Assembly: GCA_015489465.1 (NCBI GenBank)
Contig: WFZS01000081.1
Location: 1 to 43,319 of the forward strand
DNA: 43,319 bases
Direction: 5' to 3'
DNA from: Bacteroidales bacterium
GTDB lineage: Bacteria; Bacteroidota; Bacteroidia; Bacteroidales; F082
Shown: positions 1-43,319 of the stretch, piece by piece
How the letters are laid out: every line of letters starts with the position of its first letter
How positions within the stretch are numbered: the stretch's first letter is position 1
The notes under the pieces: generated by a model
What the model saw: the letters and a program-made list of their open reading frames with translations, nothing else
Database searches by the model: none
What the model was told of the DNA's origin: nothing
Translations under genes and position numbers: made by a program

Positions 1-606
1 ATCAAACTGATAACGGTTTACAGCGGAGAACTTGACAACCCCGATTATTACAACAATTCACCTTTGCGTTGCTATTTCTGTAAAACGGAGGTTTACACCC
101 GGATAAAAGATATTGCAAAAGATTTTCCGGGTTTTGTAATTGTTAACGGCAATAATATTGACGATCAAAGCGATTACCGTCCGGGTAACAAGGCTGCTTC
201 GGAGAATAATGTTTTTTCGCCTTTTGTTGATGCGGGACTTTCCAAACATGATATTCGTGCCATTGCAAAAAAATACGATTTACCCGTTTGGGATAAGCCT
301 GCAAGCCCTTGTTTGAGTTCAAGATTTCCTTACGGACATAAGATTACTCATTCCAAACTTAAACAGGTTGAAACGGCGGAAGGAATTTTGGAAAAGTACG
401 GTTTTAACGATGTTAGAGTCAGGCATTTTGACGGTTATTGTAAAATAGAAGTACCGGCGGAATTAATACCGAAACTGGAATCCGTTTTTGATGTTGTTTC
501 GGAAGAGATAAAGAAGAAAGCGAAATTTGAAAAAGTGCTTTTGGATACCGAAGGGTTGGTGTCGGGAAAAATGAACAGGGCTATTTTAAAAAATGTTGTG
601 CCATGA
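1..606 (+). CDS. larE: LarE, ATP-dependent sacrificial sulfur transferase (5' partial)
   Basis: LarE adenylates and then sulfurates the carboxylates of the pyridinium dinucleotide made by LarB, on the way to the nickel-pincer nucleotide (NPN) cofactor. The reading frame is open from base 1, so the N-terminus, including the SGGVDS-type PP-loop, lies outside the window. Visible family motifs are RCYFCK (Cys 24 and 27 of the partial product) and SPCLSSRFPYG (Cys 104); the latter matches the region of the sacrificial cysteine in characterised LarE. A TTG at base 64 is inside the conserved core and is not a start. The stop overlaps the larB start (ATGA), so the genes are translationally coupled. 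No LarA racemase is in the window; it could lie upstream. The assignment is firm from motifs plus the larB and larC neighbours. Confidence 0.92.
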   Translation: MKLITVYSGELDNPDYYNNSPLRCYFCKTEVYTRIKDIAKDFPGFVIVNGNNIDDQSDYRPGNKAASENNVFSPFVDAGLSKHDIRAIAKKYDLPVWDKPASPCLSSRFPYGHKITHSKLKQVETAEGILEKYGFNDVRVRHFDGYCKIEVPAELIPKLESVFDVVSEEIKKKAKFEKVLLDTEGLVSGKMNRAILKNVVP

Positions 607-1256
607 CAAATTTTAATCACGATAGCAACAGGGTTAAAAGGTTAGGTTTTCCGGAGATCATTTACGGTGAATATAAAACCGTTGATGATTTGAGGAATAT
701 ACTTAATCATTATTCGGATAACGGTTCCAATGCGTTGGTTACAAAACTGCAAAAGGAAAAATATGAAATATTAAAACAATATTTTCCCGGATCGTTTTAC
801 GATGAAGTATCCGGTGTTTTCATTTTGAAACCGTTGGAACAAAAACAGTGGGATTATGACGTAGCTGTAATATCGGCTGGCACATCCGACAAACATGTTG
901 TAAACGAGGCTTTTTACACTCTTTTATTTCTCGGTGTTAATCCTAAAATTTATTCTGATTCGGGTGTTGCCGGAGTGCACAGGCTTACTGAAAATAAAGA
1001 GGAGATAGATAAATTCAAAGTTTTGATTGTTGTGGCGGGATTTGAAGGAGCGTTACCGTCGGTGGTGGGAGGATTATTCCCTCAGCCTGTTATTGCCGTT
1101 CCCACGGATGTGGGCTACGGTGTGGCAAAGGGAGGAAAAACCGCTCTGAATGCAATGCTGTCAAGTTGTGCAAACGGGGTTACGGTTACAAACATTAACA
1201 ACGGATACGGAGCTGCAATGGCTGCAATCAGAATATTAAACCTTTTAAAAAGATGA
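603..1256 (+). CDS. larB: LarB, nickel-pincer cofactor biosynthesis carboxylase/hydrolase
   Basis: LarB carboxylates nicotinic acid adenine dinucleotide at C5 and hydrolyses the phosphoanhydride, the first step of NPN synthesis. The 217-residue product has the AIR-carboxylase (PurE-like) C-terminal half: GTSDKHVVNEA near residue 98, VVAGFEGALPSVVGG near residue 142, and the glycine-rich VPTDVGYGVAKGG followed by INNGYGAAMAA at the end. It is slightly shorter than the usual roughly 245 residues, mostly at the N-terminus. It overlaps larE by 4 bp and larC by 4 bp, both as ATGA, giving a tightly coupled larEBC set. The cytoplasmic location is inferred from the absence of a signal peptide. Confidence 0.93.
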   Translation: MTNFNHDSNRVKRLGFPEIIYGEYKTVDDLRNILNHYSDNGSNALVTKLQKEKYEILKQYFPGSFYDEVSGVFILKPLEQKQWDYDVAVISAGTSDKHVVNEAFYTLLFLGVNPKIYSDSGVAGVHRLTENKEEIDKFKVLIVVAGFEGALPSVVGGLFPQPVIAVPTDVGYGVAKGGKTALNAMLSSCANGVTVTNINNGYGAAMAAIRILNLLKR

Positions 1257-2428
1257 GAGCAATATATATAGAGGCATTTTCGGGATTGTCGGGCGATATG
1301 TTCCTCGGTGCATTAGCCGGTTTATCGGGAAATTTCGATTTGTTGAAAGAACTTCCCGCAAAATTGAACTTGCCTGATGCCAAAGTGGAAATATATGATG
1401 TTGTTAAAAACGGAATAGCTTGCAAACATGTGAAAGTCGTTGATTTAAAAAGCAATAACGGACATGATAATCCCGGAAGGCACTTAACGGATATATTTGA
1501 GATAATTGAAAAAGCCTCTATCACGTCCGCTGCGAAAAAAATAGCAAAAGAGATATTTCTGATAATAGGCAAAGCGGAAAGCAAAATACATAACATACCT
1601 TTGGAAAAGATTCATTTTCACGAGATAAGCGGTGTTGATTCCATAGTTGATATTGTAGGTGCTGCCGTTTTAATTGATGAACTTAACATAACTGAAGCCC
1701 TGTCAACACCGGTTTGCACCGGCAAAGGTTTTGTTAAAACGGCTCACGGTAAATTGCCTGTCCCCGCACCGGCAACACTTGAAATATTATCCGGAATCCC
1801 ATTTTACAAAGGTGATGAAGAGGGCGAAAAGGTTACGCCCACAGGTGCAGCCATACTCAAATATTTGAATCCGCGGTTTGATGAAAAACCTTTGGTAATT
1901 GAAAAAACGGCTTACGGACCAGGGGAAAAAGATTTTGATGTGCCTAATGTTTTGCGAATTAGTTTGTTAAAGAACGATAACAAAAGTGCCTCGGGAAAAA
2001 AACTTTTTATTCTCGAAACAAATATTGACGATATGAATAATGAGCTGTTGGGAGCTGATTTTCAGGAAGGATTGCAGGGCGCAGGAGCTGTAGATTTTCA
2101 TTTTACCAATGTAATGATGAAAAAAGGTCGTCCCGGAATTTTGATAAGTTGTTTGGTAAAGGAAAGGGATATTGATGCCGTATCAAATTATCTGCTGGAT
2201 AATACATCTACCATAGGGGTAAGATATTATCCCGTAAACAGAAAAACATTGGACCGCGAGATAAAAAGTGTGGAAACAAAATACGGAACCGTTGAAATAA
2301 AAATTGTCAATGCACCTTCGGGAAAAAGGTTTTCTGTTGAATACGAAAGTCTTATGAGAATCGGTAAAAAGACCGGTATTCCGGCGGTATTGCTTGAAAA
2401 AGAGATAATTAAAGAGATAAAAATATAA
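1253..2428 (+). CDS. larC: LarC, nickel insertion protein for the pincer cofactor
   Basis: LarC is the CTP-dependent cyclometallase that inserts nickel into the dithio-pincer ligand to complete NPN. The 391-residue product shows the family blocks in order: IEAFSGLSGDMFLGAL at the N-terminus, HFHEISGVDSIVDIVGAA near residue 120, PVPAPATLEIL and EGEKVTPTGAAIL near 165-205, and ETNIDDMNNELLG near 255. In Lactobacillus plantarum larC is split and needs a programmed frameshift; here it is one continuous frame. It overlaps larB by 4 bp. Only 6 bp (with an AAAGGA ribosome site) separate it from the DUF4861 lipoprotein gene, so the cofactor genes appear co-transcribed with glycan-degradation genes, which is unusual. 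Confidence 0.93.
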   Translation: MRAIYIEAFSGLSGDMFLGALAGLSGNFDLLKELPAKLNLPDAKVEIYDVVKNGIACKHVKVVDLKSNNGHDNPGRHLTDIFEIIEKASITSAAKKIAKEIFLIIGKAESKIHNIPLEKIHFHEISGVDSIVDIVGAAVLIDELNITEALSTPVCTGKGFVKTAHGKLPVPAPATLEILSGIPFYKGDEEGEKVTPTGAAILKYLNPRFDEKPLVIEKTAYGPGEKDFDVPNVLRISLLKNDNKSASGKKLFILETNIDDMNNELLGADFQEGLQGAGAVDFHFTNVMMKKGRPGILISCLVKERDIDAVSNYLLDNTSTIGVRYYPVNRKTLDREIKSVETKYGTVEIKIVNAPSGKRFSVEYESLMRIGKKTGIPAVLLEKEIIKEIKI

Positions 2429-2434
2429 AGGAAA

Positions 2435-3619
2435 ATGAAAAGGATATTACTTTTTGCAATTTCGATTTTGATATTTGCCGCGTGCAATGCCTCAGGTAAA
2501 ACTGTTATTTATAAAATAACCGTTAAGAATCCGGTAAATATCAACAGACGGCATCAAACCGTTGAGGTTTCGCTTACCTCGTTGGGTATTGACATACCGG
2601 AAGTTGAAAAATTCGGCATTACCGATGAAAAAGGTAATATTATTGTTTTTCAACATTATGATTCCGACTATGACGGAAAAAACGATGCCATACTTTTTCA
2701 AACCGACATTAAAGCTAATGAGTCAAAAACTTTCATTTTAAAACCGTTAAAAAAACAACCGGAATTTAACTCTAAAGTCTATTCGCGTTTTGTTCCGGAA
2801 AGAACCGATGATTATGCCTGGGAAAACGATAAAGTGGCTTTCAGAACATTCGGACCCGATGCACAGCGGCGTTATGAAAAAGGCGATCCTACGGGAACCC
2901 TTACAAGCGGTATCGATTGTTGGCTTAAACGTGTTGACTATCCTATAATTAATAAATGGTATGAAAAAGCCACTACCGGTAAAGGTTCTTATCATAAAGA
3001 TACGGGCGAGGGTTTTGACGATTATCATGTAGGAGCAAGCAGGGGTTGCGGAGGAACGGGAGTTTGGAGTGGTGATACGCTTTGGGTTTCCAAAAATTTT
3101 ACCTCTTGGAAACGCCTTGCAAACGGGCCGGTCAGAACGGAGTTTGTATTGGATTACGCGGAATGGAATGCTAACGGAAAACCGGTAAAAGAACAAAAAA
3201 TCATTTCGCTTGATGCGGGCGGTAATTTGTCGAAAATTAAAGTGAAGGTAAAAGGTGTTGACACTTTAACGGCGGGAATAACATTGCATGAAAACACCGG
3301 CAAAATAGTGGCGGAACCTGACGAAGGTTGGTTTACTTATGTCGAAACCCACAGAGAAAAAGATTATATCATCGGAACCGCCATAGTCTTGAACCCTGAA
3401 AACATTGCGGGATATAGAACTTATATTTCACCTGTACCTGACCACAGCCATCTTTTTGTTGATATGAAAGTAAACAGCGGAGAAGTTGTTTATTACTCAG
3501 GATTTTATTGGAGTAAAAGCGGTCAATTTAAAGATGAAAAAGAGTGGGAAGAGTATTTGCACAACTTTTCGGTAGAAATACAAAATCCTTTGGTTGTTAA
3601 AATTGAAAAAATAAAATGA
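2435..3619 (+). CDS. DUF4861 family lipoprotein
   Basis: This 394-residue protein begins with a lipoprotein signal peptide (hydrophobic stretch ending FAAC, Cys17 the lipidated residue), so it should sit in the periplasm or outer membrane. The body resembles DUF4861, a family of unknown reaction often encoded beside polysaccharide lyases and unsaturated glucuronyl hydrolases in Bacteroidota. Recognisable parts are the WLKRVDYPIINKWY block, GEGFDDYHVGASRGCGG, and an NLSKIKVKVKGVDTL beta-rich section. Neighbours (GH2, two lyases, GH88) suggest a role in processing uronic-acid oligosaccharides; that is inference from context. The stop overlaps the GH2 start (ATGA). Family recognition is from memory of the motif pattern, hence moderate confidence. 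Confidence 0.78.
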   Translation: MKRILLFAISILIFAACNASGKTVIYKITVKNPVNINRRHQTVEVSLTSLGIDIPEVEKFGITDEKGNIIVFQHYDSDYDGKNDAILFQTDIKANESKTFILKPLKKQPEFNSKVYSRFVPERTDDYAWENDKVAFRTFGPDAQRRYEKGDPTGTLTSGIDCWLKRVDYPIINKWYEKATTGKGSYHKDTGEGFDDYHVGASRGCGGTGVWSGDTLWVSKNFTSWKRLANGPVRTEFVLDYAEWNANGKPVKEQKIISLDAGGNLSKIKVKVKGVDTLTAGITLHENTGKIVAEPDEGWFTYVETHREKDYIIGTAIVLNPENIAGYRTYISPVPDHSHLFVDMKVNSGEVVYYSGFYWSKSGQFKDEKEWEEYLHNFSVEIQNPLVVKIEKIK

Positions 3620-6096
3620 AGAAGTTAATTGTAATAATATTATCTCTTTTTATTGCACACGGTTTGCAATCTCAAAACGGAGAGTCAAAGAGGCTGTTAA
3701 AAGATTGGTGGTTTTATAAAACCGACATCGGAAGTCCGTGGGAAGCTTTTCGCAGCGAGCGGTTAAGCAAGCTGCCTGTTTTTAAAAAAGTTCAATTGCC
3801 TCATACCTATAATGCTTTTGATGCCGTGGATCCCGACGGTCCTTATTATCAGGGTCCGGCTTGGTATTATACTTTTATAAAAATCGATACGCTCTATCCG
3901 AAAGGGAGGATTTTACTGCATTTCGAAGGTGCGGGTCAAGAGTCGGATGTATATGTTTTTTTGAAAAAGGCGGGGCATCACAAAGGAGGGTATGACGAGT
4001 GGAGTGTTGATATTACGGAATATGCAGAGAGGTATTTTGTGGAATATCCCGAAGGTGTCGGAAGGGTTCCCAAAGGTCTGTTACCTGTTGCCGTTAGAAC
4101 CGATAATTCCAGGGATGTCAACAGAATACCGTCGGATTTAAGCGATTTTACAATTTACGGCGGCTTGTACCGCAATGTTTGGCTGGAATATGTTCCGCAA
4201 GTTTATTTTAACTCGATACATGTCGATTATACTTTGAGTAAAAACTTTAAAAAGGCTTTTGTTACACTTTCGGGTAATCTTAAAAACTTTTCCGGTGAAA
4301 AAGGTAAAAACGCAGTGGTAACCATAACGGTAAAAGATGAAAACGGAAAACGGATAAAACAGGTAAAAGAACAAATTCCCGTTAAAGAAGGAAAAACGGA
4401 AATCGGTTCTTTTAAAATAAAAAACGTAAAACTTTGGTCGCCGGATAATCCGTTTTTGTACACTTTTAATGTTGAATTGAATTTCCACGGAACTATCCAA
4501 AAGAAATCTTTCAAAACCGGATTTAAACATTTTGAATTTGAAGATCACGGTCCTTTTTTCCTGAACGGGAAAAGGTTGTTGTTGAGAGGCACATCTTATC
4601 ATGAAGATTATGCGGGGCGGGGAGCAGCGGGAACAAAAGAGTTGATGAGGAAAGAGTTTTTGATGATGAAAGAAATGGGTGTTAACTTTATACGTTTGGG
4701 ACATTATCAGCAACCGCAATATGTTCTTGACCTTTGCGACTCGTTGGGAATATTGGTTTGGGAAGAAATACCGTGGTGCCGCGGCGGACTGGGAAATGAC
4801 GAGTACAGACAACAAGCCCGCAGGATGCTCACAAACCTTATAAATCAACATTATAATCATGCTTCCGTCATCATCTGGGGCTTGGGAAATGAAAACGATT
4901 GGCCGGGTGACTTTCCGCAATTTGAAAAAGATTCCATAATAGCTTTTATGAAATCGTTAAATAATCTTGCTCACAGTCTTGATCCGGTACGGAAAACGGC
5001 AATACGCCGTTGCGACTTTTGTAAAAATATTGTTGATGTTTATTCGCCGTCAATATGGGCGGGTTGGTACCGTGGAAAATATACTTCATACAAAGAGGTG
5101 AGCAAAATGGAGGCGGATAAGGTTAAACATTTTTTGCATGCCGAGTGGGGAGCAAGTATGCATCCCGAAAGGCATTCGGAAAATCCCGATAAAGGTCTCG
5201 GTAAAATTGCAAATGTTAATGAAGCCGACGAACGAAGCGGAGACTTCCTTTTAACGGGAGGAGAGCCGAGGGTTTCAAAAGACGGCGATTGGTCTGAAAC
5301 TTACGGATGTAACCTTATCGACTGGACTTTAAAAGAACAGGAAACAATGGATTGGTTAACGGGTTCGGCGTTTTGGATTTTTAAAGATTTTTCCACACCG
5401 TTGCGTCCGGACAATCCGATTCCTTACGTTAATGAAAAAGGTGCCGTTCAAAGGGATTTCACTCCGAAAGATGCATATTACGTATTTCAATCGTATTGGA
5501 CGGATAAGCCGATGGCTCACATTTATAGCCATACCTGGAAAACCAGATGGGGTGCCGAAAACGAAAATAAATTGATAAAAGTGTATTCCAACTGTGATGT
5601 TGCCGAGCTTTTCCTCAACGGTAAAAGTTTGGGAAAACGAAAAAGAAACAGCCGGGATTTCCCGGCTGCCGGATTGAGGTGGAAAACTACATTTAAACCC
5701 GGATTAAACAAAGTAAAAGTGGTAGCTCAAAAAGGTGATGTAACCGTAATCGATTCGGTTACATTTATATACCAAACGGAGAAGTGGGGGAAACCGGTAC
5801 AATTAAAATTCGAACCCGCTGAACGTATTAACGACAGTACTTTTTCGGTTTGTGTAAAAGCTTATGATAAGGATAATATCTTTTGTCCAGACGCAAAAAA
5901 TGTTGTCATATTCGGTATTGCCGGAAAAGGAAAGCTTTTGGATGATTTGGGGACTATTAACGGTTCGAGAAAAATTCAAATGTCAAACGGAAAAGCATGT
6001 ATTAAAATTGTTACAAATGAAAAAGCTGTTGTTAGTGCCGTAAGTAAAAATACGTCGTCAATTTTCATTAAAATAAATAATAACCTAAAACCTTAA
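3616..6096 (+). CDS. Glycoside hydrolase family 2 protein (exo-beta-glycosidase)
   Basis: The 826-residue protein has a cleavable signal peptide (MKKLIVIILSLFIAHGLQSQ) and the GH2 layout: jelly-roll sugar-binding domain (about 30-200), immunoglobulin-like domain (about 205-305), TIM barrel (about 315-600) and a C-terminal beta domain. The acid/base is Glu426 in WGLGNEND and the likely nucleophile is Glu510 in HAEWGAS; both are intact. GH2 covers beta-galactosidases, beta-glucuronidases and beta-mannosidases, and the sequence alone does not tell which. Given the uronate-directed neighbours, beta-glucuronidase or beta-galactosidase activity on side chains or released oligosaccharides is plausible. 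It is coupled to the DUF4861 gene by a 4-bp overlap and is 4 bp from the downstream lyase gene. Confidence 0.92.
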   Translation: MKKLIVIILSLFIAHGLQSQNGESKRLLKDWWFYKTDIGSPWEAFRSERLSKLPVFKKVQLPHTYNAFDAVDPDGPYYQGPAWYYTFIKIDTLYPKGRILLHFEGAGQESDVYVFLKKAGHHKGGYDEWSVDITEYAERYFVEYPEGVGRVPKGLLPVAVRTDNSRDVNRIPSDLSDFTIYGGLYRNVWLEYVPQVYFNSIHVDYTLSKNFKKAFVTLSGNLKNFSGEKGKNAVVTITVKDENGKRIKQVKEQIPVKEGKTEIGSFKIKNVKLWSPDNPFLYTFNVELNFHGTIQKKSFKTGFKHFEFEDHGPFFLNGKRLLLRGTSYHEDYAGRGAAGTKELMRKEFLMMKEMGVNFIRLGHYQQPQYVLDLCDSLGILVWEEIPWCRGGLGNDEYRQQARRMLTNLINQHYNHASVIIWGLGNENDWPGDFPQFEKDSIIAFMKSLNNLAHSLDPVRKTAIRRCDFCKNIVDVYSPSIWAGWYRGKYTSYKEVSKMEADKVKHFLHAEWGASMHPERHSENPDKGLGKIANVNEADERSGDFLLTGGEPRVSKDGDWSETYGCNLIDWTLKEQETMDWLTGSAFWIFKDFSTPLRPDNPIPYVNEKGAVQRDFTPKDAYYVFQSYWTDKPMAHIYSHTWKTRWGAENENKLIKVYSNCDVAELFLNGKSLGKRKRNSRDFPAAGLRWKTTFKPGLNKVKVVAQKGDVTVIDSVTFIYQTEKWGKPVQLKFEPAERINDSTFSVCVKAYDKDNIFCPDAKNVVIFGIAGKGKLLDDLGTINGSRKIQMSNGKACIKIVTNEKAVVSAVSKNTSSIFIKINNNLKP

Positions 6097-6100
6097 AACT

Positions 6101-7159
6101 ATGAAAAAGATTTTTTTATTAATTGTTTCAACCGCATTGGCAATAGTAAATGTGGTTGCGCAAAACACTTTAAAAGCCGACGGGCCAGGTGATACTTACG
6201 AACTTATTACGCAATATTTGGCTCCCGACGGATTTCCTTTGGAACCACCCGACTGCAGTCATGAAGCTTTTGGAAGACACATTGACGAGGTTTGGGATTC
6301 AACTCTAAATGAGTATGTTTTCAGATTTTTTATTCACGTAGTTCCCGATGATGACAGGTGTATTCATCACGACAGGCAACGAAACGAAATTAAGGTTTAT
6401 ACACCCTCGCCCGACAGCCTGAAAGGTTTCAGCGGCGATAAAATGGTTTATACCTGGAAGATGAAACTTCCTGAAGGCTTTCAATCTTCTTCAAGTTTTA
6501 CACACATCCACCAGCTTAAAGCGATAGGTGGAGATGAAGACGGAATGCCTATCATTACTTTGACTCCCAGGAAAGGTTCGCCTGACAGAATTCAGTTGCG
6601 CTTTGCTGCACATTCGTCACCACAAACCTTATCGGCTTTTCCCATAACCGATATTACAGGAAAATGGGTTAACATAATTGAAAAGGTAACATACGGAGAA
6701 AACGGTTCTTATGAAATTACCATTAATGATTTGGCCGACGGTTCTCAAATATTTCATTACAAAAAAGTGGGTTTACGAATGTGGCGTACCGGTACCGAGT
6801 TTGTACGACCGAAATGGGGAATATACAGAAAATTGAGTCATCCGGAAGATTTACGTGACGAGGAAATTCTTATGAATGAATTTTATATTAAAAAGGTGTC
6901 TGCAACTTCGATAAAAGAAAGTGAATTTGAGAACAATCTTACGATTTATCCCAATCCTGCAAAAGACAAAATTTATTACAGGTCTGATGATGGTAAACTG
7001 AAATTTGAAGGAATATTTAATGCAATGGGTAAACCTGTTACCGGCGCTAAAAATTCGGGTAACGAAATAATTTTGGGTAACCAACCCGCAGGTCTGTATT
7101 TTCTGAAATTTAGAAACGGCAATACCGTGTTTTTTAAAAAAGTGTTAATCATAGGATAG
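6101..7159 (+). CDS. Secreted jelly-roll polysaccharide lyase (PL28-like) with T9SS sorting domain
   Basis: The 352-residue product has a signal peptide (about 1-20), a catalytic beta-jelly-roll (about 30-265) and a T9SS type A sorting domain (about 279-352, starting TIYPNPAKDK). The jelly roll carries the three-strand active-site signature of the heparin-lyase-I/PL7/PL20/PL28 fold: DRQRNEIKVY at 91-100, THIHQLK at 134-140 and RPKWGIYR at 236-243. The pattern looks closest to PL28 ulvan lyases or a glucuronan lyase, but the exact family cannot be fixed by eye. It is expected to be exported through SprA and anchored or released at the cell surface, making the first cuts in a uronic-acid polymer. 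It is last in the larEBC-DUF4861-GH2 operon and overlaps the convergent PL38-like gene by 15 bp. Confidence 0.75.
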   Translation: MKKIFLLIVSTALAIVNVVAQNTLKADGPGDTYELITQYLAPDGFPLEPPDCSHEAFGRHIDEVWDSTLNEYVFRFFIHVVPDDDRCIHHDRQRNEIKVYTPSPDSLKGFSGDKMVYTWKMKLPEGFQSSSSFTHIHQLKAIGGDEDGMPIITLTPRKGSPDRIQLRFAAHSSPQTLSAFPITDITGKWVNIIEKVTYGENGSYEITINDLADGSQIFHYKKVGLRMWRTGTEFVRPKWGIYRKLSHPEDLRDEEILMNEFYIKKVSATSIKESEFENNLTIYPNPAKDKIYYRSDDGKLKFEGIFNAMGKPVTGAKNSGNEIILGNQPAGLYFLKFRNGNTVFFKKVLIIG

Positions 7160-8356
7160 TTTCAGATATTCAAACCAAATTACCGGATTTCTTACAGGCA
7201 TATTTCTTATCACTTCACTGTTTTTATAAAAATGCCTGTAAGATTTCCATATATTAAACCATCCGGGTTTTCCGTACTCAACGGATGAGAAAAGCATGGA
7301 AGGTTGTCCTGCCGGCCAATAATCCCAATACATTACATCGGGTTTGTAAGGCCATTCGGTTTTGTCTTTTATGAAGGGAGCCATAAATTCCACGGCTTTT
7401 TTAACTGATTTGCCGTCTCCGGTTTGATAATTCCAAAGGTTATTATCTTTATCCGAAAGCAGCATGGTGTTAATAACCATCCCCTCCAAATTGAACAGGG
7501 AATAGCTGTAAGGCTTTGTCCGTGCAAGCTCTTCGGGAAAACTGCCGTCAGCGGCAATTTGATTCGGGATTATTTGTTTTGTGAATTTTTCGCGGCAAAG
7601 TTCAAGAGCTTTTTTATCATTTAAAAACCGTGCGTATGCTGAAACTTGACTAACCCACCAGGTGCTGTGATTATTGGGATGATTGCTTTCTTTTTTTCCG
7701 AAACCGGAATTTATTAACCATTGTTCGTACTCGTAAAACCAGTTTTTAATCTTTCTTAAATCCATTTCGGAAATAAACCCGTATTCCTCCAGCACTTTAA
7801 CGGACTGAGCAACTTCCATAAGGTGAATGCCGTCGATTATCCCGATATATCTTCCTTTATAACGACCGTGTATAGCTTGTGAATACTGCAAATTCGGATT
7901 CATCTTTGTCGAATCGTTTATAAACCATGCTTTGAGATGAGGTATTGTCGCAAGAGCATATTTTGCATTTTTTGTTATTAAATATGCCGAAGTCAGATTG
8001 CCCGTTATCGTGCCGAATCTTATAAGAAGTTTACGGTGTTCGTTAAAGTTATCCGGATTTGACATGCCGTCTCTTCTGATATAAGGACCTCCGGGATTTT
8101 CCGGGTCGGGCCACCAATAATCGCCCTCCGAAAAAAAGTCGTGTTTGGTGCCTTCACTGCGAGGAGATGTAACCGATGTAATTGTTATGGGTTTTTCATG
8201 TAAGTTTTTATCTGCAAACATCAATACGCTGTCTTTTAAAACTGTTATCGCTTTCTCCTTGAATTTGAAATTATTATTGTTATTGCGACAACCGGAAAGT
8301 ATCAAATAGAATGATACCGTCAATAAAAAAGGGTATTTTATCAATTTAACTGACAT
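7145..8356 (-). CDS. Alginate-lyase-superfamily lipoprotein (PL38-like)
   Basis: The 403-residue protein begins with a lipoprotein signal peptide ending ILSGC (Cys23), then a run of five asparagines. The body matches the (alpha/alpha) toroid alginate-lyase family (Pfam Alginate_lyase): SEGDYWWPDPENPGGPYIRR near 77-95, AIHGRYKGRYIG near 161-172 and the NNHSTWW active-site motif at 228-234, where an Asn and His of this motif contribute to catalysis in related enzymes. Bacteroidota proteins of this type include PL38 endo-beta-1,4-glucuronan lyases, which fits the GH88 neighbour. The substrate could also be alginate or another uronan. The gene is 3 bp downstream of GH88, so they are co-transcribed. 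Its 3' end overlaps that of the opposing jelly-roll lyase gene by 15 bp. Confidence 0.8.
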   Translation of the reverse strand: MSVKLIKYPFLLTVSFYLILSGCRNNNNNFKFKEKAITVLKDSVLMFADKNLHEKPITITSVTSPRSEGTKHDFFSEGDYWWPDPENPGGPYIRRDGMSNPDNFNEHRKLLIRFGTITGNLTSAYLITKNAKYALATIPHLKAWFINDSTKMNPNLQYSQAIHGRYKGRYIGIIDGIHLMEVAQSVKVLEEYGFISEMDLRKIKNWFYEYEQWLINSGFGKKESNHPNNHSTWWVSQVSAYARFLNDKKALELCREKFTKQIIPNQIAADGSFPEELARTKPYSYSLFNLEGMVINTMLLSDKDNNLWNYQTGDGKSVKKAVEFMAPFIKDKTEWPYKPDVMYWDYWPAGQPSMLFSSVEYGKPGWFNIWKSYRHFYKNSEVIRNMPVRNPVIWFEYLKLSYD

Positions 8357-8359
8357 ATT

Positions 8360-9529
8360 TTATTGTTTTCCTGATATTGTATCCCGCCTGTAAACAGCTT
8401 CAAGAAAATAGTAATCGGCGTAAATAATAGGTACGTCAATTTCGGAGTTGGCAGGATAGTTTCCCGTTGAATGATCAAGGATGAAATATTTTTTAGGAAA
8501 TGTACCGGGTGTTTGATAATATTTTACAAGATTGTTTAATATTTTATTTGCCGTAGTTCTGTAATAATTGCTGTTTTCAGCTGAATATTCACTTAACTCG
8601 AAAAGTGCTGAACTTATAATTGCGGCAGCAGAGGCATCACGTGGAGCGTTTTCATAGGAAGGAAGGGAAAAATCCCAATACGGGATGAGGTCATCCGGTA
8701 AATTTTTATTTGAAAGGATATAATGTGCAATATTTTGTGCCTGTTCCAAATATCTTTTGAAACGAGTAAATCTGTATGCCATTGTAAAGCCGTAAAGTCC
8801 CCATGCCTGTCCCCTAGCCCATGCCGAGCTGTCGGAATATCCCTGATGAGTTGTTTTTTTAATAACTTTTCCGGTAACCGAGTCATAATCTACCACATGC
8901 CATGAGCTGTAATCTTTTCTGAAATGGTTTTTCATGGTTTTGTCTGCATGGGAAACGGCAATTTTGTAATATGTCGAATCGTGTGTTTGTTCAAATGCCC
9001 AAAACAACAATTCAAGGTTCATCATGTTATCAATAATTACAGGATATTCCCATTGGTTTTTGTGATGGTCCCACGAACGTACACAACCTACTTCGGGGTT
9101 ATATCTTGTTGCTAAAGTTTTGGCACTTTCAAGCAGTATATTTTTGTATTTTTTATTGTTAGTTATTTTATATCCGTTTCCGTAACTGCAAAACATTTTA
9201 AATCCCATGTCATGGGTTGTTCCATTGTCTTTTTGGTTTTTCAGAAGACCGGTATGTTTTTCGGCTTCCGTTAAATAACACGTGTCGCCGGTTATTTCAT
9301 AAGCATACCAAAGGCATCCGGGATAAAAACCGCTGGTCCAGTCACCCGGAGAAACAAATTCTATTTCATTGTTGATTATTGTTCGCGGATTTTTGTCGAA
9401 ATCTCTGTAATATTCACACGATTTGTGAAATTTTGAAAACACATCTCTTTCGGTACCTGTAATGTTTTTACAAGACTCTACAAAAACAATAAACAACAAA
9501 ATGAAAAAAAACAAATGGAACTTTTTCAT
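8360..9529 (-). CDS. GH88 unsaturated glucuronyl hydrolase lipoprotein
   Basis: GH88 enzymes hydrate the C4-C5 double bond that lyases leave at the non-reducing end, so that the unsaturated uronate rearranges and is released. The 389-residue protein has a lipoprotein signal (VFVESC, Cys20) and a six-hairpin toroid. The two key aspartates are visible as Asp107 in THDMGF and Asp167 in VIIDNMMNLELLFWA, and the substrate-binding block is SDSSAWARGQAWGLYG at 232-247. I start at the ATG at 9529; a TTG one codon upstream is unlikely. A GC-rich hairpin lies between this gene and the beta-helix gene upstream. Unsaturated products of the two lyases in this window are its expected substrates. Confidence 0.92.
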   Translation of the reverse strand: MKKFHLFFFILLFIVFVESCKNITGTERDVFSKFHKSCEYYRDFDKNPRTIINNEIEFVSPGDWTSGFYPGCLWYAYEITGDTCYLTEAEKHTGLLKNQKDNGTTHDMGFKMFCSYGNGYKITNNKKYKNILLESAKTLATRYNPEVGCVRSWDHHKNQWEYPVIIDNMMNLELLFWAFEQTHDSTYYKIAVSHADKTMKNHFRKDYSSWHVVDYDSVTGKVIKKTTHQGYSDSSAWARGQAWGLYGFTMAYRFTRFKRYLEQAQNIAHYILSNKNLPDDLIPYWDFSLPSYENAPRDASAAAIISSALFELSEYSAENSNYYRTTANKILNNLVKYYQTPGTFPKKYFILDHSTGNYPANSEIDVPIIYADYYFLEAVYRRDTISGKQ

Positions 9530-9552
9530 CAATAAATGTTATATGAAGTTTG

Positions 9553-9588
9553 AAACAAAACCCCGGCTAAAAAATTAAACCGGGGCTT
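9553..9588 (-). terminator. GC-rich hairpin with T tract after the beta-helix gene
   Basis: Read on the minus strand, CCCCGG (9580-9585) and CCGGGG (9561-9566) form a stem with a 13-nt T-rich loop, followed by TTTTGTTT. It lies about 20 bp after the beta-helix stop codon and about 30 bp before the GH88 start. It is most likely a partial terminator or mRNA-stabilising end that sets higher expression of receptor plus beta-helix protein than of the enzymes downstream. No clear promoter was seen between the hairpin and GH88. Confidence 0.65.
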
Positions 9589-9607
9589 ATTAACCAAAAA
9601 CCAAGTG

Positions 9608-11158
9608 TTATTTTGAAATAACCATCTTGCCTGATGAAACGTTATTAAGATAATTTACGGTAAACATATATACCCCGTCCGGAAGTTCTTTGTTTACTTC
9701 CCAGGTAAATGTATTTTCTCCTTTTTGCATATGACCAGCATCAATGGAAGCTACATTTTGTCCGGTTATATTGTAAATGTTAATGCTGACATTTGAAGCT
9801 TTGGGAATAGTAAACTTAAATGTTGCTACCGATTTAACGGGATTGGGGTAAACAGTGGTGTTTGCTGCATCAGAGGCGTAATTTTCACCCACTCCCCAAA
9901 ATTCGGGGAACCATTTTAAGTCGCCGAGAGGTTTGTTGCCTTCGGCAGCTGAATAAGATTGATATGAGTGTGCATAACCTGCATCCACATTTTCTATACC
10001 TATGTCGTCAGGCCAGTTGTTCGGCATCGGGTCGGGTTGAGGATTTGTGTAAATGGCATGTAAGAAATCCCAGGGGATACCGGGCATTTTGTTGAAATCA
10101 ACCACCTCTTCAATATATGCATTTGCGGTATCTGCACCCAGTACACTTTTTACCAACGGTGCCAAAACCATAGGTTTGTAAATAGTGTCGATGCTGTTGA
10201 AAAATTCAATAAGATCGGGTGTAAATGCAAAATTATTGTTATGAATTTCAAGTTGGGTATCGTCAAAAATTGTATCCATGGTTACCATGTAGATATGTAA
10301 ATTGTCGGGATACGGACCGGTCTGTTCGGGGTCGTTTAATCTGTCACCGCCATATTCACCGTTTATAACAAGGTTGTTGGTAAGTTTGGCATGGTGTACT
10401 TTGGCAAAAGCAAAAACCCCGTGCATGCCTTGGTTATTAACCACCGTAACATGGTCGAATTCACAATAGTTGATTTCTCCTCCCATATTCCTCAATACAC
10501 GGTCTTGCATGTAATAGACTGTAGTATTTTTTACAACGATAGTATCGACATAGTATCCGCGGGTATCTACAAGGCGTCCGTTACCGTTATAAGCTGCGTA
10601 GTTTCCTGTTTTAGCTGCAACACAGTTTTCCATGTAGAGTTTAATGCTGTCAGCTCTTATTTGCACGGAACATGCTTTGTCGTATTCGAACAAGCAACCT
10701 TTTAAGATAACCCTTGTATTGGTACCACCCACTCTGAAACCTCCCCATTTAGGGTTGGCATCAGGTCCGTTTGCATTGGACAAGTGGATGTTTTTAAGAA
10801 CAACATCACCTTTAGTGTTTATCAACTTCGGGTAATGATTACTTGCATCTTTTTGCGCATAGAGAAAAGGGAGAAAACCATCACCGTCGGCAGCACGGAG
10901 GTATAATATTCTGTGCAGGTTAAGCTCCTTAGCCACAGGGTACAAGCCGTTTCTTTCGAGTTCGTAAATCGTGTAAGGATCTACAGGGTCACCGTTATCC
11001 AAGGTGTCACCTAAGATTACGGAACTCAGTTCTGTTCCGCTTGGAACTTGAACAACCCTCTGTCCCATAACGGAAACGGAAAGTATTGACAAACCGATAA
11101 TAAAAAGTGCTTTTGTACCGGTTTTCAAAAAATTAATTAAAAATGTAAAGTTTTTCAT
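9608..11158 (-). CDS. T9SS-exported right-handed beta-helix protein (receptor partner candidate)
   Basis: I do not recognise a named enzyme family. The 516-residue protein has an N-terminal signal peptide (about 1-32), then a beta-helix-like region (about 85-280) with stacked short strands and asparagine turns (GDVVLKNIHLSN, TRVILKGCLFEY, SIKLYMENCVAA, TIVVKNTTVYY). A loop-rich section (about 280-430) with aromatic residues follows, and the C-terminus is a T9SS type A sorting domain (about 435-516, TTVYPNPVKSVATFKFTIP to GKMVISK). It lies 33 bp after the TonB-dependent receptor stop, in the position where SusD-like proteins usually sit. It could bind glycan at the surface and feed the receptor, or be a lyase of a beta-helix family; no lyase catalytic motif is obvious. 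Surface location is a confident inference, function is not. Confidence 0.8.
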   Translation of the reverse strand: MKNFTFLINFLKTGTKALFIIGLSILSVSVMGQRVVQVPSGTELSSVILGDTLDNGDPVDPYTIYELERNGLYPVAKELNLHRILYLRAADGDGFLPFLYAQKDASNHYPKLINTKGDVVLKNIHLSNANGPDANPKWGGFRVGGTNTRVILKGCLFEYDKACSVQIRADSIKLYMENCVAAKTGNYAAYNGNGRLVDTRGYYVDTIVVKNTTVYYMQDRVLRNMGGEINYCEFDHVTVVNNQGMHGVFAFAKVHHAKLTNNLVINGEYGGDRLNDPEQTGPYPDNLHIYMVTMDTIFDDTQLEIHNNNFAFTPDLIEFFNSIDTIYKPMVLAPLVKSVLGADTANAYIEEVVDFNKMPGIPWDFLHAIYTNPQPDPMPNNWPDDIGIENVDAGYAHSYQSYSAAEGNKPLGDLKWFPEFWGVGENYASDAANTTVYPNPVKSVATFKFTIPKASNVSINIYNITGQNVASIDAGHMQKGENTFTWEVNKELPDGVYMFTVNYLNNVSSGKMVISK

Positions 11159-11191
11159 GATAATAAAGTTTTGTTAAACAATTCGATTTAT

Positions 11192-14059
11192 TTATAATTC
11201 AGCTTTTAATCCCAGGAAAACTATCATCCCGTATTCTTGAATTCTGTAAGGATTATTGGTGTTTTTATTTATGTATGATTCTTCACGTTGATTATTCAGG
11301 TTGGTAAAACTTAAAAACGCTTTTAAATGACTGTTAATCTTTTGGCTGAACGATGCATCCCATCTCCAAAATTTCCATGCGTAGATATCCTGAATTTCTT
11401 GTGTTCTGGGAATTTTAAGATATGAATCCTGGAAAACTCCTGAGATTCTTCCCGAAAAACCTTTGTAATCGTAACCGAAAGAAATATTAAAAATAAACGG
11501 AACCTGACTGGGTACGGAAATCTCCCGCTGTTGTGAAACCGCATAACTTTCGGTTATAATCATTCCTGTAACGGGGTCACGGTAAGTTGTATCCACTGTC
11601 GTGTACCAATATTTTGTTGATTTCGAGAATATCCTGCTGAAATTTGCACTTAAAACAATCCCGTTAAACGGTTTGGGAAGCATCTTAAGGTTGGTTTGCA
11701 AATCGACTTCAAAACCGTAAACTTCAGCTTCGGGACTGTTGTCATATGTCGTCAGATAGAAGTTTTTACGACCCGGAAAGCCCAATGCTTCCGCTATACT
11801 GTCGCTGGCGATAAAGTAATCCTGTACAATGTAAAATATGTTTTTGAGGTCTTTATAAAAACCTCCTATTGAAAGTAATCCGTATTTGGTATTATACAAT
11901 GATATATTAAGGTCGTAATTCCATGCTTCCATATGTTTTAGATTGGGATTTCCGGCAAGAATCTTATTAGTGTTTACATCAATAAGTGTTGCAGGTGAAA
12001 CATAATTAAAATTGGGTCTGGCAATTGTTTTTACGGCGGCTGCCCTTATCATCAACCAATCAAGCGGTTTGTAAATGATATGAAAATTGGGCAAATAATC
12101 GGTGTACTTTTGATAGGTGGTGGTGTCTTTTACATTGCCTGTTTCTCCGTAGCTTCCCGATAATGCGGAATATTTTCCACCGTATCTGTTGTCGGAGTGT
12201 TCCATTCTTACACCTGCAATAAGAGTAAGTCTTTTACCCAGGTTTATTTTACCCATTAAATAGCCTGCGCCGATAGTTTCGTGTGCCGTATAATCTTTTA
12301 CGTCTTTTCTTCTGTCGTGATAATAATAATCTTTTTGTGCGCTATACCAGTCGTGAGTATAACTTCTGTTAAAGTTGAGATTAAAAGGATATTCACCGTC
12401 AAAAACACTTCCGTCTATGGGTTTGTAATCGTAAAAGAAAGTTTTTGCGGCAAGCAGTCCGTTTGATGTATAAAATACTTCGTTAGGGTAACGTTCTATT
12501 GCATCCGCTAAAACCGGTCCGCCGAGATAATATTTAGGTTCATAATCGTAGTTGTATTCGTTTACCCTGTCGAGAACGGTATATTTTCCACCGGCTTTGA
12601 TAAACCCGCTGATATCAGCACCTATGTTGAAAGGATATTTTGTATTTAATATGGCCGAATAATATTTTTCATTAACGGAAGTTGTTGCCGCAGATGACTG
12701 ACGCAATCTGGCTTCGTCGTAATTTTTATTCGCCTCGTTAATCCATTTGTCGAAGTCATTATCGGTAATGGAAGTACCGGCATAAGCATTAATATCTCTG
12801 AAAACCATTTCGGCATCCAACGGTTTTTCATTATTGGTTACCGAAGTTGACAGGTTCCAATCCAATAAAAGTTTTCCCGCATTATGATCACCTCTTAATG
12901 CAAAAGAGAGGATGTCAAGGTTTATGTTTTTTTCTTTATTGTAATACCTGACGTCATTATACTCTCTGGGTGAATATCTTTCGGATTGGGAATAAATATC
13001 TCTTTTGGTTTTGCTGTAAAAAGTATAAAAAGAGATGTTACCGCCTTTAATATTATAATCGAGGTTTATGCTGCCGCCGGCTCTTTTTCTGTTTTCAACT
13101 ATATCCGAAAGTCTGAAATCTTTGTAATACAGTTCATTGTCTTGGGTTGTAAAGCTTGAACCCAAAAGGTTATTACTTCTGTCAATTTGCTCCATGTTGC
13201 CCTGTACTATCAAGCCTAGTTTTTTATTTAAAAACCTTTTTGAAAAATTAGCGGCGGCCCTGTAATTGTTAAAACTGTTGTCAAAGCCGTTGTATCCACC
13301 GTCCAGCCTTATTGAACCTTTTGTTTTGTCAACGGCTTTTTTAATAATGAGGTTAACCGTTCCGCCTACTGCATCACCGTCCATATCCGGTGTGGGAGAT
13401 TTAAAGACTTCAATACCTGCCAAAAGGTCGGGTGATATCATACTCAAGTCAACGGACCTGTCTTTTGTGGAATTGGAAGGTAACTTGGAGCCGTTTATTG
13501 TAATTGCCGTAAATTTCGGTGAAAGTCCTCGTAACATAATTTTTTGTCCTTCTCCGGCATTACGTTGCACGGCCACTCCCGAAATACGGCCAACGGCTTC
13601 GGCTGCATTCACATCGGGTAGTTCCCTGATTTTGTTTTCCGAAACGACATTAACCAGAGCATCTGAATTAAGCTGTTGGTTTATAGCCTTTTGTTGTCCC
13701 AGCAACTGACCCGAAATAACAACTTCGGACAATCCTATCCGGACCGGCTTCATTGTTACGTTTTGTTCAATTTTATTGCCGGGTTTAATATTTAAAACAA
13801 CGGTTTTATCTTCGTAACCCATATACGAATAAACCAAAGTGTCTTTTCCTGCCGGTACGTTTGATAATATGTACTTTCCGTAAGGGTCGGTAATTGTTCC
13901 GATAGTTGTACCTTTTACGATTATTGTTGCGCCAGGTAAACTTGAACCCGATTCTTCCGTGACCGTTCCGTAAACAATACCGGAACCTTGAGCAAAAGTG
14001 TTGCCTGTACTAAAAATAAGAAGGCTTGTTAGCGTTAATAAAAGTAAATTTCTTGTCAT
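11192..14059 (-). CDS. TonB-dependent receptor (SusD-less type)
   Basis: This is an outer-membrane TonB-dependent transporter, probably for oligosaccharides released by the local lyases. The 955-residue protein has a signal peptide (1-23, cleaved after FAQG or nearby), a carboxypeptidase-regulatory-like domain (about 27-112, GTVTEESGSSLPGATIIVKG), a plug domain (about 130-245, with ELPDVNAAEAVGRISGVAVQ and MLRGLSPKFTAITING) and a 22-strand barrel to the end. It is smaller than typical SusC (over 1000 residues) and has no SusD partner; it resembles the TonB-Xanth-Caul type receptors. The operator repeats and a long leader lie upstream. It is followed after 33 bp by the beta-helix gene. Confidence 0.93.
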   Translation of the reverse strand: MTRNLLLLTLTSLLIFSTGNTFAQGSGIVYGTVTEESGSSLPGATIIVKGTTIGTITDPYGKYILSNVPAGKDTLVYSYMGYEDKTVVLNIKPGNKIEQNVTMKPVRIGLSEVVISGQLLGQQKAINQQLNSDALVNVVSENKIRELPDVNAAEAVGRISGVAVQRNAGEGQKIMLRGLSPKFTAITINGSKLPSNSTKDRSVDLSMISPDLLAGIEVFKSPTPDMDGDAVGGTVNLIIKKAVDKTKGSIRLDGGYNGFDNSFNNYRAAANFSKRFLNKKLGLIVQGNMEQIDRSNNLLGSSFTTQDNELYYKDFRLSDIVENRKRAGGSINLDYNIKGGNISFYTFYSKTKRDIYSQSERYSPREYNDVRYYNKEKNINLDILSFALRGDHNAGKLLLDWNLSTSVTNNEKPLDAEMVFRDINAYAGTSITDNDFDKWINEANKNYDEARLRQSSAATTSVNEKYYSAILNTKYPFNIGADISGFIKAGGKYTVLDRVNEYNYDYEPKYYLGGPVLADAIERYPNEVFYTSNGLLAAKTFFYDYKPIDGSVFDGEYPFNLNFNRSYTHDWYSAQKDYYYHDRRKDVKDYTAHETIGAGYLMGKINLGKRLTLIAGVRMEHSDNRYGGKYSALSGSYGETGNVKDTTTYQKYTDYLPNFHIIYKPLDWLMIRAAAVKTIARPNFNYVSPATLIDVNTNKILAGNPNLKHMEAWNYDLNISLYNTKYGLLSIGGFYKDLKNIFYIVQDYFIASDSIAEALGFPGRKNFYLTTYDNSPEAEVYGFEVDLQTNLKMLPKPFNGIVLSANFSRIFSKSTKYWYTTVDTTYRDPVTGMIITESYAVSQQREISVPSQVPFIFNISFGYDYKGFSGRISGVFQDSYLKIPRTQEIQDIYAWKFWRWDASFSQKINSHLKAFLSFTNLNNQREESYINKNTNNPYRIQEYGMIVFLGLKAEL

Positions 14060-14088
14060 GCTTTTTATTTTTTAAAAAATCAATAACA

Positions 14089-14164
14089 TAAATGTTAAAC
14101 CTGCCCCTACCGGAAATAAAACTTTCTCTATTATTGTTAAAACAAGGGGTTTACTTAACATTTA
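14089..14164 (-). promoter_or_regulatory. Inverted repeat in the receptor mRNA leader
   Basis: TAAATGTTAA at 14089-14098 is the exact reverse complement of TTAACATTTA at 14155-14164. Inside them, at the same 5-nt offset, CCCCT (14104-14108) pairs with AGGGG (14145-14149). The RNA could form a 10-bp plus 5-bp stem with a symmetric internal loop and a 36-nt apical loop. It lies between the predicted -7 box and the receptor start, so it should be transcribed. A role in mRNA stability or translation is inference. Confidence 0.5.
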
Positions 14165-14194
14165 CTATTGACGGTTTTGTTTGACTGCCGTAAA

Positions 14195-14202
14195 CAAAGG
14201 TA
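14195..14202 (-). promoter_or_regulatory. -7 promoter element of the TonB-dependent receptor gene
   Basis: On the minus strand this reads TACCTTTG, an exact match to the Bacteroidota -7 consensus TAnnTTTG. No TTG is present 19 bp upstream, as expected for an activator-dependent promoter. The implied start of transcription gives a leader of roughly 130 nt before the receptor ATG at 14059. The four direct repeats begin about 25 bp upstream of it. Confidence 0.65.
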
Positions 14203-14227
14203 AAGCGTGAACGAAAAATTCGATTTT

Positions 14228-14311
14228 GATTATGTTGCAAATAATTAAGGTTATGTTACAACGGGTAGTGGAAATGTTTCAAATAGTTTAGATAATGTTA
14301 CTTTTTTTATG
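14228..14311 (-). repeat. Four 21-bp-phased direct repeats, putative HTCS operator
   Basis: ATGTTGCAA (14232), ATGTTACAA (14253), ATGTTTCAA (14274) and ATGTTACTT (14295) start at exactly 21-bp intervals. Aligned as 21-mers each begins with G[AG], giving the consensus GRWWATGTTnCAA on the + strand, or TTGnAACATWWYC on the strand of the receptor gene. Two helical turns is the half-site spacing used by AraC-family activators, and the adjacent HTCS ends in an AraC-type domain. The array lies just upstream of the receptor -7 box. The intergenic segment 14060-14353 holds nothing else but the leader described separately. Confidence 0.8.
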
Positions 14312-14353
14312 TCACGGGGAGAAGGAATGTTTTGATTACCGGAAAAGGAAATT

Positions 14354-17300
14354 TTACTTTTTGTTTTTTTGAATGAAACGTGAAGGTGTTTCACCGTAAT
14401 ACTCTTTAAAAGAGGTGATAAAATAACTGGTGCTTTTGAATCCCGCCCGTTCCGCTACTTCGTTAACATTATATTCGTTTTGCAAAAGCAATTTGCGTGC
14501 GTATTTCATTCTTTCCGATTTTATGATTTCACTGGGATTATTATCGAATATTGCTCTGAATTTACGGAATAGTTGGGTCCTGCTCATTCCCAGTTCACGG
14601 GCTAGTTTTTCCACTGAAAAACCGGGATTGGAAATATTTGCCTTTATAATTTCAAATACCTTTTCTATGAATTTTTTATCTCCAGTATTTTCAATTTTAT
14701 CTATTTCTTCAATAATATTGAGTTTTGAATATTTTCTTTTCAGCTTTTCGCGTTGCAATATTAAATTGTTAACCACAGCTTTTAAATAGTCGTCATCAAA
14801 AGGTTTTTCAATGTAAAAATCGGCACCGGTTTCAGCACCTTTTATTTTATGTTCTACATCGGCTTTTGCCGTTAAAAGTATAACCGGAATGTGCGAAGTG
14901 GCATGATGTTGTTTTATGCGCGCACAAAGCTCGATACCGTCGATTTCGGGCATCATGATATCCGAAATTATAATGTCGGGCATTTGCGTTTCGGCAATTT
15001 CAAGACCCTCTTTACCGTCCTTGGCATTATAAACTTTAAATTCTTTTTCAAATAAAGTTTTTAAATAATTTCTTAAATCGTCGCTGTCTTCAACAATTAA
15101 AATCGATTTGCTTTTACCGTTTTCATTACCGTTAATTCCCGGAATATCTTTTATTTCATTGTCTTCCGTTTCGGTAAAATGTGATATGGGCTCTTCGCTG
15201 CCAATTTTTTCATCTTTATAAAATGATTTGTTGACAGGAATTTTTACGGTAAAAACAGTGAAACCGTTTTTATTACTTTCAACATTGATACTTCCTTTAT
15301 GAACCTCAACCATTCTTTTTGTAAAAGCCAATCCTATTCCTGTGCCCGTAACTTCGGTGTCGGCTTTGTCAACATGATAAAATCTTTCAAAAATCTTTTG
15401 ATAATCTTTTTCGTTTATGCTTTTCCCGGTATTGGCAACTTTGAATGTCAGAATTCCATCTTCCGAAACATCAACGGTTATCTTAATAGTGCCGCCTTTA
15501 TCAACAAATTTTACGGCATTTGATAAAAGGTTGAAAGCAATTTTGTTAAATATGTCTTTATCATACCAGGTTTCAACGTTTCCGGTATTATTTTCAAAAA
15601 TCAGTGTAACACCTTTTTCTTTTATCTTGAACTCAAAGCACGCGATGTTGTCTTCAATATTTTTAATGATGTTATTCGGAGTAATATGTAATTTAACCAA
15701 ACCCTGTTCGGCTTTCCGGAAGTCCATTAATTCTTGCAAAAGAGATAACAGGCGCTTTGTATTTTTCGACATAATTTCCACCAGGTACCTTTGATCCGGA
15801 GAGAGTTTCCCGTCTTTTTTTAATTTCTCAAGAGGACTTGAAATCAATGTTAAAGGTGTTCTGATTTCGTGCGAAATATTGGTGAAAAACCTCAACTTCG
15901 TTTGATTCATTTGCTGAATCCTTTGCTTATCACGCCTTTCGAGTTCCAGCAGATTTTTTTGCTGTATTCTTGTTATCATTATTTTCCTGAAAAAGAGGAA
16001 AAGTAAGGTTAAAATTATGATGTATATGATGTATGCCCATATTGTTTTCCAAGGTGGCGGTAAAATCGTTATATGCAATGAAGCTCCTTTGGTATTCCAG
16101 TAATTATCATTGTTCGAACCGATAACTCTGAATGTATATTCGCCCGGCGGGATGTTTGTATAAACGGCTTTGCGGTTTGTCCCCGCAAAAATCCAACCGT
16201 TGTCAAACCCTTCAAGTTTGTATTTGTATTGATTTTTACCCGGAGAAGTGTAGTTGAGTGCTACATAACTCAAAGTAATAGCAGACTGATTATGTTTTAA
16301 AGTAATGTTTTTTAAAAACAGAATGTCGCCGGGAATTAATGAGGAATCTTTGGAGACATCTATTTTATTGTTGAATAAACTTAATCCCGTAATATAAACG
16401 GGAGGAATTCTTTTGTTTTCGGTTATTTCTTCGGGTTTGAAAATATTAAATCCGTTGTGACCGCCGAACAACAAATATCCGTCATGTGTTTTTAGCGAGA
16501 CATACGGTTCGAACTCGTTACCTTGAAGTCCGTCTTGTACATCATAATGATGAAAGATATTTTTTTCATAATCCAATTTATTCAAGCCGTTAGATGTGCT
16601 TATCCAAATGTTGTTTTCATCGTCTATCTGCAAACTCCTTACCCAGTTTGATGATAATCCGTTGTTTTCGTTGTAATGGTAAATTTTGTTGTTTTTAAGA
16701 TTGAATTTGTCCAACCCCATCTTGGTTCCGACCCAAAGGTTTCCGTATTTGTCAATTTGTAAAGCGTAAATGTCGTTGCAGCTGACGGTATTAGAATCGT
16801 TGGGGTTGTTAACAAACCTTTTTATCGTCCCCGTTTTTTTATTAAACAAAAAAATACCATGATCTTTGGTTCCTATCCAAAGCGTGTCTTTCCCTTGTTG
16901 AATAAGGCATCTGGGTCTTGAAATTTTGTTGACTGTTTTAAACGTCTTTTTTACCGGATCGAATTTTTGAAGATTAATATAATTTCCTACCCATATTTCA
17001 CCTTCCTTGTCTTTAAAAACCACATAAACCCTGTTGTCTGCCAAACTGTTTTTATTATCATTATGTTTAAAATAACTAAAGCTGTCGGTGGATTTATTGA
17101 AAATCGCCAAACCTTCACGAAAAGTTCCCAGCAAAAGATTTTTTTTATCCAACTCACAAATTGAAAAGATATAATCGTCTTTAAGTGTATTGTTTTTTGT
17201 GCCGGCACGGTAGTTTTTAAAAGTTCCTTTATTCTTATCAAATCTGCTTAACCCTCCGCCTTCTTTAGTGCCTACCCAAATATAACCGTCGCTGTCTTCC

Positions 17301-18436
17301 GCCAACGCCCTTATGTTATTGTTAAACAATCCGTTTTCTTTAAAGTTAACATTGTAAAGTATAAAACGTTTACGTGCTTTGTCCAGGTAGTTTACACCGC
17401 TGTTGTATGTTCCTATCCATATTATATTTTGTGAACTTTTAAATCCCGTAATCAAAGCTTTACTGTTTATCCCTTCCGGATTGTAGATATCGTATGGGTA
17501 ATATTTTAATTTATCATTGTTTTCGTCATAAAGATAAAGTCCGTCGTCACGTACTAAAACAAAAAACTTGCCCGGTGTGTCTTCAATAATACCGAAAACA
17601 CGGTTTGATGAAGAAAAACCGTTGTCAGTGCTTATATGTTTTTTGATTGTTTTTCCGGGTGCACCGTTAAAACCGTATAAGCCTGTATTTTCGGTTCCTA
17701 TCCAAAAGTTGTTTTTGCTGTCTTGCATTATCACCCTTACCTTGTTTATTCCTTTATCTTTACAATAACGGGTAAAAGTGCTGTCGGTATAATCAAATTT
17801 GAAAACTCCTTTTCCGGAGCCTATCCAAATATTGCTTTTATTGTCTTTAAAAATGGTGTTTATTTTAGAACTTTCCTTGCCGTTATTTTTAATCAATGTT
17901 TTTAGCTTTTTTTCCGGTGGGTTCCAAGTAAACAGCCCGTTAGAAGTACCTATCCATAAAACGTTGTTTTTGTCAAAACAAAGTGAATTTATTATAATAT
18001 TCCGTGAATCCGGCGAAAGAGTATCTTTACTTAAAACAAGAGAAAATTTTCTTTTGAATCTATCGAAATATACCAGACCTTGTCTTGACGCTATCCATAA
18101 ATTGGGTTTTTTAATATCTTCCAGGATGTAATCTACGGAAACGTCATGTAAGGAATTTGCTGAGCCCGGAAAATTTTTAAAAGTTTCAAAATTATATGCA
18201 TCATATTTTGAAAGTCCTTCCTCGGTGGCAAACCATATAAATCCCAAACTGTCTTCCATAATGTGGTTTACCCGGTTGGAAGGAAGTCCGTCATCACGTG
18301 TAAGATGATTAAAATTCAGAGTGAAATTTTGCGAAAAGAGAAATGCCGGAAGTATAAAGAGCGATATTGTAATTAAATAAATTACGGGAAACGAATAATT
18401 TGCAGTTTTTACCGGATTATTAATATTTTCTCTCAT
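14354..18436 (-). CDS. Hybrid two-component sensor/AraC-type regulator (HTCS)
   Basis: This 1360-residue protein combines a whole signalling pathway in one chain. In order: signal/anchor (about 10-36), two seven-bladed beta-propellers of reg_prop repeats (about 45-710, many GLPSN/IWIGT-type blades), a Y_Y_Y domain (about 725-780), one membrane segment (about 792-816), histidine kinase with His856 in NISHEIRTPL and GTGIGLAF ATP lid, receiver with Asp1159 in IISDIMMPE, and an AraC-type HTH (about 1258-1358). It should sense an oligosaccharide in the periplasm and activate the locus from the cytoplasm. All signature residues are present. It is encoded upstream of and in the same direction as the receptor, whose promoter carries the phased repeats. 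Confidence 0.96.
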   Translation of the reverse strand: MRENINNPVKTANYSFPVIYLITISLFILPAFLFSQNFTLNFNHLTRDDGLPSNRVNHIMEDSLGFIWFATEEGLSKYDAYNFETFKNFPGSANSLHDVSVDYILEDIKKPNLWIASRQGLVYFDRFKRKFSLVLSKDTLSPDSRNIIINSLCFDKNNVLWIGTSNGLFTWNPPEKKLKTLIKNNGKESSKINTIFKDNKSNIWIGSGKGVFKFDYTDSTFTRYCKDKGINKVRVIMQDSKNNFWIGTENTGLYGFNGAPGKTIKKHISTDNGFSSSNRVFGIIEDTPGKFFVLVRDDGLYLYDENNDKLKYYPYDIYNPEGINSKALITGFKSSQNIIWIGTYNSGVNYLDKARKRFILYNVNFKENGLFNNNIRALAEDSDGYIWVGTKEGGGLSRFDKNKGTFKNYRAGTKNNTLKDDYIFSICELDKKNLLLGTFREGLAIFNKSTDSFSYFKHNDNKNSLADNRVYVVFKDKEGEIWVGNYINLQKFDPVKKTFKTVNKISRPRCLIQQGKDTLWIGTKDHGIFLFNKKTGTIKRFVNNPNDSNTVSCNDIYALQIDKYGNLWVGTKMGLDKFNLKNNKIYHYNENNGLSSNWVRSLQIDDENNIWISTSNGLNKLDYEKNIFHHYDVQDGLQGNEFEPYVSLKTHDGYLLFGGHNGFNIFKPEEITENKRIPPVYITGLSLFNNKIDVSKDSSLIPGDILFLKNITLKHNQSAITLSYVALNYTSPGKNQYKYKLEGFDNGWIFAGTNRKAVYTNIPPGEYTFRVIGSNNDNYWNTKGASLHITILPPPWKTIWAYIIYIIILTLLFLFFRKIMITRIQQKNLLELERRDKQRIQQMNQTKLRFFTNISHEIRTPLTLISSPLEKLKKDGKLSPDQRYLVEIMSKNTKRLLSLLQELMDFRKAEQGLVKLHITPNNIIKNIEDNIACFEFKIKEKGVTLIFENNTGNVETWYDKDIFNKIAFNLLSNAVKFVDKGGTIKITVDVSEDGILTFKVANTGKSINEKDYQKIFERFYHVDKADTEVTGTGIGLAFTKRMVEVHKGSINVESNKNGFTVFTVKIPVNKSFYKDEKIGSEEPISHFTETEDNEIKDIPGINGNENGKSKSILIVEDSDDLRNYLKTLFEKEFKVYNAKDGKEGLEIAETQMPDIIISDIMMPEIDGIELCARIKQHHATSHIPVILLTAKADVEHKIKGAETGADFYIEKPFDDDYLKAVVNNLILQREKLKRKYSKLNIIEEIDKIENTGDKKFIEKVFEIIKANISNPGFSVEKLARELGMSRTQLFRKFRAIFDNNPSEIIKSERMKYARKLLLQNEYNVNEVAERAGFKSTSYFITSFKEYYGETPSRFIQKNKK

Positions 18437-18495
18437 AATTAAAACTGCATGTAACTTTAATAATTGTGATTTATTTAAAAGAAAAGAAACCGTAA

Positions 18496-18503
18496 CAAAT
18501 ATA
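18496..18503 (-). promoter_or_regulatory. Probable -7 element of the HTCS gene
   Basis: On the minus strand this reads TATATTTG, matching TAnnTTTG, about 60 bp before the HTCS ATG at 18436. The -33 position, 19 bp upstream, is TTT rather than TTG. The 18437-18663 gap also holds the divergent promoter of the asparaginase gene, about 100 bp away, and nothing else recognisable. Confidence 0.45.
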
Positions 18504-18602
18504 ATATATTGTGCGCTCTAAAAAAAGGGAATGTTTTTTTTAGAAGTAATAAAAAAACTTTGTGGAAAGTTTAAATTGGAAACACTGAAATTCCCTTATT
18601 AA

Positions 18603-18633
18603 TTGGGGAGTTACTCTTTTTAACTTATTTTTG
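18603..18633 (+). promoter_or_regulatory. Promoter of the isoaspartyl peptidase gene
   Basis: TTG at 18603-18605 and TATTTTTG at 18626-18633 are separated by 20 bp, matching the Bacteroidota TTTG / TAnnTTTG promoter. The -7 box overlaps a TTG codon at 18631 that would otherwise extend the reading frame, which supports the ATG at 18664 as the real start. Confidence 0.65.
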
Positions 18634-18663
18634 AGTTTATCTTTTTTAAATATCGTTTTTATT

Positions 18664-19623
18664 ATGCGTCATTACTTTTTGGTTGTTTTGTTTTTGCTAT
18701 CCTTTTCCGGAGGTTTTAGTCAGTCAAAATACGTTGTTGTTATCCATGGTGGAGCCGGAAATATTACCCCGGCAAATTTACCTGCTAAACGAGCTTTGTT
18801 ATATAAAACCAAGCTGAAAGAAGCTTTGTTGTCGGCTGATTCCGTTCTTAAAAACGGAGGTGTGGCAATAGATGCGGTTGTTGCCGCCATTACGGTTTTG
18901 GAAGACTCACCGCTTTTTAATGCCGGAAAAGGAGCTGTTTTAAACGCCGAGGGTCAGGTGGAAATGGATGCCTCGATAATGAACGGTAAGGATCTTAATG
19001 CCGGTGCCGTTGCTAACGTTCATCATGTGAAAAATCCCATACTTGCCGCCAGAGCCGTTATGGAAAAATCACCGCATGTGTTTTTGGCATGCCGCGGTGC
19101 CGATGAGTTTGCCGAATCAGTAGGACTTGAAATGCGGGATTCCGCTTATTTTGTAACGGAGAGACGTTATAAAATATTTAAAAAGTTAAAGAAAAAGGAA
19201 ATTGATAAACACGGGACGGTAGGTTGTGTGGTATTGGATTCTTACGGTAATCTGGCTGCCGGTACTTCTACGGGCGGAATGATGATGAAAAGTTTCGGCA
19301 GAGTGGGCGATTCACCCGTTATCGGTGCTGGAACTTATGCGGATAATAATACTTGTGCGGTATCGTGTACGGGCCACGGTGAATTTTTTATTAGATATGC
19401 AGTGGCTTATGATATTTCGGCTCTTATGAAATATAAAGGGCTGACACTGAAAAATGCGGCAAGTTTTGTAATTAACGGCAAGCTCAAAAAGGCGGGGGGC
19501 GAAGGCGGGATTATTGCCGTTGATAAAAACGGTAATTTTTCTATGACATTTAATACCGAAGGAATGTTTAGAGGTGTATTAAAAGAAGGAAACTCTCCCG
19601 AAATTTTTATGTATGGAGATTAA
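18664..19623 (+). CDS. Secreted isoaspartyl peptidase / plant-type L-asparaginase
   Basis: An N-terminal-nucleophile hydrolase that cleaves isoaspartyl dipeptides and asparagine after autoproteolysis into alpha and beta chains. From the ATG the product is 319 residues with a signal peptide (RHYFLVVLFLLSFSGGFSQ), so it acts in the periplasm. Family motifs: VVIHGGAGNITP near 24-35, the NAGKGAVLNAEGQVEMDASIM block, and Thr185 in HGTVGCVVLD as the predicted cleavage point and nucleophile, followed by GTSTGGMMMK. The frame is open back to a TTG at 18631, but that codon lies inside the promoter. It stands alone between the polysaccharide locus and ruvA; no functional link to either is evident. Confidence 0.93.
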   Translation: MRHYFLVVLFLLSFSGGFSQSKYVVVIHGGAGNITPANLPAKRALLYKTKLKEALLSADSVLKNGGVAIDAVVAAITVLEDSPLFNAGKGAVLNAEGQVEMDASIMNGKDLNAGAVANVHHVKNPILAARAVMEKSPHVFLACRGADEFAESVGLEMRDSAYFVTERRYKIFKKLKKKEIDKHGTVGCVVLDSYGNLAAGTSTGGMMMKSFGRVGDSPVIGAGTYADNNTCAVSCTGHGEFFIRYAVAYDISALMKYKGLTLKNAASFVINGKLKKAGGEGGIIAVDKNGNFSMTFNTEGMFRGVLKEGNSPEIFMYGD

Positions 19624-19635
19624 AAAAAACTGATT

Positions 19636-19667
19636 TTGACCGCCTGTTTTCATTCCGGTTAATTTTT
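19636..19667 (+). terminator. Weak intrinsic terminator after the asparaginase gene
   Basis: TTGACCG (19636-19642) can pair with CGGTTAA (19656-19662), one pair being G-T, with a 13-nt loop and then TTTTT. It lies 13 bp after the stop codon and before the ruvA promoter. The stem is short, so this is a modest call. Confidence 0.4.
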
Positions 19668-19713
19668 CATTTTTACAAATGGTAAAATCTTTTTTTGCAT
19701 AGCTATTTTATTT

Positions 19714-19721
19714 TACATTTG
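19714..19721 (+). promoter_or_regulatory. -7 element upstream of ruvA
   Basis: TACATTTG matches TAnnTTTG and lies 40 bp before the ruvA ATG. The nearest TTG (19695-19697) is 16 bp upstream, shorter than the preferred 19-20, so the -33 element is uncertain. Confidence 0.45.
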
Positions 19722-19761
19722 CTTTGTTAAAAAATGTGAAAAAATTGACCGGGGCTATTCT

Positions 19762-20343
19762 ATGTATGCATATATAAGCGGTAAAATAACATTCTATTCT
19801 CCCACATTGGTAGTTGTTGAAAATCAGGGGATAGGGTATAATATCAATATTACGGTAAACACTTTTTCCAAGATAAAAGACAGTTCGGAGGTAAAGCTTT
19901 TTACTCATCTTGTAATAAGGGAAGATGCACACATACTTTACGGTTTTGCCGATGAAAACGAAAGAAAGCTTTTTCAGTTGTTGATAACCGTTTCGGGTGT
20001 AGGTGCAAATACCGCAAGATTAATACTTTCGTCATTAACCACCGAAGAGGTTTTTAACGCCATTACATCGGGTAATGTAAATGTTTTGCAAAGTGTTAAA
20101 GGTATCGGTGCAAAAACAGCCCAAAGGATTGTTATAGATTTGAAAGATAAACTTCTGAAACAAGATATTTCCATTGAAAAAGTTGATATTTCAAACAATA
20201 CTTTAAAAGAAGAAGCGTTATCAGGATTGTTGATATTGGGATTTTCAAAGGGCATGGCTGAAAAGGCAATAAACAAGATACTTAAACAATCGGATATCGA
20301 TAACGTTGAAAATCTGATTAAAGAAGCTTTAAAAATATTGTAG
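19762..20343 (+). CDS. ruvA: RuvA, Holliday junction branch migration complex subunit
   Basis: RuvA binds four-way junctions as a tetramer and loads the RuvB helicase for branch migration. The 193 residues match the family length. The N-terminal OB-fold starts MYAYISGKITFYSPTLVVVE, with the VREDAHILYGFADENER block typical of RuvA. The helix-hairpin-helix domain follows (LITVSGVGANTARLILSSL near 74-92 and SVKGIGAKTAQRIVIDLKDKL near 112-132), and a short C-terminal domain III ends the protein. It is 37 bp upstream of sprA on the same strand, a linkage seen repeatedly in Bacteroidota, so the two are probably co-transcribed. Confidence 0.96.
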   Translation: MYAYISGKITFYSPTLVVVENQGIGYNINITVNTFSKIKDSSEVKLFTHLVIREDAHILYGFADENERKLFQLLITVSGVGANTARLILSSLTTEEVFNAITSGNVNVLQSVKGIGAKTAQRIVIDLKDKLLKQDISIEKVDISNNTLKEEALSGLLILGFSKGMAEKAINKILKQSDIDNVENLIKEALKIL

Positions 20344-20380
20344 TTATTATTTAAGAAGTACTATAAAAAAGGTTTATTTA

Positions 20381-23300
20381 GTGAGGAGATTTAATTACTA
20401 CTTGAAGATATTTTCTTTCGTGATTATTTTGTTGGCGGGTACTTCCGGCTTACGGAATGTTTATGCCCAAAATACAACGCCTTCGGATACTACTAACGTT
20501 AACGATACCACAATAAATCTTATTTATCCTTTTAACGACTTCACCGGAAACCCATTCCTGGACAATGTTTCAAGTCCTCTGTTTTTAAAAAATCCTTCCA
20601 ATATAAAACAGGAGATAATTTACAATCCCGAAACAAATACTTACGAGTTTGTGAATAAGGTTGGTAATTTTACTTATCGACCGCCTACCACCATGGATTT
20701 TAAGGATTACCAAAAGTACAGGTTAAATAAGGATATTTACGATTATTGGAAAGAAAGAGCCGGAGTGGAGGGAACTTCGGAGGGAAAACGTTTAATACCT
20801 AAGCTGTATGTCGGGGGAAAAGCTTTTGAAACCATTTTCGGCAGCAACACTATTGATATAAGACCTCAAGGTTCGGCGGAAGTGAGTTTCGGTATTTTGG
20901 TGAATAAACGAGACGATCCTAATCTCGATTACAGACAACGGCGTGTGGCAAGTTTCGATTTTAACGAATCCATACAAATGAATGTTATCGCCAAAATAGG
21001 TGATAAGATTGAGTTTAAAGCCAATTACAATACCGAATCATCGTTTAATTTCGAGAATACTTTGAAATTAAAATACGAAGGCGATGAAGATGAAATCATA
21101 AAATTGATAGAAGCCGGTAATGTAAGCCTTCCTTTACGTTCTTCTTTAATCAGGGGCAGTCAAAGTTTGTTCGGTATCAAAACAATCTTACAGTTCGGTA
21201 AAACAACCGTTACCGCCGTTTATTCCGAGCAACAGAGTGAAACCAAAAATATCAAGGTTGAAGGTGGTGCCCAGTCCAACAGTTTCCAGCTTAAAGCTTT
21301 GGATTACGAAGAAAACAGACACTTTTTCCTCAGCCAGTATTTTCGTGATAATTACGAAAGAGCTTTAAAAGATTTGCCTGTAATTTCTTCCGATATAGTC
21401 ATCAATAAAGTGGAGGTTTGGGTGACTAATATAGGTCCGGCAACACAGGAAAACAGAAATATCGTTGCTTTTACCGATTTGGGCGAAAATAATCCTGCAA
21501 AAATTTACAACGAACATATTTCACCTATACCCGGGAAAGTTTATCCGTCCAATTTTTCCAATGATTTGCTATACCAAATGGATACATTGCAGCTTCGTGA
21601 TGTTAATAACGTATCCAACTATCTCTCGGGCGACCCGTTTAATATCGGTCAACAAGGTTATATGGTGGCGGGCGAAGATTACGTCAAACTGGAAAATGCC
21701 CGTAAACTCGACCAGTCCGAATATACCGTTAATAAGAAGTTGGGGTTCATTTCTCTTAATACGTCCATTAGTGACGATCAGGTCGTTGCAGTTGCCATTC
21801 AATATTCGGTTATAGGTACAAATGAAGTTTTTCAAGTCGGTGAATTTTCCGATCAAGGTGTTACGGCTCCGAACTGTTTGATTGTGAAGCTGCTTAAAAG
21901 TAATGTGCTTAACACCAGAATGCCGATGTGGGATTTGATGATGAAAAACGTATATTCCATCGGTGCCTATCAGGTTCAGCGTAAGGATTTTATTTTTAAC
22001 ATTTTATACTCGGGTGACAAAAACGGTGTTCCCACCGGATATTTTATGGAAGGACCTTCTGATGTAAAAGGAAAGCCTCTGATCCATCTGTTTAATCTTG
22101 ACAATTTGGATAATCAGTTAAATCCTGTCCCGGGAGGTGACGGTATCTTTGATTTTATTGACAATGCAGCCACAAACGGAGGTACCATCGAATCTAAAAA
22201 CGGCAGGATATTTTTCCCGGTTTTGGAACCTTTCGGAAGTTTTGTTCACGATTCATTGTTCCCTTCCAATCCCGAACTTGCCGAAAAATATTCTTACGAT
22301 TCACTTTACACCCAAACCAAAGCTGCTGCCGAGCAATATCCAGATAAAAACAGATATATTCTCGAAGGTTTTTACCAGTCGAGTTCCGGTTCCGAAATAA
22401 GCCTTAACGCTTTAAATGTTCCTCAAGGTTCTGTTACCGTAACAGCCGGCGGTGTACCCCTTGTTGAAAATGTGGACTATACCGTGGATTACACTTTGGG
22501 ACGTGTCAGAATATTGAATGAAGGTATTTTGAACTCCGGTACACCCATCAACGTTTCATTGGAGAGTAACTCCATGTTTAACGTTCTTCAAAAAAGAATG
22601 ATGGGATTACATGTTGACCACGAGGTAAATAAAGACTTTCATATCGGAGGTACCATACTTAACCTTCACGAACGTCCATTGACACAAAAAGTTAACTATG
22701 GCGACGACCCCATTTCAAACACTATTTGGGGAATGGATTTAAGCTACAGAAAAGACTCGCGTTGGTTAACAAATATTATCGACAAACTTCCCGGCATTTC
22801 AACAAATGTGGTTTCAAAGATTCAGGCGGATGCCGAGTTTGCTCAATTTTTACCCGGACATGCAAAGGTTATAGGTAAAACGGGTGTTTCCTACATTGAC
22901 GATTTCGAAGGTGCCAAGTCCACCATTGATTTAAAATATCCTTCATCGTGGTTTTTGGCAAGTACACCCCAAGGGCAACCCGATTTGTTTCCGGAAGGTT
23001 CAAGCAGGGATCTTGACTATGGAAAAAACAGGGCGCGCTTGGCATGGTATATAATCGATCCTACGATTTTTTACAGCCGTTCAGGTAGTTTAAGGCCTCC
23101 CAATATTGATAAAGATGAAATATCGAAAAATTCTACACGTCAGGTGTTGGAAACGGAAGTTTTTCCCAATAAAGATATTCCAAACGGAAGGCCGACTACC
23201 ATACCGGTTCTCAACCTGGCTTATTATCCCGATGAAAGAGGTCCGTATAACTTTGATGTTGACGGACTTGACGAAAACGGAAAATTACAAAATCCCGAAT

Positions 23301-26300
23301 CCAGGTGGGGCGGAATAATGAGAAAAATAGAAACATCCGACTTTGAAGCGGCTAATATAGAATACATTGAGTTTTGGATGATGGATCCTTTTTCGGAAGA
23401 TTCGGATAATAGTGGAGAGATATATTTTGATTTGGGTGAAATTTCGGAAGATATTTTGAAAGACGGACGTAAAAGTTACGAAAACGGGCTCCCTGTTTCC
23501 GATGTTGTTGAAAATGTTGATACAACCGTTTGGGGTAGGGTACCTAACATGCAGGCATTGGTGGAATCGTTCAGTAATGTTCCCGGTTCGCGTAAATATC
23601 AGGATGTAGGTTACGACGGATTGGGAAGTACACACGGATTGCAAGATGAAAACAGCTTTTACAAGTCGGATTATCTTGATAAAATAGCTCAAAAATTCGG
23701 TCCCAATTCACTTGCATATAAACAAGCCGTTGCCGACCCCGCTGCCGACGATTATCATTATTTCAGAGGTTCCGATTACGACCAGGATGCAAAATATTCG
23801 AGTATCCTCGAGAGGTATAAAAAGTTTAACGGAGTGGAAGGAAACTCACCTACCGATGATTTGAACCCCGAAAATTATCCCATAGCGGCAACAAACCTTC
23901 CGAATGTGGAAGATATTAACAGGGATAATACATTAAGCGAAACGGAAAGATATTTTCAGTATAAGGTTAAGCTGGACCCCAACGAAATGGAAGTGGGTAA
24001 AAATCACATTGCCGATATTCAGGTAGCCAAAAACGTTCGTCTCGCTAACGGAAAAGTTCTTCCGGAAGTAAAATGGTATCAGTTCCGTATCCCCATTACG
24101 AATCCCGAAAAAATTGTGGGAAATATCACTGATTTCAGGTCTATCAGATTTATGCGTTTATTTATGCGCGGATTTAAAAAGCCCATAGTTTGCCGTTTTG
24201 CTACTATGGAACTTATCAGAAGTGAGTGGAGAAGGTATAAACATTCATTACTTGCCGACGGTGAATACATACCCTCCGATGACGGTACCGAAACGAAATT
24301 TGTTGTTTCTACGGTTAACATCGAAGAAAACGGCAGAAGAACACCGATACCTTATGTTATTCCTCCCGGTATAAGGCGCGAAACAAATTTCGCTACAACG
24401 GATTACGTAAGATTAAACGAACAAGCATTACAATTTGACGTTATAAACCTGCAGGACGGAGATGCACGGGGTACTTTTAAAACCACCGATTTCGATTTCA
24501 GGCAGTATAAAAAACTTAAAATGTATATACATGCCGAGAAGAGATTTGAGGATGAACCTTTGGAATACGGCGACTTGAAAGTTTTTATCAGAATAGGTGC
24601 CGATTTTACCCATAATTATTACGAGTACGAAATCCCCGTTAAGTTTACACCTTGGGGAACTTCCGTCAATAATCCCGATGAAATTTGGCCGCAAGAAAAT
24701 GAAATGGTTATTAACCTTGAAGACCTTGTTAAAGTAAAACAGCACAGGAATGTAAAACTTCGCGACCCTAACAGTAACGAATCGATAACAAAACCTTATA
24801 AGGAATATCTTGGTGATGCAACGGTAACGGTTGTCGGTAATCCCAGTATCAGCGATGTTAAAGGGGTGTTGCTGGGTGTCCGTAATCCAAAAAAAGTTTC
24901 CGGAAGTTCATTTGCTGACGACGGCAACCCTAAAAGTGCAATATTATGGTTTAATGAGTTAAGGTTGACGGATTTTAACGATAAACCCGGTTGGGCAACT
25001 ACCGGCAGGCTTCAGGCCGACCTTGCGGATCTCGGACGTGTAAGCTTGATGGGTTCCTATACATCCGCGGGATTCGGCGGAATAGATCAAAGGGTCAATG
25101 AAATCCCATTGGATTATCAAAGCTCGATGCAAGTTGCCACCGATATAGATTGGGGTAAATTTTTGCCCAAATCGGGCTTGGTAGTGCCCATGCATTTTGA
25201 TTACGGGTTTACGAATATCACTCCAAAATACGATCCTATGAACCCCGATATTTTGCTGTCGGATAATCTGGATACTTATACCACAAAGCAAAACAGGGAT
25301 TCCATAAAAGACCTTTCCATAGATCAAACGAAAAGAACCAACTTAAACCTGATGAATGTCAGGAAACAGCGAAAAGGAGGAAGAGGTAAGCGAAAACCCA
25401 GAGGTTACGATTTGGAAAATTTCGATGCTTCATTTTCATATTCAAAATTGGAACACAGTAACATAGACATCGAAGAAGAGGTTCATAAAAAATATCAAGG
25501 AGGTTTGGGGTATAACTATTCAGCCAGACCTAAAAATGTAAAACCGTTCAAGAAAATATCGTTTTTGTCAAAATCGAAATATTTTCAGCTTATTAAAGAC
25601 TTCAACTTCTATTATTTGCCCAAATACATCTCTGTACGTACGGACATGACAAGGGATTTCACTAAAAAACAGTTCAGGGATAAAAGTTTCGGAGATATTA
25701 TTACTTACCCTACTTACAACAGGGTTTGGAACTGGAACCGTGATTTCTCTTTAAAATACGATTTGGCAAAATCATTGTCTTTTGAATTGTCAACAAGAGG
25801 AAGGGCATATGTGGATGAGCCTGTTGTTTATGTTGACGACAAAAATTCACCCGCATGGGACCAATACCGCAAGCAAATTTGGGATAACATCCTGGATTTC
25901 GGTACTATGCAAAATTTTAACCAAACATTCAGGGCTACTTATAATTTACCTTTAAGAAAATTTCCGTTGGTGGATTGGCTTAAGGCTTCTGCCAGTTACC
26001 AGGCTTTGTATAGTTGGGTTGCATCACCGAAGTCGGTTCAAGCAAGATTCGGTAATACCATCGAAAACTCCGGTGATATCCAGTTGAACGGCTCGGGAGA
26101 TCTGGTGAAATTTTACAATAAAATCAATTATCTTAAAAAGTTAAATACCAAATCGAGGGGTAGAGGTTCGTCAAGAGGACGAAAATCTTCGAAAGAGAAA
26201 TCTAAAAAAGATAAAAAAAGCGAAACCGAATCAAAAGACGGTAAAAGCGTTTCGGACAGTACAAACACAAAACCCAAAATTAACTACACCAAAATTATCG

Positions 26301-27679
26301 GTGACGGATTTTTAAGAACATTGATGGTTGTAAGAGGTGTTAGCTTGAATTATAGAGAAGCGGATGGTACGTTGCTGCCCGGTTTTGTGTTGGAACCTAC
26401 AATATTCGGATATAATATTGATCAAGATGCTCCCGGTTTCGGGTTTATGTTCGGAAGCCAGAGGGATATAAGAGCTGATGCCGCTATGAAAGGGTGGATA
26501 ACAACGGATACCGTATTAAATAATCCTTACATTAAAAAACATTCGGAACAGGTAAATTACAAGGTTAACCTGGATTTGTGGAATATTATTAAAATAGACC
26601 TTGACGGTAACAGAATATTAACATCGGCATATCAGGCATATTACAGATATAATCCTTATACCGATTCATATATGGAGTTTTCGCCTGTTGAACACGGTAA
26701 TTTCAGCATTTCGTACAATATTATCAAAACATCATTCGGTACCAAAGGTGATTCGGTTTCTTCTCCGGTGTTTGAAACGTTTAAAAGTAACAGACTTTCC
26801 GTTGCTGAAAAACTTGCTCACAGTAACCCTGTTTGGAACGGACAATACTTTTTCGACTCCATTGCCGGACAGAAATTTCCCGTGGGATACGGTTCCAATC
26901 AGCAGGAAGTTATGTATTATTCATTCCTGGCGGCATACGGCGGAAGGGATATTTCAAAAATGGATTATAACAATCCGTTCCCCGAGATTCCTTTGCCCAA
27001 TTGGAACATAAACTTCAACGGATTTAACAACCTGGAGTTTATTAAAAATATTTTCAGAAGTTTCAACGTGCGTAGCGGTTACAGGTCAATGCTAAGTATA
27101 AATTCGTGGCAATCAAACCTTTTATACGATCCTCAAAATCCGGGTAATTTTTACCCTAACAGCATGAATTACGTTAACAAATACGATATAGGGGTGGTGT
27201 CGCTTATGGAAGATTTTTCTCCGTTGTTGGGTATCGATATGACCTTTAAAAACAGTTTGAGTACAAAACTCGAATATAGAAGGTCCCGGACTTTGACGAT
27301 GAGCTTTGTAAATAACCAGCTTACCGAGGTTTCAAGCAGCGAGTTTACTCTTGGCTTGGGCTATAGGGTAAAAGATTTGAAATTTTCAATAACAACCGGT
27401 AATTCAAAGAAAAATTTTAGCAGCGATTTAAATCTTAAACTTGATGTGGGTTTGAGGGATAATATTACCTTTTTACGTAGAATAGACGAAAATAACAATC
27501 AAATTTCCTCGGGAGCCCGTCAAATGACTTTCGACTTTTCCGCCGATTACATGCTGAGTCAAAGTCTCCAGCTAAGATTGTATGTAAACTATAACGGAAA
27601 CAATCCGTATATCTCGGCTCAATATGCAACGGCATCTACTAACGCGGGCTTCTCATTGAGGTTTAATTTGGCACAATAA
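20381..27679 (+). CDS. sprA: SprA (Sov), T9SS outer-membrane translocon
   Basis: SprA forms the very large beta-barrel through which folded T9SS cargo crosses the outer membrane. The 2432-residue length and repeated SprA_N blocks identify it (for example RPQGSAEVSFGILVNKRDDPN near 160 and IEFKANYNTESSFNFENTLKL near 208). The start is GTG at 20381: there is no ATG before the signal peptide (about 1-30, ending NVYAQN), and an in-frame later start would remove it. A Ser/Lys/Arg-rich insert (about residues 1924-1965) breaks the barrel sequence and is probably an exposed loop. Likely cargo in this window are the jelly-roll lyase and the beta-helix protein. The stop is 13 bp from that of the opposing parC gene. 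Confidence 0.96.
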   Translation: MRRFNYYLKIFSFVIILLAGTSGLRNVYAQNTTPSDTTNVNDTTINLIYPFNDFTGNPFLDNVSSPLFLKNPSNIKQEIIYNPETNTYEFVNKVGNFTYRPPTTMDFKDYQKYRLNKDIYDYWKERAGVEGTSEGKRLIPKLYVGGKAFETIFGSNTIDIRPQGSAEVSFGILVNKRDDPNLDYRQRRVASFDFNESIQMNVIAKIGDKIEFKANYNTESSFNFENTLKLKYEGDEDEIIKLIEAGNVSLPLRSSLIRGSQSLFGIKTILQFGKTTVTAVYSEQQSETKNIKVEGGAQSNSFQLKALDYEENRHFFLSQYFRDNYERALKDLPVISSDIVINKVEVWVTNIGPATQENRNIVAFTDLGENNPAKIYNEHISPIPGKVYPSNFSNDLLYQMDTLQLRDVNNVSNYLSGDPFNIGQQGYMVAGEDYVKLENARKLDQSEYTVNKKLGFISLNTSISDDQVVAVAIQYSVIGTNEVFQVGEFSDQGVTAPNCLIVKLLKSNVLNTRMPMWDLMMKNVYSIGAYQVQRKDFIFNILYSGDKNGVPTGYFMEGPSDVKGKPLIHLFNLDNLDNQLNPVPGGDGIFDFIDNAATNGGTIESKNGRIFFPVLEPFGSFVHDSLFPSNPELAEKYSYDSLYTQTKAAAEQYPDKNRYILEGFYQSSSGSEISLNALNVPQGSVTVTAGGVPLVENVDYTVDYTLGRVRILNEGILNSGTPINVSLESNSMFNVLQKRMMGLHVDHEVNKDFHIGGTILNLHERPLTQKVNYGDDPISNTIWGMDLSYRKDSRWLTNIIDKLPGISTNVVSKIQADAEFAQFLPGHAKVIGKTGVSYIDDFEGAKSTIDLKYPSSWFLASTPQGQPDLFPEGSSRDLDYGKNRARLAWYIIDPTIFYSRSGSLRPPNIDKDEISKNSTRQVLETEVFPNKDIPNGRPTTIPVLNLAYYPDERGPYNFDVDGLDENGKLQNPESRWGGIMRKIETSDFEAANIEYIEFWMMDPFSEDSDNSGEIYFDLGEISEDILKDGRKSYENGLPVSDVVENVDTTVWGRVPNMQALVESFSNVPGSRKYQDVGYDGLGSTHGLQDENSFYKSDYLDKIAQKFGPNSLAYKQAVADPAADDYHYFRGSDYDQDAKYSSILERYKKFNGVEGNSPTDDLNPENYPIAATNLPNVEDINRDNTLSETERYFQYKVKLDPNEMEVGKNHIADIQVAKNVRLANGKVLPEVKWYQFRIPITNPEKIVGNITDFRSIRFMRLFMRGFKKPIVCRFATMELIRSEWRRYKHSLLADGEYIPSDDGTETKFVVSTVNIEENGRRTPIPYVIPPGIRRETNFATTDYVRLNEQALQFDVINLQDGDARGTFKTTDFDFRQYKKLKMYIHAEKRFEDEPLEYGDLKVFIRIGADFTHNYYEYEIPVKFTPWGTSVNNPDEIWPQENEMVINLEDLVKVKQHRNVKLRDPNSNESITKPYKEYLGDATVTVVGNPSISDVKGVLLGVRNPKKVSGSSFADDGNPKSAILWFNELRLTDFNDKPGWATTGRLQADLADLGRVSLMGSYTSAGFGGIDQRVNEIPLDYQSSMQVATDIDWGKFLPKSGLVVPMHFDYGFTNITPKYDPMNPDILLSDNLDTYTTKQNRDSIKDLSIDQTKRTNLNLMNVRKQRKGGRGKRKPRGYDLENFDASFSYSKLEHSNIDIEEEVHKKYQGGLGYNYSARPKNVKPFKKISFLSKSKYFQLIKDFNFYYLPKYISVRTDMTRDFTKKQFRDKSFGDIITYPTYNRVWNWNRDFSLKYDLAKSLSFELSTRGRAYVDEPVVYVDDKNSPAWDQYRKQIWDNILDFGTMQNFNQTFRATYNLPLRKFPLVDWLKASASYQALYSWVASPKSVQARFGNTIENSGDIQLNGSGDLVKFYNKINYLKKLNTKSRGRGSSRGRKSSKEKSKKDKKSETESKDGKSVSDSTNTKPKINYTKIIGDGFLRTLMVVRGVSLNYREADGTLLPGFVLEPTIFGYNIDQDAPGFGFMFGSQRDIRADAAMKGWITTDTVLNNPYIKKHSEQVNYKVNLDLWNIIKIDLDGNRILTSAYQAYYRYNPYTDSYMEFSPVEHGNFSISYNIIKTSFGTKGDSVSSPVFETFKSNRLSVAEKLAHSNPVWNGQYFFDSIAGQKFPVGYGSNQQEVMYYSFLAAYGGRDISKMDYNNPFPEIPLPNWNINFNGFNNLEFIKNIFRSFNVRSGYRSMLSINSWQSNLLYDPQNPGNFYPNSMNYVNKYDIGVVSLMEDFSPLLGIDMTFKNSLSTKLEYRRSRTLTMSFVNNQLTEVSSSEFTLGLGYRVKDLKFSITTGNSKKNFSSDLNLKLDVGLRDNITFLRRIDENNNQISSGARQMTFDFSADYMLSQSLQLRLYVNYNGNNPYISAQYATASTNAGFSLRFNLAQ

Positions 27680-27692
27680 AAACCCGGTTAAA

Positions 27693-30473
27693 TTAAAAAT
27701 CGAATAATTTAGGCTGATTATTGTCTTCGCCTTTATTGTTTTTGCCGTTCTTTTTACCCTGTGTCTTCTTTTTTGGTTTTTCTTCTTTAACAACAGGCAT
27801 TTCGTCAAAAAGAGGTAAAGTATCGCCCTCGGGTATTAACTCTTCATTACCGGGAGTTTCATTTTTTTTATCCTGAACCTCTTCATCCTTTGAATCGGTA
27901 TTTTCACTTTTCTCTCCTGTTTCTTCTTGTGCAGGAGGCTCGTAAGGTAGAGGTTCCAGCAATTTCACCTTTTTAATTTCTTTGGAACTCAATCTTTTTC
28001 CTTTGGCTTTGTAGCTTTTTACACCTATGAAGTCGGCCGGAAATATTATATCCACTTCGTTACCGTCTTTCTTAATCAGTTCAACTTCCAGCCTCGGCAG
28101 ATAATCCAATGAAAACAGAATAAGTTTGGAACCTTTACTTTCGGGAATGAAAAGGTATTTTTTGTTGACGGGTGTGTCTTCGGGTATTTGAAACCTCTTT
28201 ATATAATATCTTTTTTGTTCTCCGTCAAGGTAAACGGCTGTTATTATTTTGTCGGGATCAAACTTTTCGATATGAACCATTTCATCGTCAAAGTGTGTTG
28301 CCAGATCGAACCCCGTTAGTTTAAATTCGCCTGTTGAGAGTATTGTAAGTATTTTGTCGTTACCTTTAAATTCACCTAAAAATACTCCTCTTTCGTTGGT
28401 GTTAAGTCTGCGTACCGTTTCATCGTACCAAATTTTTCTGGCGGCAAGCGTGGATACTCCTTCTTCGCGTTTTGTTATACTTCTTACCGGGTTTTTTGTC
28501 AAAGTATTGCCGCGTGACGACCTTCCTTTAATGGCCAAAGTACTGAAATCAAAATCAAAACTCGTTTTTTTCAATTTCGGTCTCGGACGTAGTTTAACTT
28601 TGACTATTTCAGCCTCACCGTTCGGATTTGCGGAAAAATAAACGACTTTCGAGCCGGGTGTACCTTGAGTAAGGTCGTACTCTTTTTCGCGTGTAACACC
28701 TTTTACGGCAAACCTCTTAACATAGTAATTACCGTGTTTGCCGTCGCGGTAAATCATATTGTAAATAGTCCTGTCGTCATTTTTCTTAAAAACTCCGACG
28801 TGGATAATGTCTTCACCAACAAATACTTTAGGTGCTATTTTAACAACCTGGAAAGTTCCGTTTGCCCTGAAAACTATAATGTCGTCAATATCGGAACACT
28901 CCGTAACAAATTCGTCTTTCTTCAATGAAGTTCCTATAAAACCTTCCTCCCTGTTGACATACAATTTGGTGTTGGCAACGGCAACCATCGAAGCGTTTAT
29001 AGTATCGAAGTTTCTTATCTCCGTTTTACGTTCTTTTCCTTTTCCGTATTTTTTCTTTATTTGCCTGAAATAATTTATGGTATAGTCAACAAGATGGTCA
29101 AGATGGTTCTTAACCTCTTCCATTTCGGCTTCCACGGCTTTAATCTGTTCGTCAGCCTTGAAAGCATTATATTTTGATATTCTTTTGATTTTTATTTCCG
29201 TCAGTCTCACCAAATCGTCGTGTGTAACATCGCGGCGTAATATCTTTTTAAAAGGTTCCAAGCCCTTGTCTATTGTCGTTAATACACAATCCCAGGTTTC
29301 GCATTTTTCGATTTTAAGATAAATCCTGTTTTCTATAAATATTTTTTCAAGCGAGTAGTTGTGCCACAGGTCCTCCAACTCCGAAAGACGTATTTCAAGT
29401 TCTTGTTTTAAAAGTGAAACCGTATGGTCGGTGTTGTATTTCAATATCTCTTTTACCGATATGAACTGCGGACGACCTTCCGCTATAACGCAGGCATTCG
29501 GCGAAATTGAAACTTCGCAATTTGTAAAGGCATACAAAGCGTCAATTGTTTGATCGGGCGACACATTGCCTGCGAGGTGGATAACTATTTCAACGTTTTC
29601 GGCGGTATTATCGTCTATCTTTTTGATTTTTATTTTCCCTTTGTCGTTTGCGGCGACTATGGAATCTATAAGAGAACTCGTTGTGGTAGTGTAAGGTATT
29701 TCTGTTATAACAAGAGTTTTTTTGTCACGCTGTTGAATTTTTGCACGAACCCTTATTTTACCTCCTCTTAATCCGTCGTTGTATTTTGAAAAGTCGGCTT
29801 GTCCGCCCGTTTGGAAGTCGGGCAACAGCTCAAAATCCTGCCCTTTAAGATACTTTATGGAAGCATCTATAAGTTCGTTAAAGTTGTGCGGCAATATCTT
29901 TGACGCCAATCCAACGGCTATACCTTCAACACCTTGAGCCAGTAAAAGCGGGAATTTAACGGGTAATGTAACGGGTTCTTTATTTCTTCCGTCGTACGAG
30001 GGCTTCCAAACGGTGGTTTTCGGGTTAAACACCACCTCTTTGGCAAATTTTGAAAGCCTCGCTTCTATATATCTCGGAGCAGCGGCACTGTCACCCGTAA
30101 GAATGTTACCCCAGTTACCTTGAGTTTCTATTAAAAGTTCTTTTTGTCCCAATTGAACAAGTGCATCACCTATTGAAGCATCACCGTGAGGGTGAAATTG
30201 CATGGTATGGCCTATAATGTTGGCAACCTTGTTAAATCTGCCGTCGTCAAGGCGGTACATTGCGTGAAGTATGCGGCGTTGTACTGGTTTCAATCCGTCG
30301 TTAACATCCGGAACGGCTCTTTCCAAAATAACATACGAAGCATAATCGAGGAACCAGTTTTTATACATTCCCCGTAAATGCATCGGCTTTCTTCCTTCTT
30401 CTGTTCTATTTTGTTCGTTTTCGAATTCCTCAGGTTTCTCTATACCTTCCATTTCATTCAATTCGTCACTCAT
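27693..30473 (-). CDS. parC: DNA topoisomerase IV subunit A (ParC)
   Basis: Type IIA topoisomerase cleavage subunit, decatenating chromosomes together with ParE. From the ATG at 30473 (preceded by GCGGGAA) the product is 926 residues starting MSDELNEMEGI; a longer frame from 30530 would overlap the upstream gene and lacks support. The family core is clear: ERAVPDVNDGLKPVQRRIL near 51-69, GHTMQFHPHGDASIGDALV near 88-106, and catalytic Tyr135 in SAAAPRYIEARL. The C-terminal half is a degenerate beta-propeller without an evident GyrA box, favouring ParC over GyrA. The last 80 or so residues are Glu/Lys-rich and probably disordered. parE is not adjacent; the upstream neighbour, 22 bp away, is the BatA-like gene. 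Confidence 0.9.
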   Translation of the reverse strand: MSDELNEMEGIEKPEEFENEQNRTEEGRKPMHLRGMYKNWFLDYASYVILERAVPDVNDGLKPVQRRILHAMYRLDDGRFNKVANIIGHTMQFHPHGDASIGDALVQLGQKELLIETQGNWGNILTGDSAAAPRYIEARLSKFAKEVVFNPKTTVWKPSYDGRNKEPVTLPVKFPLLLAQGVEGIAVGLASKILPHNFNELIDASIKYLKGQDFELLPDFQTGGQADFSKYNDGLRGGKIRVRAKIQQRDKKTLVITEIPYTTTTSSLIDSIVAANDKGKIKIKKIDDNTAENVEIVIHLAGNVSPDQTIDALYAFTNCEVSISPNACVIAEGRPQFISVKEILKYNTDHTVSLLKQELEIRLSELEDLWHNYSLEKIFIENRIYLKIEKCETWDCVLTTIDKGLEPFKKILRRDVTHDDLVRLTEIKIKRISKYNAFKADEQIKAVEAEMEEVKNHLDHLVDYTINYFRQIKKKYGKGKERKTEIRNFDTINASMVAVANTKLYVNREEGFIGTSLKKDEFVTECSDIDDIIVFRANGTFQVVKIAPKVFVGEDIIHVGVFKKNDDRTIYNMIYRDGKHGNYYVKRFAVKGVTREKEYDLTQGTPGSKVVYFSANPNGEAEIVKVKLRPRPKLKKTSFDFDFSTLAIKGRSSRGNTLTKNPVRSITKREEGVSTLAARKIWYDETVRRLNTNERGVFLGEFKGNDKILTILSTGEFKLTGFDLATHFDDEMVHIEKFDPDKIITAVYLDGEQKRYYIKRFQIPEDTPVNKKYLFIPESKGSKLILFSLDYLPRLEVELIKKDGNEVDIIFPADFIGVKSYKAKGKRLSSKEIKKVKLLEPLPYEPPAQEETGEKSENTDSKDEEVQDKKNETPGNEELIPEGDTLPLFDEMPVVKEEKPKKKTQGKKNGKNNKGEDNNQPKLFDF

Positions 30474-30495
30474 ATACGATTCCCGCTTTTTTAAA

Positions 30496-32523
30496 TTATT
30501 TCCACAGGCGCAAGATAAGAGCCTCGGCAAGTAACATTAACAATGCGAAAATAATAAATAGCTTCCATAATTGAGAGCCTTTTCGTTCATCGTTAATAAC
30601 TTTCCTTATATTGTTAATTTCTCCAAATTCAATCTTGTAATTTGTTACCGGACTTTTACGCAGTAACGAGTCCAACGTTTCCGCAGAATAAAAATCGGGA
30701 TCGGACTCTTTACGGTCGTAATTATATGCAACTACAAAATAAACGGAATCGTTTAATATACCTTGATAATAACCGGCTTTGCTTATTAAATTATTTATAA
30801 AAAATGTTGTTTTTCCTCCTTGCGTCTTTTGTCCCGGAATAAATTCATAATCACTGTCTTTCAACATGAAAGTGAAAACTTTATCTTTGTTACCGGTATA
30901 ATACGGAAGCGTTATTTTATCGTCTTTTCCAATGGTATAAAACAGTTTTGAGTTATTTGCGGAAGTTAAAGCCGGACCGAACATTATTCCCGTGAAAAGA
31001 GGGTTGAACATAAGGTCGGTCACTTTTTTATCTAAAGGAGCCGTGAGAATGAAAAGATTGCCGTTATCCGTGTTTTTCGATACGATAAATTCATCACCGT
31101 TAAGCAGATTTACCAAACTTTGGTAACCCGAAGTATAGTGGTATTTAAACGGATAATGAAATTTGACTTTGGGAAGGTCGGGATTTGCGGGTATTTTGCT
31201 GATAATCTCTTTAAATACCGGCGACTTTATGTTAATATTTTTAACACGGGTTTCCGAAGTGTCGGGAGATGATAATTTTCCGCCTCCCGTGCTTTTTAAA
31301 AACAAGTTAATGGAGTTTATATCACTGTTTATTCCCGGAATCAAAAGAACATTTCCCCCACTCTTTAAAAAGTTTTTCAACGACTCCGTTATACCGCTGG
31401 TAAGTTCGTCCGGTTCGTCCAATATAATCAAATCGAACATTTTAAAATCGGCAGTGTTGAGATGCGATAATTTTTGTTCGTGAAAATCAAATGAGGTGTC
31501 GGATAAATAAAATGTTTGAAGATATTTGTTGGGACTTCCGTTGTTAATATCCAATATTTTTATTCTCTTGTTAATTTTAAATGAGAACAACAAATCATCA
31601 TCAAAAGTAACCGGATAATCCTCAATGGTTATTTTACCGTATTGCCAACCTGTTTCGTAGGGAATAAATTCAAATTCCACCTCTTTTGACTTGTGAGGTA
31701 AAAGATCGATGCCTTCTACATTTTTTTGTTTGCCGTTGATAAAGAGTTTTACAGGTATTTTTTCGTAAGCCGCCGAAGAGGCGTTTTTTATTACCGTTTT
31801 TAATTTTGCCGTACTTCCGGGCAATATAACGGGCTTTGTAAAATAACAGGTGTCAACATAAATATTTTTATTGTTGGTATGTTTAACAGGTAGAAAAATA
31901 TAACGGTTTACCGAATCGTTAATGAAATTTTCTATGTCAAAAGCGTATTTCTGAAAGTCTGAAAACCAGTAGGAATTATAGCTTTCAATGTTCTTTAACA
32001 ATTTCTTTTGTCTTATGTCGATATCGGAAAATTTTCTGCTTACCGGTGATATTTTCAGTTTCTCGATGGAATTTAGAGCTTCTTTTTTCGAAACGGTTCT
32101 TTTACCTGAAAAGTAATCGTTGGTTTGAATCAAAAATCTTACATCGTTTTCCGAACTCTTTATAATTTCGGTGGCAAGGTTTCTTGCTACTTCAAACGCC
32201 ATACCTCTTTCCGTTTCACCTTCCATACTGAACGAGTTGTCGATATATAAACTTTTGACTTTCGAAACCGAACCGGTATGTCTATCACCTAGCCTGGGAC
32301 CTGCAAAAGCAATTACAATGGAGGCAACGGCAAAAATTCTGGTTAGTAAAACAATAAAGTGTTTTAATTTATTTTGTTTTTTTGTTTGTTTTAAGATGTT
32401 TTTTAGAAGTGAAACATCGCTGAAATAAATCTTTCTATATCTCCTGAAATTGAAAAGGTGTATTATTACCGGTATCAGAGCCAGAAACAACCACCATAAT
32501 ATTTCGGGATGAAGAAAATACAT
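30496..32523 (-). CDS. BatA/VWA-like membrane protein
   Basis: The 675-residue protein opens with the Bacteroidota BatA N-terminal double-membrane domain (MYFLHPEILWWLFLALIPVI, then the HLFNFRRYRKIYFSDVSLL signature and a second helix near 57-75). A von Willebrand A-like domain follows with an intact MIDAS DNSFS at 95-99. A long periplasmic beta-rich and Rossmann-like region ends in a C-terminal membrane helix (LWKLFIIFALLMLLAEALIL). Family members are linked to aerotolerance (Bat) operons or stand alone, as here; the biochemical role is unknown. It is probably co-transcribed with parC, 22 bp downstream, and has its own promoter facing away from nadK. Confidence 0.85.
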   Translation of the reverse strand: MYFLHPEILWWLFLALIPVIIHLFNFRRYRKIYFSDVSLLKNILKQTKKQNKLKHFIVLLTRIFAVASIVIAFAGPRLGDRHTGSVSKVKSLYIDNSFSMEGETERGMAFEVARNLATEIIKSSENDVRFLIQTNDYFSGKRTVSKKEALNSIEKLKISPVSRKFSDIDIRQKKLLKNIESYNSYWFSDFQKYAFDIENFINDSVNRYIFLPVKHTNNKNIYVDTCYFTKPVILPGSTAKLKTVIKNASSAAYEKIPVKLFINGKQKNVEGIDLLPHKSKEVEFEFIPYETGWQYGKITIEDYPVTFDDDLLFSFKINKRIKILDINNGSPNKYLQTFYLSDTSFDFHEQKLSHLNTADFKMFDLIILDEPDELTSGITESLKNFLKSGGNVLLIPGINSDINSINLFLKSTGGGKLSSPDTSETRVKNINIKSPVFKEIISKIPANPDLPKVKFHYPFKYHYTSGYQSLVNLLNGDEFIVSKNTDNGNLFILTAPLDKKVTDLMFNPLFTGIMFGPALTSANNSKLFYTIGKDDKITLPYYTGNKDKVFTFMLKDSDYEFIPGQKTQGGKTTFFINNLISKAGYYQGILNDSVYFVVAYNYDRKESDPDFYSAETLDSLLRKSPVTNYKIEFGEINNIRKVINDERKGSQLWKLFIIFALLMLLAEALILRLWK

Positions 32524-32548
32524 TATTATATTTTTTATTGTAAGATTG

Positions 32549-32556
32549 CAAAAGTA
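32549..32556 (-). promoter_or_regulatory. -7 element of the batA-like/parC unit
   Basis: The minus strand reads TACTTTTG, the strongest form of the TAnnTTTG box, 25 bp before the ATG at 32523. No TTG is found 19-20 bp upstream. It is about 40 bp from the divergent nadK -7 box, so the two promoters share one short control region. Confidence 0.6.
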
Positions 32557-32595
32557 ACTTTTTTGTTTTAGACTGTTTACCGGTGAGAATTTAGT

Positions 32596-32603
32596 TAGAT
32601 TTG
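32596..32603 (+). promoter_or_regulatory. -7 element of nadK
   Basis: TAGATTTG matches TAnnTTTG and sits 20 bp before the nadK ATG at 32624, giving a very short leader. A convincing -33 TTG was not found. Confidence 0.5.
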
Positions 32604-32623
32604 CATCAACAAAATATAATAAA

Positions 32624-33502
32624 ATGAGAGTTGCGATTTTCGGGAAAACATATAAACCTGAGCAGCGTGAATATTTAAAGCTTTTTTTCGAAGAACTTGA
32701 AAAACGTAATGCTTTATTGTGTTTTCATAAGCCGTATTTTGAAAAAATAGAACACGAATTATCGTTAGGGGATAATATTTGCTTTTACGGCAATTATAAC
32801 GACCTGAAAAATAAAGCGGATATCATGATTTCCATAGGAGGTGACGGAACAATTCTCGATACACTTCCTTTTATAAAAGATTCGGGAATTCCCGTATTAG
32901 GGATAAACCTGGGACGGCTCGGGTTCTTGTCGAGTATTTCGAAAAATGAAATAGTGGATGCTTTGGATAATTTATGGAATAAAAAATACACTATCGAACC
33001 AAGAACATTGCTCCGCCTTGAAAAACCCGAAGGTATTTTTCATGACCAAAATTTTGCTTTGAATGATATTACCGTTTATCGAAACAGTAAAACATCATTA
33101 ATAACCGTGCATGTTTACCTAAATGATAAATTTTTGAATACTTATTGGGGTGACGGACTTATAATATCCACACCTACAGGCTCCACAGCTTATTCTTTAA
33201 GTGTCGGAGGACCTATTGTTGCACCGGGAACGGAAAATTTTGTAGTTGCTCCCATCGCTTCACACAATTTAACGGTACGTCCTATCGTTATACAGGATAA
33301 TAATATAATAAAAATCCGGACGGAAGGGCGTAAAGATAGTTATGTTTTATCGTTGGATTCACATCAAACAACCATGGATATAAACGGTGAATTGATAATC
33401 AGGAAATGTGATTTTAAAGTGAATCTGATACAGATGTATGATAAAGATTTTTATACCACAATACGTGAAAAGTTGTTGTGGGGTAAAGACATTAGAAATT
33501 AA
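32624..33502 (+). CDS. nadK: NAD kinase
   Basis: Phosphorylates NAD at the 2'-hydroxyl of its adenosine ribose to give NADP. The 292-residue product has the family GGDGT motif at 72-76 (MISIGGDGTILDT), the GINLGRLGFLSS block near 95-106, the FALNDITVYR region near 145-155 and the glycine-rich TPTGSTAYSLSVGGPIV near 183-199. Length is normal. It heads the cluster nadK-porG-uppS-bamA-skp-skp. The porG-like gene follows after 69 bp and has its own -7 box, so nadK may be transcribed both alone and with the cluster. Confidence 0.96.
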   Translation: MRVAIFGKTYKPEQREYLKLFFEELEKRNALLCFHKPYFEKIEHELSLGDNICFYGNYNDLKNKADIMISIGGDGTILDTLPFIKDSGIPVLGINLGRLGFLSSISKNEIVDALDNLWNKKYTIEPRTLLRLEKPEGIFHDQNFALNDITVYRNSKTSLITVHVYLNDKFLNTYWGDGLIISTPTGSTAYSLSVGGPIVAPGTENFVVAPIASHNLTVRPIVIQDNNIIKIRTEGRKDSYVLSLDSHQTTMDINGELIIRKCDFKVNLIQMYDKDFYTTIREKLLWGKDIRN

Positions 33503-33525
33503 TAAAAAGACTAATGAAAAAAGAC

Positions 33526-33533
33526 TATTTTTG
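33526..33533 (+). promoter_or_regulatory. -7 element upstream of the porG-like gene
   Basis: TATTTTTG matches TAnnTTTG and lies 38 bp before the porG-like ATG. No TTG is found at the -33 position. It would drive porG-uppS-bamA-skp. Confidence 0.45.
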
Positions 33534-33571
33534 CCGTTTTGAAATTCCGGATGGAATAGGAGAGTAACAGT

Positions 33572-34198
33572 ATGATGTTTTTTATAAAAAATAAGTTTGT
33601 TTTTCTTTATTTGGGAATGGCATTATTGTCTTTTGTTTCTAACGTAAATGCTCAAACTATTGAAGTAGGTTTGTCCGGAGGAGGAGCCTATTTACTTACC
33701 GATTCCGTAAGGGCAGTTCCGTTTGAGCAACCCGGATGGTCGGCCGGAGGAGTGGTAAGATATAACTTTAATACAAGATGGTCCGCCCGTTTTTCATATA
33801 ATTATATGAATTTCAAAAACGTAAAACCTTTTAATGATACATTGAGTATAAATGACGTTTCGTTAGTGGGTGAGTTTAATTTTTTCGATTATGATATAGG
33901 TAGTGAGAAAAACAACATTTCTCCTTATTTGTTCGGAGGAATCAGCGGGTTGAGTTACAAAATCAGTTCGGATACTCTAAGAGGAAATGCGGCATTAACA
34001 TTCGGAGTGGGTTTAAAGTACAGCTTGTCCGATAGAATCGGCATGGGTTTTGAATGGGGTATGCGTAAAACTTTTACCGATAAGTTGGATAGAAATGACA
34101 TTGACGGTACTTTTTTCTATGGTAGTGACTGGTATAATTTTACGGGGATAAGTATTACTTATAAATTTAATGTGATAAAACATGGTGCTTGTAGATAA
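33572..34198 (+). CDS. porG: PorG-like outer-membrane beta-barrel protein (DUF6089), T9SS component
   Basis: The 208-residue protein has a signal peptide (about 1-27, ending VNAQT) and a small eight-strand barrel: alternating strands such as GWSAGGVVRYNFNTRWSARF, SPYLFGGISGLSYKI, LTFGVGLKYSLSDRIGMGFE and ISITYKFNV. Size, strand pattern and location directly before uppS and bamA match PorG, an outer-membrane protein that interacts with PorK/PorN in the T9SS of Porphyromonas gingivalis. The sequence alone would only say DUF6089-type barrel; the gene order raises the confidence. SprA in the same window shows the host has a T9SS. Confidence 0.75.
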   Translation: MMFFIKNKFVFLYLGMALLSFVSNVNAQTIEVGLSGGGAYLLTDSVRAVPFEQPGWSAGGVVRYNFNTRWSARFSYNYMNFKNVKPFNDTLSINDVSLVGEFNFFDYDIGSEKNNISPYLFGGISGLSYKISSDTLRGNAALTFGVGLKYSLSDRIGMGFEWGMRKTFTDKLDRNDIDGTFFYGSDWYNFTGISITYKFNVIKHGACR

Positions 34199-34221
34199 TC
34201 AAGTCACAAATTAAAATACTG

Positions 34222-34968
34222 ATGAGTTTTAAAGACAAAATAGTAAAGGAAAAAGTCCCGCAGCATGTAGCAATAATTATGGACGGTAACGGTCGCTGGG
34301 CAAAAAAGCACGGCAAACAACGTTACGAAGGTCATTATCAAGGAGTGGAATCCGTTAGGAAAATAACGGAAGCGGCAGCGGAGATAGGTGTTAAATATCT
34401 TACCCTTTACGCATTTTCAACCGAGAATTGGCGAAGACCCAAAGAAGAGGTTGACGCTTTAATGCATCTTTTTGTACAAACTATAGAAAAAGAATTGCCT
34501 ACATTAAATAAAAATAATATACGTTTAAGGGCAATAGGCGATATTGAAAGTCTGCCCGAAGAAAATATAAAACGGCTAAAGGAAACCATAGCTAAAACCG
34601 AGAAAAACAATAAAATGGATTTGATTCTTGCATTAAGCTATAGCGGTCGTTGGGAAATAGTTGATGCCGTTAGAAAAATAATGAAAGACCGGGAAAAAGG
34701 ATTAATTAAACCGGAAGATATTGATGAAAAAGTATTTGCACGTTATCTTAATACTGCCGGAATACCTGATCCCGAACTTTTAATTCGTACAAGCGGGGAG
34801 TTGCGTATAAGTAATTACCTGTTGTGGCAAATAGCTTATACGGAATTGTATGTTACTAAAAAATTGTGGCCTGATTTCGGAAAAGAGGATTTTTATAAAG
34901 CAATTGTGGATTTCCAAAACAGGGAAAGAAGATTCGGTATGACGGGTGAACAAATAAAAGGAAGTTAA
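34222..34968 (+). CDS. uppS: Isoprenyl transferase (undecaprenyl diphosphate synthase)
   Basis: Cis-prenyltransferase that extends farnesyl diphosphate with isopentenyl units to the C55 lipid carrier used for peptidoglycan and surface glycans. The 248-residue product has the diagnostic IIMDGNGRWAKKHG block with catalytic Asp21, then GHYQGVESVRKI, LTLYAFSTENWRRP near 66-79, and the C-terminal PDPELLIRTSGELRISNYLLWQIAY. All conserved residues are intact. It is soluble and cytoplasmic. The start is 24 bp after the porG-like stop, and bamA starts 14 bp after its own stop. Confidence 0.97.
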   Translation: MSFKDKIVKEKVPQHVAIIMDGNGRWAKKHGKQRYEGHYQGVESVRKITEAAAEIGVKYLTLYAFSTENWRRPKEEVDALMHLFVQTIEKELPTLNKNNIRLRAIGDIESLPEENIKRLKETIAKTEKNNKMDLILALSYSGRWEIVDAVRKIMKDREKGLIKPEDIDEKVFARYLNTAGIPDPELLIRTSGELRISNYLLWQIAYTELYVTKKLWPDFGKEDFYKAIVDFQNRERRFGMTGEQIKGS

Positions 34969-34981
34969 TTACAGGTTGGAA

Positions 34982-37627
34982 ATGAGAGAAGTTAAAACAT
35001 TTAAGTTTATTAAAAGCATAACACTTTTGATTTTTATATCAATACCTTTTTGGGGTGTATCGCAGATTAGCATAGGGAGTAATCTTTCCGAAATTGATTA
35101 TGCCAAGCCCCGTGAATATGTTATCGGAGGAATAACAGTATCGGGAACGGAATTTATTGACAAAAATGTTATTATTATGCTTTCGGAACTGGAAGTCGGT
35201 GATAAAATAAAAGTTCCGGGAGACGAGATAACAAAAGCAATTAAAAAATTATGGGATCAAGGCCTGTTCGATGATATAGCAATTTACGCCACCGATATAA
35301 AAGGCAATAAAATATTTCTGGAAATTTACCTGAGTGAACGTCCCCGGCTTAACAGGTTTTCTTTTACCGGCGTTAAAAAAACATCCGCAGACGACATAAG
35401 GGATAGAATAAATCTTGCAAAAGGGGATGTGGTAACCGATCACCTTATCATGCGTACCACAAACATTATTAAGGATTATTTTGCTGAAAAAGGATACCTT
35501 AATGCAGATGTTAAAATCGAACAAACACCTGATAAAAAGCTCAAAAACTTTGTAAACCTTACCATAAAAATTAAGAAAAACAAAAGAGTCAGGATAGCTA
35601 AAATTAATATAATAGGAAACAAAGAACTTTCCGATGATGCCGTTAAATCGGCAATGAAAGATACCAAGGAAAGAGGCTATTTTAACCCTCTCGACAGTTT
35701 GGGAGCTACAATTCTAACTATGGCTCAAGATGCCGTAAGGTTTAAAGTAGGTCGGGCTTTTGAAGATTTGGCCCAATATTTTGTGAAAAATTACAGAATC
35801 AGGATTTTTAAAAGTTCCAAATTCGTTGAAAGTAAGTATAAAGACGACCTAAAAAAAATCATAGAAAAATATAATAAGAAAGGTTATCGTGATGCCAAAA
35901 TAGTAAAAGACTCCATTTACAAAGTTAATAACGAAAATATAGGCATTGATATATATGTTTATGAAGGACCCAAATATTATTTCCGCAATATAAAATGGGT
36001 CGGAAATACCGTATATAATTCACAATTGTTATCACAAGTTTTGGGAATACAAAAAGGTGATGTTTACAATAAGGATCTGTTGGAAACTAACCTTAATTAC
36101 AATCCCAACGGAGTGGATGTCAGTTCGTTGTATATGGATAACGGATATCTTTTCTTTAACGCAACACCGGTTGAAACTTATGTTAACAACGATTCCATTG
36201 ACCTTGAAATAAGAATTCACGAAGGTAAGCAAGCCAGAATAAATAAAGTTACCGTTAAAGGTAATACAAAAACCAGCGATCATGTGATAATCCGTGAGCT
36301 TAGAACACTACCCGGACAATTGTTTAGCCGTTCGGATGTGATTCGTTCCACAAGAGAACTTGCCCAACTGAAATATTTTAATGCCGAAACATTAAAACCC
36401 AATATAAAACCGAATCCTGCGGACGGAACAGTTGATATAGAATATCAGGTGGAAGAGGCTTCAGCCGATCAAATTGAACTTTCGGGAGGTTGGGGATACG
36501 GACGAATAATAGGTACGGTCGGTTTGTCTTTTAACAACTTTTCATTCAGGAATATTTTCAAAAAAGACGCTTGGAAACCCGTTCCTTCCGGTGACGGTCA
36601 AAAACTTTCTTTGAGGTTTCAAACTTACGGAATAGGGTATATGAGTTGGAGTGTATCCTTTACCGAACCTTGGCTGGGAGGTAAAAAACCGAATGCATTA
36701 ACGGTATCATATTACTATTCCAGATACGGCAACGGAAGACCCAAACACGATCCTCTAAGTCAACAATTCAATACAAACGGCTTAACAGTCGGTTTGGGAA
36801 AACGTTTAACATGGCCGGATGACTATTTTACGCTTTATCAAGCTGTTAACTTTCAGTTTTACAAACTGTATAATTATTCGATAATTTTTCCTATTGGTAC
36901 GGGAACCGGTAATTTTAACAATATGAATTACCAGATTGTTCTGGGAAGAAACTCGACAAACGCTCCTATTTATCCTCGTAACGGGGCAGACCTTTCCCTC
37001 TCTCTGGAACTTACTCCTCCGTATTCTTTATTTTCCGACAAAGACTATTCGCAATTGGGTGACAACGATAAATGGAAATGGATAGAATACCATAAATGGA
37101 AAGTAAAAGCTTATTGGTACAACGAAATAATAGATAAGTTGGTTGTTGCGTTAAAATTCAGAATGGGATTTTTGGGACACTACAACTCTGAATTGGGTAC
37201 AACACCTTTTGAAAGATTTTATCTTGGTGGTGACGGGATGACGGGCTATAACAATTTTGACGGACGCGAAATAATTGCAATGCGCGGGTACCAAAATGAA
37301 ACCGTTACACCATTATATTATAAAGACAAAAACATTGGCGGTACAATATTTTCACGATACACCGTTGAAATACGATATCCGTTAACACTAAACCCCAATT
37401 CTACCATTTTTGCTTTGGCTTTTGTTGAAGCGGGTAATTCCTGGTTAAACTTTAATCGATTTGACCCGTTTGATGTGAAAAGATCGGCAGGTGTAGGTTT
37501 TAGAGTATTTTTGCCGATGTTCGGTATGCTCGGACTTGACTGGGCATACGGTTTTGATGATATTCCCGGTTTGCCTAACGCAAGCGGAAGTCACTTCCAT
37601 TTCTCGCTTAACCAGTCACTTGACTAA
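34982..37627 (+). CDS. bamA: BamA, outer-membrane protein assembly factor
   Basis: BamA folds and inserts beta-barrel proteins into the outer membrane. From the ATG at 34982 (AGG six bases upstream; a TTG two codons earlier is less likely) the product is 881 residues: signal peptide (about 1-30), five POTRA domains (about 50-480, for example YVIGGITVSGTEFIDKNVI and ARINKVTVKGNTKTSDHVI), then the 16-strand barrel. Near the end of the barrel ERFYLGGDGMTG resembles the family VRGF/Y lid motif region. The last residue is Asp rather than the usual aromatic residue. The periplasmic chaperone genes follow, giving a complete outer-membrane assembly cluster. Confidence 0.96.
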   Translation: MREVKTFKFIKSITLLIFISIPFWGVSQISIGSNLSEIDYAKPREYVIGGITVSGTEFIDKNVIIMLSELEVGDKIKVPGDEITKAIKKLWDQGLFDDIAIYATDIKGNKIFLEIYLSERPRLNRFSFTGVKKTSADDIRDRINLAKGDVVTDHLIMRTTNIIKDYFAEKGYLNADVKIEQTPDKKLKNFVNLTIKIKKNKRVRIAKINIIGNKELSDDAVKSAMKDTKERGYFNPLDSLGATILTMAQDAVRFKVGRAFEDLAQYFVKNYRIRIFKSSKFVESKYKDDLKKIIEKYNKKGYRDAKIVKDSIYKVNNENIGIDIYVYEGPKYYFRNIKWVGNTVYNSQLLSQVLGIQKGDVYNKDLLETNLNYNPNGVDVSSLYMDNGYLFFNATPVETYVNNDSIDLEIRIHEGKQARINKVTVKGNTKTSDHVIIRELRTLPGQLFSRSDVIRSTRELAQLKYFNAETLKPNIKPNPADGTVDIEYQVEEASADQIELSGGWGYGRIIGTVGLSFNNFSFRNIFKKDAWKPVPSGDGQKLSLRFQTYGIGYMSWSVSFTEPWLGGKKPNALTVSYYYSRYGNGRPKHDPLSQQFNTNGLTVGLGKRLTWPDDYFTLYQAVNFQFYKLYNYSIIFPIGTGTGNFNNMNYQIVLGRNSTNAPIYPRNGADLSLSLELTPPYSLFSDKDYSQLGDNDKWKWIEYHKWKVKAYWYNEIIDKLVVALKFRMGFLGHYNSELGTTPFERFYLGGDGMTGYNNFDGREIIAMRGYQNETVTPLYYKDKNIGGTIFSRYTVEIRYPLTLNPNSTIFALAFVEAGNSWLNFNRFDPFDVKRSAGVGFRVFLPMFGMLGLDWAYGFDDIPGLPNASGSHFHFSLNQSLD

Positions 37628-37669
37628 ATTAATGGCAAAGTTTTTGAATGATTTAAAACAAACCAAAAT

Positions 37670-38248
37670 ATGATAAAAATGAAAAAAACTTTATTTGCAA
37701 TATTACTGACTTTGTTTTTTGTACCGTTATTTACATCTGTTGCCACGGCACAGTCGCAAAAAAACGTTTTTGTCGATACCAAGTACATTTTGGATAATAT
37801 TCCCGAATATCACGATGCTCAGGATGAACTGGACGAATTGTCAAAAAAATGGCAAAAACAAATAGATGCTTTGTATAACGAAATACAAGAACTTTATAAA
37901 AAGTACCAAGCCGAGAAAGTACTTCTACCTTCGGATGTGCGAAAAGAACGTGAAGATGAAATAGTTAAAAAAGAAGCTCATATGAAAGAACTTCAAAAAA
38001 AATATTTCGGACCCGAAGGAGAACTTTTTAAAAAACGCCAGGAACTCATTCAACCGATACAGGAAAAAATTTACAATGCCATAGAAGAACTTTCCCAGGA
38101 AAACAATTATTCATTTGTTTTTGACAAAGCCGGAGGAGTAACGATTCTATATGGTAATCCCAAATACGATATCAGTGATGATGTTTTGGAAAAAGTTGGA
38201 GAAGTAATGCAGGTAACCTCTCCTTCCGGAAGAAAAAACAAAAAATAA
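37670..38248 (+). CDS. OmpH/Skp family periplasmic chaperone (first copy)
   Basis: Skp-type trimeric chaperones hold unfolded outer-membrane proteins and pass them to BamA. The 192-residue product has a signal peptide (KKTLFAILLTLFFVPLFTSVATAQ) and a long helical hairpin (about 50-140) with the pattern DALYNEIQELYKKYQAEKVL. The C-terminal VFDKAGGVTILYGNPKYDISD strand is typical of OmpH. An alternative ATG three codons downstream (37679) begins directly at the signal peptide and cannot be excluded. The gene is 42 bp after bamA, and a second homologue follows; tandem copies here are common in Bacteroidota. Confidence 0.92.
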   Translation: MIKMKKTLFAILLTLFFVPLFTSVATAQSQKNVFVDTKYILDNIPEYHDAQDELDELSKKWQKQIDALYNEIQELYKKYQAEKVLLPSDVRKEREDEIVKKEAHMKELQKKYFGPEGELFKKRQELIQPIQEKIYNAIEELSQENNYSFVFDKAGGVTILYGNPKYDISDDVLEKVGEVMQVTSPSGRKNKK

Positions 38249-38315
38249 TTACCCTAATTTTTCAGGGCAAAATCCATTTAACATCATTTAATAAAGTTTT
38301 GAGTTGTTTTTTTTT

Positions 38316-38323
38316 TACTTTTG
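38316..38323 (+). promoter_or_regulatory. -7 element of the second skp gene
   Basis: TACTTTTG followed by CC matches the strong form of the -7 box, 52 bp before the ATG at 38376. Upstream is a run of T. No TTG lies at 19-20 bp; the nearest are 9 and 14 bp away. It suggests the second chaperone can be expressed independently of bamA. Confidence 0.5.
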
Positions 38324-38375
38324 CCCACTAAATTATTAATGTAATAAACGTTTTAAAAACAATAACAAATTAAAA

Positions 38376-38882
38376 ATGAGAAAATTAGTCACTATTCTAT
38401 TGGTTTCCCTGATGATATCTTCTGCAGGGATGGCACAAGTTAACGCAAAATTCGGGTATATAGATTCAAATCAAATTTTAACGGAAATGCCCGAAACCGA
38501 TTCATTACAAAAAGAACTTAAAAAATATGCAGATTATCTGGATCAGCAGATGAAAACCATGGCAATGGAATACCAGAAAAAGGTTCAGGATTACCAACAA
38601 AACGTTGCCGGAATGTCGGATTTAATCCGTCAAACAAAAGAAAAAGAGATAACCGATTTGCAACAACGTATTCAAGCTTTCCAAGCTTCAGCTGATCAGG
38701 ATTTGCAAAAGAAACAAAACGAACTTTTTAATCCTTTGATTGAGAAAATTAAAAATGCTATTAACGAAGTAGGTAAAGAAAACGGATATAACTATATTTT
38801 TGATGTTGGAACAGGTGCTTTGGTTTATTATCAAGGTGATGATATTTTACCGTTAGTTAAGAAAAAATTAGGAATAAAATAA
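38376..38882 (+). CDS. OmpH/Skp family periplasmic chaperone (second copy)
   Basis: The 168-residue protein has a signal peptide (about 1-21, ending GMAQV), then NAKFGYIDSNQILTEMPE, the family opening strand, a coiled-coil hairpin (about 40-125, rich in Gln and Lys) and the closing ENGYNYIFDVGTGALVYY strand. It is a shorter relative of the gene 127 bp upstream, which conserves the same opening and closing strands. Its likely role is the same: periplasmic carriage of outer-membrane proteins to BamA. A strong intrinsic terminator follows 28 bp after the stop. Confidence 0.93.
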   Translation: MRKLVTILLVSLMISSAGMAQVNAKFGYIDSNQILTEMPETDSLQKELKKYADYLDQQMKTMAMEYQKKVQDYQQNVAGMSDLIRQTKEKEITDLQQRIQAFQASADQDLQKKQNELFNPLIEKIKNAINEVGKENGYNYIFDVGTGALVYYQGDDILPLVKKKLGIK

Positions 38883-38910
38883 TTACTGTTTCAAGGAAAA
38901 AATAGGAGTG

Positions 38911-38945
38911 GAGGCTGTTTGTTAGAATAAACAGCCTCTTTTTTT
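38911..38945 (+). terminator. Intrinsic terminator ending the skp/bamA cluster
   Basis: GAGGCTGTTT (38911-38920) and AAACAGCCTC (38929-38938) form a perfect 10-bp stem with an 8-nt loop, followed directly by seven T (38939-38945). It ends + strand transcription and overlaps the last two bases of the opposing Rrf2 gene's stop codon. It has no T tract on the minus strand and so acts one way only. Confidence 0.93.
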
Positions 38946-39381
38946 ATATAAGATTTTTTAAAAAGGCTTTACCGGCATCAAGGTCTGAAATAATATCCCT
39001 GATGGTTTTGTTTTCAAGAGTCTTTTTCAGATTACTTCTGAAAGCTTCATAATCCTTATGAATAGGGCAAGGATTTTCATCATCGCATTCTTCCTGTCCC
39101 AAGCCGCACTTTTTAAAAAATTCAAGCCCCTCAAACACGTCCACAATATCAAGTAATGAAATATTTAAAGTTTCAGGTAAAGCATAAAAGCCTCCCTGAG
39201 GTCCCTTAATCGATCCGATAATATTTCTTTTTGCCAGTTGTTGTAACACTTTGGCAAGATACGATTCGGGTAGCTCAAGCTTTTCAGCAAGAGCTTTTTT
39301 CCCGAAAAGTTTACCTTCCTCAAGGTTTTGGGACAAAAAAACAACGGTTTTTAACGCATATTCCGTTGATTTGCTAATCAT
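38944..39381 (-). CDS. Rrf2 family transcriptional regulator with three-cysteine cluster motif
   Basis: A 145-residue winged-helix regulator of the IscR/NsrR/RsrR family. The N-terminus MISKSTEYALKTVVFLS and the wing GSIKGPQGGFYAL (about 56-68) are characteristic. Cys92, Cys99 and Cys105 (C-x6-C-x5-C) match the spacing of Fe-S ligands in this family, so it probably senses NO, redox state or Fe-S supply through a cluster. It is last in a four-gene operon with a DUF59 Fe-S protein, 7 bp downstream of that gene, and may autoregulate the operon. Whether it is closer to NsrR (NO) or IscR (Fe-S supply) cannot be decided by eye. Confidence 0.92.
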   Translation of the reverse strand: MISKSTEYALKTVVFLSQNLEEGKLFGKKALAEKLELPESYLAKVLQQLAKRNIIGSIKGPQGGFYALPETLNISLLDIVDVFEGLEFFKKCGLGQEECDDENPCPIHKDYEAFRSNLKKTLENKTIRDIISDLDAGKAFLKNLI

Positions 39382-39388
39382 AATTCTG

Positions 39389-39715
39389 TTACTGGTTCAA
39401 AGCTATTCTACCTTCTTCGGTAATCATCGACGGGTCCCATTGCGGATCCCAAACCAAATTAACTTTTACATCGTAATCCGGGTAAGTGGCTTTTAAAATG
39501 TTTTCAATATGTTGAATTATAGTATCTCCCACAGGACAACCCGGTGTGGAAAGGGTAGTGTCAACTTCAATTTTTTTAGCTTCTTCATCTACTTTAATTC
39601 TGTAAACCAACCCTAAATCAACAATGTTTACGTTTACTTCAGGGTCCGGAACCTGTTTTAAAATTTCTCTAACCTTTTGTTCCGCTTCTGTAAATTCTGT
39701 CTGTATCTTGCTCAT
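39389..39715 (-). CDS. DUF59/MIP18-type Fe-S cluster assembly protein
   Basis: A 108-residue protein of the SufT/PaaD/MIP18 family, small factors that help mature Fe-S proteins. Visible features are the VPDPEVNVNIVDLGLVYRI block (about 22-40) and the conserved Cys in STPGCPVGDTI (about 56-66), then WDPQWDPSMITEEGR near the C-terminus. Length is normal for the single-domain form. Its start overlaps the stop of the upstream membrane protein (ATGA on the minus strand), so translation is coupled. The pairing with an Rrf2 regulator suggests Fe-S repair after nitrosative or oxidative damage. Confidence 0.92.
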   Translation of the reverse strand: MSKIQTEFTEAEQKVREILKQVPDPEVNVNIVDLGLVYRIKVDEEAKKIEVDTTLSTPGCPVGDTIIQHIENILKATYPDYDVKVNLVWDPQWDPSMITEEGRIALNQ

Positions 39716-41007
39716 TGTTTTATCATTTTTTTGTGAAAAATCATTTTTGTTGAATTATATGCATATGTAATACTTGTAAGTAAAATCAAAATACTTCCTG
39801 CAAGAACCGAATATTTTGAACTTAATAAAATTCCCGCGACAAAAAACACCACGCTCAAGATAAATGTCCATGTATGTATGGTAATAAAAGTGTCGTTATA
39901 TAATTCGGCGGGAAGAGGAGTTTTTTGTTTCCCCACTAATTTCTGGTAATGAAATAACCATATAATAAAAGGTAACGTTTTATAAGTTTGGCCTAATATT
40001 ATTCCCGTAAAAAATCCGTAAATCAAAAGAAAACCTGAAACAATTTCCAGTTGTCCCGGCTTGGCACCCACGTAATCGCCGAAAAAGTACATTACCGTAA
40101 ATGATATCATGCTTAATAAAAACATAATAAAGGCAATTGCGGTAGGTTTCATCCCGCTGTCCAGCTTTTTCCTCATCCGGTGTTTGTAAACATCCCAATT
40201 AAACAGGAAGAAAAGAATAAGTCCCGTTAAAATCAACAACAAAAAAATATCGAATAAAACCGTGGGATACTTGGGGAACCATACCAACGTAAAAATACCG
40301 AGTATTCCTATATTTAAAAGGTAAAAAGCTGTTTCCAGGTACTTTTCTTTTAGCTTATGTACGATTAAAAACATGGGCATTAATTTAGCCGCAACACCAA
40401 TTATAAGCATCAAAAACCAGCCGACCAATCCCACAACAAGGTGTCCTCTTAAAAGTTGATTGTGCGGTACTTTAACCCAATTAAACGTCATGTTTAAAAT
40501 AATAAACAAACCGAACAAAACATTTAAAACAAGGTAAAGCCCCGAAACTATTATATACTTTTTGCTAATACTCTTTACTTTTGATTTTGCAGCGCTTTTA
40601 AGAGTATTTATTGAAAAAAGTACTATGGCTGTTATTACAAATGTTCCTCCTACATCAATTATTCTTTCCGAAATAAATTCAAATTTAAAAAATCCCGTTA
40701 CCAGCAGGCTGACACCTGTTATTAACATTCCCAATGTTACGTGGGCCAGTTTTTCACTGAAAATTTTAACCTCCATAACAACAGGTATCAACTGATATAA
40801 AGCACCGAAAATTACCATTGATAACCACCCTAAAATCATTAAGTGAGTTATTGCTATAACTTCAGGTGTTAAATGATAGCCTAAAAAATCATTATAGTTT
40901 AATACAGCTAAAACCGATGCTATGAGAAAACCCAGTGTTCCGAATAGAAAATGCGGGGCTACAACCCATACTGAAGGAGCATTTTGTGTGCTTAAACCTG
41001 CTTGCAT
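39712..41007 (-). CDS. Polytopic membrane protein, haem-copper oxidase subunit I / NnrS-like
   Basis: The 431-residue protein has about twelve hydrophobic segments and no signal peptide. Histidines fall at positions suited to metal or haem binding: His19, His55, His182, His189 and His217. The segment around His55 (THLMILGWLSMVIFGALYQL) is echoed around His189 (GHLVVGLVGWFLMLIIGVAA, then LMP), which looks like an internal repeat. This resembles NnrS and the subunit I of cbb3/NO-reductase-type enzymes without being clearly either; a full set of oxidase ligands is not evident. Context (DUF1858/DUF2249, DUF59, Rrf2) points to nitric oxide or respiratory stress. The gene is 5 bp after the DUF1858/DUF2249 gene and overlaps the DUF59 gene by 4 bp. 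Confidence 0.7.
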   Translation of the reverse strand: MQAGLSTQNAPSVWVVAPHFLFGTLGFLIASVLAVLNYNDFLGYHLTPEVIAITHLMILGWLSMVIFGALYQLIPVVMEVKIFSEKLAHVTLGMLITGVSLLVTGFFKFEFISERIIDVGGTFVITAIVLFSINTLKSAAKSKVKSISKKYIIVSGLYLVLNVLFGLFIILNMTFNWVKVPHNQLLRGHLVVGLVGWFLMLIIGVAAKLMPMFLIVHKLKEKYLETAFYLLNIGILGIFTLVWFPKYPTVLFDIFLLLILTGLILFFLFNWDVYKHRMRKKLDSGMKPTAIAFIMFLLSMISFTVMYFFGDYVGAKPGQLEIVSGFLLIYGFFTGIILGQTYKTLPFIIWLFHYQKLVGKQKTPLPAELYNDTFITIHTWTFILSVVFFVAGILLSSKYSVLAGSILILLTSITYAYNSTKMIFHKKMIKQ

Positions 41008-41012
41008 ATTCG

Positions 41013-41825
41013 TTATTTAAATATTATTAATTTAATGTTATTGTTATCTACTTCTTTGGATACCCACTTTAACCCTCTGTTTTCCAATTCGGGAAGAAGG
41101 TATTGCGGTAATCTTTTATGATGAACATACAAGCCTTCCCCTTCATTTAATTTTTCCACCTCTTCAAGTATAGTAACCATGGGCATTGGCATTTCCATGT
41201 CCCTAACATCCAGTTCCTTTAATTTACCTTGAAGCTTCTTTTCAACTTCTTCGAATACCAGTTCGGGCTTTTTCTCTTCGTGTTTTTCTTCTTTTACATC
41301 GGTGTCTGCTTTTTCAAGATAGGTAACCACCAAACCTTGTTCGGGCCTTTCGGTTTCATAAACATAACCTTTGCTTTTCAATATATTTAAAAGCGGAATA
41401 GGTTCAAAAGTGTTAATTATTTTAAGAGTATCGGTCTCTTTCATTTTTTTCAAGTGCGACATAATGTCGTTGTATGGATCAATACCTTTTTCAAGAAGAG
41501 GTCTTACATCCATTTCGATAATGTTTTCTTTTCTCATTTCTATTTTATTATTATTTAATTTGTATTTATCTTCAGGTGAAGCATTTTCACATCCGCAATT
41601 ATCCGTTGTCTCGAACCCGATACTTCTTAATTTGTCAATCATGACACAAACGGGTACGCCGCCTATTTTGGCAGCCTCTGCTACGGTAACTCTCGGGGCC
41701 AATGCTTTTCTCAAAAACGGATTTTTAAGCTTTTTAAAATGTTTGTTTATCTCGCTTATAACATCAATCGTCTTTGGATTTTCTTCAATAAGTTTTGATA
41801 TTTTAGTTTTTGAACTGATTTTCAT
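41013..41825 (-). CDS. DUF1858-DUF2249-DUF2249 protein
   Basis: A 270-residue cytoplasmic protein made of three small domains. Residues about 1-72 look like DUF1858 (the domain at the N-terminus of RIC/ScdA-type and hybrid-cluster-associated proteins): TKISKLIEENPKTIDVI and AAKIGGVPVCVMIDKLRSIG with Cys60, followed by Cys77 and Cys79 in NCGCENAS. Two DUF2249 (SirA-like fold) domains follow, about 101-171 (IEMDVRPLLEKGIDPYNDI, INTFEPIPL) and about 200-270 (KELDVRDMEMPMPMV, VHHKRLPQYLLPEL), joined by a Glu/Lys-rich linker. Such proteins occur with NO-reductase and NnrS genes, and a role in NO handling or repair is inferred. It is the first gene of the four-gene operon. Confidence 0.82.
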   Translation of the reverse strand: MKISSKTKISKLIEENPKTIDVISEINKHFKKLKNPFLRKALAPRVTVAEAAKIGGVPVCVMIDKLRSIGFETTDNCGCENASPEDKYKLNNNKIEMRKENIIEMDVRPLLEKGIDPYNDIMSHLKKMKETDTLKIINTFEPIPLLNILKSKGYVYETERPEQGLVVTYLEKADTDVKEEKHEEKKPELVFEEVEKKLQGKLKELDVRDMEMPMPMVTILEEVEKLNEGEGLYVHHKRLPQYLLPELENRGLKWVSKEVDNNNIKLIIFK

Positions 41826-41851
41826 TTTTACTTTATTTTTTGTTCAGACGG

Positions 41852-41892
41852 CAAAAATAAATTAATTTTTAATAAAAAAAGACATAAGTGTC
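41852..41892 (-). promoter_or_regulatory. Promoter and dyad operator of the DUF1858-Rrf2 operon
   Basis: On the minus strand TATTTTTG (41852-41859) matches the -7 consensus 26 bp before the ATG at 41825. No TTG is present at -33. Instead a dyad, GACA-N4-TGTC (41881-41892), flanked by A and T runs, is centred about 40 bp upstream of the implied transcription start. That placement suits a class II activator of the CRP/FNR family, or an Rrf2 repressor. The identity of the binding protein is not known. Confidence 0.5.
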
Positions 41893-41937
41893 CTTTTTTA
41901 AGATTTATTTGCAAAAAATCAAAAAATCCGTTAAGTA

Positions 41938-41970
41938 TAAGTACTTACAGTGTAAAAACAAATACTTTTG
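41938..41970 (+). promoter_or_regulatory. Promoter region of yaaA with palindrome
   Basis: TACTTTTG at 41963-41970 matches the -7 box, 19 bp before the yaaA ATG at 41990. The -33 position has no TTG but holds the perfect 10-bp palindrome TAAGTACTTA (41938-41947), overlapping the inverted repeat TTAC-AGT-GTAA (41945-41955). This suggests a regulator-bound promoter, consistent with a stress gene. Confidence 0.5.
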
Positions 41971-41989
41971 CTTAAAATTTTTAATTGTT

Positions 41990-42757
41990 ATGTTAGTTGT
42001 TATATCTCCTGCAAAAACATTAAGGACCGACAAAAATGCCGGCATCAATTCCACAATGCCCGTACTTGTAAAAGATTCCGTTTTAATTGCTGAAGAGTTG
42101 AAAAAGTTAACTGTCTGGGAACTAGAAAATTTAATGAAAATCAGTCCCAAATTGGCAAGGTTAAATTATGAAAGGATACAAATGTGGCATTATCCCTACG
42201 AAGTTATCGAGGGATTTAATCCTGTTTATACCTTTAACGGAGAAGTTTACAACGGGTTGGATGTCGATACATTAGAAGAGGAGGATTTGTCTTTTGCAAA
42301 TATTCATTTGAATATATTGTCGGGTTTTTATGGAGTTTTACGCCCTTTTGACTCTATTTTACCTTATCGTTTGGAGATGGGAACCAAATTGAAAGTAGGT
42401 GACACTAAAAATTTATATGACTTTTGGAAAGGAAAGATTACGAAAGTTATTAATGAAAATTTAAAAAAGTCAGGAAGCGGTATGTTGATAAATCTGGCCT
42501 CGGATGAGTATTTTAAAAGTATTGATTTAAACGCTTTAAATGCTAAAGTTGTAACACCTGTTTTTAAAGATAACAAAAACGGCGTTTATAAAGTAATTAG
42601 TATTTATGCAAAAAAAGCCCGTGGGTTAATGACAAGGTTTATTATTAAAAACAGGATTTCCAATCCCGATGATCTTAAACTTTTCGATTTTGAAGGTTAT
42701 TATTATAATGAAAATTTGAGTGATCACGAAGGTACTTTGGTTTTTACCAGGGGGTAA
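41990..42757 (+). CDS. yaaA: YaaA family peroxide stress protein (UPF0246)
   Basis: YaaA proteins bind DNA and lower intracellular iron-driven damage during peroxide stress; the exact chemistry is unsettled. I choose the ATG at 41990 because MLVVISPAKTLRTDKN is the universal family N-terminus and gives 255 residues, the usual length. The frame is open upstream to 41888, but that part would include the promoter box. Other family blocks: AFNGEVYNGLD-like FNGEVYNGLDVDTL near 79-92, LSGFYGVLRPFDSILPYRLEMGTKL near 113-137, NLASDEYFKSI near 168-178, and KKARGLMTRFII near 207-218. It is divergent from the DUF1858-Rrf2 operon across a 164-bp gap. Confidence 0.95.
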   Translation: MLVVISPAKTLRTDKNAGINSTMPVLVKDSVLIAEELKKLTVWELENLMKISPKLARLNYERIQMWHYPYEVIEGFNPVYTFNGEVYNGLDVDTLEEEDLSFANIHLNILSGFYGVLRPFDSILPYRLEMGTKLKVGDTKNLYDFWKGKITKVINENLKKSGSGMLINLASDEYFKSIDLNALNAKVVTPVFKDNKNGVYKVISIYAKKARGLMTRFIIKNRISNPDDLKLFDFEGYYYNENLSDHEGTLVFTRG

Positions 42758-42770
42758 ATTTATACCCTTT
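42749..42770 (+). terminator. Possible weak terminator at the yaaA stop
   Basis: GGGTA (42752-42756) and TACCC (42663-equivalent arm at 42763-42767) form a 5-bp stem with a 6-nt loop overlapping the stop codon, followed by only TTT. Wobble pairs could extend it to 8 bp. It is too weak for a firm call. Confidence 0.25.
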
Positions 42771-42947
42771 GAAACATTACTGATATTTTATCATGTAATC
42801 TCTGCTATTTTTACATATAATAAGGTATATTTTATGACAATTTTTCACAGTGTAAATATCCTTAAAAAAAACAAAAAAAAGTTTTAAAATTTACTTACTG
42901 ATAATAAGACAGATAAAAAATAATGTCAATTTAATTGCAAAAAAAGC

Positions 42948-42977
42948 TTGCAGAATAGAAAAAAGGAATTACTTTTG
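42948..42977 (+). promoter_or_regulatory. rRNA-type promoter P1
   Basis: TTG (42948-42950) and TACTTTTG (42970-42977) are separated by exactly 19 bp, the ideal Bacteroidota promoter. An A-run precedes TTG (CAAAAAAAGCTTG). The sequence is nearly repeated 166 bp downstream as P2. The 42758-42947 stretch between yaaA and P1 is AT-rich and holds no gene that I can see. Confidence 0.85.
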
Positions 42978-43113
42978 CATCCGCTTTTAGCGAAAGAGTT
43001 CATAGAAATAGACCAAGCGAGACAAACGGAGGTAAGCTTATTGATATAATCAATTGGTTTACAAGCTGTTTAAAAATGTTTTAATTTTTTTCAAAAAAAG
43101 TTTCAAAAAAAGC

Positions 43114-43143
43114 TTGGATGTAAATAAAAAAGGATTACTTTTG
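43114..43143 (+). promoter_or_regulatory. rRNA-type promoter P2
   Basis: TTG (43114-43116) and TACTTTTG (43136-43143) are again separated by 19 bp, with the same CAAAAAAAGCTTG lead-in and the same AAAAAAGGA-TTACTTTTGCA core as P1. Two strong tandem promoters with A-tracts and no downstream reading frame point to a ribosomal RNA operon. Confidence 0.87.
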
Positions 43144-43319
43144 CACTCCCTTTTTGCCGAGGGGGTAAAAAAAAGAGAAACCGAGCCGGTTTTAAACGAC
43201 CGGCCACGTTCATAGACATACTGAAAACAGCAAGCATAGCCAAGTAAGGAAAAGCAAGCGAAGCCCCTGAATATTTAAGATAATCCCCCGGGATTATTTT
43301 ATTATAATCAGGAATAGAA
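43144..43319 (+). other. Transcribed leader of a probable rRNA operon
   Basis: No coding frame is present. A hairpin GCCGGT/ACCGGC lies at about 43183-43202. GTTCATAGACATACTGAAAA from 43208 resembles the conserved sequence shortly upstream of 16S rRNA genes in Bacteroidota (GTTCTTTGACATA-type), and a near copy, GTTCATAGAAATA, is at 42998-43010 after P1. Near the edge ATAATCC/GGATTAT forms a hairpin (43280-43297) followed by TTTATT. The 16S gene start is not within the window. Confidence 0.65.

Follow-up and report, generated by a model that had tools for sequence, protein, structure and literature searches.

A four-rung 21-bp direct repeat as the probable operator of an HTCS regulator at a TonB-dependent receptor promoter in the Bacteroidales

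The class II sites of AraC/XylS-family activators, such as araI1-I2 and the XylS site at Pm, are 21-bp direct repeats with the proximal half-site beside the promoter, and their regulators carry an AraC-type double HTH. Several tandem AraC-type sites also occur at the melAB promoter of E. coli, where the soluble regulator MelR works with the help of CRP. For the HTCSs of B. thetaiotaomicron, 16 motifs have been predicted, all of them direct repeats of two sites with a mean spacing of 21 bp (Ravcheev et al. 2013, PMC3878776), and receiver-plus-DBD fragments of HTCSs shift two such susC-type promoters in EMSA (PMC11253607). An earlier note on the DNA studied here called HTCS operators poorly defined, which is at odds with these two publications.

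The stretch of DNA that we analysed (the window, 43,319 nucleotides from a Bacteroidales bacterium) contains four cores at 14232-14303 in exact 21-bp steps (21, 21, 21), both when the sequence is read directly and when it is re-indexed. They are flanked by an HTCS gene, whose stop codon they follow at 50 bp, and by a TonB-dependent receptor gene. The forward-strand copies are ATGTTGCAA (14232), ATGTTACAA (14253), ATGTTTCAA (14274) and ATGTTACTT (14295), and there is no fifth copy at 14316. On the transcription strand the cores read, from distal to proximal toward the receptor gene, AAGTAACAT, TTGAAACAT, TTGTAACAT and TTGCAACAT, followed by 29 bp and then by TACCTTTG (Table 1). The earlier note had reported the four positions and their exact ladder, a GRWW prefix (GATT, GGTT, GGAA and GATA in the four copies) and the -7 box, all of which are found in the sequence as described; in the fourth copy the CAA part of its ATGTTnCAA-type core is lost (CTT).

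Table 1. Coordinates of the repeat array, its promoter, the adjoining regulator and the presumed target operon in the window
Feature	Position	Strand	Remarks
-7 promoter box	14195-14202	-	TACCTTTG; TAnnTTTG consensus, from PMC7366714
29-bp spacer, proximal core to -7 box	14203..14231	-	
Rung 1, promoter-proximal	14226..14246	-	core TTGCAACAT, 14232-14240; core end 29 bp before the -7 box
Rung 2	14247..14267	-	core TTGTAACAT, 14253-14261
Rung 3	14268..14288	-	core TTGAAACAT, 14274-14282
Rung 4, distal, weakest	14289..14309	-	core AAGTAACAT, 14295-14303; one mismatch to TGNAACA
TonB-dependent receptor, TIGR01782 type	11192..14059	-	first gene of presumed operon
T9SS-sorting-tail protein	9608..11158	-	second gene of presumed operon; homologue at the corresponding position in G043
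GH88-type unsaturated glucuronyl hydrolase	8360..9532	-	presumed operon
Alginate-lyase-family polysaccharide lyase	7145..8356	-	presumed operon
HTCS	14354..18436	-	Reg_prop/Y_Y_Y sensor, HisKA, HATPase, receiver (SHIP motif), AraC-type HTH_18
AraC-type DNA-binding domain of the HTCS	14369..14605	-	recognition helix SRTQLFRK

For a 9-mer at lag 21, the four copies score 32 of 36 in the 294 bp between the two genes. This score was never reached in 5000 dinucleotide shuffles evaluated at lag 21, nor in 500 evaluated at every lag from 15 to 30. The G+C content of the array region is 30%, and a repeat could arise by chance in such AT-rich DNA; the shuffles, the uniqueness of the array and its fixed distance to the -7 box (both described below) speak against this. 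An element acting at the RNA level is opposed by its folding, which is no better than that of shuffled sequences (z 0.10), and by the position of the array upstream of the predicted operon start. We give very little credence to either explanation.

The array resembles the predicted HTCS operators of Bacteroides in consisting of direct repeats with about 21 bp between sites, at the promoter of a PUL-type transport and degradation operon that adjoins the HTCS gene (PMC3878776). It differs from those motifs in having four sites, the published two plus two extra ones, in a genome that, as far as can be told, is apparently outside the 11 Bacteroides of that study. The 21-bp spacing is not new, since predicted HTCS operators have already been described with this layout (Ravcheev 2013). 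What is new is the doubled number of sites and the fixed distance to the -7 box, on which we found no remark in the literature searched, including the main text of PMC3878776; the general kind of operator has been published. The array shares the 21-bp direct repeats, the promoter-proximal half-site and the AraC-type double HTH with the AraC/XylS class II sites, but here the regulator is a membrane-bound hybrid histidine kinase and the promoter belongs to the Bacteroidetes -7 type and lacks -10 and -35 elements. The MelR sites are similar in that several AraC-type sites stand in tandem at one activated promoter, and different in spacing, in orientation and in the soluble, CRP-assisted regulator.

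The regulator encoded beside the array has the full set of HTCS domains, from sensor to AraC-type HTH, in one chain. The beta-propeller sensor most resembles solved HTCS sensors (4a2l), and the receiver-DBD portion resembles 12aw; the SHIP motif in the receiver marks published REC-DBD inhibition. There are four HTH_18 matches in the genome, among which the protein of Table 1 is the only full-length HTCS relative found.

On the other side of the array, the receptor, T9SS, GH88-type and lyase genes run in the same direction with short gaps, and we presume them to form an operon. Their content suggests, by way of the encoded enzymes, a uronic-acid polysaccharide as the substrate. The receptor scores 77 against the SusC/RagA cut-off of 368 and passes as TIGR01782; there is no SusD among the four operon genes, and hence no SusC/SusD pair. 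A receptor of the TIGR01782 (TonB-Xanth-Caul) type without SusD is an unusual partner for an HTCS. A convergent block on the plus strand (2435-7159) encodes a DUF4861 protein, a GH2 enzyme and a T9SS-tailed polysaccharide lyase and may serve the same glycan pathway; it is immediately preceded by larB/larC-like genes (AIRC, nickel insertion). An SprA-type gene (T9SS translocon) occurs beside ruvA in 20381-27679, and several T9SS-tailed proteins are encoded in the window.

For comparison with other regulators of this family, 158 HTCS genes were collected by protein similarity, and the 196 intergenic gaps beside them were analysed with no motif assumed. Lag 21 gave the strongest repeat in 24.5 of these gaps, where a typical lag did so in about 5, and the neighbouring lags 20 and 22 formed shoulders. 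TTGNAACAT-like words paired at 21 bp occur beside HTCSs in Aequorivita (three species), G296 and G065.

The core word also recurs at a fixed distance from the promoter. TAnnTTTG is the Bacteroidetes -7 consensus (PMC7366714), and transcription from the window's copy would start near 14188 and run leftwards. The 196 gaps contain 11 cases of a TTGNAACAT word, with no more than one mismatch, whose end lies precisely 29 bp ahead of TAnnTTTG. These include groups of sister species and amount to about seven separate lineages, because Aequorivita and Sphingobacterium give three each. Shuffled sequences had a mean of 0.11 and a maximum of 1 such case at 29 bp, and never more than 3 at any distance. 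Distances other than 29 (range 0-68) had zero to two cases each, except 50 (29+21), with four. A profile of lag-21 similarity upstream of -7 boxes, computed without any motif, rose only diffusely, between about 16 and 47 bp. The 29-bp distance gives the proximal rung a fixed position close to the polymerase, as at a class II activator site. No TTTG was seen at -33 in the window promoter; it is present in three of the 34 operators of this class versus 5% elsewhere, and the -33 element is weak in Bacteroidota in any case (PMC7366714).

The core word, the 21-bp step and the 29 bp to the box combine into the pattern TGNAACA-14-TGNAACAN-29-TAnnTTTG, by which the targets of one HTCS group should be readable from sequence. 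Genome-wide, two rungs plus box find many more promoters, with 12 matches in G146, 8 in G391 and 11 in G361 against 0, 0 and 1 in the reversed control; these three genomes were picked beforehand for their many hits, and operators fetched by the pattern carry the 29 bp by construction. Six promoters with a two-rung TGCAACA operator and the 29-bp spacing lie within 20 kb around one HTCS in G146 (locus L281, C28:31000-50900), a compact regulon with built-in replicates that is suited to experiments. Elsewhere (L180, G281:C40), the gap upstream of an HTCS gene has three TGTAAC copies in exact 21-bp steps, without TAnnTTTG at 29 bp, which is possibly a case of autoregulation. The repeats next to a Nostoc hybrid kinase (L103) were rejected, as they resemble tandem repeats of the ordinary sort.

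The array could instead bind another regulator, either a CRP-family activator like Cur (BT4338) or an orphan AraC-type protein of the same genome. The Cur consensus is wwwTATGTTnTAnAACATAwww (PMC11501099), and its AACAT half-site, likewise found near PUL promoters, is common to the rungs. Three further HTH_18 proteins are encoded in the genome, and some operators of the class have no HTCS in the stretch examined around them. Cur sites, however, are inverted repeats, and the rungs have no inverted half: their 4-5 mismatches in 14 are ordinary for the window, and the inverted half is absent across the class too, with a mean of 2.2-2.6 matches out of 6 over the 34 operators. A Cur-type palindrome, TATGTTnTAnAACATA, was therefore rejected. 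The pattern with its -7 box occurs once in the 2.74-Mb genome, at the window array beside the HTCS, unlike the sites of a global regulator. There is no second operator with a box elsewhere in the genome, and loose matches to the pair at other places look like AT-rich background.

The operator is also associated with the recognition helix of the HTCS. Among 148 HTCSs with an adjacent gap, the pair plus box was found in 7 of the 42 loci whose HTCS has a first recognition helix of the form SR.[QH]..R[KR] and in 1 of the 106 without it (p = 6e-4, an optimistic value because the signature was read off operator-bearing HTCSs and kinship between related species is uncorrected). The full operator accompanies only about a sixth of the signature-bearing HTCSs. 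This association ties the DNA word to the HTCS and not to a global regulator, and we consider binding by Cur or an orphan AraC-type protein improbable. The earlier note had taken the array for the operator of the adjacent HTCS, with AraC-type half-site spacing and leading up to the -7 box; the generality of lag 21, the recurrence of the core at 29 bp in other families and the match between operator and helix together support that idea.

The note had further called the array unusually clear. The ladder is indeed exact, but the striking part is the number of rungs, four in a class that almost always has two. With two good rungs and a box, 26 of 28 distinct operators stop at two, the third rung having 2-6 mismatches of 6. 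The two that have rungs three and four are the window and L278 of G289 (C79, near 5285), a four-rung TGnAACA ladder at the 29-bp distance. We set the latter aside, as it lies by an mnmA-type gene with no HTCS or receptor in its 1.5-kb flanks. When 393 genomes of the order were scanned for three rungs plus box, the window was the only mismatch-free match among the matches listed; the others mostly look like coding tandem repeats.

The locus is absent from four genomes of the same genus that were examined. The nearest HTCS, in G259, is 56% identical, and its contig ends inside the HTCS gene, before the operator region. The case for conservation rests on homologues with 34-38% identity, because the pair was not found in any close relative. 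The syntenic locus of G043, with the HTCS-receptor pair and the T9SS gene, has four 21-bp rungs in a diverged word; 0 of 5000 shuffles matched this ladder with 15- and 21-bp windows and 1 of 5000 with 9 bp, and the 29-bp distance is not kept by its nearest -7-like box (TAATTTG). The same pair in G257 has two rungs with the window's core, arranged as TGGAACAA-29-TATATTTG. Four rungs thus occur twice in this type of locus and are not obligatory. Comparison of orthologous regions, which the earlier note had proposed, does not refute the operator in these two distant relatives, with the reservation that the word in G043 has diverged.

Rungs 1 and 2 might work alone, with rungs 3 and 4 a functionless relict or a recent duplication. 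Two rungs suffice in nearly all operators of the class and in G257, and the weakest of the four is rung 4. The closest resemblance is between rungs 1 and 3 (15 of 21 positions; 28 nt of the rung 3 and rung 1 regions are 82% identical at lag 42), as a 42-bp duplication would leave it. This likeness is compatible with a duplicated dimer site and, in the less favourable case, with a 42-bp duplication that has no function. The core has nevertheless been kept in all four rungs although the intervening letters have diverged (10-15 of 21 identical from rung to rung), and four rungs are also present at the same place in G043. We regard a role for rungs 1 and 2 only as rather unlikely.

Our preferred reading, in which we have considerable confidence, is that the adjacent HTCS uses the array as its operator. 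The array would hold two tandem dimer sites, and from these the HTCS would activate the four-gene receptor/lyase operon in class II-like fashion; the earlier note had likewise suggested two dimers, or else a cooperative array. Each 21-bp rung would seat one AraC-type DNA-binding domain, its two helix-turn-helix units spanning two helical turns. All of these domains would sit on the same side of the helix and point the same way. On binding of an oligosaccharide by the periplasmic sensor, the HTCS would phosphorylate its own receiver and the DNA-binding domain would be freed; we infer that binding and activation depend on this phosphorylation. A dimer on rungs 1 and 2 would contact RNA polymerase from a site whose 29-bp distance to the -7 box is fixed, and in this class II-like manner may substitute for the missing -33 element. 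A second dimer on rungs 3 and 4 would add cooperativity. Leftward transcription would then cover the genes of the receptor, T9SS protein, glucuronyl hydrolase and lyase as one operon.

More tentatively, and with slightly less than even confidence, we propose that two membrane-bound HTCS dimers sit side by side at the four-rung operator and give a sharper, cooperative response than a two-rung operator would, and that a general rule may hold across the Bacteroidota by which the proximal TGnAACA rung ends 29 bp upstream of TAnnTTTG. HTCSs are major switches of glycan use in the Bacteroidota, and few of their DNA sites have been tested. Promoters with four rungs and promoters with two offer a natural comparison for asking whether the number of sites sets the sharpness of the response.
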